Origin: a virus
Length of the DNA: 64,000 bases
Virus record (IMG/VR): IMGVR_UViG_3300030419_007201
Coordinates: 1-64,000 of that record
Direction: 5' to 3' (one strand)
The position numbers and the translations under genes were made by a program. The notes beneath the pieces are model-generated. The model searched no databases and had not been told where the DNA came from. It saw only the letters and a list, made by a program, of their open reading frames with translations. Every line of letters starts with the position of its first letter. Position 1 is the first letter of the stretch. Below, piece by piece: positions 1 through 64,000 of this stretch.

Positions 1-1011
1 ATTGATTCCAGTTGGTGATTGGCTATTAGAGCCACGACCTGTTAGATCTGCTCTGGAGGGGTCCGCGCCATAAAGATCCTCAACAGCTTGGCGACAATAT
101 TTTAATACTAATTCTAAAATAAGATAAATGCCCTCTTGGAGGGCTTCCATAACTGCTTTTTTGGCTCCGGCGCGGACATCGGCCATGGCAGCTTTCTCTA
201 GATCATCAACAGGTAGGTCTTCTGGGAAAGTTAACGTGGGCGGCTCTGGAATGTTTGGCACGGTATTATTAATGTCATTTTCTGCCCCTTTGGCTCCGCC
301 TGGGCTCATGAGGGTATCTGGTAATTTTTTAGCTAGTTCTTCGATGTCTTCGCATAGCTTCTCGAAATCTAGAAAATCTTCTAACTGCTTAATAAATTTA
401 TTAATCTCGTTTCTTTGTTTTGTTGCAGCTAGTTCTTTATTGAGATTCGGTGGTATCGCCTCCAGTCCTTGGTCTAGGCCACTAAATAATGCATCTGGTA
501 CAAAGCCACCATCGCTTTGTCTCTTGAAGATCTTCATAAACTCATCAGTCGGTATCTGACCAATAGTTTGCTTACATATCCATCCTAAGCCCTGGGGTAT
601 GCCAGTTAATTCCATTATACACTGCATAACCTGACCCATGATAGGTCTCAAGCCTAGCTTGTTCAAGATCTCCTCATAAATGCCATCGATACCTTCTATT
701 TCATTTAAGAGATCAGTAATATCAGGAAAATCACTAGCAAATTCTGTTTTCAACCTAGCTTTGTTGACATCCGCTATTAGACCTTTGAGATCATTGTAAG
801 ACTCTCTAGCGCTCTTTATATCAGCAGGATTGCTAACATGTTTGCCCGCGCCTTCAGCTTTTTTTTCTGAAGGGGGCGACGAAGTTTGAAGCATGGTTGC
901 GCCGAGGACGAATCTCTTCAGCCACTCATGAACAGGCATGTGTTCTGAGCCTGACTCTTCTTCTTGTCTCCACTGATCAAGAATTCCTCTTTTATCGTCG
1001 CGTTTTCCCAT
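1..1011 (-). CDS. Probable virion structural protein, N-terminal 337 residues (runs off left edge)
   Basis: The minus-strand frame is open from an ATG at 1011 to base 1 with no stop, so only the N-terminal part is present. The protein starts MGKRDDKRGILDQW and is rich in charged, helix-forming residues, with a Pro-rich stretch (NNTVPNIPEPP) past its middle. I recognise no domain. It lies one base downstream of the stop of the 1013-2065 gene, in the same direction as the spike gene further upstream, so a virion or baseplate role is inferred from context only. The plus-strand ORF inside it (128-559) is a shadow. Confidence 0.75.
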   Translation of the reverse strand, partial: MGKRDDKRGILDQWRQEEESGSEHMPVHEWLKRFVLGATMLQTSSPPSEKKAEGAGKHVSNPADIKSARESYNDLKGLIADVNKARLKTEFASDFPDITDLLNEIEGIDGIYEEILNKLGLRPIMGQVMQCIMELTGIPQGLGWICKQTIGQIPTDEFMKIFKRQSDGGFVPDALFSGLDQGLEAIPPNLNKELAATKQRNEINKFIKQLEDFLDFEKLCEDIEELAKKLPDTLMSPGGAKGAENDINNTVPNIPEPPTLTFPEDLPVDDLEKAAMADVRAGAKKAVMEALQEGIYLILELVLKYCRQAVEDLYGADPSRADLTGRGSNSQSPTGIN

Positions 1012-1012
1012 A

Positions 1013-2065
1013 TTATGTTCCTGGCTGCTCGTTTGTCATCGAATACATTCTCATCAGCATGTTTACCAATCTAGCATTATCAAATGGTACTGTCATATTT
1101 AAGCATTTAATTCCAACCCTGCTTGGTACTGCTATCCACACATCTGGCCCGGGTGGAGGATCTTCACCATCGGTCTGGCCTGTATTATTTTGTCTTTTTG
1201 GGTCTGCGGCCAATGCAACGTAGCTAAGTGTCAAATCTCCATTAAATCCAAATTCTATTCTATCATCGTAATTAGTATCTATTCCCATTTCAAACACATC
1301 CCAATCACATACATGTGGAGATACTTTTCTAAGATAGTCCCCTATCGTTTTTGGAAACTTTTTCATCTCCTTACCCAGAGCTTCTAGGTCTAAATTAAAT
1401 TCATATCCTTCTTGGCCGGCTTCTTCCATTCGACCTTTATAATATGTAAAAACAGAATCAGCAAGTTCGTTTATATCATCTTGAAAATTTTTTAATTTTA
1501 GCACTATGGCAAAAGGAGCTTCACCTTGCATATCTTGTAGTTGTTCAGGAATTTGTGCCCAACGATCGATCCAAGTTTTATTAATTTTAACATGAAATAA
1601 TAATTTCCCTTGAGGTCCTGGTTCTAAATGATGCCCAACGGCATCATCATTCTCACCCTGTCCAGGTATATAATATGCGTCTTTGACGCCGGCTGGCAGA
1701 TTAATTATTTTACCAGTTAGCTGTTCTTCTAATGTTGGTGGAGGATTGAAGATTTCATGATACTCCTGGCAATTAATAGTTTGATACGTCTCCCATGCAT
1801 TTGCAGATTCGGTTGTCTCTCCAGACGCATAGTCATAGGCGAAGGGGCCTGATTCTTTAAAGAAATAGTCTAATAGGAAGCCAACAGCATTTTCTCCTGC
1901 TAGCTCACGGCGGGATTCGAATGAGTCATCTTCTTCTCCTTTTTCATCAGTCCAAGAAGTCCTGAATGTTACTTCCCAAAAAGCACCGCCAGAAAAAAAC
2001 GGATTCTCGTCTTCGTTTTCATTAAGATATGGTTCACACATATCTCTTTCTTTCCAGTTTGACAT
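1013..2065 (-). CDS. Probable virion/baseplate protein, 350 aa, unknown
   Basis: An acidic protein without signal peptide or membrane segment. The ATG at 2065 follows AAGAGG at a short distance. The middle contains a mixed alpha/beta stretch (KLLFHVKINKTWIDRWAQIP) and the C-terminal quarter is rich in hydrophobic strands followed by a Pro/Gly-rich loop. I do not recognise a family. The gene sits between the spike-operon genes and the partial gene at the left edge with almost no spacing, which supports a structural role (inference). It could equally be an assembly chaperone. Confidence 0.65.
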   Translation of the reverse strand: MSNWKERDMCEPYLNENEDENPFFSGGAFWEVTFRTSWTDEKGEEDDSFESRRELAGENAVGFLLDYFFKESGPFAYDYASGETTESANAWETYQTINCQEYHEIFNPPPTLEEQLTGKIINLPAGVKDAYYIPGQGENDDAVGHHLEPGPQGKLLFHVKINKTWIDRWAQIPEQLQDMQGEAPFAIVLKLKNFQDDINELADSVFTYYKGRMEEAGQEGYEFNLDLEALGKEMKKFPKTIGDYLRKVSPHVCDWDVFEMGIDTNYDDRIEFGFNGDLTLSYVALAADPKRQNNTGQTDGEDPPPGPDVWIAVPSRVGIKCLNMTVPFDNARLVNMLMRMYSMTNEQPGT

Positions 2066-2080
2066 AACGCCTCTTAATAA

Positions 2081-3043
2081 TTAGTTAGTATGATTGTATC
2101 TGCTATTAATATATCTGCCTGAAGACTGTTCCAAGTAGTTCATTTTGAAAAACTCTAACATGTACCTGTTCATATCTAGGGAAAAGTTCGTAACAGTAGT
2201 ATGAAATATATCTTCGGCGGCGCCGGCGAGCTGTGCTTTTTCGCTTATAAAATCACGTTCGGCTAGAAACTTAGTTATATGTGTATGTTCAGCTAGCTGT
2301 CGATTGTATTCCATCTGATATGATAACATAGATTTAACTATTCCATTAAGCTCTCCTACTGACTTTGCTAATGCCTCTAGGGCGGCCTTCAAGTTTCTTC
2401 CTTTGGGAATCGGCTGCATACTTCCTCTACCTCGATTTCCGGCGTTCAAATCGATTCCATTAATCGCTCTAGTAACAGACCCAGCAGCGTTTAGATTATC
2501 AGTCCTGGTAACTAGTTTAATTCCGTTTCGCGCGATGATTCGCACACCGTCTGCTTTGATAGCTACAGCAGATCTAGCTTCTGTATTTCCCACTTTGCCA
2601 TTCTTAAGTCCAAAAAGCTTGTCGACCTTGCACCTTTGGCTTAAATATACTCTAGCCGCGTCAGCTTTTGGATGAGTTATTGTAGCTTCGGGATTTTGTC
2701 TAACGTTCACCTCAGAAGGATTTGCGCTGTTCACGCCTACAACAAGGTCTATCATGCCTGACTGTGTAGAGCCTAGCGGCCCATAACATAGCTTTTCTTT
2801 TTTAGCATCTAGTGGGTCACCAATTAGATCCCTACCAAGTCTTATTACTGCATTGTTATAGCCAATATAATGTTTTTCACATTCTGGTCTGACCACAGTA
2901 GGTACTGCTTCTACAAGATGTCGACAAAATTTGCCATCAGCTACATTTTTAGTCTCATCGCTGCCTTTATCGTATCCCTGTTTGCGATCGTATGCTGTGC
3001 CTTTACGTTCTACATGTGGTTTAAAATCGTCACCTAATCCCAT
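2081..3043 (-). CDS. Probable baseplate spike/structural protein, 320 aa
   Basis: Residues about 140-200 contain a stretch of short alternating strands (ARSAVAIKADGVRIIARNG, IKLVTRTD) that looks like the repeated-strand region of phage spike and VgrG/gp5-type proteins. The C-terminal part is helical and ends in a Tyr/Asn-rich tail. It lies 22 bases downstream of the large spike gene (3066-6935), so it may form or decorate the spike tip. The fold assignment rests on residue pattern alone. It is not a full-length gp5 and has no lysozyme motif. Confidence 0.55.
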   Translation of the reverse strand: MGLGDDFKPHVERKGTAYDRKQGYDKGSDETKNVADGKFCRHLVEAVPTVVRPECEKHYIGYNNAVIRLGRDLIGDPLDAKKEKLCYGPLGSTQSGMIDLVVGVNSANPSEVNVRQNPEATITHPKADAARVYLSQRCKVDKLFGLKNGKVGNTEARSAVAIKADGVRIIARNGIKLVTRTDNLNAAGSVTRAINGIDLNAGNRGRGSMQPIPKGRNLKAALEALAKSVGELNGIVKSMLSYQMEYNRQLAEHTHITKFLAERDFISEKAQLAGAAEDIFHTTVTNFSLDMNRYMLEFFKMNYLEQSSGRYINSRYNHTN

Positions 3044-3065
3044 TTTTTACCTCTTTTATTATATT

Positions 3066-6000
3066 TTATGTGAAATCAACATCCGGATAGTTGGCCGGGT
3101 CTAATGGATTGCTGCTAGCATCCGACCGAGCTTGGGCTGATGACATCAAAGGACTGCTTGGATCTCGCGGAAAATTACCTATACCATGAATATATATATA
3201 TTCACTGTCATAAGTTTCATCCCAACTTGGATGCCATGCTGTTCCGTCTTTAATTGGAAGCAATGTTTTAGACGGATTAATAGTTTTGCTTGAATCTTTT
3301 AAGTCCATCAGCGGTACCGGCTCATAATTTGCGCAACCACTATCATTATAAAAAGGAAATTCTGGGCGGGCGCCCTTTCCAGCGATTGCACGCCTTTGGT
3401 GGTCAAATAATATTTTTCTTGAAAAATGGTGGTCATCCTTAAACGGACCACTCCAGGCGCCTCCCCAAGACCAACCTGCTCGAATAAATGTCTGCCAGAA
3501 CGCCGGATGCATTCGCACTCCTGACAGAGGAACGCTTCTTTTTACTACCCATATGTCAGCGTTGGGAGATGGAGATGAAGCAAAAAATACATATCCCAAG
3601 CCTGATGACATAGACCATTCATTTAGTTGCTGAACTAGATTCTCTGAATAGGGGTTTTCTGGATTGATTCCTTTGCCGTTGTTAGTAAATTCCTTATAAG
3701 TAGGAGCCCCTTCGGCGCCCTTTAATAATTCCTTTACTAAACTCTTGACTTTGCTTTTCTGTGTTAAGCCATATCCGCCCACAAGGCCCGGGCCGGTCTT
3801 ACCAGTAAAAATCTTAAATATGTTATCGCTTCCTGTTCTAATATTTGTACCCGCTCCTGAAGCTTTTTTAAAAGCTGTCTTGTTTTTATATTTGTCATGA
3901 TATTTAGAATTTTGATGATAATAGTACTTGGCTTTTGTCATATAGCCACCAGTCATATCCCATATAGCTGGGCTTACAAATTTATTATGTAATGCTTTGG
4001 CGCTTGATCCGCCGAGCCAGTTTTCGCCGGGGCAGAGGTCAAATGCGCATCCTGTTGCATGCATGCTGAATGAAAATCCCCATCTTTTGGGCACTCTTTT
4101 GCCTCCTTCTTCTCTATAATGTTCTTGCACATAACGCGCGCGGGCGCTTTCGAATTTGGATCTGAATTCACCGATTGTATTTTCTGTGCTTAGGCCAAGG
4201 GCTTTGGTCTTTTTCCCGCTCATACCAAATTCTTCCAAAGTCATAAATTGATTATTTGGATCTGCGTCGATACCTTGTTTAATGCTATAATATTGACTTC
4301 GCAAATTTCGAAGCTTGGAAGGAAAGAAGGTTCCTTGCATTTTTCCCTTCGGAACAAAAGCAGCAATACGTCGAGGGTCTCCCTCGGGGTCTGTTTCTGA
4401 AATTAAATCTCCAGGCGTGTATCCTGAAACACGACAAGCAATCTCAAAAATAACTCGAAATTCATGAATAAAATTTGCATTTGCGGCGCCAACATAGCAA
4501 CCTCCATACATTTCTAATGGATTGGCATAGCGACTTTTTGAACTTTCCGCATCAGAAGTCGAATTCTCGCTAGAGGCAGCAAAATCAGATTTTTTCTTTC
4601 CCAAATTTCGTGCAAATCGCTTTTCAACGCCTCTGTGGTAAATAATATTTCTCTTGGTCCAGGCGCTGAGACCTCCCCAGCGGCCGTCCTTGCCAAGCTC
4701 TTCGCCGGCGCTGCCGCGTGATAAGCCAGGACTACCTGACCAATAGTGCCTCTCTCCGTACGCATTTGCGCCGGGGGCTTCGCCATTTTTAGTTGGCCAC
4801 TTGGTAGGCACCGGAGGGTATCCAGTACTTGAATAACGCGCGAAGGGCCCGGGCTTGCCAGCAACTGCTTGGGTATAATTTTCTCCTTCTATTGGTTGTA
4901 TTGTTCCGCGCTCTGCAGTCGGCATTGCAAATCTGCCCATCTTGTTTTTATTTCGTATAGCAGGAAACAAATATTTAGATGGATCTACAAGAGCGTTAGG
5001 ACAAGATGTAGTTGACTCCAACTCGGCGCCAACGGCGCTAGGATCGTGGCCTTCTTCTGGAACAGCATTGCTGCCAGTTTCACCATCAGCTGCTGCTGTG
5101 TCTTGGTTGTCTGCCTCTTCGGCCGGCTGGAGGGAGTCGGGCTCATTTTTGTATGTTTCTTTTGGCGGAGGCTTTGGTCCTCCGAATTCTACTAATGAGC
5201 CAGTTAATATAGCTGCCGGTCTGGTGAAACCAGTTGGACTAGAAAGTGGTTTTATAGGAGGTAAATATACTAGTGGGCCATCTGGAGACATATACGCTGG
5301 AAGATTTCTTTCTCTTGCTTCTGCTTCTGTCTTGGGATATACATCAGTAATAGGTATCTCTTTTATAACATCCCATCTGTTTGTTGACCAATTATAGCTT
5401 CCAAAATCACCCGGCATACCTTGATCCAGGTTTGCCCAGTCCATTATGCCTATAGGGGTATTGGAATTTTTAGCAATAGTATCATAGAACATTTTAAAAT
5501 ATTCTGGTGGCATACTCTGGCCGGGTGCCATATTAGATTTTGGTTCGTTTCCAGGGCCGTTAGGATGGGGTACCTGTTCAAAGCCCGGGCCGTATGCCGG
5601 GAAGACTGGAAATATAGCCTCATAACCAAGCTCTGCCCACTGCTCAGAAGCGCCGTCGAAGACCATGCTAATAATGTCTGGATTTGTCAAAGAAGGCTGC
5701 GGAGCGATATTTGCCATGACATAGTTAACTGATTCTTTAATCTTGAGAATAGGTTCTTCCAACTCCGGAAACTGTGCCGGGTGCCCAGGGCCCAGGAGGC
5801 CTATTGATACATTGTTCTTAAATGATGCGTCTAGCAGATGTTCTGCATGGGACTCGGCCGATTCTGCGGTCCACCCTGGGTTGTTTGTTGACATAGATCT
5901 AATTCTTGTTATAATGCCAGACGCTCCAGTGTCGTTAGCTAGACCGATGAGATCATCCACCATTTGTTGACTTTTTTCGGCTGCGGCACCACCGAACAGC

Positions 6001-6935
6001 TCGCCCATCAGAAATGGGCGGATGCGCCATCGAACCAATTCCTTAATATACGGCTCTAAGAAGTCTTTCGAAGCGGGCCCTGAAGTGGCACTAGAGCCAT
6101 AAAACACCACGCCAAATATCACATAGGTGAAGCCATGCTTCTGTAGTCTCTTGCGTAGTGATTTGGGCGTTCCAAGATCTGTATAGCCAGTGTCTTCTTC
6201 AGAGGCAAATTGCTCCACAATGACCCCTCTGCCTTTTGGTATTTGAAAGGCGTTATATTTTGAACAATTTACAACTGCTTTCTGTAACAAGCCTGACTGA
6301 GGACTGCCAGTGGCTGCCGCATATCCCCAAGCTGTACCTTGTGTGTTTATTGGATCTCCCGAGGCTGGTTTGCAATGAAAATTCGGCGGACATGCCTTGA
6401 AAGAATCCATCGGGCTCTTTACTGGTTCTATGAAAGGTGCAGATGGCTTATCATCAAGTACGGCCTTATACCAATAGGTTCTTGACTCGCCTATTCCATC
6501 AACAGATACTCGTACTGTAGAGCCAATTGGGGGTGCCGGTAGCTCAGGGGCAACGGCGTGTGCAACAGGAAGATTTTGCTCCCATATATTAAAATAACCC
6601 GATCTTTCTTTGCCGCCGGCTTGAGGCACTTCTGGCAAAATCATGTGAGTCGGGTAGTCCAATGGACGAACTCGAATCGCGACGCGGCCGAGAGCGGGGC
6701 TGTGTTCCGCCCTACCTCTGAAGCTAGGATGAGCTGGCGATGATGACATGCCATTATCATTAACAATTGCTATAACTTCGGCGGTGAATTCATTACCCAA
6801 GCCGTCCATTATATCTGGAGTAGCTGCTGCTTCTGCTGCTGCTCTTAATTTGTCAATACCTTTGGTGGTAGTACTGTATTCTCGCCCGCCCGGGCTCTTA
6901 AGTATATTACCAGCGCGGCCTTGGTCGTATCTCAT
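3066..6935 (-). CDS. Baseplate hub/spike with OB-like segment, TIM-barrel-like region and M15 peptidase domain
   Basis: At 1289 residues this is the largest protein in the window. Residues about 83-95 (GRVAIRVRPLDYP) resemble the OB-fold start of gp5/VgrG-type hub proteins. Residues about 235-590 read like a (beta/alpha)8 glycosidase-type domain (strands VIVEQF, YVIFGVVFYG, RIRPFLMGELFG, ISMVFDG). Near the C-terminus S-M-H959-A-T-G-C-A-F-D966 matches the SxHxxGxAxD zinc motif of M15 D-Ala-D-Ala/endopeptidases, and DDHHF with H1169/H1170 would supply the last zinc ligand. A Pro/Glu-rich linker separates the halves. It probably breaches the cell wall at infection. The M15 motif is firm, the OB segment likely, and the glycosidase region tentative. 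Confidence 0.7.
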   Translation of the reverse strand: MRYDQGRAGNILKSPGGREYSTTTKGIDKLRAAAEAAATPDIMDGLGNEFTAEVIAIVNDNGMSSSPAHPSFRGRAEHSPALGRVAIRVRPLDYPTHMILPEVPQAGGKERSGYFNIWEQNLPVAHAVAPELPAPPIGSTVRVSVDGIGESRTYWYKAVLDDKPSAPFIEPVKSPMDSFKACPPNFHCKPASGDPINTQGTAWGYAAATGSPQSGLLQKAVVNCSKYNAFQIPKGRGVIVEQFASEEDTGYTDLGTPKSLRKRLQKHGFTYVIFGVVFYGSSATSGPASKDFLEPYIKELVRWRIRPFLMGELFGGAAAEKSQQMVDDLIGLANDTGASGIITRIRSMSTNNPGWTAESAESHAEHLLDASFKNNVSIGLLGPGHPAQFPELEEPILKIKESVNYVMANIAPQPSLTNPDIISMVFDGASEQWAELGYEAIFPVFPAYGPGFEQVPHPNGPGNEPKSNMAPGQSMPPEYFKMFYDTIAKNSNTPIGIMDWANLDQGMPGDFGSYNWSTNRWDVIKEIPITDVYPKTEAEARERNLPAYMSPDGPLVYLPPIKPLSSPTGFTRPAAILTGSLVEFGGPKPPPKETYKNEPDSLQPAEEADNQDTAAADGETGSNAVPEEGHDPSAVGAELESTTSCPNALVDPSKYLFPAIRNKNKMGRFAMPTAERGTIQPIEGENYTQAVAGKPGPFARYSSTGYPPVPTKWPTKNGEAPGANAYGERHYWSGSPGLSRGSAGEELGKDGRWGGLSAWTKRNIIYHRGVEKRFARNLGKKKSDFAASSENSTSDAESSKSRYANPLEMYGGCYVGAANANFIHEFRVIFEIACRVSGYTPGDLISETDPEGDPRRIAAFVPKGKMQGTFFPSKLRNLRSQYYSIKQGIDADPNNQFMTLEEFGMSGKKTKALGLSTENTIGEFRSKFESARARYVQEHYREEGGKRVPKRWGFSFSMHATGCAFDLCPGENWLGGSSAKALHNKFVSPAIWDMTGGYMTKAKYYYHQNSKYHDKYKNKTAFKKASGAGTNIRTGSDNIFKIFTGKTGPGLVGGYGLTQKSKVKSLVKELLKGAEGAPTYKEFTNNGKGINPENPYSENLVQQLNEWSMSSGLGYVFFASSPSPNADIWVVKRSVPLSGVRMHPAFWQTFIRAGWSWGGAWSGPFKDDHHFSRKILFDHQRRAIAGKGARPEFPFYNDSGCANYEPVPLMDLKDSSKTINPSKTLLPIKDGTAWHPSWDETYDSEYIYIHGIGNFPRDPSSPLMSSAQARSDASSNPLDPANYPDVDFT

Positions 6936-7240
6936 TGTTCCTCGCCCTCTTCATTTATCATATCATAGATTTCGCTTTTATCTATTTCTGATAAAGCATT
7001 AGGCCCGGAATTCTTCTTATGTATAAGAGTTGATATTTTGACTAGCTGCTCGTTTGATCTTTGGAGTGTTTCTAAATATTTTGCAGCTATTAATCCTAAA
7101 TCTTTGTGATCGTGAGCCGAATTCATATCTTTCATCATCTTCGTTAAAAGACTTAAAGCCATGGCCCTATCGTTAGTTACATTTTCTGTAGCATCTTCGA
7201 TATAAGATTCAAGATTTTTTATAGTTTTCCTTCTTCCCAT
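6932..7240 (-). CDS. Small helical protein, possibly terminase small subunit-like
   Basis: A 102-residue, highly charged, helical protein starting MGRRKTIKNLESYI. The segment DLGLIAAKYLETLQRSNEQLVKIS loosely recalls the helical core of T4-type small terminases (a helix with a conserved Asn followed by L-x-x-L), but the match is weak and no catalytic motif is expected in that family. The gene overlaps the spike gene by 4 bases and the sigma gene by 22 bases, so the three are probably translated together. A transcription cofactor (gp33-like) is another possibility given its place next to the gp55-like gene. Function is unproven. Confidence 0.6.
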   Translation of the reverse strand: MGRRKTIKNLESYIEDATENVTNDRAMALSLLTKMMKDMNSAHDHKDLGLIAAKYLETLQRSNEQLVKISTLIHKKNSGPNALSEIDKSEIYDMINEEGEEQ

Positions 7241-7905
7241 TTCTTTTTGAACACGCGGTATCTAGCTCTCATCTTGTTTAAATTATTAACAATCTGTTTT
7301 GTGTTGAGCCCTGTGATCTCCCTCATATACAAATAAATAGCTTTTTTGTTAAAAATCTCTAGTTCTTCTTTGCGACTAAATAATATTTTAACTGCTTCAA
7401 GAACTTTTTTCTCATTATCTTTGAGCTTCATCTGCTCCCAAGATAAAATCTCATGCCAGAAATGCTGCCAAAATTCAAAATCCTCCCTATCGTTTAAATA
7501 AGGATGGTGCGTAGTAAGCTTCTCCTCTGTGTCCCCATGGGCAAGATCCTCGTAGCTAACTTCCTTTTGGACACTTCTAGAATTTTTCTTTACTTTGTGA
7601 ATGAACCAATTTTTAGTAATCACAGAGAAATAAGAAAACGCTTTTGACCCCTTGGAAGGTTCAAATTTATCTAAAATAGTAGTTAGCCATATTTTACATT
7701 CGTCTTTTAAAGAATCGATATTTGGCAAATTATTGAATTTATAAGTATAAACAATCTTATCTACCATTTCGTCGAAAACAGGACCAATATATTTGATATA
7801 CAGCTCTGTACGTATTTTTTTGTCATCTGTCTTGGCGTATTCCACAATTGCATCTTCATGCTCTTGTGTAAAATATCTATTAGATTTCTTCTTCTTCCTC
7901 GACAT
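7219..7905 (-). CDS. Late-transcription sigma factor, T4 gp55-like
   Basis: The 228-residue protein carries a sigma region-2-like core: FEPSKGSKAFSYFSVITKNW followed by FIHKVKK, the signature of T4 gp55 and of ECF-type sigma factors that bind core polymerase and melt late promoters. The C-terminal half has a helix-rich segment (ALYLYMREITG-like, then TKQIVNNLNKMRARY) that may act as region 4. I place the start at the ATG at 7905 (MSRKKKKSN) because GGAGG lies six bases upstream; an upstream in-frame ATG at 7941 lacks such a site. No C-terminal SLDFLFE-type sliding-clamp motif is visible (it ends WEEGKL). It probably drives phage late genes. Confidence 0.75.
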   Translation of the reverse strand: MSRKKKKSNRYFTQEHEDAIVEYAKTDDKKIRTELYIKYIGPVFDEMVDKIVYTYKFNNLPNIDSLKDECKIWLTTILDKFEPSKGSKAFSYFSVITKNWFIHKVKKNSRSVQKEVSYEDLAHGDTEEKLTTHHPYLNDREDFEFWQHFWHEILSWEQMKLKDNEKKVLEAVKILFSRKEELEIFNKKAIYLYMREITGLNTKQIVNNLNKMRARYRVFKKKWEEGKL

Positions 7906-8263
7906 CACCATCCTCCGTAATTGATATTTCTTTTGTTTCAAGAGAGTGTTTATAAGAAAAATCTAATATAGAATTGACAGTATCTCGTGAATGGTCAATC
8001 AAATTCATCAAAGTCTGATCGCCATAATACATTTCCAATCCGTAAAGGCGCTCAAGGTGTTGTCTAAATTCATTATTACTTTCAAGTAAGTCATCTAAAT
8101 CTACTTCTATTTCTCTCAGCGAGTATAGCATCTTAGTAGCCCACCAAAGCAGCCCTATATTCGCCAGTACAGATATATACAATAGAAAAGGCACAACGCC
8201 AAGAACTGCCATCAGTAATATTGCGTTAATTATTAATGATATAGCTAGTATGTAGACGTTCAT
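7880..8263 (-). CDS. Two-helix membrane protein, acidic C-terminus
   Basis: The N-terminal 45 residues form two hydrophobic membrane segments (about 4-24 and 26-44) followed by a charged coiled-coil-like region and a tail of six consecutive Glu/Asp-type residues. The motif LYGLEMYYGDQTLMNL is the most distinctive stretch, and I recall similar short proteins beside FmdB-like and late-sigma genes in marine T4-like phages. Function is unknown. It overlaps the sigma gene by 26 bases and the zinc-ribbon gene by 4. Confidence 0.6.
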   Translation of the reverse strand: MNVYILAISLIINAILLMAVLGVVPFLLYISVLANIGLLWWATKMLYSLREIEVDLDDLLESNNEFRQHLERLYGLEMYYGDQTLMNLIDHSRDTVNSILDFSYKHSLETKEISITEDGDVEEEEEI

Positions 8264-8520
8264 GCTTCGTAAAACTCTTCTTTTATTCTCTTTTTCTCAT
8301 CATTCAGGTCTTTTCGAAAATCTTCTATACTTGATTTAACAAGCTCTCCGACCTTGTTTTGAGTCTCTTCCTTGGTTTCGGTCGTTCTAAAAGTTGCCGG
8401 TATTCTAGTAAGGGATCCATTTGTCTCACATGCAGCACAATCATGCATGCGGCTTGACATAGAATGCCAAATTTCTATTTCGCCCAGACACACCCCGCAC
8501 TTATATAAGTATTTAGGCAC
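8260..8520 (-). CDS. FmdB-type zinc-ribbon protein
   Basis: An 86-residue protein. The first 32 residues are Y-x-C-x-x-C plus a second C-x-x-C (YKCGVCLG, DCAACE), the layout of FmdB/CxxC-CxxC-SSSS zinc ribbons: M-P-x-Y-x-Y-x-C at the start is typical. The rest is a charged helix (FRKDLNDEKKRIKEEFYEA). These small proteins are widespread in phages and bacteria, and are thought to be regulators or scaffold proteins. The stop abuts the cupin gene. Confidence 0.7.
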   Translation of the reverse strand: MPKYLYKCGVCLGEIEIWHSMSSRMHDCAACETNGSLTRIPATFRTTETKEETQNKVGELVKSSIEDFRKDLNDEKKRIKEEFYEA

Positions 8521-8856
8521 TTAACTAGTTCTCCCATAATCATCCTCAATGCGCACGACATCATCTAAGTGAGGCGTGCTGACCTCTATCAAAACCACAT
8601 CATTTCTATCAGCACAAAATCTGTGAACAGTTCCTGGCTTAATGTGGTGTGACTCACCAAGTATCATTAGCCTTGCATGCTCTTCGAACTGAAGTCTCAA
8701 GTTTCCTTCTACAACGTAGATAGTCTCCTCTTTGACTCTGTGGTATTGTTTAGACAATTTGTTGCCTGACTTTATAAAAATCTTTTTAGCAACGTAAGAC
8801 TCTGTTTCTGCCCAGATCTCTTCATAGCCCCATGGCTTTTCAACTATCCTGCTCAT
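8521..8856 (-). CDS. Cupin domain protein, mannose-6-phosphate isomerase type II C-terminal-like
   Basis: The 111-residue protein begins MSRIVEKPWGYEEIW and contains a single cupin: K-x-x-S-x-Q-Y-H-R-V-K-E-E-T-I-Y-V-V-E-G gives the first metal-binding His/Glu set, and H-x-I-K-P-G-T-V-H-R-F the second. This matches the stand-alone isomerase domain attached to mannose-1-phosphate guanylyltransferases. The start at 8856 is preceded by AGGAG with seven bases between; longer in-frame starts overlap further into the upstream gene. Next to gmd/fcl it probably helps supply mannose phosphate for GDP-mannose, but no guanylyltransferase is present here. Confidence 0.75.
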   Translation of the reverse strand: MSRIVEKPWGYEEIWAETESYVAKKIFIKSGNKLSKQYHRVKEETIYVVEGNLRLQFEEHARLMILGESHHIKPGTVHRFCADRNDVVLIEVSTPHLDDVVRIEDDYGRTS

Positions 8857-9052
8857 CATCATACTCCTGATCACCGAACTTAACAACCGGGGGGTTGAGA
8901 ACAAATAACTCACCTTCGACATTTGTAAAACGCAAGTTTTTCAAAACAGGAACTATATCACTCTGCTCCAACAAGCTTTTCTGCAAACACATCATTAGCG
9001 ATCCCAAAGCCTCATCAGATAGCGTTGCTTCATTTAAATTAACATTACTCAT
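8840..9052 (-). CDS. Small acidic protein, unknown
   Basis: 70 residues, no Cys, acidic C-terminus (DQEYDDEQDS). It overlaps the cupin gene by 17 bases and gmd by 4, so it is inside the glycan operon. The AGGAG that serves the cupin gene lies in its 3' end. I recognise no family. Confidence 0.5.
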   Translation of the reverse strand: MSNVNLNEATLSDEALGSLMMCLQKSLLEQSDIVPVLKNLRFTNVEGELFVLNPPVVKFGDQEYDDEQDS

Positions 9053-10053
9053 TTTTTCTCCTTTTTGAGTAGCTGTAGATCTTCATCATACATCAATTCA
9101 GCTAATTTTTTAACATTATATTTTGGACTCCATTGCAACTTTTTTCGCGCTTTGGATGAGTCACCCATCAAATATGGAACTTCGTGTGGTCTATAAAACT
9201 TAGAGTCAATAATAACATAATCTTCTGATTTGCCTAAACCGGCATATTCAAAAACATGATTCAAAAACTCTTCCACGGTCGCGACTTCTCCTGTAGAAAT
9301 CACATAATCATCCGGATCATCTTGCTGTAACATTAACCACATTGCTTCTACGAAGTCGCCGGCGAAACCCCAGTCTCTAACAGCATATAAATTACCCAAC
9401 CTAAGCTCGCTTTGTAGCCCCATCTTAATTTTGGCGGCGGCCATTGTTATTTTTCTAGTAACAAATGTTTCTCCACGGCGTGGAGATTCATGATTAAACA
9501 ATATCCCGGAAGAAGCATGCAGGCCATATGATTGTCTGTAGTTCCTTACCAGATTATGAGCAAATACTTTTGCGCAAGCATATGGAGATGCCGGCATCAA
9601 GGTTGACTCTTCGTTGAAGGGAAACTCAGGATTATCTCCAAACATTTCTGATGAAGATGCTTGATAAAATCTAGCTTCTGGTACTATCTCCTTCATAGCA
9701 TTGAGCATGCGCAAAGTACCCATGGCAATGCCCTCCACAGTGTGTTCGGGAATATCAAACGACACTCGCACATGTGATTGTGCTGCCAAATTGTATATCT
9801 CATCTGGCTTATATTTCATAAAAAGTTGCCAGATTCTACCAGAATCATTTAAATCATAATATTCCAGAATAAACCTGGGGTTGCTAAAGATATGATCGAT
9901 CCTGTCTGTTCTGATTTCAGAAGTTCTTCTCTTTAATCCAACAACTTCATAACCTTTATGTAGCAATAGTTCTGCCAAATATGACCCATCTTGACCTGTG
10001 ATGCCAGTTATTAATGCTACTTTTCTCTTAGCGGGCTCCTTTATACCATTCAT
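9049..10053 (-). CDS. gmd: GDP-mannose 4,6-dehydratase
   Basis: A 334-residue extended short-chain dehydrogenase. It has the NADP-binding TGITGQDGSYLAE near residue 16, NLAAQSHV, the YACAK catalytic Tyr/Lys, the Ser/Glu pair SSSEMFG and the family signature NHESPRRGETFVTRKI. It converts GDP-D-mannose to GDP-4-keto-6-deoxymannose in the cytoplasm. The ATG at 10053 has AAGGA six bases upstream and overlaps fcl by 26 bases; that pairing is the classic GDP-fucose route. Length is slightly short of bacterial Gmd (about 370) but no motif is missing. Confidence 0.93.
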   Translation of the reverse strand: MNGIKEPAKRKVALITGITGQDGSYLAELLLHKGYEVVGLKRRTSEIRTDRIDHIFSNPRFILEYYDLNDSGRIWQLFMKYKPDEIYNLAAQSHVRVSFDIPEHTVEGIAMGTLRMLNAMKEIVPEARFYQASSSEMFGDNPEFPFNEESTLMPASPYACAKVFAHNLVRNYRQSYGLHASSGILFNHESPRRGETFVTRKITMAAAKIKMGLQSELRLGNLYAVRDWGFAGDFVEAMWLMLQQDDPDDYVISTGEVATVEEFLNHVFEYAGLGKSEDYVIIDSKFYRPHEVPYLMGDSSKARKKLQWSPKYNVKKLAELMYDEDLQLLKKEKK

Positions 10054-10927
10054 ACGTTTTCCTTAAACCATTTTCAAAAGATGTAAACTTGTAATCACCA
10101 ATTAAATTTAATAATTTTCTATTGCTACCATCTTTTCTAACTTGACCTTCGTGCTCTCCATTGAAACTATATTCTACACTTTTTCCAGAAATTTTTAAAC
10201 ATATATCAATCATTTCTTTGATTGTTAGATTTTCATCTGGAGCTACAATAATAGGTTCAGAGCTATTATGTTTGTTCAGCAACATAGGAATCAACATAGC
10301 CAGATCTTCTACAAATAGCTGCTGGCGTAGGGGACGGCCTGTGCCCCAAAACTCTATATTGTCACCGTCTCTGGACTGATAGATTTTTCTTATCATAGCG
10401 GCTACGAAATGCGACGACTCTAAGTCAAAATTATCTCCAGGGCCATATAAATTTGATGGAGTAAATGTTGAATAGTTAACGCCATATTGCTGCCTGTAGG
10501 CGCTAGTCATAACCTGCAAACACCTCTTAGCATAACCATACGAAAAATTACTAATTGGAGGTGGGCCATCATGCATATCCTCCTCAACAAAAGGAAAGTT
10601 TTTTATATTCTCTGGGAATATACAAGTACTTAAAGATGATAACACTCTCGGCACATTTTCACAGTATGCTTCATGTATGATATTTGTATTAATCAACAAA
10701 TTTTGCTGTATAAATTCAGCTTGATTTAGCGCATTTTCTTTTACTCCGCCGACGCGGCCTGCTAGGTGTACTATGGCATCTAAATTTCGATGGTCTCGAA
10801 TCGCGCCCCGGGCTTGATAAGCACTTGTCAAATCGTAGTCCCTAGAACTAATATAATGCCAATCAGGTCTGATTCTTTTTAGCGCGGTGCCGACGAATCC
10901 AGATCCTCCAGTTACTAAAACTTTCAT
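10028..10927 (-). CDS. fcl: GDP-L-fucose synthase
   Basis: 299 residues. GGSGFVGTALKR is the Rossmann loop, LAGRVGGVKENA is the Fcl family signature, SSLSTCIFP carries the catalytic Ser/Cys, and SYGYAKRC the Tyr-x-x-x-Lys. The enzyme epimerises and reduces the Gmd product to GDP-L-fucose. The residues around EFWGTGRPLRQQLFVEDLA match the family's substrate-binding end. It overlaps gmd downstream and shares one base with the glycosyltransferase upstream. Together the pair provides GDP-fucose (or a related 6-deoxysugar) for the glycosyltransferases at 16-27 kb. Confidence 0.93.
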   Translation of the reverse strand: MKVLVTGGSGFVGTALKRIRPDWHYISSRDYDLTSAYQARGAIRDHRNLDAIVHLAGRVGGVKENALNQAEFIQQNLLINTNIIHEAYCENVPRVLSSLSTCIFPENIKNFPFVEEDMHDGPPPISNFSYGYAKRCLQVMTSAYRQQYGVNYSTFTPSNLYGPGDNFDLESSHFVAAMIRKIYQSRDGDNIEFWGTGRPLRQQLFVEDLAMLIPMLLNKHNSSEPIIVAPDENLTIKEMIDICLKISGKSVEYSFNGEHEGQVRKDGSNRKLLNLIGDYKFTSFENGLRKTYEWYKGAR

Positions 10928-12021
10928 TATATTTTGTACCTCTTCTCAAAAAAGTCACCAGTGTCGCACTCTTCTTTGAAAAACTTTTTAGTCTCATCAT
11001 TAAATTGATTATCAATCCAGTCATTTACAGTATTTTCAAATTCTTGATCACCCATTTCAGAGAATCCGCCGCCGTAATGCCAAAGTTTTACTTGTTTTTC
11101 CGCTATAAAAGAATCAAAAAAATCATTTCCAAATTTACTTCTTATCGCAGATTCGTGAGTTTTTAAATATTCATTTCTCCACGGCGCATAAAGCTTTTTA
11201 TCTTTAACACGAAATTCTCTTACTTGATCGTTATTCTTAGTTTCTTGCCCTGTGACGCCCACAGTATTGAGGCGTGCGCGGACGTTATACACCACCGAAG
11301 AAAATGCATAAGGAAATTCTACAGCGCGAATAGTATAGTTGTATGCATTGTCGCTGGGGTGGGCTGATCTTGCACATAATATGTTCAATCCACCTTGCTC
11401 ATGATAGTAATCTGCTTCTTCTTTTATGACCCCGTGTTCTCTTCCTAGTACATAATCTTCTTTATATTTTGCAGCTATGTCTATTATGTCACGAAGTACA
11501 GCAACATTGTTAATGCATATCACGTCAGCGTTATAGTGCCTAAAATCAAATAATGTCATATCTGAACGGTTTAAAAGATCTGCACCATCCCCAGTATAAT
11601 CTACAAATTTCATATTTGATGGCTCAACACCATTAATGTAGAGCAAGCTTGTAAAGACAGTATATAATTCACCTTCGCTATAGAATGGATATAGTCCTTG
11701 ATAGGGGTAATCTAATGTCGTTAAAATATCTATTTTGTTTTCATCAAGAAACTCATCCAATCTGGAGCAAGTTATTGTATCGGCTCCAAGTATAATCATT
11801 TTATCATACTTTTTCTCTGACATAATTTCATGTGCTAAAGCATATTTAAAAATTCCGCCATCATTGGGATCATACTTGCTTGTTGCTTTGTAGGCGTCTC
11901 TATTATCTTCGTTAACAAGATGAAGTGTTACGTCAGGATGATGCTTCTTAAAACTACGGCTGGCTACTTCTCCAAGTCTATCATACTTGCCATAATAGTA
12001 TATCAGACACCCCGCCTTCAC
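10927..12021 (-). CDS. Putative glycosyltransferase, GT-A fold
   Basis: 364 residues. The N-terminus (GCLIYYYGKYDRLGEVASRSFKKHHPDVTLHLV) and the GADTITCSRLDEFLD segment resemble GT-A nucleotide-sugar transferases of the GT8 kind, where a D-x-D binds the metal; here it reads A-D-T, an altered form. The late segment KLWHYGGG could supply the third metal ligand. Function is inferred from these motifs and from its place in the glycan operon. Donor and acceptor are unknown. Confidence 0.6.
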   Translation of the reverse strand: MKAGCLIYYYGKYDRLGEVASRSFKKHHPDVTLHLVNEDNRDAYKATSKYDPNDGGIFKYALAHEIMSEKKYDKMIILGADTITCSRLDEFLDENKIDILTTLDYPYQGLYPFYSEGELYTVFTSLLYINGVEPSNMKFVDYTGDGADLLNRSDMTLFDFRHYNADVICINNVAVLRDIIDIAAKYKEDYVLGREHGVIKEEADYYHEQGGLNILCARSAHPSDNAYNYTIRAVEFPYAFSSVVYNVRARLNTVGVTGQETKNNDQVREFRVKDKKLYAPWRNEYLKTHESAIRSKFGNDFFDSFIAEKQVKLWHYGGGFSEMGDQEFENTVNDWIDNQFNDETKKFFKEECDTGDFFEKRYKI

Positions 12022-12602
12022 TCGACACTCCTAAGAGGTGAGTCTTTCATTCTGTTCTTTTCTCCTCGAATGGAAGGGCAGCGATTCCCTGTACAATGTA
12101 TTAACTCGTAAAACACCATCATACATAGCACTTCAACTGTATGAAAGTAATCGCACTCGAAACTCATCTCGTCTACATCGTCGTTAAGCGCTTCCGATTT
12201 TTGGCCAGATATCATGTATGTATCAAAATGCCTATCTTTAGCCCAATGTAAAGCATTGATTACGTTAGATGAATTTCCGGAACACGACATACCAACAACC
12301 AAGCAATCGCCTGGGTCTTCGACTAGGGCTGTTGTCTCCAACCAGCGTACAAAAAGCTGTTCATATCCGTGATCATTAGCATTTGAGGTTATAAAACCCA
12401 CACTATCAAACGAATATACAGTTTTGTCTGGAATCAATCTAGTAAGATCAGTAGCCATGTGGCTAGCTACGTAATGCAGGCCTCCATTCCCTAGCAAGAA
12501 AATCTTCTTTGCTTTGTTGATCTTCTCGGCTAAATTATTAAATTCGCTTGTCTCGCAAGCATCTCTGCATCTTTGTTCAATGTTTTCAAAATCAATTAAC
12601 AT
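12018..12602 (-). CDS. SIS-domain phosphosugar isomerase, GmhA-like
   Basis: 194 residues with the GmhA/SIS plan: FLLGNGGLHYVASHMATDLTR corresponds to GNGGSAADAQHIAAEL, and VVGMSCSGNSSNVINAL to the S-x-S-G-x-S phosphate loop. GmhA converts sedoheptulose-7-phosphate to a heptose phosphate for LPS core or capsule. The C-terminus is degenerate and Cys/His-rich (HTVEVLCMMVFYELIHC) as in GmhA. It precedes an aminotransferase and an AroB-like cyclase gene, both of which could use the same seven-carbon precursor (see findings). Other heptose genes (hldE, gmhB) are not in this window. Confidence 0.75.
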   Translation of the reverse strand: MLIDFENIEQRCRDACETSEFNNLAEKINKAKKIFLLGNGGLHYVASHMATDLTRLIPDKTVYSFDSVGFITSNANDHGYEQLFVRWLETTALVEDPGDCLVVGMSCSGNSSNVINALHWAKDRHFDTYMISGQKSEALNDDVDEMSFECDYFHTVEVLCMMVFYELIHCTGNRCPSIRGEKNRMKDSPLRSVE

Positions 12603-13759
12603 TTGTTTCCTCTTATTTTCTCTATAGCTAACTCGGCTTCTTGCATTGTTAAGCTCAAGCTTGGTCTAATTCTGATCGATCTTTTTCCTGTTGGGTTACA
12701 TAAAACGCCATCTAGAAAAAGATTGTTTACAAAATTATTTCGTTTTTCGGTGTCTGGCAAGTCAAAAGCGATAATCAAGCCGTTGTTTCTTACGTTGCTT
12801 AGTTTCTCATCTGTTGATAAGGATTGTGTTAAATAATCACCCATCTTACTAACATTATCTAATATATTGTATTTCTGATAGGCTTTCATTATATATTTGC
12901 ATCGTATCATATCAGTAACATCGGCATTCCAAGTAACATCTAGGCGGGTGATTTCGCCTTTTTTGAATGTTTGGCTATGCTGTTCATTTACCATTATACC
13001 AGATAATTGAGTCTTTTTACCAAAAATAATGATATCAGGCTCATAATCTAGATGTTCGTGATACCACACTTTGCCTGTGCCACCAAAACCAACTTGAATC
13101 TCATCGAACACAAGAGGTACGTTATATTTATCTGACAATTCCTTAAGGCCATTCATAAAGTCCTTGTCTAAATGCACATCACCGACACTACATTGGATAG
13201 GCTCGACCAATATACAGGTTACTTGTCCGCCTGCTAACTGGAATTCTACTTGCTCTAAATCTAAATCTACTTTACACGAATAAACATTTGGCATGCCAAC
13301 TAATTTTGGCTCAACCGCTTCGAATCGAGACGTTACAAAATTTCCAAAACTGTTGATGCCGTGAAAGCTATTGTTAAACGACAAGACTCGTGGTGTGTGA
13401 AAATTCTTGTACCTCAAGCAAGTTTTTATTGCTGCTTCAACAGCTAGCGCGCCTGTGCAACAATAATGAAAATACTTATAATTTCCTTGGCCAGCATACT
13501 CAGTAAACATCTCATCGAATTCTAAAGTTTCATCAGAGACAAACTCACAATTATTTACTTTGAAACTAGACACCGACATAAACTCTTTCTTGAATTCATC
13601 AGTTTGAAATATTTCATGATTGTATCCCAACGGCAATGATGCGTACATTCCAAAGAAATCTAAGTATTCGCGCTCTGTTCTTTTGTCGTATAAGTAAGAA
13701 TCATGAGATTTATCAAAATCGATCTTTATGTTAAATTTACTATTTGTAGCTATGCTCAT
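12596..13759 (-). CDS. Class III PLP-dependent aminotransferase
   Basis: 387 residues. It resembles the L-lysine 6-transaminase/4-aminobutyrate group: YCCTGALAVEAAIKTCLRY is the PLP phosphate loop, SFHGINSFG follows, VFDEIQVGFGGTGKVWYHEH contains the PLP-ring Asp, and IIFGKKTQLSG offers the Schiff-base Lys. In a sugar cluster it probably aminates a keto-sugar or keto-cyclitol, but class III enzymes also act on amino acids. It overlaps the AroB-like gene by 4 bases. Substrate unknown. Confidence 0.8.
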   Translation of the reverse strand: MSIATNSKFNIKIDFDKSHDSYLYDKRTEREYLDFFGMYASLPLGYNHEIFQTDEFKKEFMSVSSFKVNNCEFVSDETLEFDEMFTEYAGQGNYKYFHYCCTGALAVEAAIKTCLRYKNFHTPRVLSFNNSFHGINSFGNFVTSRFEAVEPKLVGMPNVYSCKVDLDLEQVEFQLAGGQVTCILVEPIQCSVGDVHLDKDFMNGLKELSDKYNVPLVFDEIQVGFGGTGKVWYHEHLDYEPDIIIFGKKTQLSGIMVNEQHSQTFKKGEITRLDVTWNADVTDMIRCKYIMKAYQKYNILDNVSKMGDYLTQSLSTDEKLSNVRNNGLIIAFDLPDTEKRNNFVNNLFLDGVLCNPTGKRSIRIRPSLSLTMQEAELAIEKIRGNKC

Positions 13760-14817
13760 TTTTCCTCCACAGCTATTTTAAAATATTCAGATATGTATTT
13801 TTTTATTTTATCTTTATTGGATATCTTTTTTACCTTGATCTTATCACCTTCAGGTAAAATGCATACGATACTGTCGTCGATATTTTTCTTATCTTTTGAT
13901 AGCAAGCTCATGTACTCTTTTAGTTGATCAGGCTGAATATTGAAATCAGGAATGTTTTTTCTTATTATTTGATGTAACTTATCATATTTTTGATAATTGA
14001 TATAATCTAGTTTATAGGATAAAAAATTTGCTATATCCATGCCTAATGTAACAGCTTGGCCATGAGGTACTTTATATTTAGACAATGACTCAATCGCATG
14101 TCCGAAAGTATGGCCGTAATTATACACTCTTCTTTCGGAATTATCAAATTCGTCTGTCTCTACAAGGTGTTTTTTCATTTTTAGGCTTTGCTTGATGTAA
14201 AATTCTAAACGACCATAGTCTCCTTGAATTATCTGATCATAATCGGACATCAATAGTTCCGCTATAGAAGTATCATATATTAAAAAATAATGTAGCATTT
14301 CGCCTATACCAGATTTAATATCGCTTGTTTCTAAACTGTCAATAAACCTTGGACAAGAAATAATTTCTCGTGGAGGATGAAACGTTCCTAGTAAATTCTT
14401 AGCAGTGCTGAAATTGATCGACGTTTTACTACCAATACAACTATCAGCCTGAGCTAGTAGTGTTGTCGGTACAAACATCCATTCAACCCCTCTATAGATT
14501 ATAGATGCTAAAAACCCTACCACATCTTGTGTAATACCGCCGCCAATAGCTACAAGCCTATGATTCTTTTTAAACCCCTTTTCTATTATTGTGGAAGCCA
14601 GTATCTCTACCTGTAGCAAAGTTTTCGAGCTTTCATCTGCTTCTAGTTCATATACTTCGTTATCAAAAGAATTTCTAATTTCTGGATATAAGTTACTGAT
14701 GTTTTTATCAATCACAAGATAATCATTCTTTCTGATGAAATTGCTAAGTTCTAGTGTTTCTATATATTTAACAAAATATTCACCTGTGTATGATCTAATT
14801 GTCAATGTATCAGACAT
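13756..14817 (-). CDS. Sugar-phosphate cyclase, 3-dehydroquinate synthase (AroB)-like
   Basis: 353 residues. The NAD-binding GGGITQDVVGFLASIIYRG and the active-site block VPTTLLAQADSCIGSKTSIN then AKNLLGTFHPP match the AroB family, as do GEMLHYFLI and NYGHTFGHAIE (zinc ligands). Known members are 3-dehydroquinate synthase, 2-epi-5-epi-valiolone synthases (from sedoheptulose-7-phosphate) and 2-deoxy-scyllo-inosose synthase. The QADSCIGSKTSIN string is nearest to AroB itself. No other shikimate gene is present, and it lies among sugar genes, so a cyclitol for a surface glycan is my inference. Confidence 0.85.
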   Translation of the reverse strand: MSDTLTIRSYTGEYFVKYIETLELSNFIRKNDYLVIDKNISNLYPEIRNSFDNEVYELEADESSKTLLQVEILASTIIEKGFKKNHRLVAIGGGITQDVVGFLASIIYRGVEWMFVPTTLLAQADSCIGSKTSINFSTAKNLLGTFHPPREIISCPRFIDSLETSDIKSGIGEMLHYFLIYDTSIAELLMSDYDQIIQGDYGRLEFYIKQSLKMKKHLVETDEFDNSERRVYNYGHTFGHAIESLSKYKVPHGQAVTLGMDIANFLSYKLDYINYQKYDKLHQIIRKNIPDFNIQPDQLKEYMSLLSKDKKNIDDSIVCILPEGDKIKVKKISNKDKIKKYISEYFKIAVEEK

Positions 14818-15496
14818 TTACAAATCCCCCATCAACAATTATATTCTGCCCTGTAAGATATGAATTGTTATCACTGGCCAGAAACATAACTACGTCTGCA
14901 ATTTCTCTCGGCTGCGCCAAGCGTTTCATTGGTATCTGTTCTGATACCTCGTCCATTCCTGCTTGACCTAGGACTTGTCTCGTTAAATCTGTTTCTGTGA
15001 AACCAGGAGCAACTGAATTTACCATAATGTTATGAGGAGCTAGTTCTACGGACATTGTTTTTGTCATACCTGATAATGCATATTTAGATGTAGTATAGCT
15101 CATTCTTTGCTCTTTGGTACAGTGACCAAATATTGAAGTAATGTTTATTATTCTACCAGACTTGTTTTTTATCATCCTGGGTATGACCGCTTGAGATAAC
15201 AAAAATGGCGCCTCAACATTGACTCTCATTACATTGTCATAGTCACTTAAAGAAATGTCTTCTATAACATTAATCTTGTTTATACCAGCATTGTTAATTA
15301 ATATATCAACTTTGGGAAGACCTGCTAAGTGAAGTGCCAAACTTTTTATGTCTTCTCTACTGCTCAAATCATAATCTTTGCTACTTAACCCCAACACTTG
15401 GGCTCCTTCAGATTGGAACTTAAGCATTAGTGACTTGCCAATTCCTCGACTAGCTCCTGTGATTACAACAACTTTATTTTGAAAATCAAGATTCAT
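14810..15496 (-). CDS. Short-chain dehydrogenase/reductase, FabG-like
   Basis: 228 residues with TGASRGIGKSLML (NAD(P) loop), NNAGINKINV, ITSIFGH (catalytic Ser), SYTTSKYALSGMT (Tyr-x-x-x-Lys) and VAPGFTETDL. I start it at the ATG at 15496 (MNLDFQNK), which follows AGGTG and still overlaps the upstream gene by 11 bases; an earlier in-frame ATG at 15523 would extend further into that gene. In this operon it probably reduces a keto-sugar or cyclitol intermediate rather than a fatty-acid thioester. Confidence 0.85.
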   Translation of the reverse strand: MNLDFQNKVVVITGASRGIGKSLMLKFQSEGAQVLGLSSKDYDLSSREDIKSLALHLAGLPKVDILINNAGINKINVIEDISLSDYDNVMRVNVEAPFLLSQAVIPRMIKNKSGRIINITSIFGHCTKEQRMSYTTSKYALSGMTKTMSVELAPHNIMVNSVAPGFTETDLTRQVLGQAGMDEVSEQIPMKRLAQPREIADVVMFLASDNNSYLTGQNIIVDGGFVNV

Positions 15497-16622
15497 CGGC
15501 ACCTGTATACACATGTGCAACATCAGATCGACTTACTGCCAGTCTAATTGCTGGCTTGTTTCCTACCGCCGTAATATGATGAAATTTGCCTTTTGGTATG
15601 AACACAATGTCATCTTTCTCTACAATAATTTTTTTGCCTTCAATATTCCACTCCCATTGACCATCGATTATAAACCACCACTCATTCCAATCTGGATGAT
15701 AATGATTTCTATTTCCCTCTCCCGGGAGTTGATGTATCAACGTTGCACTGTTGTTTTCAGTGTCGACCAATCTTTTACTCCACGAAATTGTGCTGTCAAA
15801 AGATGTCCTAACATCATTAATATTAACTGGCTCTTCGCTGTTAGAGGCATGTAGATCGTTATTAATAACACCATCTTTCTTTAAGATACTAGGAACATCT
15901 ACTTCAGTATGTTCTTTGTGGTCATAATATTGTGGTTCATATTTCTTTCTTAAACCTAATGATCTTGCTACAACTTCTGCAAGTTGAAAGTCTTCTTCAT
16001 TGTCGACATCAATGGTTGAGTATCCCTTCAATTGACTAAAGCCTATTTTTCCATCACCACCGTGATACCCGCAATTATATTTTTCCATATTTTGCTTATA
16101 GTTGTCGGTCTTCCAAGCCATCAAGCTGCATGCATATGCCTGCACAGGCTTAAGGTGCTGCGAAGGCGGAGATTGTTTTTTTTGATCGAAGTTAATTGGC
16201 CTTTCATCATATACACATTCTATCTGTTGGTTGTTTGTTGATATAAGAGTGTCATACTTCTGATCAATCATTTCAGAAGTAAAGCTTTCTATCTCCTCGG
16301 CTGTAATGAAAGGCGATGTTGGTAATATCTGAACCAATATATCGCAAGGATTAGACATCATGAAGTCCATCGTAAAATCATCATTAGTCGCGCTATCGCT
16401 TGACAAAGATTCCGGACGCTTGTAAAACCTAACCCCCTCGTTGATAGCTAGATTTCCTATTGTATCCGACTCTGAATTGACATATATCTCATCAAAAATA
16501 TTTGCTGCTTTTACAGCTCGAATAACATAACTAATCAACGGAATACCATTGAGCAGTCTTATATTCTTCATTGGAATTCTTTTACTACCCAGTCTAGCTG
16601 GAATCATCGCTACAACTTTCAT
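15486..16622 (-). CDS. CMP-sugar synthetase-like cytidylyltransferase fused to a cupin
   Basis: 378 residues. The N-terminal 230 residues are a NeuA/KdsB-type nucleotidyltransferase: VVAMIPARLGSKRIPMKNIR, then ILVQILPTSPFI and VDNEEDFQLAE. The rest holds a cupin (HYHPDWNEWWFIIDGQWEW, IPKGKFHHI). NeuA enzymes make CMP-sialic acids and close relatives make CMP-Kdo or CMP-legionaminic acid. The fusion to a cupin is unusual to me; the cupin could be an isomerase or epimerase for the same sugar. Its neighbour at 16624 is a sialyltransferase-like enzyme, which supports a CMP-nonulosonate. Confidence 0.8.
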   Translation of the reverse strand: MKVVAMIPARLGSKRIPMKNIRLLNGIPLISYVIRAVKAANIFDEIYVNSESDTIGNLAINEGVRFYKRPESLSSDSATNDDFTMDFMMSNPCDILVQILPTSPFITAEEIESFTSEMIDQKYDTLISTNNQQIECVYDERPINFDQKKQSPPSQHLKPVQAYACSLMAWKTDNYKQNMEKYNCGYHGGDGKIGFSQLKGYSTIDVDNEEDFQLAEVVARSLGLRKKYEPQYYDHKEHTEVDVPSILKKDGVINNDLHASNSEEPVNINDVRTSFDSTISWSKRLVDTENNSATLIHQLPGEGNRNHYHPDWNEWWFIIDGQWEWNIEGKKIIVEKDDIVFIPKGKFHHITAVGNKPAIRLAVSRSDVAHVYTGADES

Positions 16623-16623
16623 A

Positions 16624-17469
16624 TTAGCCTCGCTTTACAAAATTTTCTGTCAAATATTCGTCCAAAGTCAGCACTGAATCATGATAATGGTTTACTATTT
16701 TACGAAAATAGTCAATCTGCGGCTGTTGTTGGTGTATATCAATTCTTAAATCTGAAATATCGGGTTCTCTATTTGCTGTGCTGGTAAAGTTTTTATTCTT
16801 CGCCGCCTCATCATGATATTTGTCGTAATAAACGTTTCCGAAAGTATTCATGTTGAAAAACGTCATCCCTGTCACAAACAGTTCTTCAATATCATAATTC
16901 AGCAACGTTATGATTCCTGTCAAGCCAGTATTGCAGGTTGTGCCTACCTCTTTAAAAACTTTAAACAAATAACCATCGCACACATTATGCCATGGCCGGC
17001 CTATGCTATCTAAAAAATCCTCTACTCGTTTAATATCCCACATAGATACCATAGGACAAACAACGTATTTCAAGGAACGAGCAAAATCCATATTTTTATG
17101 CAAAGCATTAATTTTGTGAACATTTAAACAATTCATTAGTATATCAGTTCTCTTGCCATAATCATCCCACAGATCTTCTGGCATATGGTAAGCTTGATTA
17201 ATTCTAACAACGACATCATATGAATCTATCAACAAGCCTAGTCCTTTGCCTTTTAGATGTGGCGAAGGGCATACATATGCCACTCTTTTGCCAGAGAGAT
17301 ATTCTGATAAATCTTTATCAAAATTATAATCACGAAACCCATCAACAAACGGAGAGCCCGGGCCGATCATTTCACCCAGATTTTTTAATTGAACTTCTGG
17401 CTCTGGAGTTGACGATTGCCAGGATGGGGGGCTTCCGGAAAGAGGAATATCAATAATACTGTTCTTCAT
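16624..17469 (-). CDS. GT29 sialyltransferase-like glycosyltransferase
   Basis: 281 residues. Residues about 63-92 (VAYVCPSPHLKGKGLGL, then LIDSYDVVVRINQAY) align by eye with the sialylmotif L of family GT29 (V-x-x-x-G-N-S-x-x-L-x-x-S-x-x-G-x-x-I-D-x-x-D-x-V-x-R-x-N). TTCNTGLTGIITLLNY, then ELFVTGMTFF, fits motif S. GT29 is best known from eukaryotes and some viruses. The usual donor is CMP-sialic acid, consistent with the cytidylyltransferase 1 base away. The exact sugar is not known. Confidence 0.7.
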   Translation of the reverse strand: MKNSIIDIPLSGSPPSWQSSTPEPEVQLKNLGEMIGPGSPFVDGFRDYNFDKDLSEYLSGKRVAYVCPSPHLKGKGLGLLIDSYDVVVRINQAYHMPEDLWDDYGKRTDILMNCLNVHKINALHKNMDFARSLKYVVCPMVSMWDIKRVEDFLDSIGRPWHNVCDGYLFKVFKEVGTTCNTGLTGIITLLNYDIEELFVTGMTFFNMNTFGNVYYDKYHDEAAKNKNFTSTANREPDISDLRIDIHQQQPQIDYFRKIVNHYHDSVLTLDEYLTENFVKRG

Positions 17470-17472
17470 TGT

Positions 17473-18423
17473 TTACCATATAAAATTTTTCTTGTAATAC
17501 TGAACTATAGATGCTATCTCGTTATCAAATATTTTCTTAGGAGACCATCCTAGACTTTTTAGTTTACTGTCATCTAAAGAATACCTTACGTCTTGCCCTT
17601 CTCTATCATAAGAGAAGTCAACATACTTAAGCCACTCTGCGGATTTTCCGTGATATTCTACAATGATCTTTTCAACTGTATCAATATTTGCTTGTTCGAA
17701 GTCGCCGGCTACATTATAAATTTCGTTTACTATTCCCGAATCGATTATAGTCATAACTGCTTCTGCTGTATCATCAGCATGTAGCCAGTTTCTAACCGGG
17801 GTTCCATCATTGTGAAGGCGAATCTTTTTGCCTGAATTTAATTTTTTAACAGATAACGGAATGAGCTTCTCTGGATATTGATATATGCCATAGTTATTAG
17901 TTGGCCTGATTATAATGTATTCTAAATTATATGTCCTGGACCATGCTAAGATTAGCATATCAGCTGCAGCTTTAGCTGCTGAGTATGGGTTACTAGGCTT
18001 TAATAAATCCTTTTCGGTATGATCACCTACTGCAATGTCGCCATAGACCTCATCCGTGCTAAAATGAAAGAAGATAGGCCTTTTTGATACATTTTCTGGC
18101 TTGTGCCTTATAAGCTCTAATAAATTTTTTGTACCAATTATATTAGTATTAATAAATTCATGGCTATCAATTATGCTGTTGCCAACATGAGATTCGGCCG
18201 CAGTATTAATAATATAATCACAATCATATAAATGGCTTATATCTTTGATATCGATCTTTTCAAAACGAAAGTTCTTGTATTTCTGGAACTCTGTCAATAA
18301 GTCCGTATTTGATACGTATGTACACTTATCGACCCCGTAAACATGCCATCCTCTTTCTAGACACTTTCTAGTAACATATGAACCGATGAAACCCAAACAA
18401 CCTGTTACATAAACGGTCTTCAT
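17473..18423 (-). CDS. rmlB: dTDP-glucose 4,6-dehydratase
   Basis: 316 residues. TGCLGFIGSYVTRKCLERG is the NAD loop, NTAAESHVGNSI, FHFSTDEVYGD (catalytic Thr-Asp-Glu) and PYSAAKAAADML (Tyr-x-x-x-Lys) are RmlB hallmarks. NNYGIYQYPEKLIPLSVKKL completes the signature. It makes the 4-keto-6-deoxy nucleotide sugar. RfbH, which acts next, normally uses the CDP sugar, so CDP-glucose 4,6-dehydratase (RfbG) activity is an alternative, but the motifs favour the dTDP enzyme. Its start overlaps rfbH by 4 bases. Confidence 0.88.
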   Translation of the reverse strand: MKTVYVTGCLGFIGSYVTRKCLERGWHVYGVDKCTYVSNTDLLTEFQKYKNFRFEKIDIKDISHLYDCDYIINTAAESHVGNSIIDSHEFINTNIIGTKNLLELIRHKPENVSKRPIFFHFSTDEVYGDIAVGDHTEKDLLKPSNPYSAAKAAADMLILAWSRTYNLEYIIIRPTNNYGIYQYPEKLIPLSVKKLNSGKKIRLHNDGTPVRNWLHADDTAEAVMTIIDSGIVNEIYNVAGDFEQANIDTVEKIIVEYHGKSAEWLKYVDFSYDREGQDVRYSLDDSKLKSLGWSPKKIFDNEIASIVQYYKKNFIW

Positions 18424-19787
18424 TCAGCCTCCTCACACACCCCAATTCTTGTCCTAAAGAACTCGTCAACACTATCTTTAATATAATTCAGCTTTTCGTC
18501 CGTCAGCCCAATGAATGTGCCTAGAAAAAATGAATTGTAAGTCGCTAAGTGTGCATTCGGAAATTCTTTCTTGAGGTCTTCGTATTCTGAAGCCATGTGA
18601 TTGTACCCTGGATGATATAGAATATTTCCAGAAAAATAAGATCTTGTCTGGATCTTGTCCTTTTCTAGGTGGGAAACAATATCATGTCTAGAAAACGGGG
18701 CGCCTTCTTTAATAGTCAATAAAAATGCGAACCAACTTGGATCTGATTTATCAGTTGCTTTCGGAAGGTGTAGGTGCTTTTCATAAGGCTTGAAAATGTC
18801 GTAAAGCTTTGCAAAATTTTTCTTTCTTGCATCGTGCATTTCTTCAAGTTTACTAATCTGCTCTAAGCCCATCGCAGCTTGCAGGTCCAAAGGTTTCAAA
18901 TTGTACCCTATTTCATCAAAAACATATCTATGATCATACGAAGTGCTCGGAGCACCTGGGAGCCAATTCTTAAACCTATCTCCACAAGCTGTTCCGGAAG
19001 TTACATTACCCGGTTTCTTAGTATTGCAGTAGCAGGCGCGGCCCCAGTCTCGAAAACTAGAAATAATTCGCCTTAACATAGAGTTATCGGTGGCTACAAA
19101 GCCTCCCTCGCCTATAGTCATATGATGGGCAGGAAAAAAAGAACAAGTCGATATGGCCCCAAAAGAACCTAGTTTGCGGCCATCATAAGTAGATCCAAGC
19201 GCATCGCATGCATCCTCTAAGAATATCAGCGAATACTCATCAACAAGAGACATGAGTCTGTCCATGTCTGGTGGATTTCCGAGTACGTGTGCAAAAGCTA
19301 TAGCTTTAATCTCTTTATCAGTGTCGGCTTTTAACAGAGCCTCGACGTGATCTAAATTCAAGTTAAGACTTGGAATATCTACTCCAACGAAGACTGGAGT
19401 TAATCCATTCTGTATAATTGGATTCAAGGTAGTTGGAAAACACACGATGGGAGTGATAATTTTATCACCCGGCTTGAGTTGGAACTTTCCGGCGCGCCGC
19501 GAAGTCAGCGCTGACATCATTAACAAATTTGCCGAACTGCCGGAGTTTGTCAGCATTCCATGCTTCTTGCCCAATTCTTTGGAGAACTTGAATTCAAACT
19601 CTCTTGCTTTTTCACCAAAAATCATCCAGCCGTCTAAAAGACGGCTGACTGCTGCAGTATACTCTTTGCTATCAAAATATGGGCCTGAGTATGAAACCCA
19701 ATCCTCTCCCGGAGTCCAAGATTCAGATTCATGTTTTTCGTTAATAAACTTCTCAACTAGTTCTAATATATCTTGCTTTGTTGTCAT
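18420..19787 (-). CDS. rfbH: RfbH/E1-type 3-dehydrase (DegT/AHBA fold)
   Basis: 455 residues. GSSANLLMMSALTS, DACDALGSTYDGRKLG and SFFPAHHMTIGEGG fit the DegT family, but the Schiff-base Lys is replaced by His in PAHHM, the diagnostic change of CDP-6-deoxy-L-threo-D-glycero-4-hexulose-3-dehydrase (E1, RfbH/DdhC). It removes the 3-hydroxyl of a 4-keto-6-deoxyhexose using PMP and an iron-sulfur partner. The CYCNTKKPGNVTSGTACG stretch supplies Cys residues as in E1. E3-type reductase is not in view. This implies a 3,6-dideoxyhexose or a branched sugar derived from one. Confidence 0.9.
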   Translation of the reverse strand: MTTKQDILELVEKFINEKHESESWTPGEDWVSYSGPYFDSKEYTAAVSRLLDGWMIFGEKAREFEFKFSKELGKKHGMLTNSGSSANLLMMSALTSRRAGKFQLKPGDKIITPIVCFPTTLNPIIQNGLTPVFVGVDIPSLNLNLDHVEALLKADTDKEIKAIAFAHVLGNPPDMDRLMSLVDEYSLIFLEDACDALGSTYDGRKLGSFGAISTCSFFPAHHMTIGEGGFVATDNSMLRRIISSFRDWGRACYCNTKKPGNVTSGTACGDRFKNWLPGAPSTSYDHRYVFDEIGYNLKPLDLQAAMGLEQISKLEEMHDARKKNFAKLYDIFKPYEKHLHLPKATDKSDPSWFAFLLTIKEGAPFSRHDIVSHLEKDKIQTRSYFSGNILYHPGYNHMASEYEDLKKEFPNAHLATYNSFFLGTFIGLTDEKLNYIKDSVDEFFRTRIGVCEEAE

Positions 19788-20572
19788 TTTATTCCTCGCC
19801 GTTCTTTAAGCGTTGCGATCGTTTCTTCTATTCTAGAAACTGTGTCGCTTGATACGATATTGTTTAAATAATCTGTATTTACTCCCCAATAGTTCTCGTA
19901 TCCTCTATTCAGGACCTTTATATCTATTTTGGGGTTGCATTTGTCTCTGATTATACTACCAATCTCTTTTAAAGTTAAGCTAGTTTTATAGCTACAATCT
20001 ACGTTTTTTTCTAAATTATTATCTTTAATATAGTGATGAACCAAAGTCATTAAATCTTTCATATGAAAAAAGTCCATTCTCCTGTCCTTATGTATGATAA
20101 TATCTTGTCCATTCAAAGCACGAGTAACGCTGGCTTTAATAAAGCGTGTATCAATCTCGTTTTCGTCAAAGAGTCCATATATCCTTATATTATAAAAGAA
20201 GTCTAATCTGTCGATAACTGTACCTATCGCTTTTTTACTGATACCATAAAAAGTATTAGGATTTATTTGTGCTCCAGATCCAAAATGAATGAATTTGTTA
20301 TATTTTGTTCGATGTCTCAACAGATTACAAAACATTTCTAAATTATCTGAAATGATTGACTCTTCTTCTTGTTTAAGGCGGCTCCCGCCGACAACAGCTG
20401 TGTGTATGACAACATCGCAAGTAAAATTTTCAAAATATTTATCAACCTGTTTTTTATCTAATAAGTCGCATACAGCTCTGTTAAGTTCATATACTTCATA
20501 GCCCTTGCTTTTCAGATACTTGCTCATTGAAGATCCGATATAGCCATTAGATCCTGTAACTAGTATTCTCAT
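19784..20572 (-). CDS. Extended SDR, NAD-dependent epimerase/dehydratase
   Basis: 262 residues. VTGSNGYIGSSMSKYLKSKG is the NAD loop; HFGSGAQINPNTFYGISKKAIG supplies Ser, Tyr and Lys (Y-G-I-S-K). It is shorter than RmlB or GalE. It lies between rfbH and the split transketolase. It could reduce the 4-keto group of the dideoxysugar (compare abequose or paratose synthases, RfbJ/RfbS), a role I consider likely but unproven. Confidence 0.78.
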   Translation of the reverse strand: MRILVTGSNGYIGSSMSKYLKSKGYEVYELNRAVCDLLDKKQVDKYFENFTCDVVIHTAVVGGSRLKQEEESIISDNLEMFCNLLRHRTKYNKFIHFGSGAQINPNTFYGISKKAIGTVIDRLDFFYNIRIYGLFDENEIDTRFIKASVTRALNGQDIIIHKDRRMDFFHMKDLMTLVHHYIKDNNLEKNVDCSYKTSLTLKEIGSIIRDKCNPKIDIKVLNRGYENYWGVNTDYLNNIVSSDTVSRIEETIATLKERRGIK

Positions 20573-20573
20573 C

Positions 20574-21050
20574 TTACCTTTTTAAGTTTAGATATCCAGG
20601 GCGTTTTTTGTATATAAAAGAAGAAAATATCATCTCCATTTCATCTACATTTGCTGGGTGGTGTACATCGATGTTGTCAAAAGCTGACATGATTTTTCTA
20701 TCGTCTTCTGCCCAGTGAGAGAACCCCAAATAACCATAATCTTTATCTCGTCCGCCGCCGACAAGCTTTACTGGTATCCCTTCATGATCTAAATAATTTC
20801 TGATCAATTCAAATGGCCTGTATAAAAGAAATGGTGTTATCGAATATACAATTGGAATCTTCCCTTCCATGGCCATTCCAGTAGCCATGCCCATCATAAG
20901 CTGCTCAGACGAGCCTACATTATAAAACCGACTAGGATAGTCAATCTTAATCTTATCCCATAGCCCATAACCTAAATCTCCTGTTATTAAAACAAGCCTA
21001 GGCTCGACGGCCATCTCATCGTGTAATAATTTGCTGAAGTCTTTTCTCAT
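20574..21050 (-). CDS. Transketolase-like subunit, pyrimidine-binding (C-terminal) half
   Basis: 158 residues corresponding to the PYR domain of transketolase: LVLITGDLGYG, then FYNVGSSEQLMMGMATGMAMEGKIPIV, where the Glu of SSEQ is the Glu that activates thiamine diphosphate. The usual third domain is missing. The ATG at 21050 has AGAGGA eight bases upstream and overlaps the N-terminal half by 35 bases, so this is a genuine two-gene enzyme and not a frameshift. Two-piece transketolases act in secondary and deoxysugar metabolism. Confidence 0.82.
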   Translation of the reverse strand: MRKDFSKLLHDEMAVEPRLVLITGDLGYGLWDKIKIDYPSRFYNVGSSEQLMMGMATGMAMEGKIPIVYSITPFLLYRPFELIRNYLDHEGIPVKLVGGGRDKDYGYLGFSHWAEDDRKIMSAFDNIDVHHPANVDEMEMIFSSFIYKKRPGYLNLKR

Positions 21051-21678
21051 TTTTACATTCCTCTAGAGCTAAGTTATAATCCTCTTCGCTCATAATATGA
21101 TAATGTGCATTGAGGCCTTTTAAAAATGAAAAATGATTCACCGTAGTATATTCTAGATTGATATCCGGATAAAAAGCTTTTAATCTATCAGCTAGATATT
21201 TTTCATCAACAGCATCATATGCAGCATATCCGTTTATATTAACATACACTTTGATATTTTTAATATTGTTTTCCTGTATATAGCGCAAAGATTCCCATAT
21301 TGAACCCTCTGCGCACTCACCGTCACTAATAAGACAGTAAACATCTCTATTTTTGTCTGCTAAAGCTCGGCCTACCGCGACGGTTAATCCAAGACCCAAA
21401 CTACCAGTTGAACAGTATATTTTGTTGTCTTCATCTCTATGCGGATGGCCGCCGTGCTTTTTAAACAGATCGTCAGCAAAGATACCATAATACTTCTCTA
21501 TCACAGCATACAACGCAATGGCGGCATGTCCTGACGACAAAATAAAGATATCTTCTTCTGACATTTGAGCGTAGATTTTATCAATAATATCAAGCGCAGA
21601 AAAATAGCTGCCCAAGTGAGACAAATTGTTTTTAAAGCCTATTTCTAATACTCTACGCTTCAGATCTAAATCTTCCAC
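21016..21678 (-). CDS. Transketolase-like subunit, thiamine-diphosphate-binding (N-terminal) half
   Basis: 220 residues. It carries S-H-L-G-S (LSHLGSYFSALDIID), HGGHPHRDED, STGSLGLGLTVAVGRALADK and SDGECAEGSIWESLRYIQENNIKNIKVYVNINGY, the GDGE...N motif for Mg-ThDP (with S for G). It pairs with the 20574 gene to form one ThDP site at the interface. The start is a GTG inside the end of the glycosyltransferase gene upstream. Together with rfbH it suggests two-carbon chain branching of a deoxysugar. Confidence 0.82.
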   Translation of the reverse strand: MEDLDLKRRVLEIGFKNNLSHLGSYFSALDIIDKIYAQMSEEDIFILSSGHAAIALYAVIEKYYGIFADDLFKKHGGHPHRDEDNKIYCSTGSLGLGLTVAVGRALADKNRDVYCLISDGECAEGSIWESLRYIQENNIKNIKVYVNINGYAAYDAVDEKYLADRLKAFYPDINLEYTTVNHFSFLKGLNAHYHIMSEEDYNLALEECKNEKRLQQIITR

Positions 21679-22397
21679 ATTTCACCCCAGTAAGTTTGTA
21701 TCATTTTATCATAGTTGATACCTTCTTGCTGGACATTCCATGTTGCTTGATCGGCATGCCAGCGGTAACAGTAGCCTAAGAAATTATTAATTGGCCATAT
21801 CAACACGCCCTTGTCTGCTAGGCGGCAATATAAATCATAATCTGCGGCGCCGCCGAATACTTCTGGAAATGTTTCTAAATGGCCACTATCATATAGTTTT
21901 CTATTATATATAACTGTTGGGCTGTTAACGGGACAACGCTGAAGGCATTGTTTTTTGAATTCATCAATCGACATGTAAGAGTGTGCTATGTGCCCTCGTC
22001 CGTCACCCAATTCTGTGACATTTAGTATGGGGCTCTGCATGGCATATATTTTATCTGGATGGATAGAAATATACTTCATACAATTCGCAACGTAGTCTTT
22101 CTGTAAAAAATCGTCGGATGCCAACGTAAACAAGTAATCGCCAGTAGAAAGCGAAAAGCCCTTCTCACGGGCTTCGTCCCAACAGTTAGGGTATATATTT
22201 GGCTCTGTATCTATAATAAGTTTGTCATATTTTTTTTGCAATTCTAATAGTTTATCACGAGTATTATCCGTGCTTTCATTATCGACAACAATTACTTCTA
22301 CATTTTCATAAGTTTGGTTTAAGGCCGATTCGACACATATTGTTATCCATTTTTCAGCGTTATAGCAAGGTATGATTATGCTTGCAGTAAAGCTCAT
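21666..22397 (-). CDS. Family 2 glycosyltransferase (GT-A)
   Basis: 243 residues with the GT2 opening SIIIPCYNAEKWITICVESALNQTYENVEVIVVDNESTD and LFTLASDDFLQKDYV, in which S-D-D is the nucleotide-metal site. It overlaps the transketolase half by 13 bases and the next gene by 4. It transfers a sugar in surface-glycan assembly; donor and acceptor are unknown. Confidence 0.85.
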   Translation of the reverse strand: MSFTASIIIPCYNAEKWITICVESALNQTYENVEVIVVDNESTDNTRDKLLELQKKYDKLIIDTEPNIYPNCWDEAREKGFSLSTGDYLFTLASDDFLQKDYVANCMKYISIHPDKIYAMQSPILNVTELGDGRGHIAHSYMSIDEFKKQCLQRCPVNSPTVIYNRKLYDSGHLETFPEVFGGAADYDLYCRLADKGVLIWPINNFLGYCYRWHADQATWNVQQEGINYDKMIQTYWGEMWKI

Positions 22398-23281
22398 AGC
22401 TCTAATAACTCCTTTACTCTATTACTATAAGTGTGGTTTTCTAAAATTAATTGCCTATTCTCTTCTTTTAAAGAAGTTAGATCTTTCTTGGCTAGCTCTT
22501 GTACTAACTGGCTCATTTCTTCTGGAGATTCGGCCAGAGGTACTTGTGGGAGTAACTTCTCCAACACAGAAATCTTATCGCTTACTAGGACTCCTGTAAG
22601 GCCTAAAGATTTAAATGTTCTTTCACTAGTATCCAAGCCGAGTACTCTCTGATAAGCGTCGTGTACATTTACAGCCAGTTTACTATTATACAATATCTTG
22701 TTTTCCACATCGTGTGAAATCGCTTTATTAATGAATATGCCACATTTTAAGTCTGTCTTCAACAGCGGCTTGAAGTGATCAATCATTATTTGTCTTTTCT
22801 CATTGAACCCATTATTTGCCCAGCCACCGATGAAACACACATCAAATTTATATCTCTCGTCTTCTAAAGGCTGATAGTTAATGTCATCATATGCCAAGTG
22901 TACAGTGTGGACTTTTTTCCATTTATAGTGGTAGTCCTCAATCTCGGTGAAAGACCACAAACGCACGTTATCCATTTCATTTAATTGTGTAATTACATGA
23001 TCTGGGCAGTTGGAAACGAAGTTGGGATGTGAGCCCCAAGGCTCTGGAAACTTATTTGGCTGTGCGTAGACATAAACCCTATCCGCAAGATTTAAATTAA
23101 AAATATCCTCATTTTTTATATCTGAATCTAGCGCCATGATCTGATGACGATCATTTGGCCTTATCTCGCTTAAAGAGTTATAATACTCTGTCTCATAACC
23201 TAGTTTTTCCCAAGCCGACTTATAGCCTTTATATATCCATCTTCCAGCATGTGAATTATGTCTTTTAATATAAATTTTCAT
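22394..23281 (-). CDS. GT-B glycosyltransferase, CgeB-like
   Basis: 295 residues. The C-terminal half (FDVCFIGGW, then NSKLAVNVHDAYQRVLGLDTSERTFKSLGLTGVLVSDK) resembles the spore-coat-type CgeB/glycosyltransferase-1-like donor domain; GVLVSDK and the Glu in LAESPEEM fit the E-x7-E region loosely. No signal peptide. Part of a run of five GT-B genes from 22.4 to 27.6 kb. Confidence 0.65.
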   Translation of the reverse strand: MKIYIKRHNSHAGRWIYKGYKSAWEKLGYETEYYNSLSEIRPNDRHQIMALDSDIKNEDIFNLNLADRVYVYAQPNKFPEPWGSHPNFVSNCPDHVITQLNEMDNVRLWSFTEIEDYHYKWKKVHTVHLAYDDINYQPLEDERYKFDVCFIGGWANNGFNEKRQIMIDHFKPLLKTDLKCGIFINKAISHDVENKILYNSKLAVNVHDAYQRVLGLDTSERTFKSLGLTGVLVSDKISVLEKLLPQVPLAESPEEMSQLVQELAKKDLTSLKEENRQLILENHTYSNRVKELLEL

Positions 23282-24198
23282 AAAGATACAATCTCCTTCA
23301 ATAGCTTGGTCAATCTAATCTTTGATTCATGATCTTTGATAAAGCGATTATAGCCATTCTGTGCTATCATATTGGACACCTCTGGTCTCTCTAACAACAT
23401 TTTAGCTTTTATCATCATCTCTTTTGGGCTTTTGAAAGTAACGATCTCTTTGTCTATCTCGTAACACTCCTCCAATCCCGGAGCATATTCTGTAAACAAT
23501 AGTGTCTTAGCGGCCGGCACTTCAAACATTCTGCCTTTAATCTGTAAAGTTGGCTTAGAGCCGTTATGGTTTTTACTAAAATTAATACCTATTCTGCTTT
23601 GCGCTATTGTTTTTAACATCTCCTTGTGTTGCAAGCCGTGAAAATGCTGTACATTCACTCCATTGCTTTTTAAATAATCAACATAGGAAACTCTGTCTTG
23701 ATTTAAATGCCCACAAAAGCTAATATCATGCTTTTTGTGTTGTTCTTCCTTTGGAAAAAGATCTATATTGGAATGCCAAAGGCCTAAAAGAATATTTTCG
23801 TACCCTGCTTCTTTTTTAAATTTCTCTAGATATGAAGCTTCTGGTGTTGAGCAAACATTGAAATAGTGACAAGCTTGTTTGGAAAAGTTCTCGAACCTCC
23901 ACGTCTCATCACAAAACCAATTAAATGTCACAATCTCGCTAGATTCTGTATATTTCTTTACTTGACGCCATGGCTCTCTTGGGGCTATACTAGGATCGTT
24001 AGTAAAACAACAGTATATGAGATCCGGCTCAAAAGCGCTTACAACGCTGTCGTAGTCAGTTTCTTCAGCGACTGTATCATACAGATATACATCATGTCCT
24101 AGTTCTACCAAGGGCAAGTATACATTCCAATAGCCTCCATCTATCCAAGTGTTCTTGCCGGAAGATAGAGTTTTGTTAAGCGTTAATAAAATCTTCAT
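23278..24198 (-). CDS. GT-B glycosyltransferase, CgeB-like
   Basis: 306 residues. It has the same plan as its downstream neighbour: HDISFCGHLNQDRVSYVDYL, AQSRIGINFSKNHNGSKPTLQIKGRMFEVPAAKTLLFTEYAPGLEECYEIDKEIVTF is the CgeB-type donor-binding signature. The EYAPGLEE end matches the family's sugar-nucleotide site. Likely transfers one residue of the glycan. Confidence 0.72.
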   Translation of the reverse strand: MKILLTLNKTLSSGKNTWIDGGYWNVYLPLVELGHDVYLYDTVAEETDYDSVVSAFEPDLIYCCFTNDPSIAPREPWRQVKKYTESSEIVTFNWFCDETWRFENFSKQACHYFNVCSTPEASYLEKFKKEAGYENILLGLWHSNIDLFPKEEQHKKHDISFCGHLNQDRVSYVDYLKSNGVNVQHFHGLQHKEMLKTIAQSRIGINFSKNHNGSKPTLQIKGRMFEVPAAKTLLFTEYAPGLEECYEIDKEIVTFKSPKEMMIKAKMLLERPEVSNMIAQNGYNRFIKDHESKIRLTKLLKEIVSL

Positions 24199-24199
24199 T

Positions 24200-25042
24200 T
24201 TATAAAAATTTTGTCAATACCATCTCTGGTATTGTATCCCTCATACTACGTACTTTATCTATCAGCTCTTTGCCCTTAAGGCTGAACCATTCTTCTTCGG
24301 TAGCAGATACGTTGTCGTTGGTGATAACCTTGCATCCTAACATTCTAGCCTCGACGACGACGCGACATAAAGTCTCTATTGTTTTTGGAAAAAAAACAAA
24401 TGTTTCATTTTTTGACAATCTAACAATGAACTCTTCATACGCACATGGAGGTATCATCTCATATTTTAAATCTTTAGCCTTGCAGTAGATCAAAGCATCT
24501 CTAGTGTTCTTGTGATCTATAGGAGAATTCATAACAGAGTGGCATTCTGTTTTTTTATGGGCTGATAGTTCTTCTATTTTATTCAGTATCGATTCCGGCC
24601 ATAGATTGCCGCCCACGCTTATAATATTGTCTAAATCTAAATTTTCTCTTGCTATATTAGCATGCTTTTCTGATTGGCAAAAGACTGCTAAAGCTGTCTC
24701 ATATAAATCTTTATTAATGACATCTTCTGGTGGTGCCTTGTAGTTGTCGTATACTGCTGGGTTTCTTGACTTCAAATACTTGTGATCATGTTCATACACG
24801 ACATATTTAGCTTTATCCATCAAACAAATAGCCGAGTCTTCTTTTAGATTAATAAAATTTGATACCACAAAGCCAGCATCTAGATTTTCTAATATATGTC
24901 CAGGTGTGAGAAGGTGGGAGTTGATTTTCAATACTTCGTGCCCTGAAGCCACGAATATATTCATTAATTCATGATTATTTAACTCTCCGCCTCCCAAAAC
25001 TCCATCGTCTACGAAAGCGTCTGCTATAAAAATAAATTTCAT
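24200..25042 (-). CDS. GT4-like glycosyltransferase
   Basis: 280 residues. FIFIADAFVDDGVLGGGELNNHELM opens like a GT-B N-domain with a Gly-rich loop, FCQSEKH is the typical hinge, and RVVVEARMLGCKVITND matches the donor-site E-x-x-x-x-G-x-x-V of GT4. The true ATG at 25042 overlaps the TGA of the upstream gene by one base; the reading frame also has a TTG just before it. Confidence 0.72.
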   Translation of the reverse strand: MKFIFIADAFVDDGVLGGGELNNHELMNIFVASGHEVLKINSHLLTPGHILENLDAGFVVSNFINLKEDSAICLMDKAKYVVYEHDHKYLKSRNPAVYDNYKAPPEDVINKDLYETALAVFCQSEKHANIARENLDLDNIISVGGNLWPESILNKIEELSAHKKTECHSVMNSPIDHKNTRDALIYCKAKDLKYEMIPPCAYEEFIVRLSKNETFVFFPKTIETLCRVVVEARMLGCKVITNDNVSATEEEWFSLKGKELIDKVRSMRDTIPEMVLTKFL

Positions 25043-26307
25043 CAATCAAATACCTTCTCATCTAAGTTTTCCAGCCAAGCGCCAACACTAAAATCTTCCT
25101 CTTCCCAGACAGCATCACAGAATTTACTGTATTGCTTTTCAGGCGTAAACTCTTCAAGTATGTGCTCTTTTAGCTTTTCAGCTTGTTTATTGAAGCGACC
25201 GATGTCTTTAAACATTTCACGCAATTTCATCTTATATGAACCCTGCTCAGCAAAACACCATTGTGAATCTTCCTGGATCACTCCATCCCAAACAGCCTCT
25301 TTCTGAACTGGACCCAAGGTATAATCTACCTTAGCAAACATTGCTTTGTTTTTTGTTTTCCCTTTCTTATCTTTAACAGGTGCAAAAAGAAAGTCACAAT
25401 GGCCGCTCCAATCTGGAGCTAATACAGGCAAATTATTGTAAGCTGCCTCAAACATAGGAAGCCCATAGCCTTCACCATGTGTCAAGCTTACCATGGCCTT
25501 GATTTTAGGATGACTATAGAGCCCAGCCATCTCTTCGTTGGTCATATGCCCGTGTAAAAGATGCACACTGCACTTTCTTTGTGGGTATCTAGATAAAAGC
25601 TCAGTAATCGCTCTTTCAGTTAGGTGCTTGTCTCTAACACCATTTCGTCCCAGAAAGCCTTTAATAACCAAGCCCACTGGCTGGTCAATAAACTCTTCGA
25701 CAAACCACTGAATCGTATTGGCGACATTCTTTCTTGGACCCAGTTGAGATACTAAAAGAAAATTAAAATCATGCTTCAGATCTAGATCTAGATTTTCTGG
25801 CTCAAAATCCCTGAAACAATAATTTACAACATCGATTGGTGTCTCTACCTTCCAATTTCGCACTATTTCACCAGTGTCTCTGTTGGTAATATCGTACCAA
25901 GTCGACTCATAAACTTGCTTTGCATGGTTAGAGACAACAATAATTTTATCCATCAAAAACGATTTTTCAATCCACTGAGGTGCTACCTTAGTTGTTTCTA
26001 TACCTGCCGTATAGCCAATGTTAATTGGAGCTATTTTTTCCCACTCATTGGGAATTGTCACCTGCAACGATATATCGTACTGTCCGCCAGATTGTCTATA
26101 GTTAATAGTCTTCTTAAAGATACTATCTAGCCATGCTCTCTCTTCGTCGTCTTCTTGAATCCAACCAGTGTTTCCCCAGCTAATATTTTCTATATAAATA
26201 TCAAACAAGTCTTCTTTGTGTCTCAAAGCTCGGAGTGCGAAACGACATTGCTCACCATATCCAGATCGTGACATGGCCGGTCCTTTGACCAATATCTTTT
26301 TTCTCAT
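25042..26307 (-). CDS. GT4-family glycosyltransferase
   Basis: 421 residues. GPAMSRSGYGEQCRFALRAL starts the acceptor domain; LLVSQLGPRKNVANTIQWFVEEF and SLTHGEGYGLPMFEAAYNNLPVLAPDWSGHCDFL form the donor domain, the latter with the E-G-x-G-L-x-x-x-E motif of GT4. A middle segment KVDYTLG and a long C-terminal helix follow. Catalyses transfer in glycan assembly. Confidence 0.85.
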   Translation of the reverse strand: MRKKILVKGPAMSRSGYGEQCRFALRALRHKEDLFDIYIENISWGNTGWIQEDDEERAWLDSIFKKTINYRQSGGQYDISLQVTIPNEWEKIAPINIGYTAGIETTKVAPQWIEKSFLMDKIIVVSNHAKQVYESTWYDITNRDTGEIVRNWKVETPIDVVNYCFRDFEPENLDLDLKHDFNFLLVSQLGPRKNVANTIQWFVEEFIDQPVGLVIKGFLGRNGVRDKHLTERAITELLSRYPQRKCSVHLLHGHMTNEEMAGLYSHPKIKAMVSLTHGEGYGLPMFEAAYNNLPVLAPDWSGHCDFLFAPVKDKKGKTKNKAMFAKVDYTLGPVQKEAVWDGVIQEDSQWCFAEQGSYKMKLREMFKDIGRFNKQAEKLKEHILEEFTPEKQYSKFCDAVWEEEDFSVGAWLENLDEKVFD

Positions 26308-27563
26308 GTTACCTCTTTTAATGTCCAGGTTTGGTAGTTCTTACGTGTATCCCAAGAGCCACTCTTTTCATGAATTTGTGTTAATAGCTCATCCCATTTA
26401 CTACCAAATTCTTCAAAACTATAGTTTTTTTGCAGGTGGGCTCGGCCCTTTTTGCCCATACTCTGGTGTTTCTTTTTAGTCATTTTATACATCTTTTCCA
26501 AAGCATCGACAAAATCTTGCTCATTGAGTCTATCCTCGTAAATGTAAGGAATATCCTGCGACCCAATAATGGCCTTGGAGGCCGGCTCGATTCCAATTCC
26601 AAACCAGTCCTTTCCATTGGTCACCTGCTCTTGCAAGCCCCCAGTCATGCAGACAATGATTGGTGTTTCGCATGAGAGCGACTCTAAAGTTGCCAATCCA
26701 AATCCCTCTGCATCAGAGATATTGACCGTGCAATGAGCTACATTGTATAGCATTGATAACTGTTGTGGCGGCAGTTTTTGTGTTGAAAAGACAACCTCTC
26801 CATTTGTCATCCCTAACTTATCTAAAATGGCTTGCAAATCTTGACCATATGGATCCTTTGGATCTGTGTGCATCATTAGCATGGCCTTGTCGCTTCCTAC
26901 TCTCTCTAAGAACTTTTTCCACCAAAAAATCAAAGTTCCACTCTGCTTTCTTCTGGCATTTCTGTTGTTCCAAAAAAATATTTTTTTACCTTTATGAGCC
27001 TGTAAAAATTCATCTCTAAATTTTTGTACATCCTCGTCTGGAAGCTTTTTAAAAATATCCGGATTAACAGCATGCGGAAGATAGTGTGCTTCAACATTTT
27101 GTGTCACGTTTTGTACAATATCGTGTGTAACTTTTGAAATGCTCACTATAACATCATTGCTTTCATAAGCGAATTTATTAAAATCGGGATATGGATAGTT
27201 ATCCCAAACATGATAATAGACCATGGGCATGTGGCAACGAATCTCGTCCTCCATCTCCCACAGCCATCCCCAGAAGCGAGGATCGGTCATAAACCACAGC
27301 ATGTCTGGTCGCTCAGTTCTCATGAGTGAGCGAACTAGATCTTGTGTGCCGTATCCATCGACGGGATACATAACCCAGTCATCGCCCCATTCTTCAGTTT
27401 TTATTGGTTCGTAGCTTTCATGTTTAACGGCGCCGCCAACAGAAACAACTTTGTATTTCCCTGTTTTTAGCAAACACTCAATCATGTATCTTGTTTGAGT
27501 TCCAACCCCAGATGGGGATAAAGGATGATCACTTAGAGTAAGGATCTTAATTTTATCTGACAC
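26304..27563 (-). CDS. GT4-family glycosyltransferase
   Basis: 419 residues. HPLSPSGVGTQTRYMIECLL, KIFFWNNRNARRKQSG and NISDAEGFGLATLESLSCETPIIVCMTGGLQEQV show the GT4 layout, E-G-F-G-L-A-x-L-E being the donor motif. It begins the glycosyltransferase run and is separated from the nuclease gene upstream by only 14 bases. Confidence 0.87.
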   Translation of the reverse strand: MSDKIKILTLSDHPLSPSGVGTQTRYMIECLLKTGKYKVVSVGGAVKHESYEPIKTEEWGDDWVMYPVDGYGTQDLVRSLMRTERPDMLWFMTDPRFWGWLWEMEDEIRCHMPMVYYHVWDNYPYPDFNKFAYESNDVIVSISKVTHDIVQNVTQNVEAHYLPHAVNPDIFKKLPDEDVQKFRDEFLQAHKGKKIFFWNNRNARRKQSGTLIFWWKKFLERVGSDKAMLMMHTDPKDPYGQDLQAILDKLGMTNGEVVFSTQKLPPQQLSMLYNVAHCTVNISDAEGFGLATLESLSCETPIIVCMTGGLQEQVTNGKDWFGIGIEPASKAIIGSQDIPYIYEDRLNEQDFVDALEKMYKMTKKKHQSMGKKGRAHLQKNYSFEEFGSKWDELLTQIHEKSGSWDTRKNYQTWTLKEVT

Positions 27564-27577
27564 TGTTACCTCTCGTA

Positions 27578-28366
27578 TTATTTACATAACTCTGTCTTAT
27601 ATAGTGGACAGCCAAATCCTGATTGGCAGGACATTCTGTTCTTTATATAATTTTTTCTTTGAATATTGTATACCGCCTTATTCAAAAGTTTAAGGGCATT
27701 TTCAATTTTTTTCTTGCCACTCGACACCTTGAAGATTTCAATATTATTTTTTTTAGCAGTTCTCTTGACGAGAGCAAAGTATGTGTCAATTTTTGATGGA
27801 TCGATATTGTGCTTTTTAGCATAATAATTTTTGTATAAAGTTAACTGATACGTGATCATTGTGTCGGCTTTCTTTCGAGCATCCCAGCCCCAAGAACAAG
27901 TCTTCCAATCAATAATAATATAGCGATCATCTTTTTTAAGTACAACATCAATAAATCCTTTAAAATATAAATCTTCTTGGTTATCTATTTCCAGAGGTAC
28001 ATATAGTTCTTCTTCCGAAGAAACCACTTCAAAATTACCAAACTTCTCTTTAAGAGCTGGATATGATAGAGACGACAACATTTTACCTTGCTCATACATA
28101 TCAGCAATCAAATCCGGATTTGTCTTTACGTTGCTTAAGCTCAATTCTCCTAGTTCTTGGATAAAAGCATGCTGGAAAACGTTTTCATACTTTAGATGCT
28201 TTCCTTCCTCTAGCAAGGATTTTTCATAGGTAGTATGAATTGCAGTTCCGAATGCAGTATATTCATTGCCTTTAAAGGGCCTAAGCTTATCGATATGAGA
28301 TACCTTATGATAATAAGGGCAAAACTTCCAATCTTTTAACGCGGAGTAAGAAATATGACTCTTCAT
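27578..28366 (-). CDS. RecB/Cas4-type PD-(D/E)XK nuclease
   Basis: 262 residues. Motifs are FGTAIHTTYE (His of motif I), KGFIDVVLKKDDRYIIIDWKT (the Asp ... D-x-K catalytic set) and YQLTLYKNYY (QxxxY). A Cys near residue 17 (WKFCP) plus three Cys in the last 20 residues (SCQSGFGCPLYKTELC) are placed like the iron-sulfur ligands of Cas4 and AddB. Such phage genes process DNA ends in recombination or degrade host DNA. No cas1/cas2 genes or repeats lie nearby, so a CRISPR role is not suggested. Confidence 0.83.
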   Translation of the reverse strand: MKSHISYSALKDWKFCPYYHKVSHIDKLRPFKGNEYTAFGTAIHTTYEKSLLEEGKHLKYENVFQHAFIQELGELSLSNVKTNPDLIADMYEQGKMLSSLSYPALKEKFGNFEVVSSEEELYVPLEIDNQEDLYFKGFIDVVLKKDDRYIIIDWKTCSWGWDARKKADTMITYQLTLYKNYYAKKHNIDPSKIDTYFALVKRTAKKNNIEIFKVSSGKKKIENALKLLNKAVYNIQRKNYIKNRMSCQSGFGCPLYKTELCK

Positions 28367-28379
28367 TCAATCCTCTTTA

Positions 28380-29075
28380 TTATTCTTCTATAGAATGTAG
28401 TAACTGCAACTTGCCGAATAAAACAGGGCTAGTCTGCATTACGTATTTTGGGTTTCCTAGATAAAAATGTTCAAAACCATTTGCAAAATATTCTTTTAGC
28501 GATGTGGCGCCATAAGGAGAAGAATAGAGGCCACTTGTTAAATTGTTCAACCTACTGTAGCCAACCTCTTGATGTAGGAACTCGTCGAATTCTTTTGAAT
28601 ACTCAACATTAAAAAAATCGTATTTTTCTACATTGTATCTCTGGTGTTTCAGTATACGTCTCATTTTTGATCTTTTTCCTAAGAACTCTTGTTCCAGTAT
28701 GCCGTCACCATAGATCTCATATCCATAGGTTGTTTCTACTGCATGAGCTATCTCATGTACTATATCATCAAGCATATCCATGTTATTATCTTGCAGATTG
28801 GTAACGTATATTGCGCCGTTATCATATACTGCGTTGACTGATCGATCGATCAAATCTTGAAACTGACCAACATAGACTGCATCGACGCCATAGACCATGT
28901 GAGATGGGATTATTCTTTCTAAATCATCTAGCACGGCCTGTACCTGTATGTTTTCAGGTGGCTTGTCTTTAACAAATACATTAATAGAGCCATAAAGCGG
29001 ATACTGCTTTCTTTCGCTCATCACTCTCATATGAGAGCGTGCAATGTATGTTATTATTTTATTCCTTGTCTTCAT
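28380..29075 (-). CDS. HExxH zinc metalloprotease-like protein
   Basis: 231 residues. IVH107-E-I-A-H111-A is the zinc-binding helix and SLKEYFANGFEHF downstream has a Glu that could be the third ligand, as in gluzincin-type anthrax lethal-factor-like peptidases. No signal peptide is visible, so it would act in the infected cell. It overlaps the 29059 gene by 17 bases. The substrate is unknown. Confidence 0.65.
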   Translation of the reverse strand: MKTRNKIITYIARSHMRVMSERKQYPLYGSINVFVKDKPPENIQVQAVLDDLERIIPSHMVYGVDAVYVGQFQDLIDRSVNAVYDNGAIYVTNLQDNNMDMLDDIVHEIAHAVETTYGYEIYGDGILEQEFLGKRSKMRRILKHQRYNVEKYDFFNVEYSKEFDEFLHQEVGYSRLNNLTSGLYSSPYGATSLKEYFANGFEHFYLGNPKYVMQTSPVLFGKLQLLHSIEE

Positions 29076-29376
29076 CGTCAGTAACTAGTTCTAGTTGCTG
29101 CTTATCTGACTCCGAATTGTCATTGTTGTAAAAGTTTTTAGCATCATCTAATGCTTGCTCATAGCCACGAAAATAATTCTCTTCAGCCACAGCCAAGACA
29201 AATTCTGGAAACTCTGTTGCCATAATATCCACGATCATGGCCACGGTAACATTGCCGTCAGGAGGATCATATGTTTGACCTACATACTGTAGAATCATTT
29301 CTTTCATAGGGCTATCCTTGTGGACAATTTCTTGCAGAATTGGATTTTGTACTGTTTCTTGTTCTAAGTTGGACAT
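29059..29376 (-). CDS. Small acidic protein, unknown
   Basis: 105 residues with an acidic tail (TDDEDKE) and a helical middle around MIVDIMATEFPEFVLAVAEENYFRGYEQALDD. It resembles conserved small proteins I associate with T4-like marine phages, but no function is known. It is translated just ahead of the metalloprotease. Confidence 0.55.
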   Translation of the reverse strand: MSNLEQETVQNPILQEIVHKDSPMKEMILQYVGQTYDPPDGNVTVAMIVDIMATEFPEFVLAVAEENYFRGYEQALDDAKNFYNNDNSESDKQQLELVTDDEDKE

Positions 29377-29382
29377 TCTTCC

Positions 29383-29439
29383 TCACATACAAATTGCATA
29401 TGCATTTGTTAATATCATTATTACACAGTTAATGCTCAT
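29383..29439 (-). CDS. Possible 18-residue hydrophobic peptide
   Basis: AAGGAG stands six bases before ATG at 29439; the frame ends in TGA just before the next gene (29376). The peptide is MSINCVIMILTNAYAICM, one short hydrophobic segment. It could be a tiny protein or only a leader. The gap between PhoH and the 29059 gene holds nothing else I can see. Confidence 0.35.
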   Translation of the reverse strand: MSINCVIMILTNAYAICM

Positions 29440-29488
29440 TTGTTTCTCCTTAATTAATAATATAGCAACTATAATTAGTCTTGTTAAA

Positions 29489-30793
29489 TTAAAGTATCTT
29501 AGCAGCCAATGTCGCTATTTTCGAGCGCTCTCCCTTGACCAATGTTATGTGTCCTGATAAATCATGTTCCTTAAGCTTCTCGATAGCATATGACAATCCA
29601 TTAGTCGTAGCATCTAAATATGTATCATCTATTTGCTCTATGTCTCCAGTTAGAATAATTTTAGTACCTTCGCCAACACGAGTAACGATCGTTTTAAGTT
29701 CGTGAACCGATAGGTTCTGCGCTTCGTCAATAATAATGTATGAATTAGATATGGATCTTCCTCTTATGTATGTTAATGCCTCAATCTGGATCGTCCCGTC
29801 TTCAAAGAATAAATCCATACTATTCTTCTTACCATTCATGAGAAAATCTAAATTATCTTGAATCGGCATCAGCCATGGCCTCATCTTTTCTTCCAATGTC
29901 CCTGGAAGATATCCTATATCCTTGCCTAATGGCTGTACTGGTCTTGAAACTATTAAACGACTGTATTCTTCTTTTTCTAATACTTGTTCTAACCCTGCGG
30001 CCATGGCCAGCAATGTTTTTCCACACCCTGCCTTGCCAATAATAGTAACAATTGGAATACTTGGATCTAGTAACATATCGAGCGCGAATGACTGTTCTTT
30101 GTTTCGCGGTGTCAATCCCCAAATATTTTTATAATCTCTTACTTTTTTCAGAGGAGTGTTATAATTTATAAACCTAGCTAGTGCGGTTTTTTTATCATTA
30201 GAATTTGATATTAACATAACAAATTGATTTGGATCGATCTTTATCTCTTCTTCTTCCAACCTAATATCTTCATTAGCATAAAATTGATCAACGATCTGAT
30301 CGTCGACAAGGTGTGTTTTAAATCCAGTATATAATTCACTAGTATCGCTAACGACCTGATCTGAAATATAATCTTCGCAGATTATTGACAAAGCATCGCA
30401 CTTTACTCTCATATTAATATCGCGAGAAACAACAATAACTTTTCTCTTGGGATTGCTTTGTTTTTCTGTAATTGCAGTAGCTATAATCTGATTATCCGGA
30501 TGGTTTAAGTCAAGGCCTTCCGGGATTACATCTGGATCATAGTTTCTAATAGATAGTATGCCTTTGCCCTTTTCTATCCTGACTCCTTTATACAGATTTC
30601 CCTTTTCTCTCAGGGAGTCCAATATTCGAATCGAAACTCGGGCATTCGAGCCAACACCATCTTGTCTTTTTTTGTGTTTGTCAATTTCTTCTAACACTGT
30701 CAGTGGAACTATAATGTCATTATTCTTATATGTATATAATGATTTCCAATTTGTTAAAAGAACGTTGGTATCTAAAACATAAGTTTTCTTCAT
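29489..30793 (-). CDS. PhoH-like ATPase with N-terminal PIN domain
   Basis: 434 residues. The PIN domain (YVLDTNVLLTNWKS, with Asp8, and HPDNQIIA and VVSRDINMR further on) would give the RNase centre. The ATPase follows with Walker A GKAGCGKT at 253-260 and Walker B IIIDEAQNLS. This is the PhoH2 arrangement, an RNA helicase-nuclease. PhoH genes are standard accessory genes in marine myoviruses. The start at 30793 lies downstream of a CTATTTAT motif (see findings). It is divergent from the protease gene at 30889. Confidence 0.92.
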   Translation of the reverse strand: MKKTYVLDTNVLLTNWKSLYTYKNNDIIVPLTVLEEIDKHKKRQDGVGSNARVSIRILDSLREKGNLYKGVRIEKGKGILSIRNYDPDVIPEGLDLNHPDNQIIATAITEKQSNPKRKVIVVSRDINMRVKCDALSIICEDYISDQVVSDTSELYTGFKTHLVDDQIVDQFYANEDIRLEEEEIKIDPNQFVMLISNSNDKKTALARFINYNTPLKKVRDYKNIWGLTPRNKEQSFALDMLLDPSIPIVTIIGKAGCGKTLLAMAAGLEQVLEKEEYSRLIVSRPVQPLGKDIGYLPGTLEEKMRPWLMPIQDNLDFLMNGKKNSMDLFFEDGTIQIEALTYIRGRSISNSYIIIDEAQNLSVHELKTIVTRVGEGTKIILTGDIEQIDDTYLDATTNGLSYAIEKLKEHDLSGHITLVKGERSKIATLAAKIL

Positions 30794-30810
30794 GTAGCAT
30801 CTCGCTTATA

Positions 30811-30818
30811 ATAAATAG
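30811..30818 (-). promoter_or_regulatory. CTATTTAT motif upstream of phoH
   Basis: On the coding strand this reads CTATTTAT, 17 bases before the phoH ATG. The same octamer stands upstream of at least five other minus-strand genes; see the finding. The reverse complement is ATAAATAG. Confidence 0.4.
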
Positions 30819-30888
30819 TGTTCTAATCCAATAAAATAAGTTAATTTACTTGATTCACCCTAGTTAATTATATGAGGTTAATCTTCAC

Positions 30889-31719
30889 ATGAAATATAAT
30901 AGCAAAGTTTTTTTTCTAATTTTAGCATTTTTTATGCTTAGCTTTGCTGGCTGCTCTGGTACAACAGCAAATTCAATAAAAAAAGTACATTTTCCAATAA
31001 AGTCTTTTGTGAAATTTGAATCTAAACTCTATCGATTGAAATGTACTCCGAGAGACCCAGAAGATATGAATTCAGCTTGTCGAGAACAAATTGATGGAGC
31101 AACTGGATCTGGGTCTGTAGTAGGAGAGTCAGTTGATGGTGTTTATATCCTGACTGCTGGTCATATGTGTGATAGAAAAGGCGATTTGCTTAATTTCAAC
31201 AACATGTTAGGAAGAGAGATAGAAGAACCAATTGAAGAAAAGTATTACGTACATGATATCGATCTTTTTCAATACAATGTCAAAGTATTAGAATTTGATA
31301 AAGAGGATGACGTATGTTTAGCTTTTGCTTGGGGGTTGTTTGCGCCGTCACTCAAACTTTCCAAGAAGGGTCCAGAAATTGGTGAAAAAGTATATAATAT
31401 GGCTGCGCCGGCTGGCTACATGTCTGCACGAGCTGTACCACTTTTTGAAGGAAGATATTTTGGACAGGGTAAAGATATGGATCTCTATACAGTTCCAGCT
31501 GTAGGGGGTAGCTCTGGGTCACCTATCTTCAACAAAGATTCTGAAGTTGTTGGGATGATTTACGCTAGGCACTCTCATTTTCATGAGATTACTATCTCTC
31601 CAAGACACAAGCGCTTGATTCAGTTTGTTATGGAAGGTATAAAAAAAGACGTGGCGATCAGGAATAAGTCCCATTCGGTACCACGTCTCAAAGGATTAAA
31701 AATCAAAATTAGTGATTAA
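30889..31719 (+). CDS. Lipoprotein trypsin-like serine protease
   Basis: One of few plus-strand genes. The 276-residue protein starts with a signal peptide and lipobox (LSFAGC), so it is probably lipidated and exported. ILTAGH (His), EFDKEDDVCL (Asp) and PAVGGSSGSPIFN (Ser in G-x-S-G) make a trypsin-like triad, as in HtrA/V8 relatives. No PDZ domain. A weak GAGGT-type site precedes the ATG. It overlaps the 31716 gene at the stop codons, convergently. It might act on host or superinfecting-phage proteins at the cell surface. Confidence 0.85.
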   Translation: MKYNSKVFFLILAFFMLSFAGCSGTTANSIKKVHFPIKSFVKFESKLYRLKCTPRDPEDMNSACREQIDGATGSGSVVGESVDGVYILTAGHMCDRKGDLLNFNNMLGREIEEPIEEKYYVHDIDLFQYNVKVLEFDKEDDVCLAFAWGLFAPSLKLSKKGPEIGEKVYNMAAPAGYMSARAVPLFEGRYFGQGKDMDLYTVPAVGGSSGSPIFNKDSEVVGMIYARHSHFHEITISPRHKRLIQFVMEGIKKDVAIRNKSHSVPRLKGLKIKISD

Positions 31720-31732
31720 CTATCTTGATTTT
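31699..31732. terminator. AT-rich inverted repeat at convergent gene ends
   Basis: AAAATCAA pairs with TTGATTTT across an 18-base loop, spanning the overlapping stops of the protease and the 31716 gene. It could serve as a weak bidirectional terminator. The stem is entirely A/T apart from one C-G, so confidence is low. Confidence 0.3.
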
Positions 31733-31940
31733 GCGAAATAATATACTTCTGTAATACTAACAAGCTTTCTTCTGCTTGAGACAGCTTATTAGTCCAATTC
31801 TTCAACTCGCCTAGGATATCAGAATGTTCAGCTACCGGGGTGGGATTATTTAGATATAAACCCAGCATAGCCAGCGCTTCGTTTTTCTCTGATTCATAGT
31901 GAGCTATTAATGAATTAAGTAATGTATTTGGTATATTCAT
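31716..31940 (-). CDS. Small helical protein, unknown
   Basis: 74 residues, mainly one long amphipathic helix, with a Pro-rich turn (NNPTPVAEH) near the middle. It is downstream of hsp20, 8 bases apart. Not recognised. Confidence 0.5.
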   Translation of the reverse strand: MNIPNTLLNSLIAHYESEKNEALAMLGLYLNNPTPVAEHSDILGELKNWTNKLSQAEESLLVLQKYIISQNQDS

Positions 31941-31948
31941 TTTATCCT

Positions 31949-32368
31949 TTATTCGATCTTAATACTAAGCGGCCTTGCCTCTTCTTTTCGCGGCAAGACC
32001 AGCGTTAACAAACCATTATTAAATTGAGCAGTAGTATTGCTTAGATCTAAATTATTGTCATAGTTTACATATGTCTTAGTAAAACTACGACGAGCGATTC
32101 GACGCTTATCATCTCCTCCCTCTGATCTATTAGCGCTAACCGTAATCGTGTTTTTTTCTGGCTTAATCTCTACATTAAGATCATCCTTGGTAAACCCGGC
32201 TAAGGCAAACTCCATTATTGTCTCTCCGCTCTCGTTTTGATACATATCAGCCACAGGATATCCCTGTGTAGTTCGATTCATCAATGTAGGAATGTCCATG
32301 GCATTAAATAAATCATCGAATACGCTCCTACCAAGTAGGCTAGGTCTGTAAGTTGTTAAAGTGGTCAT
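31949..32368 (-). CDS. Hsp20/alpha-crystallin small heat-shock protein
   Basis: 139 residues. The alpha-crystallin domain is clear: ADMYQNESGETIMEFALAGFTKDDLNVEIKPEKNTITVSA and the final strand GLLTLVLPRKEEARP, plus an I-x-I-x motif (LSIKIE) that docks oligomers. Hsp20 homologues occur in many T4-like marine phages and probably protect proteins during infection or assembly. AAGGAG is ten bases before the ATG. Its leader contains hairpins (next entry). Confidence 0.93.
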   Translation of the reverse strand: MTTLTTYRPSLLGRSVFDDLFNAMDIPTLMNRTTQGYPVADMYQNESGETIMEFALAGFTKDDLNVEIKPEKNTITVSANRSEGGDDKRRIARRSFTKTYVNYDNNLDLSNTTAQFNNGLLTLVLPRKEEARPLSIKIE

Positions 32369-32473
32369 AATTATTTTCTCCTTATTATAAGCAAGTTAAA
32401 TTTAGCAACCCATAAGGCGTTGCTTAAGGTAAGATTAAGCACCTTATCTTGCTAGTCAAGAAAAAAATATTTT
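32369..32473 (-). promoter_or_regulatory. hsp20 leader with two stem-loops and a possible promoter
   Basis: Going from the lipoprotein stop to hsp20, TTGACT (about 32452-32457) is followed 16 bases later by TAATCT, a possible sigma-70-type promoter. Two stem-loops follow: GCTTAA/TTAAGC (32422-32440) and GCAAC/GTTGC (32405-32423), which share a few bases and cannot both form fully. Mutually exclusive hairpins just before a heat-shock gene could sense temperature (inference only). AAGGAG then precedes the ATG. Confidence 0.35.
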
Positions 32474-32665
32474 TTATTCACGAATTTCTGCAGTATCTAA
32501 TTCATCTGCTACATCTGTATCTGCTTCTTCATCAGAATCCAATACTTCCACTACATCAGTCGCGGATGTAGCATCAGCGTCAGTAGTTTCGATATCTTCA
32601 CTGGAGGTGCATGCAAAAAACATACACGACATAACAAACATTAAAATAACACTATAAATTTTCAT
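32474..32665 (-). CDS. Small acidic lipoprotein
   Basis: 63 residues: signal peptide to MFFAC (lipobox Cys near residue 19) followed by an extremely acidic Asp/Glu/Thr tail with no large hydrophobics. Resembles short secreted lipoproteins that may alter the cell envelope, e.g. immunity-type proteins, but no family is recognised. It sits directly downstream of tRNA-Arg. Confidence 0.6.
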   Translation of the reverse strand: MKIYSVILMFVMSCMFFACTSSEDIETTDADATSATDVVEVLDSDEEADTDVADELDTAEIRE

Positions 32666-32678
32666 AATTTTCTCCTTT

Positions 32679-32756
32679 TGGTACGCCCGACAGGATTCGA
32701 ACCTGTGACCTACGGCTTAGAAGGCCGTTGCTTCTATCCAGCTGAGCTACGGGCGC
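32679..32756 (-). tRNA. tRNA-Arg(TCT)
   Basis: 78 nt including the encoded CCA. The acceptor stem pairs GCGCCCG with CGGGCGT, with a G-T at the first pair. The anticodon loop CTTCTAA gives anticodon TCT, reading AGA/AGG codons common in this AT-rich genome. The T arm ACAGG-TTCGAAT-CCTGT is canonical. The 3' side of the D stem reads GAAGC rather than GAGC, an extra A that must bulge. It closely resembles bacterial tRNA-Arg(UCU). Confidence 0.93.
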
Positions 32757-32764
32757 ATGTTTTA

Positions 32765-32998
32765 TTAAGGTAACCGGCGGTTTTTGTCTACAAAGAAAGA
32801 CTTGTCTAAAACAGAAACGATTTTCCAATCATCACCAGTTGCCTTGCTAATATTGTGTCTCTGCACGTAAGCGTCAGCCATTGCCTCTGGAAAGGATCTA
32901 CTATCCGTACCGAATATAGCAGACTGGCCACTTTCTTTATTTACGATCTCGATCAAAAATTCAGTTGTATCGTTTTCGTTCTCTCTGATATCTTCCAT
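32765..32998 (-). CDS. Small protein, unknown
   Basis: 77 residues, acidic N-terminus. The pattern IEIVNKESGQSAIFGTDSRSFPEAMADAYVQRHNI looks like a small alpha/beta domain. Ends nine bases before tRNA-Arg. Not recognised. Confidence 0.5.
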   Translation of the reverse strand: MEDIRENENDTTEFLIEIVNKESGQSAIFGTDSRSFPEAMADAYVQRHNISKATGDDWKIVSVLDKSFFVDKNRRLP

Positions 32999-33001
32999 TT
33001 T

Positions 33002-33190
33002 TTAATCCAATAAGAGCTTTTTGCCTCTTTTAATTTCTTCTTTAAATTCTGAAATGTCTACTTCTTCGCCTTGTTGTTCCTTGTAGTACATCTCACCAAG
33101 TAAAGGATAACGTTCAAACACTTGTCTCGGAGAGGCTAGTTTTTCGTTTATTTGAATCTCCCTTACGAGATTTTCTATTTTTTTTGCCAT
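33002..33190 (-). CDS. Small charged protein, unknown
   Basis: 62 residues from ATG 33190 (MAKKIENLVREI), preceded by AAGGA. It overlaps the C-terminal tail of the upstream gene (33114-33422) by 77 bases in another frame, across runs of A. Both frames look protein-like here, so either the genes truly overlap or the two are joined by a frameshift at the A-run (see findings). Confidence 0.5.
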   Translation of the reverse strand: MAKKIENLVREIQINEKLASPRQVFERYPLLGEMYYKEQQGEEVDISEFKEEIKRGKKLLLD

Positions 33191-33422
33191 TCTTTTTTTC
33201 CTTCTTGACTTCATAATCTGGATGTAAACGCGTTTTTACTACAAATTGATTTCTAGAATGTACACGCTTGACTTTTACTTGCATTCCTTTGTGTTTATCG
33301 TCGCTTTCCCATATATTAATAAGCTTTTTACGCAAGGTATCAGCTGATTGATAGGTATCGTGATATGAGTCATTCTTCCATGGTTTTCCTGGCCTAATGA
33401 TTTCTTTTTCTTGTTCTAACAT
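33114..33422 (-). CDS. Small basic protein, unknown
   Basis: 102 residues from the ATG at 33422, just after the TAA of the coiled-coil gene at 33427. A longer in-frame reading to 33476 would overlap that gene fully, so I prefer this start. MQVKVKRVHSRNQFVVKTRLHPDYEV is the most folded-looking part; the tail is very Lys/Arg-rich. Unknown. Confidence 0.45.
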   Translation of the reverse strand: MLEQEKEIIRPGKPWKNDSYHDTYQSADTLRKKLINIWESDDKHKGMQVKVKRVHSRNQFVVKTRLHPDYEVKKEKKNGKKNRKSRKGDSNKRKTSLSETSV

Positions 33423-33426
33423 GCTA

Positions 33427-33597
33427 TTAAGTCTTAACTCTAACCTGCTCAACAAGTCGCTGCATATCTTCAGCAACTCTATTTTGAGTAACCCTCAAGT
33501 CGTTTTCTAATACAGCTATCTGATCAGTCAAAGAGCTGACCCTGTTTTGCAATTTAGCAACCTGTTGTGTTAATTCGTTTGTCTTGCTGTCTTCCAT
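33427..33597 (-). CDS. 56-residue coiled-coil protein
   Basis: A gene too short for a default ORF list. ATG at 33597 begins MEDSKTNELTQQVAKLQNRV, and the whole protein is a single heptad-like helix (L/V/I at a and d) ending VEQVRVKT. AGGAGG lies upstream near 33604, consistent with translation. It may oligomerise or tie proteins together. No family is recognised. Confidence 0.6.
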   Translation of the reverse strand: MEDSKTNELTQQVAKLQNRVSSLTDQIAVLENDLRVTQNRVAEDMQRLVEQVRVKT

Positions 33598-33656
33598 GTC
33601 TTCCTCCTATGAAGATATATACACACTAACATATAAAATTTTATTAGTTAAGAAAA

Positions 33657-33685
33657 AAATGGTGGAGATTTAAACCCAGGTTAAG
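33657..33685 (-). repeat. Partial copy of the tmRNA 3' end (possible att-like repeat)
   Basis: AAATGGTGGAGAT at 33657-33669 is identical to the 13 bases spanning the CCA end of the tmRNA (34966-34978). The next bases, AAACCC-AGGT, also echo the tmRNA T-arm (GAACCCGGGT), with about nine bases missing. The two copies flank the LamG gene exactly. See findings. Confidence 0.5.
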
Positions 33686-33686
33686 T

Positions 33687-34928
33687 TTATCTTCTTTCCC
33701 AAGTCGGGTAGGCCGTGGTGTCTCCAGAGATGGCAGCAAAAGTTCCGTGGTTGCCATTTCCTGAGTAGTCTTTAACAGTAGTCCCTCTGCCTTCATCAAA
33801 TTTCCAATACCCTACTAAACCACTTTGACCCCTGTGGTCATATTTAGTTGAAGCGTTATATACATCTGCAACCCAATCAGCATCTTTTGCTGTATCAAAA
33901 ATAGCTACTTCATCAAGACCGCAAGCCCATCCGTTGTTGTAACTATCAGCTATATTACGAGTACCAAAATAGATACCACCAGTTGAACCACCTGTAGAAC
34001 TCCAATTGATGGTGCCTGTATGTCGTAAAACACCATTTACATATACCTTACGGTCAGCACCAGAAGATGTATCTGTACGGTCATCATAAGTTACTACAAA
34101 ATGATACCAAGTACCGTCTGTTTTTAGATTCCAGTACTCACCATCTTGAACTAACAATGATTCTTCAACGGGAGTATCCATATTAACCCATGCGGGTGCT
34201 AGTTTATTTGAACCAACGGCAAAGTATCCTTGACGTTTTCTATTAATACCAAATGTAAATCTTTCATTATTACTATGCTTTCTACCAAATGCAAACATAG
34301 TATTTCCTACTTCATCTGGCCTAACCCAGTAAGAAACAGTAAATCCTAAATTAAGATCATAATCATCAGGATTAAAATCAGTTGTTACATAATCATAGGC
34401 TCTTGTCGCTACGTCAGAATTTCCAGTGAATGTTAGACTATAGTTTGTCGACATTGCGCTGCGTAGCTTGCCGCCGCGACGGCGGCGCGCCATCAGATTA
34501 TCGCGCTTAAATAATTCCATCGCGTGGTCGTAATCTAAATCAGCTAGTCTTTGATTAAGAGGGTCGGATAGCCACATATTCCAATCAAGCTCTTGAAGAG
34601 AGGGTTCGCGAGTGTGGACTATGATCCTTATTTCTTCAAGCCTTTTGTCCTCTCGCTTTTGGTAATCTATTTCACCTAGCAAAGTATCAAGCTGAGCCAT
34701 CAGCTTATCTTCAGCTAATTTTTCTTTTGCTTGGGTATGCTTTTGACGGACACGTTCAGTTTCCTGTTGTTCTAAAAGAAGTTTTTCGCGCGCTTCGATC
34801 TCTTTTTGCTTGCGTGCTTCTTCTTCTATTATAGCAGCTTGCTCCGCTTCTTTTTTAGCTTCCAACTCTGCTTCGTGGCGCCATTTCTTTTCCCACTGCT
34901 TTTGCCGTCGTTTCATATACTCTAACAT
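33687..34928 (-). CDS. LamG/concanavalin-like lectin protein with coiled-coil N-terminus
   Basis: 413 residues. Residues 1-105 are a continuous, highly charged coiled-coil; then an Arg-rich patch (MARRRRGGK) and a LamG/jelly-roll domain with FTVSYWVRPDEVGN, YHFVVTYDDRTDTSSGADRKVYVNGVLRH, GLDEVAIFDTAKDADWVADVYNA and SGLVGYWKFDEG. Such domains bind glycans in phage tail fibres and marine adhesins. The ATG at 34928 follows AGGAG at thirteen bases. It lies directly at the tmRNA 3' end and has direct repeats on both sides. It may be a virion or surface adhesin. Confidence 0.8.
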   Translation of the reverse strand: MLEYMKRRQKQWEKKWRHEAELEAKKEAEQAAIIEEEARKQKEIEAREKLLLEQQETERVRQKHTQAKEKLAEDKLMAQLDTLLGEIDYQKREDKRLEEIRIIVHTREPSLQELDWNMWLSDPLNQRLADLDYDHAMELFKRDNLMARRRRGGKLRSAMSTNYSLTFTGNSDVATRAYDYVTTDFNPDDYDLNLGFTVSYWVRPDEVGNTMFAFGRKHSNNERFTFGINRKRQGYFAVGSNKLAPAWVNMDTPVEESLLVQDGEYWNLKTDGTWYHFVVTYDDRTDTSSGADRKVYVNGVLRHTGTINWSSTGGSTGGIYFGTRNIADSYNNGWACGLDEVAIFDTAKDADWVADVYNASTKYDHRGQSGLVGYWKFDEGRGTTVKDYSGNGNHGTFAAISGDTTAYPTWERR

Positions 34929-34968
34929 TTGTATTTTTAAACTCCTGTTAATATAAGTAGTATATAAA

Positions 34969-35295
34969 TGGTGGAGATGCCGGGAGTCGAACCCGGGTCC
35001 TAAATAGTCATCATTATTTGTCGTTCACAAGGTTAGAAAAATGACCCGCCGCATTATTCAAGCCCGCCTCGCATGAGACACTCCAATACTAACAAATGCT
35101 TTTTTAGGATAAAAGCCATCCTTAATATGCAACTTTTGTTAACAAGGCAGTTACCGCCCCGTGATTATGCCGCTAAAGCGTAATCAAAAGCAACGTTATC
35201 GTTGGCGTTTAAAGGTTTGAGTGTTTTTACTGTGCCACACTCACACAGCCTTGCACAAACAATAAATTATACCTAGTCGATACCAGTTCATCCCC
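34969..35295 (-). ncRNA. ssrA: tmRNA
   Basis: 327 nt transcribed right to left. The 5' end GGGGATGAACTGG pairs its GGGGATG with CATCTCC before the encoded ACCA; the T arm is CCGGG-TTCGACT-CCCGG. The tag frame at 35165-35206 reads GCC as resume codon, then codes A-N-D-N-V-A-F-D-Y-A-L-A-A and stops with TAA. This is a proper degradation tag ending ALAA. Its job is to rescue ribosomes stalled on broken mRNA. Intact one-piece tmRNA genes are rare in phages. Confidence 0.93.
35165..35206 (-). other. tmRNA tag-peptide reading frame
   Basis: The coding strand reads GCC AAC GAT AAC GTT GCT TTT GAT TAC GCT TTA GCG GCA then TAA, i.e. 13 codons ending Ala-Leu-Ala-Ala. The ALAA end is the known degradation signal for ClpXP-type proteases. 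Confidence 0.9.
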
Positions 35296-35321
35296 AAATT
35301 TTTAAAGAACTCTATACTAAG

Positions 35322-35351
35322 ATAGTAACATATAATTATACGTTAAGTCAA
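35322..35351 (-). promoter_or_regulatory. Predicted sigma-70-type promoter of tmRNA
   Basis: TTGACT (-35, 35346-35351) and TACTAT (-10, 35322-35327) are separated by 18 bases. Transcription would start about 35315, leaving some 20 bases to be trimmed from the 5' side of the mature tmRNA. This is the cleanest host-type promoter I see in the AT-rich part of the window. Confidence 0.6.
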
Positions 35352-35401
35352 ATAAAAAATTTTTATTTTTCATATTGTTTAATCGTCGCTATAATTATAT
35401 T

Positions 35402-35623
35402 ATGGGCAGCGAAATAAATGTAGGTTCTCTTGTGCATGTATCAGATGGTACAAAATTATTCAAATTTGATTCTGATAAAAAATGGATTGCCAAATATCTA
35501 GATTTGAAAGAAACGCATCTCCTAGTGATTGAAAGCCTTAACAAAGAAAACGATAAGCTTTACAAAGTCTTATACGGTGGCTCTGAGTGGTTTATCTCAT
35601 CTAAAGATGTTACGATTATTTAA
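35402..35623 (+). CDS. Small SH3-barrel-like protein, unknown
   Basis: 73 residues from ATG 35402 (MGSEINVGSLVHV). The pattern INVGSLVHVSDG ... LLVIESL ... YKVLYGGSEWFISSKDV is like two other small genes at 60136 and 60654 (see findings). No ribosome-binding site is seen, but TATAAT lies eight bases before the ATG, so the mRNA may be leaderless. Plus strand, convergent with the 35620 gene, overlapping it by four bases. Confidence 0.5.
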   Translation: MGSEINVGSLVHVSDGTKLFKFDSDKKWIAKYLDLKETHLLVIESLNKENDKLYKVLYGGSEWFISSKDVTII

Positions 35624-36126
35624 TTAATCTGCCATCCATGTTGTTCGGCTAGTTGCTCAAGATCCTGCTTGTCGACCTGGAAAGCTATATTTCCCGGGAG
35701 ACCTGGGACGGAGAATGGCTGGCTTAGTTCTTCAGGGCGCAATAGCATTTCTCCAGCACCGGTCATAGTAGTGTTGGGTCGCACTTGGCCGCGAGGAAGG
35801 CCTTGTAGAACCTGTAGAGTTAAGGTGACCGGGCGTGAACTGGCGCCTCCTTGTGCCATAGAAAGATAGGTAGGCTTTCCAGCCCTCATAGATGCATCGA
35901 CATCGGGCCCAGGAGAATCTGCAACAGTGTGGTCTTGTACTTCAATATCGACAGTAGAACGACCTCCCTGCATCGCGTCCATAGCTAAATTAGTTAATTC
36001 ATATAGATCGATCGAGATGGAGCCGTCTCTTCTTATTGCCGATACCTCATCCAAGGTATTGGCTTGGTCTTCGGTAACATACTTGCGCCAATTTTCAAAT
36101 AAGTTTTTCATGTCTCTAGTACTCAT
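35620..36126 (-). CDS. Tagged protein, unknown body (class 1 tag)
   Basis: 168 residues. The N-terminus MSTRDMKNLFENWRKYVTE is the class-1 tag found on about seventeen genes here. AGAGGTG is five bases before the ATG at 36126, so the extra five residues are probably real. Body: a beta-rich domain with repeated Ser/Thr/Val strands, no catalytic motif recognised. A virion-internal protein is inferred from the tag. Confidence 0.7.
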   Translation of the reverse strand: MSTRDMKNLFENWRKYVTEDQANTLDEVSAIRRDGSISIDLYELTNLAMDAMQGGRSTVDIEVQDHTVADSPGPDVDASMRAGKPTYLSMAQGGASSRPVTLTLQVLQGLPRGQVRPNTTMTGAGEMLLRPEELSQPFSVPGLPGNIAFQVDKQDLEQLAEQHGWQIN

Positions 36127-36141
36127 AATTACACCTCTTTA

Positions 36142-36507
36142 TTAAATAGTGTTTTTTTTGTTAAAAAAGCTTTTAATATCAAACTTCTTTAAATACTTAT
36201 TTAAGTCACTTCTTGTAATCCCTAAAAAAGAAGCAGCCTCGCCTTTTGTTCTGGCCGCTGAATATGCATACTTCAAAACCGCATCTCTAGCTATTTGTGG
36301 AATTTTTTGCCAAAGTTTAAATCCATATAATTTGTGATTAACTGACTTGGCAGCCAACTCTAGTCGCAAGGCTATAATATCTTCTAGGGTCAGACTGCAC
36401 AACATTATTTCAAACTCCTCAGTGATTTTATTCTCTGATCTGAGTTTGTTTGAAAGAGAGTAGTATTCCTGATCCAGCTTTGTATATCTCGGTCTTTTTT
36501 GCTGCAT
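36142..36507 (-). CDS. Fis/NtrC-type helix-turn-helix protein
   Basis: 121 residues from ATG 36507 (MQQKRPRYTKLDQ). The C-terminus KGEAASFLGITRSDLNKYLKKF matches the Fis-type HTH of NtrC-family C-ends (A-A-x-x-L-G-I-x-R-x-x-L-x-x-x-L-K). The N-terminus is helical. It is likely a DNA-binding regulator of phage genes. The start is one base after the stop of the preceding gene. Confidence 0.65.
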   Translation of the reverse strand: MQQKRPRYTKLDQEYYSLSNKLRSENKITEEFEIMLCSLTLEDIIALRLELAAKSVNHKLYGFKLWQKIPQIARDAVLKYAYSAARTKGEAASFLGITRSDLNKYLKKFDIKSFFNKKNTI

Positions 36508-36508
36508 A

Positions 36509-37357
36509 CTACGGCATGCCGGGAGCACTATCTACTTCAGTCTGACCTGTAAGCTCTCCGCCTTTTGGAAGCTCTGTGATAGGATCTGTATAAGCTGGCT
36601 CTTGTCCTAGCTGCTCTGCCAGTTCCTTTTCATATTTGACAAACCAAAGATCTAAATTGTGAATTAAATACGATTCGTATTCTTTCTTGTCGTCCGGATT
36701 ATCTAGGATCTTGTATGCTTTTTGAATTTCATCAAAGAAATTCGAATTATTTAATGCATTAAAAGCCATACGAGCGCCTGTGCCTTCCGAGCCTTGAATG
36801 GCGAAACCGCCAAAATCCTCTTCTTCCTCTTCCTCTTTAGATTTCTTCTTAGGCTTTTCTTTATCAGGAGTAATCAAATTTTCGGCATCGTCAGGAGTGA
36901 GATCTAAATCAATGTTTATATCCTCCTCGTCGAGGCGCGCCAGGACCTCCTCTAAGGGCTGTTCTGCGGCTTCTGCGCCTGGGGACGACATAGACTTCAG
37001 TGTATCAAAGAAAGTGTCTACAGAGCTTAATACGTTGTCTCTGAAGGACTTTCTCTGTTCCTTATAATTCTTCTCCGAAGTTAGCTGGCGATAATTTGGC
37101 TTTATGATTGGCAACAACACATTTAAAACATCAGCCAATAAATTAATGGCTGTAGATCTATAAGGCGCCGGATCCGTATCAGCATCAACATCTGAAGCCT
37201 CCTTCATCAACTTTCGTACAATCGATCTAAACTTCTTTTCTTCTTCTAAAATCTCATTATGTGCCAATGCTTTCTTTTTGGCTACCATGTTAATTGCTTT
37301 ACGTACAAAACGACGAAGCTTTAGTTCTTGTAAGAACTCTTCTCGATCGATCTTCAT
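36509..37357 (-). CDS. Tagged protein (class 2), acidic middle, possible head/scaffold protein
   Basis: 282 residues from ATG 37357 (MKIDREEFLQE), with GCGAGGTG just upstream; an upstream in-frame GTG adds three residues. The opening is a class-2-like tag ending L-Q-E. The middle is a run of Asp/Glu with KEKPKKKSKEEEEEED, resembling scaffold or core proteins. The rest is helical with YKILDNPDDKKEYE. Role inferred only. Confidence 0.6.
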   Translation of the reverse strand: MKIDREEFLQELKLRRFVRKAINMVAKKKALAHNEILEEEKKFRSIVRKLMKEASDVDADTDPAPYRSTAINLLADVLNVLLPIIKPNYRQLTSEKNYKEQRKSFRDNVLSSVDTFFDTLKSMSSPGAEAAEQPLEEVLARLDEEDINIDLDLTPDDAENLITPDKEKPKKKSKEEEEEEDFGGFAIQGSEGTGARMAFNALNNSNFFDEIQKAYKILDNPDDKKEYESYLIHNLDLWFVKYEKELAEQLGQEPAYTDPITELPKGGELTGQTEVDSAPGMP

Positions 37358-37389
37358 AAGGCGCACCTCGCTTAATAAACTTTCTCTTA

Positions 37390-40206
37390 CTAATTAGTGC
37401 GAATTATACTGTTTCGCTTTATCTTTTTACCAGCGCCGGCTTCGACGGCGCCACCACCGACTGCAGATACTTCGTCTAATTCTTCTTCTTCCATTCTTGC
37501 ACCGCCAGTATGACCATAGAGACTCATCACTCTCTCCAAATCAGAATCTTCTGCCTTATCAAAAACAGCATATAGAGGATGTTTGGTGCCTAACGTACGC
37601 CAGGATCGTTTTGTAACCATATCCAAAACTGTACTTACCAAGTCTGCGGCGCCTTCTTCAATACCCATCTCTTTTCGCTTTTTTGCCTTTCGAGCAGCTC
37701 TTTCGGCTTCTTTCTTCTTTTGAATTTCTTGTGATCTCTCATCTTTCGCTTTTTTTTCTAGTTCTGCTGGTGTTGGCTCTCTCTCTGGTTGTTTTCGTCG
37801 GGTACCATATGGATCATAAGGTTTTCGTACGTAAGGAGCTTTGTCCTCTTCATCTGATAAACTCTTGATCACCCTTTCCAGCCAAGATGAATCATCTAGC
37901 ATGTCTTCGGGCTTGGCGTAGGGCCAGAAATTCTTTTTGGTGTCTGGTGGAGGAGGAGGCATGCTTGGATATCCTGTGACGTCACTACCCCAATTTACAT
38001 TAACCTTGACTTTTGGCAACCATTTCGGCCAATTAATTTCATTTACAATTTGTTCAAGCTCAGCTTCGTCAAACTCCAACTCTTCAGTCTTAGATACTTT
38101 TGTCTTATTTTCAAGCATTGTCATGCCTTCCATTATTACTGTCGGATTTGGCTGTAGCTCATCGAAGATATCTTCAACCAATGAAAATAGTTGGGAAACT
38201 TCCAAAGTTTTTTTTTCTTTCATATACGTTGCATCTCCCGAAAGTAAATTCCAGATTTCGTCTGCTCTCTTGCGACTACTATCTGGTATCATTTGCTTGA
38301 ATTTGTCTAAATCATTTTGTTCTATCAAATTACGCATTATAGAGGCACTAGCCTCTCCAATTCCAGGAATCACATAAGCTGGAAACTCTTCAACCTCTAG
38401 ATTAATGATTGGATGTCCTGATTCATCTTTCGGAACATATTTTTCTGCTGTTCCTTTGAAGCGGCCGGCATCTTTGCTGCTAGCTCCCATAATAACAGTT
38501 TGCTTGGGGTGAGTATCGAGTTGCATAATATCATAAGCTATTTGCATAGGAGAAGCTTTTTTATCAGATACGCGCGAAACCTCTCCGTTTTCTACTTCTA
38601 TTATTGCATAGTTGCCTATTCCGGCGTCCTCTAAGTACATTTCCCATATTGCACTAGAATCTTCAAATGTCACAGTCTTGTCGTTGATCTTTCTAGGCGA
38701 GGCGCCGCCGGATCCCATTATAATAAAAACCATATCTGCTTTGCTAGCGAATTCTTTAACCATCTCAAAATGACCGATATGAGGAGGCTTAAAACCACCA
38801 GGAACGAGAGCAACTGTGGAATAACCTTCTAGATCTGCTTTAGGAAGTTTATCCATTTCATCTTCTAATTCGCTTTCTACAATATAAATTGGTTTTCCAG
38901 TAATGTCTTCTCTTTCTTTAATTAACGTGGTGATGGTTCTTTTCTGCTCTATAGTTAATGATTTGCCAATATGAGTTATATCCACGTCATCGTAACCCAT
39001 TATTTTTCTTAACACTAGTTTTTCCTGTTCTTCAGGTAATGTGACATTTTCTCGAATGATGCTAATTGCCCGGGCAACGATTTTATCAACAGATTCTCTG
39101 AAAGTGGTTCCCAAGCCTTGGACAATGAAGTCGCCAGTTACTTTAACAGGTCTAGATTCTAATCCACGTATAACAAGCCCTTCGTGATCTACTGTATTGC
39201 CAAACCTAGTTTCCATCGCAGTTTTTATAGAATTGCCTAATAGCCTAGTTGCATGATTAAAAACTGCTCCAGAAATGGCTGTCTGCAAATCTTCTTCAGG
39301 AGATAGAAGAAATTCATCTAAAGGTATTTTATTTAACACTGTTACATAAACTTCTTTACTGATTGCCCAAATAGACTTACCAGCAGTAGTAGCCACTGTT
39401 TCATGTCCTCCAGGGCCGTGTACTGGATTCACAGCGCTATCTAGCCATTGTTGTAGTGTCCTATCTTCTATGTTGCCACGACTAATAGCTATTGGAAATG
39501 TAGTATTTAAAGCTTGTGAAAAATCAACATCAGAAATTAAATTTGCTGAAACATCTCCTACTAAAGTGAAACCATGCTTCGAAGCTATAGGCTCCACTTT
39601 TTCGATTAATGAAGCCAATATTTGTTTGTTATATGGTATTTCTGTGCTACCAGCGTCGACGCCCGAAGGGCGGGGAAGACCAGGGCGATCCATGGATTGT
39701 CCTCTTGCAACTCTCCACGCTTGTGCCTTCTTCTCATAAAATTGATTTATACCATGAATAGCTAAAATAGGCTCTTTATACTCAACAACATTAGTTACGC
39801 CTTTTTTCATGTACTCGGTGTTAAAAAATTTAGTAGGATCATCCCACATACCTAATTGTTTCAATTCTGTAGTGATCTGAGGCATTGCTTCATTAAATAT
39901 TTTAAGCAATACTTCAATCGCAGGAGGCATACCATGACCAGAGGGCCATTTTTCATAAGCATCTGCAGCTGTCATCCCAGCAACAGATTCTGTATGAGAT
40001 GTTCCACGATCCATCCTGAAATCTTTTCCATTCGGCTTTGTTTCATCGTCTACTAGCTTAAAACTTACATTAATGCCATCAAACTTAAGACTTGGTGCAT
40101 TTGCTTTAATATGATTTGCAATTTTTTCAAAATATTGTATTAAATCATACCCAGTCTTAACTTCTGGAATATCAAACGGATGCTGCATGTGCCCTGGCGT
40201 GCCCAT
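37390..40206 (-). CDS. Fusion: ligase-like nucleotidyltransferase + HIGH-type nucleotidyltransferase
   Basis: 938 residues. K41-F-D-G is the KxDG motif of ATP-dependent DNA/RNA ligases; DHE342-G-L-V-I-R is like motif IV (E-G). VALVPGGFKPPH476-I-G-H479 is the HIGH signature of cytidylyl/NMN adenylyltransferases, and KASPMQIAYDIM and SSKDAGRFK follow. The third part has a Pro-rich linker and a Lys/Arg/Ala-rich helix. AGAGGA stands seven bases before the ATG. I recall ligase-like and HIGH-type proteins in T4-like cyanophages; this fusion may modify or repair nucleic acids or make NAD. Activity unverified. Confidence 0.65.
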   Translation of the reverse strand: MGTPGHMQHPFDIPEVKTGYDLIQYFEKIANHIKANAPSLKFDGINVSFKLVDDETKPNGKDFRMDRGTSHTESVAGMTAADAYEKWPSGHGMPPAIEVLLKIFNEAMPQITTELKQLGMWDDPTKFFNTEYMKKGVTNVVEYKEPILAIHGINQFYEKKAQAWRVARGQSMDRPGLPRPSGVDAGSTEIPYNKQILASLIEKVEPIASKHGFTLVGDVSANLISDVDFSQALNTTFPIAISRGNIEDRTLQQWLDSAVNPVHGPGGHETVATTAGKSIWAISKEVYVTVLNKIPLDEFLLSPEEDLQTAISGAVFNHATRLLGNSIKTAMETRFGNTVDHEGLVIRGLESRPVKVTGDFIVQGLGTTFRESVDKIVARAISIIRENVTLPEEQEKLVLRKIMGYDDVDITHIGKSLTIEQKRTITTLIKEREDITGKPIYIVESELEDEMDKLPKADLEGYSTVALVPGGFKPPHIGHFEMVKEFASKADMVFIIMGSGGASPRKINDKTVTFEDSSAIWEMYLEDAGIGNYAIIEVENGEVSRVSDKKASPMQIAYDIMQLDTHPKQTVIMGASSKDAGRFKGTAEKYVPKDESGHPIINLEVEEFPAYVIPGIGEASASIMRNLIEQNDLDKFKQMIPDSSRKRADEIWNLLSGDATYMKEKKTLEVSQLFSLVEDIFDELQPNPTVIMEGMTMLENKTKVSKTEELEFDEAELEQIVNEINWPKWLPKVKVNVNWGSDVTGYPSMPPPPPDTKKNFWPYAKPEDMLDDSSWLERVIKSLSDEEDKAPYVRKPYDPYGTRRKQPEREPTPAELEKKAKDERSQEIQKKKEAERAARKAKKRKEMGIEEGAADLVSTVLDMVTKRSWRTLGTKHPLYAVFDKAEDSDLERVMSLYGHTGGARMEEEELDEVSAVGGGAVEAGAGKKIKRNSIIRTN

Positions 40207-40209
40207 GTA

Positions 40210-40386
40210 CTATTCCTCTTTTTGCTTTGCTTTCTTTGCTGGCTTTGCTTTTGTAGTCGGCTTTGGTGTTGGAACGACCGCTTCAACTACCTTCTCAACA
40301 GTTTCAACAACTGCCTGGACTGTCTCGGCCGCTCTCTTTCTCAAAACTCTTAACTTTCTAATTCTTCTTCTTCTTGGTGATCCCAT
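40210..40386 (-). CDS. 58-residue basic Lys/Ala/Pro protein
   Basis: ATG at 40386 begins MGSPRRRRIRKLRVLRKR, then a Val/Glu helix, and a Lys-Ala-Pro-rich tail (TPKPTTKAKPAKKAKQKEE) like histone H1 or AlgP. Likely DNA-binding or an internal head protein that compacts DNA. It ends three bases before the fusion gene. Confidence 0.6.
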   Translation of the reverse strand: MGSPRRRRIRKLRVLRKRAAETVQAVVETVEKVVEAVVPTPKPTTKAKPAKKAKQKEE

Positions 40387-40398
40387 GGTTTACCTCCT

Positions 40399-40680
40399 TT
40401 ATCCTTTGAAAACCTTATATCTTGACCCATCTGTTGTGGCATCTGTATTAGCTTGGCTAGATGCATCTTGGTTGCTTTCTGGGCGTCTAATATTACTAAC
40501 TGTTTTAGCTGATAGGCCAAACGGCACATAGGATCCAGAGGCGTTTGTGCCTCGACCAGAATCTCCTGCTAGGCCGTGAGTACTATACTCGCTTGATACA
40601 TTTTGATGTCTTTTGACAGTAAAATCATGTTTATGATTCTTGTCAAAATAATCTAAAAAATTTTCTTCTCTAGCGGACAT
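40399..40680 (-). CDS. Small Gly/Ser-rich protein, unknown
   Basis: 93 residues, low in hydrophobics and rich in Gly, Ser, Asn and Asp (GLAGDSGRGTNASGS). It is probably disordered. No family recognised. It lies immediately downstream of the 40681 gene. Confidence 0.45.
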   Translation of the reverse strand: MSAREENFLDYFDKNHKHDFTVKRHQNVSSEYSTHGLAGDSGRGTNASGSYVPFGLSAKTVSNIRRPESNQDASSQANTDATTDGSRYKVFKG

Positions 40681-42231
40681 TTACTTGCACCATTCTTTTG
40701 ATAGTTTCTCAAAAAGTGCTTTATCCTTGCCGCCATTAACAAACTTCTTAAAATCTGCCTGTTTCTTAACAACATCTTCTACTGCTGGTTTCTGTGTCTT
40801 TTTGTTATTGTCCATTTTATTCTCCAAATGTTCTGTTAGACTTTGTATTACTTGTTCTCTCTCGTTCCAACTAGGAGGCTTGTTCCAGATAGTATCTCCA
40901 AACGTACGAACTAATCTTCCATTACCTACTAAATAGGCTTCATCTTCGCATTCTTTCCCAACTTTATCTTTTTGAGCATACCCTTCGCCGGTATATTGTA
41001 TTTGAGCTAGTTTTCCATTGCAATTTTGATTATGGTGAACCAACTCGTGAGATAATGATCTCAGTATATCTTTAGGATGGCGTCCGTCAACATAAACTGT
41101 TACAGTATTAGTATTTGGCTGATAGTGCCCTGTTGTTCCCATGGGATCTTTTGCATTTTCTGAGTCGGAAACAAAATGAATACTTACAGGTTTGCCAAAC
41201 CCAAGCTGATCTTTTGCCCATGGCAAAAACTTCTTCAATACCGGCATCAAAGTCTCTAGGCCGTGGTCAGATTTATTCTGCAAGTCAAACATTTCCATGT
41301 CGTTTCCTTTTTGTACTGTAATTTCGTTAATTATAGATTGTATAATTGAATGTGTCACAGGGTGAACGTATATTGTTTGTTTTGATTCCTTAATAAGATT
41401 ATCAAACTCTCCATTAAGAATCTTAGATATTTCATCCTTGATTTTTTCAATCACTGGAAGATCATTTTCGCGAAACTTTCTTCCAATAGCGCCGGCGCCT
41501 AACATTCTAGCATTTTTCTCTATCTTGTTAACCCCATCGTCAATCATTTTTGAAATCTTGTCCGCAGAAACACCCATATTTCTTAGCTGATTGATGGCGG
41601 CGCGTGCCTTGCCAACATCTAACTTCTTTAGAGAAATTCCAGTATCTTTTTCATCTGGCTTTTCTTCTGGTGTTCCTGGATCCTCAGTTTCTTCTGGTGT
41701 TCCTGGATCCTCAGTTTGTTTACCTAATGATTTGTTGATCAAATCTAACATCGCAGGTGGATTTTTAACCACTTGCTCAATAAAATTACCCACTTTTATA
41801 ATAATTTTTGGATCTGTAATAATAAGGCCTGCGCGGGCGACATCATCAGCATTATAATCTTTTATTTCCTTTCCACCCTCTACCCAGCGCGTCGTTATAT
41901 ATTCTATGACGCTGTTCATACCATCTGGACCGAGTTGTTCTGGTAGTCTAGCGGGATGTTTAAGTAAAAGACGATAAAGATCCTTCATTTTTAATGATTC
42001 GAAGTCTTTTACATCTGGCGAAGGATCACTTGTTGGAGCACCGACAATTCCAGGAAGATCTGGGATGGTCAGAGGGGTAGTAGGAGGATCAGAATTTGTG
42101 AGAGTCTTCCAGTCTTCGCTAAAGTTGTTCGCGGGGATACCAAAAAGCTCGTTTAGCTGATTTTCACATCTTTTAATAGAGTCTAGCTCAGATACGAGCA
42201 TTTTTTGAACCTTTTCTTCTAAAATGCTCAT
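40681..42231 (-). CDS. Putative zinc metalloprotease, HExxH
   Basis: 516 residues. S-H395-E396-L-V-H399-H is a zinc helix, followed by QIQYTGEGYAQ and a Cys/Glu-rich stretch (KECEDEAYLV) that might give the third ligand. The N-terminal half contains Pro-rich linkers and a 27-base tandem repeat coding TEDPGTPEE twice. The C-terminal fifth is charged. Could be a virion-associated protease or an assembly enzyme. It has no class-1 or class-2 tag at its start. Confidence 0.6.
   Translation of the reverse strand: MSILEEKVQKMLVSELDSIKRCENQLNELFGIPANNFSEDWKTLTNSDPPTTPLTIPDLPGIVGAPTSDPSPDVKDFESLKMKDLYRLLLKHPARLPEQLGPDGMNSVIEYITTRWVEGGKEIKDYNADDVARAGLIITDPKIIIKVGNFIEQVVKNPPAMLDLINKSLGKQTEDPGTPEETEDPGTPEEKPDEKDTGISLKKLDVGKARAAINQLRNMGVSADKISKMIDDGVNKIEKNARMLGAGAIGRKFRENDLPVIEKIKDEISKILNGEFDNLIKESKQTIYVHPVTHSIIQSIINEITVQKGNDMEMFDLQNKSDHGLETLMPVLKKFLPWAKDQLGFGKPVSIHFVSDSENAKDPMGTTGHYQPNTNTVTVYVDGRHPKDILRSLSHELVHHNQNCNGKLAQIQYTGEGYAQKDKVGKECEDEAYLVGNGRLVRTFGDTIWNKPPSWNEREQVIQSLTEHLENKMDNNKKTQKPAVEDVVKKQADFKKFVNGGKDKALFEKLSKEWCK
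41664..41717 (-). repeat. Two tandem 27-base repeats
   Basis: Two identical copies (41664-41690 and 41691-41717) code for TEDPGTPEE twice in the linker of the protease-like gene. This is a small in-frame expansion. Confidence 0.9.
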
Positions 42232-42239
42232 GATATCTC

Positions 42240-42908
42240 CTAGCTTCCAAGCAATCTAGCTACCTCATTGGCGATTCTCTCTTCTAAGCTACCGGCTGCG
42301 GGAACTCTAGCCTGTAACGGGGCTGCAGCGGTTCCAGTATCCATCATCCCTGCTGCACCAGGAGCCGTAACGCGCTTATCTCCTTGCGCGGTGAGACCTG
42401 TCATGTCGGCACCACCTGCTTCAGGGCTTACTCTAGCGCCTTTCATCATAGATTGCAGTTCACGAAGAGCCGTTTCCGCCTCAGTAACAGCTGTGGTGAT
42501 GGCATTATCAATTTTAGCTAAATTGTCTTTAATACCAGGAAATGCTTCTAAAGCATTCTGATCACCGGTAGAAAGCATGAAGTTCATCTCATCAGTAAAG
42601 TCTAGCATAACGTCATTTAAGCGTGAGACGAATCCATTGACGACCTTAGCAGCTCCAGAGGCAGCTCTTTTGCCTTCTGCATCAAAAGGAGATACTTCAC
42701 CTCGGATCACAGCGTCGACATCATCCATTTGGTTAAGGGTTGCAGCATCCCAATTACTTCGAAGCTTTTTTGCCAGATCACTAGAGGATACTGCACGCTG
42801 CATTCTTCGCAACCAGCCAACTTCATCTAAAAGTTCGGGATTTTCCTTGATAAGAGCAGCTGTCTCCTCAAGAATGATGTCTTTAAGTTCTTCTCTTGTG
42901 ATCTTCAT
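42240..42908 (-). CDS. Tagged protein (class 2), helical, unknown
   Basis: 222 residues. MKITREELKDIILEE is the clearest class-2 tag, ending I-L-E. The remaining protein is helical with Ala-, Gly- and Met-rich loops (AAPLQARVPAAG). GGAGG is eleven bases before the ATG. It could be an internal head protein. Confidence 0.65.
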   Translation of the reverse strand: MKITREELKDIILEETAALIKENPELLDEVGWLRRMQRAVSSSDLAKKLRSNWDAATLNQMDDVDAVIRGEVSPFDAEGKRAASGAAKVVNGFVSRLNDVMLDFTDEMNFMLSTGDQNALEAFPGIKDNLAKIDNAITTAVTEAETALRELQSMMKGARVSPEAGGADMTGLTAQGDKRVTAPGAAGMMDTGTAAAPLQARVPAAGSLEERIANEVARLLGS

Positions 42909-43019
42909 GATATATCATACCTCCAGTAAAGAATCTGATCAGTTAAAACAAAAAATAGCTATTTTCTATCCTTCTACTCTATAATTATCACTTAAATCAC
43001 AAAAAAGCTAATATTTTTT

Positions 43020-43787
43020 TTAAGTTCCGCCGGCTCCGGGAGGGGCTGATTTAGCCCTTTTATAACTAGGATTTTTGTTATATGGAGGCTTTTTTGCCCC
43101 TTTTCCACGCCCTAGGAGGCGAATTTTCATAGTTTTATGGCGTTTTTTTACGTTTTTTTGAAAATTTTGCTCTTTTTCTTGCAATTTTAGCTCACCTTGC
43201 GTCAAAAATTCCACTTTTTCAATGTTTACAGTAGCTTTGCTAGCTACTTCTGGCTGGTTTGCCATGTTTTGGACCGCAGAAATGTATCTATCTGAGTTTT
43301 CATAGTAATATATCTCACTAAAACCATGGTTAATCTGTGATTTTATCCAATTTGCCTTCTTTTCGGCGTCATCTGCGCCCAAATGGTTGTATTTGGGGTG
43401 AGAAACCGCTACAACAGGTAAGATTATGCCATGTTCCTGGTACATATAGTTACGTACAGGCCCAGGTTCCATTCTTCCCGTCAAAATAGCAACAGGAAAA
43501 CGTGACGATATCGCATGTTTGATCTTATGTAGGATATCTTCATTCGCTTCAGCGGTCACAAAGCCATCAGTTTGTGCAAAATCGAAGTCTGCATCGGTAG
43601 TTTCCGGATTGGCTATCTTATAATGTTCATAATCTGCCGTTGTTAGCTCTTCACCTGTTGATTTGACTACAATTTTACCACCTGTGGTGGCAATTGTATC
43701 GTCAAAATCAAATAAATAGAGTCTCTTAGACTGTTCTAAGTTAGATTCGGCTAAATACCGCTTCCATATTGTTGTTATATCACTCAT
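43020..43787 (-). CDS. HAD-family phosphatase with class-1-like tag
   Basis: 255 residues. The start MSDITTIWKRYLAE resembles the tag (W-K-R-Y-L-A-E). LYLFD27-F-D29-D-T is HAD motif I, ILTGRM motif II, and KKANWIKSQINH and YYYENSDRYI cover motifs III/IV. The C-terminal 50 residues are very basic and Pro/Gly-rich. Such phosphatases in T4-like phages may act on nucleotides or nucleic-acid ends. The ATG has no good SD site; a CTATTTATA motif is five bases before it. Near it is a nucleotidyltransferase gene with a similar tag. Confidence 0.78.
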   Translation of the reverse strand: MSDITTIWKRYLAESNLEQSKRLYLFDFDDTIATTGGKIVVKSTGEELTTADYEHYKIANPETTDADFDFAQTDGFVTAEANEDILHKIKHAISSRFPVAILTGRMEPGPVRNYMYQEHGIILPVVAVSHPKYNHLGADDAEKKANWIKSQINHGFSEIYYYENSDRYISAVQNMANQPEVASKATVNIEKVEFLTQGELKLQEKEQNFQKNVKKRHKTMKIRLLGRGKGAKKPPYNKNPSYKRAKSAPPGAGGT

Positions 43788-43791
43788 TGTC

Positions 43792-43800
43792 TATAAATAG
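43792..43800 (-). promoter_or_regulatory. CTATTTATA motif at the HAD gene start
   Basis: The motif ends four bases before the ATG, a gene lacking an obvious SD site. See the finding on CTATTTAT. Confidence 0.4.
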
Positions 43801-43857
43801 TCTAAATTTTATCGCAATAATAATATAACAACAAAATTCTATAAGTAAAACATTATA

Positions 43858-44664
43858 TTATTCTGAATTTGCAAAATTTATCCAACTTTTGGTGAAGTCG
43901 CCACTTATAGACATCATTTGATCATATGATTGAAGCATAATATTGGACAATCTCTCTAGTTGGCCGCTTCTTCGTAACATTTTAAACGCTAGATTCTCAA
44001 TCGAATACTCACCACCATGTTCGAGACCACATCTTCGAAATTTTCTTATCTTTTCTTTGATTTTGTTAGCGAAAGCATATGCCTCGTCGTATCTAGCCGT
44101 AGCAAATAAGGTTTCAACATCATCAATGAGCTTGGTAAGCATAGAATATTTCATCTCAACGCTCTTCCAATCCAAATCTATCTCTTGTTTAAATGGAGTT
44201 ATTAACCATCTATCTCTCATAATTGAATATACGCCCGAAGATACATGTTTTTCTTTATCATCCTGTACATATATCTCTACTTCGTGGTCAAAAATGCGGA
44301 TATCGTGCATTCTATTCCAAATTCCTATCTTTCCACGGAAAAATTCCCTTACTAAATCAATATTTTCGTCCACTTGTGCATAATCGACCATGATGTGTAG
44401 ATCAATATCAGAGTAATCAGACCAATTATAGTTGGCCAAAGAACCAGTAAACGTTATATCAGAGATAATAATTGATTCCAAGCCTACATCTTCTAGGAAA
44501 TTCCTAGCTATTTTGGCTAATTTTTCTGATATTTCTGGTTTTAATTGATTGGGAGTCTTCCAAATCTTAGTGTTTAAGCTATCTTTTGGAATAAAATCTG
44601 TTAAATTGACAGATTTTTGTGTTTCTTGTAAGAAATCAGCCCAATTTTCAAAAAATTTTTGCAT
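43858..44664 (-). CDS. Pol-beta-type (MNT) nucleotidyltransferase with class-1 tag
   Basis: 268 residues. MQKFFENWADFLQE is a tag variant ending L-Q-E. TFTG74-S75-LANYNWSDYSD86-I-D88-LHIMVD is the G-S-x(n)-D-x-D signature of Pol-beta-type nucleotidyltransferases, and EVEIYVQDD could give the third Asp. This family includes MNT antitoxin/toxin and aminoglycoside nucleotidyltransferases. If delivered with the virion it could AMP-ylate RNA or protein (inference). AAGGATG lies upstream. Confidence 0.78.
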   Translation of the reverse strand: MQKFFENWADFLQETQKSVNLTDFIPKDSLNTKIWKTPNQLKPEISEKLAKIARNFLEDVGLESIIISDITFTGSLANYNWSDYSDIDLHIMVDYAQVDENIDLVREFFRGKIGIWNRMHDIRIFDHEVEIYVQDDKEKHVSSGVYSIMRDRWLITPFKQEIDLDWKSVEMKYSMLTKLIDDVETLFATARYDEAYAFANKIKEKIRKFRRCGLEHGGEYSIENLAFKMLRRSGQLERLSNIMLQSYDQMMSISGDFTKSWINFANSE

Positions 44665-44665
44665 T

Positions 44666-44776
44666 TTATAGACATCCTTGATCCATTGCTATATAAATAG
44701 CTGTCATGATGCTTAATAATATAACATTTATTTTAAAAATTTTTAAAGCTGGAGCGAATGGCTCTAAATCTTTCAT
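44666..44776 (-). CDS. Possible 36-residue membrane peptide
   Basis: The frame runs from an ATG at 44776, two bases after the vWA stop, to TAA at 44666. Its sequence is one hydrophobic helix (KINVILLSIMTAIYIAM) with a charged N-end. AAGG lies about twelve bases upstream. It fills the gap between the vWA and the nucleotidyltransferase genes and contains the CTATTTAT motif in its own coding region. Tentative. Confidence 0.4.
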   Translation of the reverse strand: MKDLEPFAPALKIFKINVILLSIMTAIYIAMDQGCL

Positions 44777-44778
44777 GC

Positions 44779-46719
44779 TTAGTTGCCACCTTGGCATATA
44801 TCATCAAGAATCTCCATTAAACTCGCATACATCTCAGTAGGATTATTAGTTAGCTTATACCAGTCGCCATTTCCTATATTAGCAAGCTCTTCCCAGGAAA
44901 TTTTATGACTAGTGCGCGAAAAAGTATACAATTTCAGTTGCGGCACTCCTGAAACCGCTGACTTTACATCTTCCAGGGCCAATTCAGGCTCCAAATAGCT
45001 CTGAGGGTGTTCATCTGTAAAGACAATTATAATTCTATCAGCACCAGGGCGCCAACTTATGTTAAAATTCTGGATCGGAGGTACTGATTGAACAACATCT
45101 TTAGGGTATGTACCTACAACACCTGTCCATTGTAATTCTGGGATGGAATACGGCAATATAGATGTGATATTGTGAACCGATAAGTAAATTGCATCTAATA
45201 TCATCTCATATGATGTCTGCATTGTATCTGCGCTGGAGTCCATCGATGCCAAAGACAACAAATATTCTGAAAACCCTACCAAATCTTGCTGTAGTTCCAG
45301 TCTTTCATAATATGATGGAGTGCCTATAGATACGGGGCCCCTCAAGAAAGACCATTTAATGACCTCTTCATCACTAAAATTCTGAGCAAACTGATTTAGC
45401 GCGATCATCACAGCATCCATCTCATCGCCCATAGATCCTGACCAATCAACTATAAAAAGCACATCAGTAGGCTTCATTTCTTCGCCCCAGTCTGTTATGC
45501 CGTCACAGTTGTCATCAATGCCATTACAGATTTCTTCTTGAGGTACAATCTCATCTTTGCAGTAATACGCAATGAAGTCCTCGTCGTCATTATAATTACC
45601 CCAGGTGCCGGCATCACACGTCATGATTCCTGGTTCACATATGCCAACTAGAAGAGTGCCTTCTGGTCCGGTATAACAAGCTGAATATAAATCTTCGTCG
45701 ATCAGTTGATTGCAATTCTCGTCAAAGTTGTTACACTTCTCTTGCTCAACTATCATACCAACAAGCGGATCGCATATATCAGCAGGGTCTGTTGGTGGTA
45801 TCCACTGACACAAGGCATAGCACTCTGTCATCGTAAGAGTTGTGCAGCCTGGATCAACGCATTCACATGTTTTATAACCCTGGCCACATAACAGAGGATC
45901 TTCTTGGCATGGAAATAGCACCCCTACATCCTGTATTGTACATACGCACTCTAGCCCTTCATCGATTTGATTATCGCAATCGTTGTCTAGGCCATCACAT
46001 ATTTCGTCATTTACCGGGGGTGCCGTACAAGATATCCAATTACCACTGTCGCACATTTCGTAACCAGAGCCACATGCAGTACTGCAAGGCTGAATTAGAT
46101 CTTCATCAGTAATACCGTTGCAGTTATCATCAATATTGTTGCAAGTTTCTGATGGTAATATGCCACAATCGTTGCATGCATTAAGCTGTCCTTCATCAAT
46201 CTGGCCATCGCAGTCGTCATCTTCATAATTACACGCCTCTTCTTCACAATCTGTTACACAGTCTGTATACTGTATTTTTCCCTTATTACAAACTTTTTCT
46301 TGCTGACCAGGAAACCCTTCGGGAGTTGTACATTGTAGGTATTCTAAATGATATTGTGTAGGGTCACACTCTAGATATTCTTCGCATTCACTCTCATATA
46401 CTAAAATCGGAGGATCTTTACATATATCATGACAAATTTGTTTTTGCCAAACTGAATCGAGTGGTGGACAAAAATACCACTTACATTCCCAACAACTATC
46501 TCTGTAAGCCTTAAGGATGGCCTCTGTGACAGCTGGATCGTATGGAGCTAGTAGAGGTGGGATTACATTAATTAATGGCGTTTCTGATCCTGCTTCTTCT
46601 TGAGTCGTATCCGAGCATGATATTACTTGAGCTACCAAGATCATAATCGTTATACATACAGGCGCGTATTTTTTTAAAATTTTTTTAAAACGCGAAGCTG
46701 TATGTAATATTAATTTCAT
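44779..46719 (-). CDS. vWA-domain lipoprotein with MopE-type metal-binding repeats
   Basis: 646 residues. Signal peptide and lipobox (QVISC35). Then several Cys-rich repeats of the form C-N-x-x-D-D-N-C-N-G-x-x-D-E-D-L and C-D-G-L-D-N-D-C-D-N-Q-I-D-E-G-L, like the MopE/metal-binding motif. DVLFIVD425-W-S427-G-S429-M gives a complete MIDAS D-x-S-x-S, followed by a vWA-type fold ending ICQGG. Such proteins are common in Myxococcota and related bacteria. In a phage the gene may be host-derived and be displayed on the infected cell. It overlaps the Nudix gene by four bases. Confidence 0.82.
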   Translation of the reverse strand: MKLILHTASRFKKILKKYAPVCITIMILVAQVISCSDTTQEEAGSETPLINVIPPLLAPYDPAVTEAILKAYRDSCWECKWYFCPPLDSVWQKQICHDICKDPPILVYESECEEYLECDPTQYHLEYLQCTTPEGFPGQQEKVCNKGKIQYTDCVTDCEEEACNYEDDDCDGQIDEGQLNACNDCGILPSETCNNIDDNCNGITDEDLIQPCSTACGSGYEMCDSGNWISCTAPPVNDEICDGLDNDCDNQIDEGLECVCTIQDVGVLFPCQEDPLLCGQGYKTCECVDPGCTTLTMTECYALCQWIPPTDPADICDPLVGMIVEQEKCNNFDENCNQLIDEDLYSACYTGPEGTLLVGICEPGIMTCDAGTWGNYNDDEDFIAYYCKDEIVPQEEICNGIDDNCDGITDWGEEMKPTDVLFIVDWSGSMGDEMDAVMIALNQFAQNFSDEEVIKWSFLRGPVSIGTPSYYERLELQQDLVGFSEYLLSLASMDSSADTMQTSYEMILDAIYLSVHNITSILPYSIPELQWTGVVGTYPKDVVQSVPPIQNFNISWRPGADRIIIVFTDEHPQSYLEPELALEDVKSAVSGVPQLKLYTFSRTSHKISWEELANIGNGDWYKLTNNPTEMYASLMEILDDICQGGN

Positions 46720-47099
46720 CTCTTTATAAGCATTAGATCCTGTTTTAAGCTTGGGACAATATTATATTTTTTTAGCTCTTCAAACCCTACCCACGCGAAA
46801 TCAGTATTCTCGCAGAGATCTAGTGTCTCTTTAGTAACTATGCCGCTGTAAGTAAAAGTTTTAAATAAATAATTTTTTTTGCGGCGCCGGACAAATTCTA
46901 ATTCAGCAATCGTTATACCAGTCTCTTCATTGACTTCACGTATAGCTGCCTCTTCTTCTGTCTCGCCTACTACAGCATGGCCGCCAGGAAAACTCCACTT
47001 TCCTGGTTCCCACTCACAATTTTCTGCTCGCTTCAGTAACAATACTTGATCTGATTCATTGTATATTGCTACGATAGCTGTTACGTCTGTATCTTCCAT
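46716..47099 (-). CDS. Nudix hydrolase
   Basis: 127 residues. GGHAVVGETEEEAAIREVNEETGI is a full Nudix box (G-x5-E-x7-R-E-x-x-E-E-x-G). The start AIVAIYNESDQVLLLKR and the W-S-F-P-G-G strand are typical. Substrates could be oxidised nucleotides, NADH or capped RNA ends. No tag. Confidence 0.88.
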   Translation of the reverse strand: MEDTDVTAIVAIYNESDQVLLLKRAENCEWEPGKWSFPGGHAVVGETEEEAAIREVNEETGITIAELEFVRRRKKNYLFKTFTYSGIVTKETLDLCENTDFAWVGFEELKKYNIVPSLKQDLMLIKR

Positions 47100-47114
47100 G
47101 CATATATTATAGGA

Positions 47115-47336
47115 TCACTTTTGGCTAAGTTTAAATTTTTTTCTATTTGGAAGATCGATTATAAGAAAGGTGCGCCCTGTATATGTCTTGTGCATGCCAA
47201 CGTGGCCAGCGTTTTTTGTACAAAAATATTTGACATCATCATATGTTAGCTCAGCGAGGCACTGTGTGTTTTGTAGAACTTCAGGGTACCCTCTCATTCT
47301 TTTATATAGCTTACATAATTTCTCAAATATTTTCAT
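47115..47336 (-). CDS. Small basic protein, unknown
   Basis: 73 residues with two Cys in the middle (NTQCLAEL, KYFCTKN), and GHVGMHKTYTGR which looks like a zinc-finger-like loop (C ... C ... H ... H). Possible zinc-binding protein, but the spacing is irregular. Not recognised. Confidence 0.5.
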   Translation of the reverse strand: MKIFEKLCKLYKRMRGYPEVLQNTQCLAELTYDDVKYFCTKNAGHVGMHKTYTGRTFLIIDLPNRKKFKLSQK

Positions 47337-47350
47337 TTACATAATATTTG

Positions 47351-47665
47351 CTACATTGCAGGATCTTCGGCGCCGGCGTCGGGGGCTTGTGAAGGAGCCC
47401 CTTGTAATCTTTCTAACTCTTGAAAAACTTTTTGTAACAGAGTACCAATATTACCACTACGAATATTCGAAGCTTTAGCAGCAGCAAGAAGATCTTGAGC
47501 CAGCTTTGTCACAACAGCTCTTTCTTTTGGATCGGCACCTTGGGATTTTCCCAAATCTCTAGTCTGTGTTGTAAATTCGCCGGCTCCCATTCCCTGAGCG
47601 CCTTGAACGTCTTCAACAAGAACTTGCTTGATTATTTCTTTCAACCTGTCGTGTGTGAGTCTCAT
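47351..47665 (-). CDS. Tagged protein (class 2), small helical
   Basis: 104 residues. MRLTHDRLKEIIKQVLVED is a class-2 tag ending L-V-E. The rest is a helical, Ala/Gln-rich sequence ending in a Pro/Gly-rich tail. No function known. Confidence 0.6.
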   Translation of the reverse strand: MRLTHDRLKEIIKQVLVEDVQGAQGMGAGEFTTQTRDLGKSQGADPKERAVVTKLAQDLLAAAKASNIRSGNIGTLLQKVFQELERLQGAPSQAPDAGAEDPAM

Positions 47666-47691
47666 ATTTTATCTCCTGTATAATATAATTA

Positions 47692-48165
47692 TTACTTAAA
47701 TGACCATTTAACCTTGTTAAAGTCATTAAATTTTTCAAAAAAAGTATTAATGATTTCTCTATCGCTATCTAGAACATTTCCGCCAGGAGCGACAATCATT
47801 TTATCATTTCCTTTTTTTTGCGGTGCCTTTTCTCCATTATATTCAACTACCCCAATAATTTTTAAATTTTGAGGAGGTTGGGCGTTGCCAGAAGCGCTTG
47901 GTACAACAACCATATCCCATCCCATATCATCTGCAGGATTAATTAATTCTGGCCACTCTCCATAGTCAAATGGTAACTGGTGTAATGTTTCAGATCCAAA
48001 TTTTTTATAACTATCGATTGGGCTATCAATATTGATTGTAAAATTTTCTTCTGGGTTTTGTTCTAGATATTTCTTAAGCTCTTCTTTAGTAGAAATAGTA
48101 ATGCTTTCTCTTGGGGAATAGATCTCTCTAATGTACTTCCGCCAATTTTCAAATAGGAGTTTCAT
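47692..48165 (-). CDS. Tagged protein (class 1), unknown body
   Basis: 157 residues from ATG 48165; the tag MKLLFENWRKYIRE is a perfect class-1 form. The start overlaps the stop of the upstream gene as ATGA. The body has no recognised motif; it carries short strand-like stretches and an acidic Pro-rich region. A longer in-frame start at 48180 would add MVCKN and is less likely. Confidence 0.7.
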   Translation of the reverse strand: MKLLFENWRKYIREIYSPRESITISTKEELKKYLEQNPEENFTINIDSPIDSYKKFGSETLHQLPFDYGEWPELINPADDMGWDMVVVPSASGNAQPPQNLKIIGVVEYNGEKAPQKKGNDKMIVAPGGNVLDSDREIINTFFEKFNDFNKVKWSFK

Positions 48166-48593
48166 ATTTTTACATACCACACTTCAGGAGTTATTCCATA
48201 AGCCGCTGCAGCAACTAAACGCGTGTTGCCGGCAACAAGCCATGGGCTTTCGCCCTCTTTTTCAACAACTATAGGCGCATTAAATTGAGATCCAGCTTCT
48301 ATACCTTGTTTTATCCCTTCAAAATCTTTATTATTTTCTTTCCCAATTCTATCTAAATCTTCTACACTGTTTACTTCTCGCATTTGAGTATTCTGTAATG
48401 TATCATATAGTTCTCTAGACATTGGTATTAGCTGGCCATTGCTCTTAACATACTCTTCAAGTTCTTCTGCGGATAATTCAAAGCGAGGAGCGTGACGTCT
48501 AAATTCTCCAATTTCAGCAGATATATCTGGATGTTTCCATCTTACTTGAGCCTCAGTCAAATATTTCCGCCAATTTTCAAATAGGAGTTTCAT
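48162..48593 (-). CDS. Tagged ParB/Srx-like protein (class 1)
   Basis: 143 residues. Tag MKLLFENWRKYLTE at the start, then helical segment, then PIVVEKEGESPWLVAGNTRLVAAAAYGI at the C-terminus, which resembles the G-N-x-R-x-x-A motif of ParB/sulfiredoxin-like CTPase/nuclease domains. It is shorter than ParB and lacks an HTH. It may bind or modify nucleotides. Confidence 0.7.
   Translation of the reverse strand: MKLLFENWRKYLTEAQVRWKHPDISAEIGEFRRHAPRFELSAEELEEYVKSNGQLIPMSRELYDTLQNTQMREVNSVEDLDRIGKENNKDFEGIKQGIEAGSQFNAPIVVEKEGESPWLVAGNTRLVAAAAYGITPEVWYVKI
48562..48593 (-). repeat. Representative class-1 tag DNA repeat
   Basis: The DNA coding the tag is itself nearly identical among genes: on the plus strand CCAATTTTCAAATA(G/A)(G/A)AGTTTCAT is found with few changes at the starts near 36111, 44664, 48165, 48593, 49634, 50110, 51317, 51834, 52022, 52954, 53811 and 58745. 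Conservation at base level, not just residue level, suggests recent copying between genes. Confidence 0.75.
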
Positions 48594-48748
48594 TTTAAAT
48601 TAATTCCTATCTTTTTCGCTTCAATAATAGCCAGTACAGGAATTCCTGGATTTTTTGAATTGGTATACTTATCCCAAGCTTGTTTCATTCTGTCATATGA
48701 GACAAAATTACAAATTAACTCACCCATTAAGAATCTACGCCAAGTCAT
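48590..48748 (-). CDS. 52-residue protein with tag-like start
   Basis: ATG at 48748 has GGAGG nine bases upstream, inside the end of the previous gene, and the TGA overlaps the next start as ATGA. MTWRRFLMGE resembles the class-1 tag (W-R-R-F-L-x-G-E) without its front half. The rest is a short helix. It is a real but tiny gene. Confidence 0.6.
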   Translation of the reverse strand: MTWRRFLMGELICNFVSYDRMKQAWDKYTNSKNPGIPVLAIIEAKKIGINLK

Positions 48749-49634
48749 CCTTACGTTCCTCCAAGAACAACGGGAACAGCCCGACTAAACACCCTATTAT
48801 AATGCCAATAACACTAGCTTGTTTGTCTAAAAACCTCATCCACACAGGGCCGGCTGCTACTTGCTCATCAGTTACCGATTCAGGATCCAAACCCATTTTG
48901 TCCAGAGCACCTTCAATTGTGTTACTAGCTAATTCTCCAACCGCGTCGGAGACAGTGTTACCAAAGCCGGCCGCTAACATTGGCGCGGCAGTGGAGCCTA
49001 CCATAGCACCTGCTACGCCACCAAACTGAGCGTCGATATGTGATCCTGCAATAACCATAATAAAGTTATCAATAAAGCCGAAAACAAACGATCCTATAAA
49101 GTTAGAGACAAACCTAATTAACCAATCTTTAACTTTTGGAGGTGCGACCTTACCAATAACATCCTCTGCCGCTTCTATAAGTGCCTCGGCACCATTATCA
49201 GAAACAGTGTGAGCTACTAATTCAATAGTTTCTTGACCTACTCCCATTTTTGCCAAGTCTTCTAAAGAAAATTGTTTTGTATCTGGCGAATCAACGAACT
49301 TTTCCATCAAGGCTGTAGTGTCTTTGTTTTGAGAAACCTTATCAGCAATATCTCTTCCAATTTCTTGCATGTCCTCAGATTGAGCTAAAGATTCTAATCT
49401 TTCTTTAAATTTTATCTCAAATTTTGCTTTAGTATCTTCAATCATCCGATCGAATTCTTCAGGAGCATTTATTAATTTGCTAAAACCAGTTTTAATATAT
49501 TCTAATGGCCCTTCGGTACCTAAAGCTTTTCTCATTTTATAAGCAGAAGATCCCGGGATATATTCCGTAACATCTTCGTTAACATCTTCTACTTCTTTTA
49601 AATATTTTCTCCAATTTTCAAATAATTCTTTCAT
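48735..49634 (-). CDS. Tagged membrane protein (class 1)
   Basis: 299 residues. Tag MKELFENWRKYLKE. The first part is helical and acidic. The C-terminal half holds hydrophobic segments (FVSNFIGSFVFGFIDNFIMVIAG, AGAMVGSTAAPMLAAGFG, SVIGIIIGCLVGLFPLFL), three probable membrane helices. A packaged protein that inserts in or crosses the membrane on delivery would fit (inference). An in-frame start at 49646 would add four residues. Confidence 0.68.
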   Translation of the reverse strand: MKELFENWRKYLKEVEDVNEDVTEYIPGSSAYKMRKALGTEGPLEYIKTGFSKLINAPEEFDRMIEDTKAKFEIKFKERLESLAQSEDMQEIGRDIADKVSQNKDTTALMEKFVDSPDTKQFSLEDLAKMGVGQETIELVAHTVSDNGAEALIEAAEDVIGKVAPPKVKDWLIRFVSNFIGSFVFGFIDNFIMVIAGSHIDAQFGGVAGAMVGSTAAPMLAAGFGNTVSDAVGELASNTIEGALDKMGLDPESVTDEQVAAGPVWMRFLDKQASVIGIIIGCLVGLFPLFLEERKDDLA

Positions 49635-50110
49635 GCGCCAGCCCACCTTTTTAGTTCTTCATAATCAGACTTAGAGCTTTTCTCAGAGGCAACATTAGCA
49701 CCTGGATTGGGTGTTCCATGATACCACACGTAGTCTCCAGCTTCTATCAGCGTATCAATCCAATTATCAAACGGGGCGCCCTCCAGACTCACGTCGTAGA
49801 GGTCCGCTACCTGATTAACTATCTCAATGGCGTGATCTTCTATAGAATTTGCGATAAGGTACGGAGCATCATCGAAGGGAATTTCACCAGAAATATAACC
49901 ATCGAGTCGAGAAATATATGTTTTAACCGCCTCTAAAATTTCATCAAAGATTCGAAGCATATCCATGTTACCAGTCATTTCTGCTAGCTGCTTAGCTTGC
50001 ACTCCGCTTCCCCAAAATATAGCTAAGAGCTTTTCGTTATCACTGTCTCCTAGTTCAAATTGTTGTGACTCATTAATATAATATCGCCAGTTTTCAAATA
50101 GGGATTTCAT
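49631..50110 (-). CDS. Tagged protein (class 1), unknown body
   Basis: 159 residues. Tag MKSLFENWRYYINE. Helical body with a Trp/His-containing C-terminus (YVWYHGTPNPG). That short string YHGTPN resembles the H-G-T-x-x of some ADP-ribosyltransferase or RNA 2'-phosphotransferase-type folds, but no full domain can be built. The overlap with the next gene is 17 bases. Confidence 0.65.
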   Translation of the reverse strand: MKSLFENWRYYINESQQFELGDSDNEKLLAIFWGSGVQAKQLAEMTGNMDMLRIFDEILEAVKTYISRLDGYISGEIPFDDAPYLIANSIEDHAIEIVNQVADLYDVSLEGAPFDNWIDTLIEAGDYVWYHGTPNPGANVASEKSSKSDYEELKRWAGA

Positions 50111-51317
50111 ATTTCATTACTCCCATCATTGTTTGTCCATATTCTGCTTTTGGATTGTCTGAATTTTTGACTGACATGATTATTTTTCTAGCTTCGTCTT
50201 CATTAGGAAGATTAGCTATATTGTTCGCCAATTCTTTTTTTGTGTCAGCGTCGACTCCGAGAGCTGGGTCGTTTGTTTGCAAGACCAACAAAGCGCGCAG
50301 GACCTCCTGTGTTGGAGGAGAAAATGAGCCAACAATCCTCTTGTATGTCTGTTGTATTGTCTGCGTATCGACTTGTACAAAAACATCAATTGGCTTATCT
50401 CCCTTCTCCTCATCATCAGCTACACTCTGTTTAGCTAGCTCGTCTCGTACTCGATCATCAGTTGGAAGCTTCTCTGAGGAAGTCTTCACAGTGACCTCTG
50501 CTTCATCACTATATATCTCTTTTCCTGCTTCAATTGCATTATAAGCATCAACAATAGCTGTGCTTGAATCGCGGCCTCCGTCTTGACCCATTATCATTCT
50601 GCCAGCATTTTGCAATAAATTGACAACCACACTTGAAGGATGTACCAAAATTGTATCAGTTAAGTACCCCATTTTATGTAAGCGAGTTATTCTATCAACC
50701 ATCTTTTCTGGCTCATCTCCTACTTCATCGTAAGTAATATCCTGCTTTTGTGTGGCGGCTGATGCACTCTGGGATAACTGAAGATGTCGTATAACACGCT
50801 TATGATCATGATAATAATGCAAGTTAGACGCTATGTCTTCTTCTTTTCCTCTTATGGTAGTTATAAAATCTTGTAAGTCTGCTTTCTGATTATTAACAAG
50901 TATATCACTATCATCTGCAGAATACTGCACACCAGCTGCCTGTAGAATTAAATTTGACAGTTTCCCATTCCAAAGCTTCTTGATATCATCAAACCATTTA
51001 GCAAAATTGGGATTCTCTTGTGAAAAGTCTTTAAGCGAATAAAAAGCCTTAAAAAACTCTGGCAGCCTTTCGCTAGCTGGTGCCTTTAAGAATTCATCTC
51101 TAATAACATCAACAGTTAAATTAGATCCTGTATCTGATGCTTGTTGAAATCTAGCTGCCAGTTTTCCAATTAAATCTTTAGTATAAGACTTTCCTGCTGC
51201 GGGGGCGCCCAAAACAGATATTGCCAAAGGATCAGCTTCTTCAACATATCTCGCTATTTCTTCTTCTATTGAAGATTCTTTTAGATATTTTCGCCAATTT
51301 TCAAACAGTAGTTTCAT
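50094..51317 (-). CDS. Tagged zeta-toxin-like P-loop kinase (class 1)
   Basis: 407 residues. Tag MKLLFENWRKYLKE, then ISVLG37-APAAGKS44-YTKDLIGKL, a Walker A. NLTVDVIRDEFLK and GYLTDTILVHPSSVVVNLLQNAGR recall zeta-toxin/UDP-GlcNAc kinases, where a D and an R follow. Zeta toxins phosphorylate UDP-GlcNAc and block wall synthesis; whether this does is unknown. In a phage head set it would be a delivered toxin-like enzyme (inference). Alternative: chloramphenicol-phosphotransferase or other small kinase. Confidence 0.72.
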   Translation of the reverse strand: MKLLFENWRKYLKESSIEEEIARYVEEADPLAISVLGAPAAGKSYTKDLIGKLAARFQQASDTGSNLTVDVIRDEFLKAPASERLPEFFKAFYSLKDFSQENPNFAKWFDDIKKLWNGKLSNLILQAAGVQYSADDSDILVNNQKADLQDFITTIRGKEEDIASNLHYYHDHKRVIRHLQLSQSASAATQKQDITYDEVGDEPEKMVDRITRLHKMGYLTDTILVHPSSVVVNLLQNAGRMIMGQDGGRDSSTAIVDAYNAIEAGKEIYSDEAEVTVKTSSEKLPTDDRVRDELAKQSVADDEEKGDKPIDVFVQVDTQTIQQTYKRIVGSFSPPTQEVLRALLVLQTNDPALGVDADTKKELANNIANLPNEDEARKIIMSVKNSDNPKAEYGQTMMGVMKYEIPI

Positions 51318-51834
51318 TATTATTTACCCCATGTTCTGAAAATATTGCGTTAATCTCTTCTGCTTCTATATCGCCTAGTTCGCCCATTGTGATACCCAAA
51401 CTACGTCTTTTTGTATTTCGCGAGCGCGCTAACTGACGTCTTAAACTTTCTCCTTGTTGTGCCATCGGAGAGCGTGATAATGCTTTGGCTACCGCTCCTA
51501 ATTCGGAATCTGGGTGTGGATATTTATCCTCATGTTTGATAATCCACTGTTTGTCAAGATCTATTCCATATGTTGGAAACCACATTCCAGCCGTGTGCTC
51601 AGTATCTGCTATGCTTGATCCGCCAGATCTATAAAATCCAACTTTTTTAGTTTTTTCGTGAGATTGATATTCTACAACAACAAATAAACTATGATTCCAA
51701 AACAATGGCCCTTCCACAACTCTAACAGTTGAGGGGTCTACAGGCATAAAGCTGCCTCCGCGAGACCAAGGAGTGCCGGAGCCTGGATATCCTTTATCCA
51801 GATATTGGCGCCAATTTTCGAACAATAGTTCCAT
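51301..51834 (-). CDS. Tagged protein (class 1), unknown body
   Basis: 177 residues. Tag MELLFENWRQYLDK, lacking the final Glu of most tags. The body has a beta-rich middle (FVVVEYQSHEKTKKVGFYRSGG, GMWFPTYGID) and a basic helix (RRQLARSRNTKRR). Related in order of features to the 60347 gene, which also has W-F-A/P-T-Y-G-(L/I)-D. Unknown function. Confidence 0.65.
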   Translation of the reverse strand: MELLFENWRQYLDKGYPGSGTPWSRGGSFMPVDPSTVRVVEGPLFWNHSLFVVVEYQSHEKTKKVGFYRSGGSSIADTEHTAGMWFPTYGIDLDKQWIIKHEDKYPHPDSELGAVAKALSRSPMAQQGESLRRQLARSRNTKRRSLGITMGELGDIEAEEINAIFSEHGVNNNETTV

Positions 51835-51836
51835 CT

Positions 51837-52022
51837 TTATTCATTTTCCTCGTGGAGAGTTGGCATGCCATTTTTTTCCAAAAATTTCATAATTCTCATT
51901 TGTAATTCTTTTGGTAGGCTCGCGGCTTCGGGTGCATATGCAATATCACTTAAAATTTCTATTGCTTCATCTTTAACAGTATTCCCTTCAAATTCTCTCC
52001 AGTTTTCAAGTATCGTTTTCAT
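51837..52022 (-). CDS. Small tagged protein (class 1 variant)
   Basis: 61 residues. MKTILENWREFEGN keeps E-N-W-R but not the following Tyr-Leu. The rest is a helix-turn-helix-like acidic segment (KELQMRIMKFLEKNG). Unknown. Confidence 0.55.
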   Translation of the reverse strand: MKTILENWREFEGNTVKDEAIEILSDIAYAPEAASLPKELQMRIMKFLEKNGMPTLHEENE

Positions 52023-52416
52023 TATAGTTTATCTCCTTAAACTTATTCTTAATTAGTTCGTCGATTGGTACTGGCTCCCCATCTCCGTCAATTCTTACAA
52101 ATGTCATGTCAGTTGTGCATACTGTTTTTTGTGATCCGTTGTATGGGCTATGCCTTCTAGCTTCTAATCTAATCGTTACTGATGTATTTCCAAGATTAAC
52201 AAGTTGGCCATAAATCTTTATTATTTGCCCAGGACGAACTGGTTTTTGAAACGTAACTTCAGAAATTTTAACTGTAACCATTCTGGGTGTACTGCACGTC
52301 TGTGAAGAAAAAGCGGCGCCGGCCTCGTCAAGCCACGACATCATTGTCCCTCCAAACAAGTTTCCATGGACTCCCACATCTTTTGTCATGCATACATGTG
52401 TCGCTATTAGATTCAT
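52006..52416 (-). CDS. Hotdog-fold acyl-CoA thioesterase, YciA-like
   Basis: 136 residues. HGNLFGGTMMSWLDEAGA is the helix-and-active-site segment of YciA/Acot-type thioesterases, with VKISEVTFQKPVRPGQI and TVCTTDMTFVRID strands. Hydrolyses acyl-CoA in the cytoplasm. No tag. It overlaps the 51837 gene by 17 bases. Auxiliary metabolic role, or a modifier of host lipid supply (inference). Confidence 0.83.
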   Translation of the reverse strand: MNLIATHVCMTKDVGVHGNLFGGTMMSWLDEAGAAFSSQTCSTPRMVTVKISEVTFQKPVRPGQIIKIYGQLVNLGNTSVTIRLEARRHSPYNGSQKTVCTTDMTFVRIDGDGEPVPIDELIKNKFKEINYNENDT

Positions 52417-52495
52417 ATTAACCTCGTATAATATTATTCATCCTGCCATACAGCATATAACAGACATATAATTATACACCCTCCGAATATTAATT

Positions 52496-52954
52496 TTAGT
52501 TCCATTTGTAGGTTTCCCTAAATATTTCTGCGCCTACAACGCCATAATCTCCGGGTCCATATTGCACCAAAAAATCTCCTACCTCTCCTTGTAATAGATC
52601 GGGAGACCAAGAGACCTTTACTTGAAATGGCTGCTGCATTTCTTTGGCAAATACTGGAATATCTTTCTTTGATGCCAGCCCGGGCATTATAATATCATAA
52701 GTCTGGGAAAAGCTTTCAGCAGGGATCGGCCATTGTTCGCCTTTTGTGCCGGTCATAATAGCATCCCCGGGATTAGCGTTTACCGGGCCTTCTTTTGTTT
52801 CAATTGTCTCAGCGCCTGAAGCATATCTAAATTGAAGAGGAATGGGTTTTTTAGCAGTTTGAAAAGCTTCAGGATCTTGAGATAGATCTGGGTTATCGTC
52901 TGCCCCGATGGCTTCATTTATATACTTGCGCCAATTTTCAAATAGAAGTTTCAT
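52496..52954 (-). CDS. Tagged protein (class 1), unknown body
   Basis: 152 residues. Tag MKLLFENWRKYINE. The body is beta-rich with repeated Gly-Asp turns (NPGDAIMTG, GPGDYGVVG). It resembles small barrel domains but is not recognised. The tag ends I-N-E. Confidence 0.65.
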   Translation of the reverse strand: MKLLFENWRKYINEAIGADDNPDLSQDPEAFQTAKKPIPLQFRYASGAETIETKEGPVNANPGDAIMTGTKGEQWPIPAESFSQTYDIIMPGLASKKDIPVFAKEMQQPFQVKVSWSPDLLQGEVGDFLVQYGPGDYGVVGAEIFRETYKWN

Positions 52955-53811
52955 GACAGGGAGCCCATATCCGGATCTGTAGCATACTGAAACTCGTAAC
53001 TTGATTCCTCCCAGCCGGCTTCAATAGCATCAATAATTTGATCTGGGGTAGGATTATGATTATTATACAATAAACTTTTTATGTGTGATAGCGCATATGC
53101 TACATTAGACATCGCTTCTGGATCTTTGCTATCTGGATCATATAATTCATATTCTTCTTCATGTCCTGCTGCTTGTTTCCATAGTATGTTATATAGATCT
53201 GCGGCAGCTGTTGCTCCAGCTGGGCCATATGCGTTTGAAAAGCCTTCCATTAGATTTTTTGTCAATGAAATTCCTCGCGCTTTCCTATCTTTTGTGTCAA
53301 TATACACTTTATAACCCATCTTTTCTAGTTTTAGACATTCGTCTGAGTGAGCCCAGCGATTCTGTACCAATCTAGTAAATTCTGGTGCATGTTCTCTAGA
53401 GTCTGTATTTAATTGTACAGTAATGTGTTTACCATCCACATACATGCTATTAATTGGTATTTCTAGTACATTTTGAGCAGATTCTTCAATTGTTTTAATA
53501 ATTTCTGGATCTAATGCTAAATTTAATTGAATTGGATCTTTTGTACGAGACAAGAAGGCTTCTAAGTCTTCTCCTGGTTCTGAGGCTCGCGTCGGCCAAA
53601 GATCTGCATTTTCTGTACCATCTGGAAAGGTTATTGTGTACACTCGTCCGCCGGAAGTGTCGTGATAATCAACTATAGGTTGCCCTGGGCTCCATCGATG
53701 GTGTGAGGTTTTAGCAGAATTATAGCTATATTTATCGGTTATTATATCTTCTAAAGATGATGATTCATTAAGTTTATGATACTTTCGCCAATTTTCAAAT
53801 ATATCTTTCAT
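52951..53811 (-). CDS. Tagged protein (class 1), unknown body
   Basis: 286 residues. Tag MKDIFENWRKYHKLNE (two extra residues before L-N-E). Mixed alpha/beta body, with no catalytic signature recognised. It overlaps the next gene at ATGA. Confidence 0.65.
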   Translation of the reverse strand: MKDIFENWRKYHKLNESSSLEDIITDKYSYNSAKTSHHRWSPGQPIVDYHDTSGGRVYTITFPDGTENADLWPTRASEPGEDLEAFLSRTKDPIQLNLALDPEIIKTIEESAQNVLEIPINSMYVDGKHITVQLNTDSREHAPEFTRLVQNRWAHSDECLKLEKMGYKVYIDTKDRKARGISLTKNLMEGFSNAYGPAGATAAADLYNILWKQAAGHEEEYELYDPDSKDPEAMSNVAYALSHIKSLLYNNHNPTPDQIIDAIEAGWEESSYEFQYATDPDMGSLS

Positions 53812-53819
53812 AATAATAA

Positions 53820-55007
53820 TTACCTGTCAAAAATGATTACTTCCCCAGTTTGATAAGAAATTCCAAAATTACCTAAATGCACATCACGAGTAAGATTTCC
53901 GTAAATAAATTGATCACCTACCGAGACAGCTAAATCATACATCGCTGTTAAAAAATCTTTTAAAAGCTTTGCGCCGGTACCGGATTGCAGAACGGGTGGT
54001 ATGGCCGGCAAATCTATAGGATCGACGCCATCGTCGCGATACTCTGGTTCTTGAGCCCAGCCATACTTCTGTATAAACGCGCTATTGTTTTCCAATCCTT
54101 TCTTTTGAATCCATTCAAGAACATATTTAACATATTCGTCTGCGCCCCCTGCGACCATAGTGAAAGGCTTGATATGATGTTTTTCTAGTTCACGATCATT
54201 CGCGATGTTATACATTGAGTTATTAGCTGCATCTTGCATGCCGTTAAAAAGATCTGTATCGAAAAATGTTTCAATAATGCGACCACCTTGTACATCTTCG
54301 TATTCGTCTAACCAGTTTTCAAATGGAATAACTTTTCCAATTTCAGCATAGCCGGCATATTTTACGGGATTGACCATATCTCTCTCTGCATTCGGTACAT
54401 ACATCGGCATTGTACCATATTCGTATACAGCTAGATCATGTGATCTTGCGGCTCCTCCAACTTGGGAATTTAAAAGCTTAGCATAGGTTTCAAGCTCTTT
54501 CTGCAAGCCGTAAACCCCACTTTTAAAAATTTTAACTACATGATCATTGCTGAACAATATCGCGATGCCAAAGCCACCTTCTCCAAGTACTTTTACAAAT
54601 TTATGATCTTTAAAAATATTACTTGGGGTGCCGGCGCCTTCGGTTGTACCTTGTGTTGCACCTTCTAATGAATTACATGAAAATGTTCCCGCATTTCTCC
54701 ATTCATAACCTTTGATCCATTTTTTTAATTCAGCACAATTAAAAGCAATATTTTCTAAAGACTTTGGGGGCCGTTGAGCCTGAGCCTGTTCGAATTCTTC
54801 AGGAGATGATTTGCGATGTTGGCTTACTTCATCATCGGCTTTCCATTGTTTAAATTTTTCCCAGTCAGCCTCAGTAGATGAAGGGCTCTCCTTCCACTTG
54901 GCAGCTAATTTTGTACGCTCCGCAGGTGGCTGGCGGTTGTCTAAAGCAGAGATAACATCGTCAACATACGCCTCTCGAATAAATTTTTGCCAATTTTTTA
55001 TTTTCAT
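53820..55007 (-). CDS. Tagged protein-kinase-like protein
   Basis: 395 residues. The start MKIKNWQKFIREA keeps N-W-x-K-F-I-R-E. KVLG142-EGGFG147-IAI and VVK159-IF are a kinase glycine loop and Lys. The last residues, TRD375-V-H-L-G-N380-FGI then IIFD394-R, match the catalytic D-x4-N and the DFG Asp, but the protein stops right after it, so the activation segment and C-lobe are absent or replaced. It may be an inactive or atypical kinase (aminoglycoside-kinase- or Fam20-like), or a pseudokinase sensor. Confidence 0.7.
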   Translation of the reverse strand: MKIKNWQKFIREAYVDDVISALDNRQPPAERTKLAAKWKESPSSTEADWEKFKQWKADDEVSQHRKSSPEEFEQAQAQRPPKSLENIAFNCAELKKWIKGYEWRNAGTFSCNSLEGATQGTTEGAGTPSNIFKDHKFVKVLGEGGFGIAILFSNDHVVKIFKSGVYGLQKELETYAKLLNSQVGGAARSHDLAVYEYGTMPMYVPNAERDMVNPVKYAGYAEIGKVIPFENWLDEYEDVQGGRIIETFFDTDLFNGMQDAANNSMYNIANDRELEKHHIKPFTMVAGGADEYVKYVLEWIQKKGLENNSAFIQKYGWAQEPEYRDDGVDPIDLPAIPPVLQSGTGAKLLKDFLTAMYDLAVSVGDQFIYGNLTRDVHLGNFGISYQTGEVIIFDR

Positions 55008-55009
55008 GG

Positions 55010-55732
55010 TTAAAGGTCATCATCATCCGGTAATGTTCCTGGCCCAGAGGGATCGAAGCCCTGTGCATTTTCTGTCCAGCCATCAGTACGCTGAAAATCT
55101 GTCTCGTTCTTAGTATCAGGTACCCACCTATCAAGAAACTTATTCATCTTTTTAACTAGGGCCCTGCTTGCTTTTGTTGGATCCTTGTCTTGTTGTCTGG
55201 CGACTGCTTCTTTTATGGGCCCTACTTCATCATCAAACTTATCTTCAATTTGTTTTAAAATTCTACAAATTTGCATTTCAGCATTTTGTTCGCACCCTGC
55301 TCTTTGGTTTGGAAGAGTTTCAGTCCAAAAAGTATCAACTGCTGCGTAGACTTCATCCCATGCTACTAATGTGTCTTCTTGGAGCCCAGTACTGTCCCAT
55401 GCGCCTTCGTGGAGCCAGTGAGTAGATCGAGGTCCAATATACTTTTCCATCTTATTTGCAAGTTCTGGAAGGGTCTTTACACTAGCAGCTGCTTGAGTAG
55501 ATGTTATTCCATAAGCAGCTGCACTAGGCTCAGCTTGAGCGGTTGCTACTTGAGAAGTGGTCGAAGGCGGTGCTGCTTGAGCAGGTGTGGGCGCGCCTAA
55601 AGAGGATAAACCCATGGCTGCAGCAATAGCAGCATCCTTCCAACCTTCTTCAATTGGAGTATCGACTCGATTTTCAGCTTTAATAATCTCTTCTTTAATT
55701 ATTTGTTGTAATCTTTGTTTTGTAATTTTCAT
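55010..55732 (-). CDS. Tagged protein (class 2), unknown
   Basis: 240 residues. MKITKQRLQQIIKEE is a near-perfect class-2 tag (I-I-K-E-E). The next stretch is Ala/Pro/Thr-rich, then a helical part with four Trp and two Cys. It could be an internal head protein. Ends by overlapping nothing; it abuts the 53820 gene. Confidence 0.62.
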   Translation of the reverse strand: MKITKQRLQQIIKEEIIKAENRVDTPIEEGWKDAAIAAAMGLSSLGAPTPAQAAPPSTTSQVATAQAEPSAAAYGITSTQAAASVKTLPELANKMEKYIGPRSTHWLHEGAWDSTGLQEDTLVAWDEVYAAVDTFWTETLPNQRAGCEQNAEMQICRILKQIEDKFDDEVGPIKEAVARQQDKDPTKASRALVKKMNKFLDRWVPDTKNETDFQRTDGWTENAQGFDPSGPGTLPDDDDL

Positions 55733-56472
55733 TATGAAATTTCCTTGTTTTCTCTAAGACCTAAATCAGTGGCTAAGTCATCAGTAAATTGTGGTCGCTG
55801 GCTAAAAAAGTCTGGATCCTTAGCATAAAACTCAGCCATATCTGTTAAATATTGATAAACATTAGCTTCTTCGCCAAACTCTTGTTGAAGAAGAGGAATA
55901 ATTTTTTTTAACAATCCTGGAAATTTAGCCATATCCGTAGCAGCTAGTCTGGGCCAGCCCTCTTGAAGCATCTCGCGTCCTGATTTGTCGAAAAATGATT
56001 CTGCTAGCCAGCGATCTAAATCATCCATTTGCCTATCATATTCAGCTGCTCTTGGGTGATCTGGGCGATGACCTCCTCTTGAAGGAGCAGGGGGTGGCAT
56101 TTTTGCTATTTTTGCTGTCTTGCCGGGAACTGCTTCTTGCTCATAGCCCGGCACATCTTCAAACCTTCCGTACATCCATTCGTCGTCGTCGATGTTTTCT
56201 TCAAGATCACCCTCTTCTAACTGGCCAGATTCCTTATCTTGCAAATATCTCTTCGCACCTGTTGCGTTACGGAATCCATCGTCATAAGGGTCTATATAAC
56301 CTAGTCTTTCTGCCTCTTCTGCCTCTTCGCGGGTTAGCGGTCGACCATGTGGATCTGGTTCAGAATAATCGTGAGAATGGCCTTCCGTTAAGGTATTTTG
56401 TTCTTCTCGTGTTATTGTTTCATTTAAAAAGTATCTTGGGTCAATACGTTTCTTGTTCTTAGTTGGTTTCAC
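55732..56472 (-). CDS. Acidic protein with possible tag-like motif, unknown
   Basis: 246 residues. The start has DPRYFLNET, in which F-L-N-E ends like a class-1 cleavage site. The middle is acidic (DLEENIDDDEW) and the end helical. Nothing recognised. It shares overlaps of 1-4 bases with both neighbours. Confidence 0.5.
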   Translation of the reverse strand: MKPTKNKKRIDPRYFLNETITREEQNTLTEGHSHDYSEPDPHGRPLTREEAEEAERLGYIDPYDDGFRNATGAKRYLQDKESGQLEEGDLEENIDDDEWMYGRFEDVPGYEQEAVPGKTAKIAKMPPPAPSRGGHRPDHPRAAEYDRQMDDLDRWLAESFFDKSGREMLQEGWPRLAATDMAKFPGLLKKIIPLLQQEFGEEANVYQYLTDMAEFYAKDPDFFSQRPQFTDDLATDLGLRENKEIS

Positions 56473-57506
56473 TTCTTAATACCTCCCATAAGCAATATAG
56501 CAACCAATCCTGGGACGTTATCTCTAATATAGACCCCAGAGAATAAAGTCTCGGTTCGTCCGCCGACATATGAAATAGCAGCATCCATATGTTGACTAAT
56601 ATTAGGATCATCTGCCATTTCTGGAGATACTACCAATAATAGCGCACCTGTCTTTGATTTTTCTTGTGAACTTGGGCAAGGAGATCTCTTAAGACAATTT
56701 TGATATATCATTGCTCCTAAGTTATCAACATTAGGGTCTCGAATTACCGTAGTACCAACAAGCATACGATTTTGTTGCTTTAAACAACGTTCCAAGTCCT
56801 TAGAATCAAAAGATTGAATAGCTGACTTTTCTGATGCTAGTTTAAAAGTTTGAGTTAGTAACTTAGCAAACGCTGAGTTGGCAGTTGGGAACAGCTTTGA
56901 CATACCAACCTTGCCTCTGAGAATTTTAACCTGTCTTTCATTATCTAATATAATGTGAGGTGAAGACTTGACATCATTTGATAGAGATAGCGCATTTTTA
57001 GCTATTGTAGAGTTAAGCAACTCTTGAGAAGTAGGCCATGTAACTATATAGAATACTTTACCTTCTGCCCCAACAGACTTTAAATATCTTTTAAATACAT
57101 CGTCTAAAGCATGACATGCGCTACCAGTACCTCCGCCGCCGCCAGCAAGGACAAAAATCCAATCAACTTTTCCTAACTTTGTACGAAGCGCGTCTTCTAC
57201 AACGGCACTATTCTGACCAAATACATCTTTTCCAAATTCTACGTTTTTTGCCACGCCGTCTGCGTCTGGAATCAGTACTAAGTGTTTTGGATCTACATTG
57301 TCAGGCTGATCTTTTGCTGTTGTATTAATAAGGAGTGTTTTGTTGAACCCAATATCTAAGAAGGCTTTTGCTAGCTTGCCACCTCCTCCTCCGACTCCTA
57401 TAAATGCGCAATTTAAAGCGCACTCAACTTCATTCTGTGGTAATTCGTTAGTTTGTGCTACTTCGTCTGCATCTCCATAGTGGTCGACAAAATCAAATTC
57501 TTCCAT
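56469..57506 (-). CDS. FtsZ/tubulin-like GTPase
   Basis: 345 residues. FIGVGGGGG43-K is the T1 loop, and LAGGGGGTGSACHALDD at about 120-136 is the tubulin/FtsZ signature (G-G-G-T-G-x-G, here G-G-G-G-G-T-G-S). The rest has alternating strands and helices (IILDNERQVKIL, then LVGTTVIRD, LLLVVSPEM) but it is shorter than FtsZ and lacks its C-terminal tail. Tubulin-like PhuZ of jumbo phages positions a phage nucleus; this may do likewise. AGGAG lies upstream. Next to it is a small membrane-anchored coiled-coil gene. Confidence 0.8.
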   Translation of the reverse strand: MEEFDFVDHYGDADEVAQTNELPQNEVECALNCAFIGVGGGGGKLAKAFLDIGFNKTLLINTTAKDQPDNVDPKHLVLIPDADGVAKNVEFGKDVFGQNSAVVEDALRTKLGKVDWIFVLAGGGGGTGSACHALDDVFKRYLKSVGAEGKVFYIVTWPTSQELLNSTIAKNALSLSNDVKSSPHIILDNERQVKILRGKVGMSKLFPTANSAFAKLLTQTFKLASEKSAIQSFDSKDLERCLKQQNRMLVGTTVIRDPNVDNLGAMIYQNCLKRSPCPSSQEKSKTGALLLVVSPEMADDPNISQHMDAAISYVGGRTETLFSGVYIRDNVPGLVAILLMGGIKK

Positions 57507-57516
57507 TTCCCTCTCC

Positions 57517-57687
57517 TTATTTTAAAGTACGTATCTGTTTGTTAATTCTTTTAATTTGTTTACTCATTGATGCAACATCATCTTCAAGCGAATCAATTCT
57601 TGACTGTGTTGTGTAATAAAAGCCACCTAAAGTTGCAGCAATTGTTAATAAAGTAATTAGTGTCTTAATGTCCAATTTAAGATCCAT
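57517..57687 (-). CDS. 56-residue membrane/coiled-coil protein beside the tubulin gene
   Basis: ATG at 57687 begins MDLKLDIKTLITLLTIAATL (one membrane helix, about residues 9-25), then YYTTQSRIDSLEDDVASMSK, a heptad-like coil ending KRINKQIRTLK. It ends ten bases before the FtsZ-like start. It may be a membrane anchor for the filament (inference). It overlaps the DUF6356-like gene by 11 bases. Confidence 0.65.
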   Translation of the reverse strand: MDLKLDIKTLITLLTIAATLGGFYYTTQSRIDSLEDDVASMSKQIKRINKQIRTLK

Positions 57688-57892
57688 TTTTTATTCTCTC
57701 CCTGGTGTGATCATTCCATGTTTGTAATTTATGACATGTGTGCTCTAAGTTGTACACCCTGGGGATGTCACATATTGGTAATATTGCATGCATGATAAAA
57801 ATTATGCCTCTAAAAATCAGCGAAACACCAATCGTAGAAGCAAATACAAAATGACTTAAATAAGTCTCATTATTTTCCTTCAGGTGTTTCAA
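57677..57892 (-). CDS. DUF6356-like small membrane protein
   Basis: 71 residues. MKHLKENNETYLSHFVFASTIGVSLIFRGIIFIMHAILPICDI fits the DUF6356 pattern as I recall it (H-x-x-x-x-T-Y-x-x-H-x-x-x-A and I-H-A-x-x-P), one or two membrane helices, with a charged end. Function unknown. Confidence 0.6.
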   Translation of the reverse strand: MKHLKENNETYLSHFVFASTIGVSLIFRGIIFIMHAILPICDIPRVYNLEHTCHKLQTWNDHTRERIKNGS

Positions 57893-58136
57893 TATTTTCC
57901 GTCACTCGTATATCAGCCATGGCTTTTTCAACACCAGCAGAGGCCAGATCTTTTGCTGGAGTCATATGATGATTAAGGATCTTCAGCTGAGATAAGATTT
58001 CTTCTAAAAGAAACACCATCTGATGATCTGTGCTCATATCGTCTCTTTCGTATTCTGAAAAATCTTTAGATCTAGTGTATTCCGGATCCTTAGCCTCGTT
58101 CATGAATTGCTTCCATGTGTTTTTTGAAAATTTCAT
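57870..58136 (-). CDS. Tagged protein (class 1 variant), small
   Basis: 88 residues. MKFSKNTWKQFMNEA keeps W-K-x-F-M-N-E, a degenerate class-1 tag. Acidic helical body with His-Met segments. Overlaps the 57677 gene by 23 bases. Confidence 0.55.
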   Translation of the reverse strand: MKFSKNTWKQFMNEAKDPEYTRSKDFSEYERDDMSTDHQMVFLLEEILSQLKILNHHMTPAKDLASAGVEKAMADIRVTENIETPEGK

Positions 58137-58142
58137 TTTTGT

Positions 58143-58745
58143 TTAATTGCTCCTGGGAGTTAACAAGCCATTACGTTCCAATGCAGTGTAGGCATAGCCA
58201 AACAACTGACTAAGAAATCCTTCGTTAACAGCTTGGATATCGCTTATTTTTTGTTGTAATCGCTCCGGTTGGCCACGAAGCTGGCCAAAAGCTTGCAAAA
58301 GCTGTAATCTGACTTCAACCAGCGAACTCATTAGTTTATCAATCGACTCTAATGCTGCAGCGATGTTTGGATCTGCACCTCTGTTTGAGTGTAAAACATT
58401 GCGTACTCTATGAGCAATTCGAGTTGCGTTTTCTATTGCGCCTATAGTAACACCTTCATCATTAACGATACCTTGTCTCCATGCAGACAGCATTCCATCG
58501 TTGGCGTCGCCATGGCCATACAAAGCTCCTTGAAGCCATTGCCATTCTTTGTCAATCTGACTTCGAATATCATCAATATCATCATTTGCACCCCCCGGAG
58601 GTGCATCACCGGTCGGGTTATCACGAGCGCGCTCATAATCACCGGGGATTGTTGGGTCGTATGGGCGCCCACCGTATTCCTTCATGATATCTCTAGACCG
58701 GTTACTGCTAGCCCATTTACGAAAATTTTCAAATAATTCTTTCAT
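58143..58745 (-). CDS. Tagged protein (class 1), helical
   Basis: 200 residues. MKELFENFRKWASSN keeps F-E-N-F-R-K-W but lacks the Glu-ended site. Gly/Asp/Arg-rich loop then long amphipathic helices. Not recognised. Confidence 0.62.
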   Translation of the reverse strand: MKELFENFRKWASSNRSRDIMKEYGGRPYDPTIPGDYERARDNPTGDAPPGGANDDIDDIRSQIDKEWQWLQGALYGHGDANDGMLSAWRQGIVNDEGVTIGAIENATRIAHRVRNVLHSNRGADPNIAAALESIDKLMSSLVEVRLQLLQAFGQLRGQPERLQQKISDIQAVNEGFLSQLFGYAYTALERNGLLTPRSN

Positions 58746-58915
58746 TAATTTTCCTCTAAGTCTTTACTTTGTTCAGACTGTATATAATATATAATTTGTT
58801 CTAGTATATTTAAAGCTTGCAAATCCATAGTAAACACATTAGAATACAATCTTCTTTCTTTAATTAGTTTTTTACCTTGTAAAACCAATTTATTTAGCTC
58901 ATCACTATCATGCAT
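58745..58915 (-). CDS. 56-residue helical protein, unknown
   Basis: Gene too short for usual lists. ATG 58915 begins MHDSDELNKLVLQGKKLIKE; the TAA at 58745 shares one base with the next ATG. Two helices, no Cys. Its start overlaps the upstream gene by 8 bases. Confidence 0.5.
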   Translation of the reverse strand: MHDSDELNKLVLQGKKLIKERRLYSNVFTMDLQALNILEQIIYYIQSEQSKDLEEN

Positions 58916-59117
58916 CAGCTACTTTCTTTGTAATCATCAGTGATCTACTGACTACATCAGCTTTTAACTCTTCCATTATATGAGACCAATTTTCAATATC
59001 TGATTTAGTCATTTCATCTAGCATAGCCCAGAGAGAATCTACTTCATCTTGCAACTGTTTGTTCTCTTGTTTCAGTCTAGCAATCTGCCTATCTTTATTC
59101 TTGTTGCTCTTTTTCAT
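58908..59117 (-). CDS. Small coiled-coil protein
   Basis: 69 residues, mostly a heptad-like coil (DRQIARLKQENKQLQDEVDSLWAMLDEM). Not recognised. It overlaps both neighbours by 4-8 bases. Confidence 0.5.
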   Translation of the reverse strand: MKKSNKNKDRQIARLKQENKQLQDEVDSLWAMLDEMTKSDIENWSHIMEELKADVVSRSLMITKKVADA

Positions 59118-59365
59118 TTAAAAACCCGCTCCTTTGCAGTGTCAAATAACTTATCCATGAAACTTTTCTTCAGTCGTAAGAGACGCTCAAACTTGACGCG
59201 CTCTCTAGCATCAGTATACAGTGTCGTTGGCCTTTTAAGCTCCCCGTTAATGATTTGGTCGGAAAAATCATAAAACTTTGACTTTTTGGGCTGCTTTCCA
59301 GCAGCCGTTGAGGCCAGCATCATCAAAATCGCCAGACCTACGAAAATTTTTACCCACTTTTTCAC
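59114..59365 (-). CDS. Small secreted protein with signal peptide
   Basis: 83 residues. MKKWVKIFVGLAILMMLASTAAG is a signal peptide with an A-x-A-type cleavage site, followed by a basic helical region (RERVKFERLLRLKKSFMDKLF). Possibly exported or periplasmic. Unknown. Confidence 0.55.
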   Translation of the reverse strand: MKKWVKIFVGLAILMMLASTAAGKQPKKSKFYDFSDQIINGELKRPTTLYTDARERVKFERLLRLKKSFMDKLFDTAKERVFK

Positions 59366-59538
59366 TTCATGGTACCCTCCTTTTCTTGTTCGTTAGCCAT
59401 TTCTAGTACTGTATGGCAAAGGTTGGCTATGATTTGATGATGATCACGAAATATATTTATTTCTAAGCATTGTGCCTGCTTAAGCAGATTCTTAACTTCA
59501 GTTGTAGTATAGACTTTTTTGTCGTAAACAGGCGACAT
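59362..59538 (-). CDS. Small protein, unknown
   Basis: 58 residues from ATG 59538 (MSPVYDKKVYTTTEV). A TTG start at 59553 is possible. Contains one Cys and several His. No family. Confidence 0.4.
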   Translation of the reverse strand: MSPVYDKKVYTTTEVKNLLKQAQCLEINIFRDHHQIIANLCHTVLEMANEQEKEGTMK

Positions 59539-59556
59539 GTTTCGTTTCCCCAATTA

Positions 59557-60015
59557 TCAGGCTTTAATGTTGATCATCTTGCCAGTACCACCTCCAGGAC
59601 CTTCCTCCATCTCTTCTAACTTTTCAAAGGTGCTTTGTAACAATTTTAAAGCTAGACTAGAATCGGACGTCTTCTCAACCATCTCAGCCATCATCTCTAT
59701 AGCTTCTCCAATGGCTTCTATATTTTCTTTCATTTCTTTTATGGTATCGTCCAGAATGTCGTATTGACCTTCCTTCTCACTTAAACCACGTAAGTAGAGA
59801 AAGTCTTGAGTGCTTGTACTAGATTGACTAGCATAAACAGCATTTTCACTCTCTCTATATTCTTCACTAGACTTCGAATCAACGCGCCCCACATTATTTG
59901 TCTCTTCTTGGGGTTTAGATTCGCTAGCAGGGCTAGCTGAGGCCTCGTTAACGGCCTTTGTATCTAAAAGCGACTCTACCCCTGCGTTGACCGAGCCTAT
60001 GCTTCCTACGCTCAT
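59557..60015 (-). CDS. Ser/Ala/Glu-rich, probably structural or regulatory protein
   Basis: 152 residues from ATG 60015 (MSVGSIGSV), with TAGGAGG seven bases upstream, which settles the start; a longer reading frame to 60111 has none. The first half is Ser/Glu/Asn-rich and probably disordered; the second half is a long Glu/Met/Leu helix (EMKENIEAIGEAIEMMAEMVEK) with a Gly-rich end. Unknown function. Confidence 0.55.
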   Translation of the reverse strand: MSVGSIGSVNAGVESLLDTKAVNEASASPASESKPQEETNNVGRVDSKSSEEYRESENAVYASQSSTSTQDFLYLRGLSEKEGQYDILDDTIKEMKENIEAIGEAIEMMAEMVEKTSDSSLALKLLQSTFEKLEEMEEGPGGGTGKMINIKA

Positions 60016-60135
60016 TTTCGACCTCCTACGTGTCTTTTCTGTTGTATTATATGAGTAAGATAAAGCAAACAATTTAAGCTCCTCTATGAAATAAATAGAT
60101 GTTAACATCATATCATACGTGATTATATTTTTAAT
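60016..60135. promoter_or_regulatory. Divergent control region
   Basis: This 120-base stretch separates the 60015 gene and the plus-strand gene at 60136. It contains the CTATTTAT motif (coding strand, 60091-60098) with a small hairpin TCTAT/ATAGA, and on the plus strand an AT-rich TATATT close to the ATG at 60136. Probably holds promoters for both genes; no clear -35 is seen. Confidence 0.35.
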
Positions 60136-60363
60136 ATGAAAAATATCGATATTAACATTGGTGATTTAGTGCGTCTTAAGGGCTTTAAATTATCAGATCC
60201 AAGCGAGGTACCATATGGATTAGTAGAACATGCCGGCTTTCCGAATGCTAAGCACTGCAGGGTGCAATGGTTAAACAAAGATATAGCAAATAGGTTTGCT
60301 CTAACGAAATTAGTAGAGAAAATCAAGCTGGAAATCATACATAAAGCTAGTCAGAGCCCGTGA
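60136..60363 (+). CDS. Small SH3-barrel-like protein, unknown
   Basis: 75 residues. IDINIGDLVRLKGFKL ... YGLVEHAGFPNAKHCRVQWLN ... NRFALTKLVEKI has the same layout as the 60654 and 35402 genes: a short strand with G-D-L-V, a loop, a W, and a strand-helix end. No SD site. A TATATT element is six bases before the ATG, so it may be leaderless. It overlaps the 60347 gene convergently. Confidence 0.55.
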   Translation: MKNIDINIGDLVRLKGFKLSDPSEVPYGLVEHAGFPNAKHCRVQWLNKDIANRFALTKLVEKIKLEIIHKASQSP

Positions 60364-60664
60364 AGGGCATAATATCGCCAAAATACGTCTCTTCTAAACG
60401 TCTTTCTTCATCTAGTATTTTGCGACGTCCTTCAAGCTTCATATAAATTTGGGCTAAAACTCTTCCAGCTTCGATATCATCTTCAAATTCACGTTCATAC
60501 AACCTAGGATCTAAGCCATATGTTGCAAACCATGGCTGAATAGTCCACTTGAATCCGCGTTTGCCTAATATTCGCTTACAAACTCCAATTGGATATCCAG
60601 AATTTTCTCCTTCCAGGAGAATGTATGTCTCAGAATCGCCTTGTGGTTGCCATTTAATCTTCAT
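60347..60664 (-). CDS. Small protein, unknown
   Basis: 105 residues from ATG 60664 (MKIKWQPQGDSETYILLEG). A longer ORF exists upstream but it overlaps the 60654 gene fully. Strand-rich start with WTIQPWFATYGLDPRLYEREF, then a charged helix. It shares W-F-x-T-Y-G-(L/I)-D with the 51301 tagged gene, so the two may be related. Confidence 0.5.
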   Translation of the reverse strand: MKIKWQPQGDSETYILLEGENSGYPIGVCKRILGKRGFKWTIQPWFATYGLDPRLYEREFEDDIEAGRVLAQIYMKLEGRRKILDEERRLEETYFGDIMPFTGSD

Positions 60665-60884
60665 TGTTGTACCATACTCGTGATAAAAGACAGATATCAC
60701 TGTCCTTATGGAAATAACTAGCATTAAGTGGCCACCAAAAGATTTTATAATTCGAATATTTTCGACTGTGGCCATAGCCAATGACCATACCATGGGCACA
60801 GTGCTTGAATTTATCAAATTTCAAGTCACTAAATGTCCGTGATAGCTCCACTAGGTCGCCAATTTTGTATGGTCCGTCTAACAT
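60654..60884 (-). CDS. Small SH3-barrel-like protein, unknown
   Basis: 76 residues. YKIGDLVELSRTFSDL ... AHGMVIGYGHSRKYSNYKIFWWPL ... DICLLSRVW has the same plan as 60136. A CTATTTAT motif ends four bases before the ATG and no SD site is seen. Confidence 0.55.
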   Translation of the reverse strand: MLDGPYKIGDLVELSRTFSDLKFDKFKHCAHGMVIGYGHSRKYSNYKIFWWPLNASYFHKDSDICLLSRVWYNNED

Positions 60885-60887
60885 GCT

Positions 60888-60896
60888 AATAAATAG
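60888..60896 (-). promoter_or_regulatory. CTATTTATT motif at the 60884 gene start
   Basis: Reads CTATTTATT on the coding strand, immediately before the ATG, and sits in a possible hairpin GCTA/TAGC. The gene has no SD site. See finding. Confidence 0.4.
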
Positions 60897-60910
60897 CAGT
60901 TAGCCGACCT

Positions 60911-61501
60911 TTAAGCTGGATGAATATCCGGATTGTTATCCAAAAACTTTCGCAATGCACGAGAAGTTACGCCATGAATACCAATTAATCTGGCTAATTC
61001 TTCTTTTTGGCCTGGAGAAGTACGATCAGAAGCCAGTAGATCCATGACTTCTTCCTTTTCTTGGGGGCTAAGAGGCGTTGAGCTACCAAGTTTAGGTCCA
61101 CTTAGCTTTGAAGGCATGCCCCATGTACCGCCAGGATTGGCCTCTTTCCACGACTGTGGGGGTTTTGCTGCAGACACAGGCCCACCTATGGACCTAGGCT
61201 CTCGAACGCGAAATGCGCCCGTTCTGCCCATCATACGGCCACTCTCTGCCATACGCTCTTCGCTTAAATCGACCTCCTCCCCGGCTTCTAGCCTTCGAAG
61301 TTCATCTTTAGTAACCCAATATCCCTCACCGGTTTCTGGATCCTTCCAATAAAGGCTTCTTTCTGGCGCCCTAGGCGGCCATGGTTCTTCTTCACGTCCG
61401 ATTAATCGATTAAACCAACTCTCGTTAGTACTAACCTCTTCGCTTATGGTCTTCTTGATTAAAGATTTAAGTAAGTTCTGTGTTAATTTGGTTTTTTTCA
61501 T
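60911..61501 (-). CDS. Tagged protein (class 2 variant), unknown
   Basis: 196 residues from ATG 61501 (MKKTKLTQNLLKSLIKKTISEE). GGAGGG is ten bases upstream. The tag ends I-S-E. The middle is Pro/Arg/Gly-rich (PRAPERSLYWKDPETGEGYW) and the C-end is a HTH-like helical domain (LARLIGIHGVTSRALRKFLDNN), though too weak to name. Possibly an internal virion protein. Confidence 0.58.
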   Translation of the reverse strand: MKKTKLTQNLLKSLIKKTISEEVSTNESWFNRLIGREEEPWPPRAPERSLYWKDPETGEGYWVTKDELRRLEAGEEVDLSEERMAESGRMMGRTGAFRVREPRSIGGPVSAAKPPQSWKEANPGGTWGMPSKLSGPKLGSSTPLSPQEKEEVMDLLASDRTSPGQKEELARLIGIHGVTSRALRKFLDNNPDIHPA

Positions 61502-61520
61502 AGAAAAGTAACCCTCCACA

Positions 61521-61529
61521 TATAAATAG
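61521..61529 (-). promoter_or_regulatory. CTATTTATA motif upstream of the 61501 gene
   Basis: Coding strand CTATTTATA, about 20 bases before the ATG, followed by GGAGGG. See finding. Confidence 0.4.
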
Positions 61530-61563
61530 TCTTTAAATCTGGAAAACTATTTTATGATTTTTG

Positions 61564-61716
61564 CTAGCGCATGCTCCATGGAAGACCTCTTCTTCCCATA
61601 GCAGCTACTTTGAGCAAATCATTGTTTCTGGCCTTAAGCCTCTCTACTCTTTTCTCAAGCTCCTTCACCTTTTGCTTAAGCATCTCGTTTTCTTCAGTTA
61701 GTTCTTTCTTAGTCAT
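61564..61716 (-). CDS. 50-residue coiled-coil protein
   Basis: ATG 61716 begins MTKKELTEENEMLKQKVKEL, an almost perfect heptad coil, then KVAAMGRRGLPWSMR. Gene is short but protein-like. No family. Last gene of the AT-rich block. Confidence 0.55.
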   Translation of the reverse strand: MTKKELTEENEMLKQKVKELEKRVERLKARNNDLLKVAAMGRRGLPWSMR

Positions 61717-62035
61717 GGTTAGTTCCTATATTAATACTATGATAAAGCAGATAAAATCCAAAATCTCAAAAATTACCCGCGCATTGCAAACGTATATGGC
61801 CGGCTCTGGCACTCTCGGGATTTCCCGGGCGACATACTTTCCCCCCGGGGGAGGGGGGGTACCTAAGCTAGTGTTTTTACTAAGCTATATTGTCAAGAAA
61901 AAAATGCAGGCAAGAGCAAATACTTTGCAACTTTCCCCCTTGCGCTTTCCACTTGACAAAAAAACCAAGCAATCACGGCAGCTTAGCCGTTCTTACGTGA
62001 GTTTAGCACGTTTTTGTGTGTTCGTTAACGCATTT
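61717..62035. other. 319-base gene-free stretch with G/C palindromes
   Basis: No convincing gene. It contains CGGGA/TCCCG (about 61816-61828), a run of C then G (near 61841-61859, CCCCCCGGGGGAGGGGGG) that forms a strong self-complementary stretch, and TTGACA on each strand, some distance apart, without a matching -10. Could be a terminator or replication/packaging landmark, or a weak spot of assembly. It is the border to a GC-richer region. Confidence 0.5.
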
Positions 62036-62128
62036 TTACACTTCCTCGTCGATTTTGTAATCTTCCGTAATCATTCCGATAATCAGGCCGATGATTATGC
62101 CAATCAGGCCAGCGTTCAGATAAATCAT
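62036..62128 (-). CDS. 30-residue membrane peptide
   Basis: GGAGG is nine bases before ATG 62128. MIYLNAGLIGIIIGLIIGMI then a short acidic tail (TEDYKIDEEV). A single membrane helix with Gly spacing. Small peptides of this kind act as holin-like or regulatory membrane peptides in phages, but the length is below a usual holin. Confidence 0.6.
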   Translation of the reverse strand: MIYLNAGLIGIIIGLIIGMITEDYKIDEEV

Positions 62129-62363
62129 GTTCGCGGTCCTCCGTTTTCTCTAACGGTTTCAGGGGTTTCGCGTTGTCCTATATAACATAGGAACGGCTAG
62201 GGATAAGTCTACCCTAGATTATGCGAATCGCGGGGGTATAATATTGGAAGGGGTTTGTGACTCTCTCTTGTCACTTTGCTTATTGCATACGCGGGGAGTG
62301 CAATAATATTCCGGGGTCATCCTCTCACCCTTCCCCATGTGGGTGGAATGACTAGGTTTTTAT
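62129..62363. promoter_or_regulatory. Leader region between sigma gene and membrane peptide
   Basis: 235 bases without a gene. Contains several inverted repeats (ATTGCA/TGCAAT near 62285-62307; GTGAC/GTCAC near 62258-62275; an AACATAGGAACGG string at 62184-62195 that resembles the TAAGAACCG block of leaders A and B). Probably carries the 3' end and terminator of the sigma transcript and a promoter for the peptide. Confidence 0.35.
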
Positions 62364-63239
62364 CTACCCAGCCAGCATGTCAGGGATGGCATCACCGAAC
62401 TCGCGCACAAAGTGAGCGCGGAGATTCTTCTTTAGCCGGCTCTCAAGCTGAGAAACGCGCTGCTTAGTGACGCCGTGAGTCTCTGCAATATCAGCAGCGG
62501 GCACAACGTCAGAGCCAGTAACTTCATTGATAACGCGGCCTTGAAAAATATCAAGGTCACGGGCGTCGAGAGTCTCGGCAAAAGTCGAGAGTGACAGGAC
62601 GATTGCCTCGCTCGTACGAGTGCGGTCGAGTCGGCTCTCAGGTGTCAGGGTGTCGTCCTCGATGAGGTCACCGAAACATCCACCGTCTTGGCTCAGAGGG
62701 GCGTTTAGAGACGCTGCACGGGCTCCAAGGAGCGGAAGGGTAGACGTGACGTCATCAACGTCGAGGTCAAGCTCACGGGCGACTAGCTCAGGCGTGAGGG
62801 CATCGCCAAATTGACGACGGAGACGCGGGAGCGAAGCAAATAGCTTTTTGCCGGTGCGCGTGCCGATTCGGATGGTGCCACAGTTCTCCTGCACGAACGC
62901 CTGCACGTTGGCACGAATCCATTGAGCGGCGTAAGAGGTGAACGATGCGCCTTTGGAGCCGTCGAAGGTCTCAGCGGCGCGTACGATGCCGGTCATGGCT
63001 TCGGCGGTGAGGTCTTCGAGGTCAATGCTGTTTCGCTGGTGCTTACGGGCGATAGAGATAGCGAGGCGCATGTTCGAGCGCACGAGCTTGTCAAGAGCGC
63101 TGTCAGCTTCGGGTGTCGTTGTCCGCGTGCCGTCCTCGTTGAGGGTGAGGCCAGACTGATAGATGGTGGCCTGTTCAGCTTGCTCCGACTTGGAGAGGAT
63201 GAGGATTGTGGCGGCGACATTGAAAAGCGTGTAGGGCAC
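62364..63239 (-). CDS. Sigma-70-family RNA polymerase sigma factor (RpoH/RpoD-like)
   Basis: 291 residues. Region 2 is clear: MRLAISIARKHQRNSIDLEDLTAEAMTGIVRAA, then FDGSKGASFTSYAAQWIRANVQAFVQE. Region 3 (TPELVARELDLDVDDV) and region 4 with HTH (AADIAETHGVTKQRVSQLESRLKKNLR) follow. I use the GTG at 63239, which has GGAGG six bases before it; an earlier in-frame GTG at 63284 is possible. It is GC-rich and unlike the AT-rich gp55-type gene at 7219, so probably of separate origin. It likely serves the repeated leaders next to it. Confidence 0.85.
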   Translation of the reverse strand: MPYTLFNVAATILILSKSEQAEQATIYQSGLTLNEDGTRTTTPEADSALDKLVRSNMRLAISIARKHQRNSIDLEDLTAEAMTGIVRAAETFDGSKGASFTSYAAQWIRANVQAFVQENCGTIRIGTRTGKKLFASLPRLRRQFGDALTPELVARELDLDVDDVTSTLPLLGARAASLNAPLSQDGGCFGDLIEDDTLTPESRLDRTRTSEAIVLSLSTFAETLDARDLDIFQGRVINEVTGSDVVPAADIAETHGVTKQRVSQLESRLKKNLRAHFVREFGDAIPDMLAG

Positions 63240-63246
63240 TGAAGAC

Positions 63247-63376
63247 CTCCGTGGTCTGTTCTTGATGGGGTTTCCTTCCGACACCTAAACAATAAGAACC
63301 GTAGAGGGCCAGACAAGGGGGCAAGGGTGTTTTTTTTCGTTTTTAGGTCTTTTTTTTATAGACCCTCGGAATCATT
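63247..63376 (-). promoter_or_regulatory. Leader A, upstream of the sigma gene
   Basis: Shares a sequence with leader B: AATGATTCCGAGGG, then a hairpin of GGTCT/AGACC with an A/T loop (63346-63364), an A-rich stretch, CGGTTCTTATTGTT (reading the minus strand at 63286-63301), and CACGGAG just before the start. Leader B has the same blocks in the same order. The hairpin pair changes together (GGTC/GACC vs GGGC/GCCC), as expected of a structured RNA or operator. Confidence 0.6.
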
Positions 63377-63581
63377 AGGCTTTTTTCTTCTGAAGCCTCC
63401 GACGCTTCCTAGCACGTCGTAGACAGCCCTTACAAGTGGCTAAGACAGGCGACCAGTAGCCAGTTGCAGCTTGTGCCCAGTACACGGTGAGCTTGCGGCG
63501 CACTCCAGGGGTCACACAGTGGTCATCACTGTCGCACACGCCAATCTCGACGCGCTCAGACGGATGGATATCGCCATACAT
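63375..63581 (-). CDS. Small basic protein, possible zinc-binding
   Basis: 68 residues with four Cys (VGVCDSDDHC... and ATCKGCLRRARKRRRLQ), GC-rich. The C-end is Arg/Lys-rich. Two Cys pairs C-x6-C and C-x-x-C might bind zinc. Its AAGGAG is eight bases before the ATG. Confidence 0.5.
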   Translation of the reverse strand: MYGDIHPSERVEIGVCDSDDHCVTPGVRRKLTVYWAQAATGYWSPVLATCKGCLRRARKRRRLQKKKA

Positions 63582-63602
63582 GGGCGAAGCTCCTTGACTA
63601 GC

Positions 63603-63875
63603 CTAGAGGCGAGCCATGCGATGGGCGTAGTTCACGGCCTGAGTGGCCGCATGACCTCCGGTGAACCGGCTAGCGGTGCCCACAGGGCGCTCAGAGGCGT
63701 CGAACCGCTGAACGATATACAGGTCGTTGATACGGGCGACGGCGACCTGATTGCCATCGGGCAGCCATGCACGGTGAACAATCTTGTGAGGCATCACGCG
63801 ATGGTCGGGGCGCTGCTGGAAGCTGCGACGGGTGTGCTGGGTACGGCGGCGGTTGTTCTTGCACTTGCTAGGCAT
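63603..63875 (-). CDS. Small basic protein, unknown
   Basis: 90 residues, very Arg/His/Gln-rich start (MPSKCKNNRRRTQHTRRSF), then HRAWLPDGNQVAVARINDLYIVQRF strands. GC-rich. It lies just downstream of leader B and probably forms an operon with the 63375 gene. No family recognised. Confidence 0.5.
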   Translation of the reverse strand: MPSKCKNNRRRTQHTRRSFQQRPDHRVMPHKIVHRAWLPDGNQVAVARINDLYIVQRFDASERPVGTASRFTGGHAATQAVNYAHRMARL

Positions 63876-63890
63876 GGGTTCTCCGTGGTG

Positions 63891-64000
63891 TCTGTTCCTG
63901 CCAACACCCTAACAGTAAGAACCGAATCCCGTGAGTAAAGGGCGCGAGCAAAAAAAATCGTATACGTGGGCAAAATATTATAAGCCCTCGAAATGATTAA
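63891..64000 (-). promoter_or_regulatory. Leader B, upstream of the two small basic genes
   Basis: Copy of leader A: AATCATTTCGAGGG, hairpin GGGC/GCCC (63968-63987), poly-T stretch, CGGTTCTTACTGTT (63910-63924 on the minus strand), CACGGAG before the start. It runs to the window edge, so it is cut or ends there. See findings. Confidence 0.6.

Follow-up and report, generated by a model that had tools for sequence, protein, structure and literature searches.

Does the tubulin-like gene of this virus encode a genuine member of the tubulin/FtsZ family, in what kind of phage does it occur, and what might it do there? So far, tubulins of phages have been familiar chiefly from nucleus-forming jumbo phages, in which they form the spindle. 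The window (the whole stretch of DNA analyzed, 64,000 nucleotides) is part of a 66,078-bp linear IMG/VR record, which carries PhoH, a sigma factor, sugar and glycosyltransferase genes, and a tmRNA. The phage-encoded tmRNA (34969-35295, minus strand; tag ANDNVAFDYALAA) might assist in identifying the host. Genes for nucleotide-sugar epimerases, aminotransferases, and glycosyltransferases form a long run of the surface-sugar type of cassette (9049-27563, minus strand), and a 646-aa protein (44779-46719, minus strand) with MopE-type metal-binding motifs and a partial VWA domain has relatives in the records G001 and G015.

The tubulin gene and its upstream neighbour

The features of the gene and of the small gene preceding it are as follows.

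56469-57506, minus strand: predicted tubulin/FtsZ-family GTPase gene, 345 aa, with an acidic N-terminal extension and without a C-terminal tail
57375-57401, minus strand: T1 loop IGVGGGGGK (residues 36-44)
57120-57143, minus strand: T4 loop with the tubulin signature GGGGGTGS (residues 122-129)
56790-56819, minus strand: T7 catalytic loop IQSFDSKDLE (residues 230-239)
57517-57687, minus strand: small gene, 56 aa, with one hydrophobic helix and a coiled coil as judged from the sequence

A preliminary description of this DNA had proposed an FtsZ/tubulin-like GTPase with a complete GGGGGTGS signature. The signature is indeed intact in the 345-aa reading frame, and the family assignment was borne out by Pfam, by matches to FtsZ structures, by the AlphaFold/Foldseek tubulin fold, and by homologues (56-82% identity). 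Against the Pfam Tubulin family, the window protein reached an E-value of 1.6e-6 and 29 bits, slightly below the curated cut-off of 33. FtsZ structure chains were matched with an E-value of 3e-7 when the single sequence was used and of 6e-9 with the family profile. An AlphaFold2 model, computed from a 29-sequence family alignment (pLDDT 90.3, pTM 0.88), shows a tubulin fold with the GTPase and C-terminal domains, as in the superfamily. With this model, Foldseek retrieved CetZ, FtsZ, and TubZ at a probability of 1.0; the best viral models (BFVD) were FtsZ-like proteins of uncultured phages, at 18% identity and TM 0.71-0.78. Residues D234 and D237 line up with the T7 aspartates of FtsZ in the alignment. 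The Pfam and FtsZ E-values, the confident fold model, and the homologues place the similarity to tubulins beyond chance. Judged by predicted fold and motifs, the product of 56469-57506 is a genuine tubulin/FtsZ-family GTPase, and it is predicted to be, probably, a filament-former.

Structural comparison with PhuZ and FtsZ, the check proposed at the outset, gave a divided answer: the FtsZ/CetZ/TubZ fold was recovered at a probability of 1.0, but PhuZ was distant (TM ~0.53). An identification of the protein as PhuZ was rejected, as the named PhuZ shares only 12% identity with it at that TM score and a tblastn search of 50,697 phage records was negative.

The same description had paired the GTPase with a membrane coiled-coil partner encoded by 57517-57687, which would anchor the filament to the membrane. 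The small gene shares the strand of the tubulin gene, whose start follows after a gap of 10 bp, and its product does look like a protein with one membrane helix and a coil, both of which speak for such an anchor. Among the fetched tubulin-bearing relatives, however, no homologue of the 56-aa protein was found; different genes stand upstream of tubulin from locus to locus, and 85 of 115 immediate upstream neighbours are same-strand genes in which no membrane segment is predicted. The protein itself gave weak PHROG matches to Rz-like spanin and holin families, and the gene is possibly lysis-related. Inheritance is thus unlinked and the partnership fails: by this comparison of loci, 57517-57687 is not a conserved partner of tubulin, and we regard membrane anchoring through it as highly improbable.

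Distribution, conservation, and carrier phages

Searches with a single sequence missed most of the family (INPHARED, 0 hits; viral contigs, 1; genomes, 0). It was uncovered by a DNA pattern for PHIILDNE, followed by an alignment-guided scan. In total, at least 109 viral IMG/VR contigs of up to 281 kb encode a relative of the tubulin. Five further contigs, probably binned phage, were found in Flavobacteriales and Halobacteriovorax MAGs, which is a weak hint at these groups as hosts. Apart from these five, the bacterial and archaeal genomes searched held no match, and no convincing match was obtained in the 50,697 deposited phage records (INPHARED; tblastn among the searches). A pattern for FYIVTW occurred in three contigs, of which L001's own alone encodes the tubulin. 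These searches suggest a distinct, seemingly undescribed family, for which an earlier mention in the chimallin/phuz diversity literature is possible.

Conservation was assessed in 112 distinct near-full-length proteins. Invariant positions comprise (i) G37, G39, G40, G42, and K44 of the T1 loop; (ii) N61 and N210; and (iii) the T7 aspartates D234 and D237 (112/112). E162 and N189 are conserved as well; conservation of residues 121-128 and 183-190 arises partly by construction, these peptides having served as search patterns, and so does the invariance of the T4 loop signature, AGGGGGTG being among the patterns. Between 0 and 7 residues follow G342, or the last strand, in the 112 proteins, so that a C-terminal tail is absent. 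Instead, all of them carry an N-terminal extension of at least 30 residues, with a mean of 17.5 D+E versus 2.8 K+R per 60 residues, and 106 contain the N-terminal motif [DE]F[DGES][FMILVY][VLIM]. The idea that tubulin is itself leader-tagged and processed was discarded, because a possible LPE site in the N-terminal tail is not retained in the window's subgroup.

The family tree has two halves, both well supported, and the minimum pairwise identity is 49% (reduced set). When reciprocal-best proteins were compared between genomes, using home-made ORF calls, tubulin came first in G002/G003 (88.5% versus a median of 54%, n = 102), followed by an epimerase-like protein (87%); the terminase stands at 79% there. 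It also ranked first in G000/G006, G000/G001, and G000/G015, i.e. in four of nine comparisons, and second to fifth in the remaining five. Thirty records contain a close terminase, and in 17 of them tubulin lies 2.5-6.9 kb upstream of it. As 12 of the 13 negative records stop short of the farthest tubulin position observed and are uninformative, tubulin occurs in 17 of the 18 terminase relatives that are informative (hand count from contig ranges). A tubulin homologue match with one in-frame TGA was noted at 143730-144782 of G044 (the record of L149, 185 kb).

The window fragment yielded no capsid gene in the family search. It has a block of genes in common with longer relatives, one of which (G002) encodes a T4-type terminase, portal, and gp23. 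The gp23 family was present in every tested tubulin-bearing virus record of at least 122 kb, and absent from 201phi2-1. Judged by the gp23-type capsid, portal, and terminase genes of the long relatives, the carriers are T4-like phages. The nearest deposited terminases are those of Flavobacterium phage immuto and Microcystis phage Mel-JY01; the 25 kb surrounding the immuto terminase contain no tubulin. Many uncultured, mostly marine phages of the T4-like type carry this tubulin, and in their clade it appears near-core.

The chimallin family (phrog_4795) was found in 0 of 17 tubulin-bearing records, some possibly incomplete, with 201phi2-1 as a positive control. The absence of a chimallin-like gene from the window, noted in the preliminary description, says little by itself, the window being part of a 66,078-bp record; the relatives of up to 281 kb are also negative. 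The PhuZ/jumbo-phage frame in which the gene had been placed does not suit these carriers, given the low TM score to PhuZ, gp23 capsids of a kind lacking in 201phi2-1, and no chimallin found.

Gene neighbourhood and leader-tagged proteins

Three gene orders recur around the tubulin: (i) SbcC, tubulin, small membrane or lysis-like genes, terminase; (ii) a scaffold-like gene, major capsid protein (MCP), tubulin, neck; and (iii) tubulin, prohead protease. The window's own arrangement is a further type, not beside capsid genes. Profiles confirmed MCP (phrog_138), protease (phrog_207), and neck adaptor (phrog_211) as neighbours; the labels scaffold, holin, and spanin reflect sequence appearance only, PHROGs giving no match. 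The arrangement with MCP and neck may be ancestral, because it is found in both halves of the tree. This neighbourhood is circumstantial evidence for the role of the tubulin.

Two alternative roles can be weighed against these data. According to the first, the tubulin would perturb the Z-ring by co-assembly or sequestration, block division, and thereby provide a larger cell for virions. Among families with solved structures, FtsZ is the nearest by sequence, but at ~20% identity co-assembly is doubtful, and both the tubulin's position amid the late genes for head and lysis and the terminase-level conservation fit a phage-internal role better; we consider interference with host division rather improbable. 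The second, that filaments centre the phage DNA or a replication compartment without a chimallin shell, appeals to PhuZ, a member of the same superfamily that positions the phage nucleus in Chimalliviridae (PMC10299810), and to the adjacency of tubulin and SbcC in many genomes. Since neither sequence nor close structure identifies the protein as PhuZ, chimallin was not found, and the neighbours are mostly head and lysis genes, PhuZ-like positioning seems quite improbable.

Downstream of the tubulin gene lies a run of genes with N-terminal leaders.

55732-56472, minus strand: downstream gene, 246 aa, GTG start, overlapping the tubulin stop by 4 bp
56413-56472, minus strand: RIDPRYF-type leader of the downstream gene
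52496-55732, minus strand: further leader genes in the same run, with N-termini MKLLFENWRKYINE, MKDIFENWRKYHKLNE, MKIKNWQKFIRE, and MKITKQRLQQIIKEE (read directly)

In the product of the downstream gene, the leader KNKKRIDPRYFLNE begins after four residues. Its pattern, RKNxxRIDPRYFLNE, is conserved on unrelated bodies: across 24 distinct RIDPRYF-leader proteins the leader identity is 75%, and the bodies belong to 13 unrelated families. In the fetched loci, which were chosen around tubulin, 34 of 37 such genes lie within 3.5 kb of it on the same strand. In 30 whole records (3.7 Mb), 19 DPRYF sites were detected: 17 share the strand of tubulin and lie no more than 7 kb from it, and 12 are downstream of it at up to 3.5 kb. 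None of 20,000 trials with random placement matched this linkage; the significance is overstated, because related records are not independent. The leader regex was strict, so that leader counts are incomplete and too low. Several tubulin-bearing records in the scan are without any RIDPRYF site, and in some records the sites flank SbcC and do not touch tubulin. Other tubulin neighbours carry ENWRKYLNE or ITKQQLKQIIKEE leaders.

Near-identical N-termini of the form MKxLFENWRKYLxE or MKITKxxLKxIIKEE were also noted on different bodies scattered over 35620-58745 (minus strand) and in G001-G003, G014, and G015. One ENWRKYLKE-leader protein (48735-49646, minus strand) contains a TMEM65 domain (Pfam E-value 5.6e-22). 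A 395-aa leader protein (53820-55007, minus strand) has the kinase-like stretches GEGGFGIA...VVKIFK and DVHLGNFG...IIFDR and matched neither Pfam nor PHROG families.

The ENWRK and ITK N-termini resemble the capsid targeting sequences of T4. The internal proteins of T4 are diverse, their only common feature being this short N-terminal sequence, and T4-type proteases cleave after Glu (PMC3012670, PMC5694885). The downstream gene similarly combines a short N-terminal leader ending in Glu with diverse bodies among its kin. As a putative targeting signal, the RIDPRYF leader differs in sequence from the capsid targeting sequence of T4 and is linked to the tubulin gene. From the linkage of the leader genes and their likeness to capsid targeting, we infer that the tubulin may sit among genes for head-internal proteins; 55732-56472 is a candidate client.

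Possibly, then, the tubulin would not move capsids; a filament or oligomer of it would gather RIDPRYF-, ENWR-, and ITK-leader proteins into the prohead core. The 17 of 19 linked sites, the 4-bp overlap of the window's leader gene with tubulin, and the resemblance to T4 capsid targeting sequences (PMC3012670, PMC5694885) argue for such cargo loading. We nevertheless consider it unlikely, as several tubulin-bearing records are devoid of the site and the sites beside SbcC may reflect linkage to a common variable locus. Moreover, T4 loads its internal proteins without tubulin.

A hint at timing comes from ACTATTTA, which occurred 52 times within 60 bp upstream of genes on its own strand in seven records, versus ~3 expected. 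Because the genes so preceded include scaffold-like and tail genes, ACTATTTA is likely a late promoter element of these phages. Sites were located in G002, G003, and G006, and in the window at 30812, 36143, 43794, and 61523 (minus strand). In G006, one copy heads the tubulin operon; the gene of a 659-aa leader protein follows it immediately and overlaps the start of tubulin. The T4 late promoter TATAAATA had no consistent strand bias.

A proposed role in head production and comparison with known systems

The reading we prefer, and in which our confidence is evenly balanced, is that of a late, dynamic filament organizing head production. Fold, motifs, conservation, and context were computed; polymerization, timing, and targets are what we infer. 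The tubulin would self-assemble and hydrolyse GTP, giving dynamic filaments late in infection. These could organize head production, e.g. by placing or transporting the proheads or the replicated DNA that fills them, and perhaps also help to load leader-tagged internal proteins. The acidic N-terminal tail with its [DE]F[DG][FM]V-like motif would act as a docking handle in place of a C-terminal tail. Support is drawn from the fold, the GTPase and T7 residues, the strong conservation, and the presence in 17 of 18 terminase relatives, together with the MCP, neck, prohead protease, SbcC, and terminase neighbours, ACTATTTA, and the RIDPRYF linkage. That T4 builds its heads without tubulin counts against it. 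PhuZ provides both a precedent, as its filaments carry capsids (PMC10299810, PMC13282480), and a counterargument, as it is dispensable in Chimalliviridae (PMC10299810).

According to a 2025 survey, tubulin is a distinguishing function of Chimalliviridae, and few other large phages carry one (PMC11835377). The separate family described here is widespread in a T4-like lineage, where it is near-core and where the nucleus shell was not detected; this suggests a phage-made cytoskeleton outside the 'phage nucleus' viruses. With T4 as a model of head assembly that needs no tubulin, why a T4-like phage constrains a cytoskeletal gene becomes a testable question, for which the leader-tagged downstream gene offers a candidate client to begin with. 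A more far-reaching proposal, that head morphogenesis in the whole clade relies on the phage's own tubulin, a core factor that uses an N-terminal tail in place of a C-terminal one and recruits or loads the variable RIDPRYF-tagged proteins whose genes follow its own, is possible though doubtful. If true, a viral cytoskeleton would serve capsid building or cargo loading, not the positioning of a phage nucleus.

Among known systems, PhuZ is likewise a phage-encoded tubulin-superfamily GTPase of similar size, but shares only 12-16% identity (TM ~0.53) with the window tubulin. PhuZ has a C-terminal tail following the tubulin core; the family described here has the acidic N-terminal extension and no such tail, and belongs to a T4-type gp23 lineage in which chimallin was not found. 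It is also near-core and highly conserved, whereas one-third of Chimalliviridae lack PhuZ (PMC10299810). TubZ, a tubulin GTPase of mobile elements, is closer in fold (TM 0.75-0.77, normalized to the query), but at 16-17% identity and with a long C-terminal helix that is absent from the window tubulin model; nor did a partner of the TubR type emerge for the window tubulin. The FtsZ-like proteins of uncultured phages in BFVD (A0A6J5RW92 and A0A8S5UFG9) reach TM 0.71-0.78, yet only 18% identity. Although the window protein is phage-encoded, lacks a C-terminal tail, and shares only ~20% identity with them, FtsZ and CetZ are its closest counterparts by sequence and fold, with matching T1, T4, and T7 elements.
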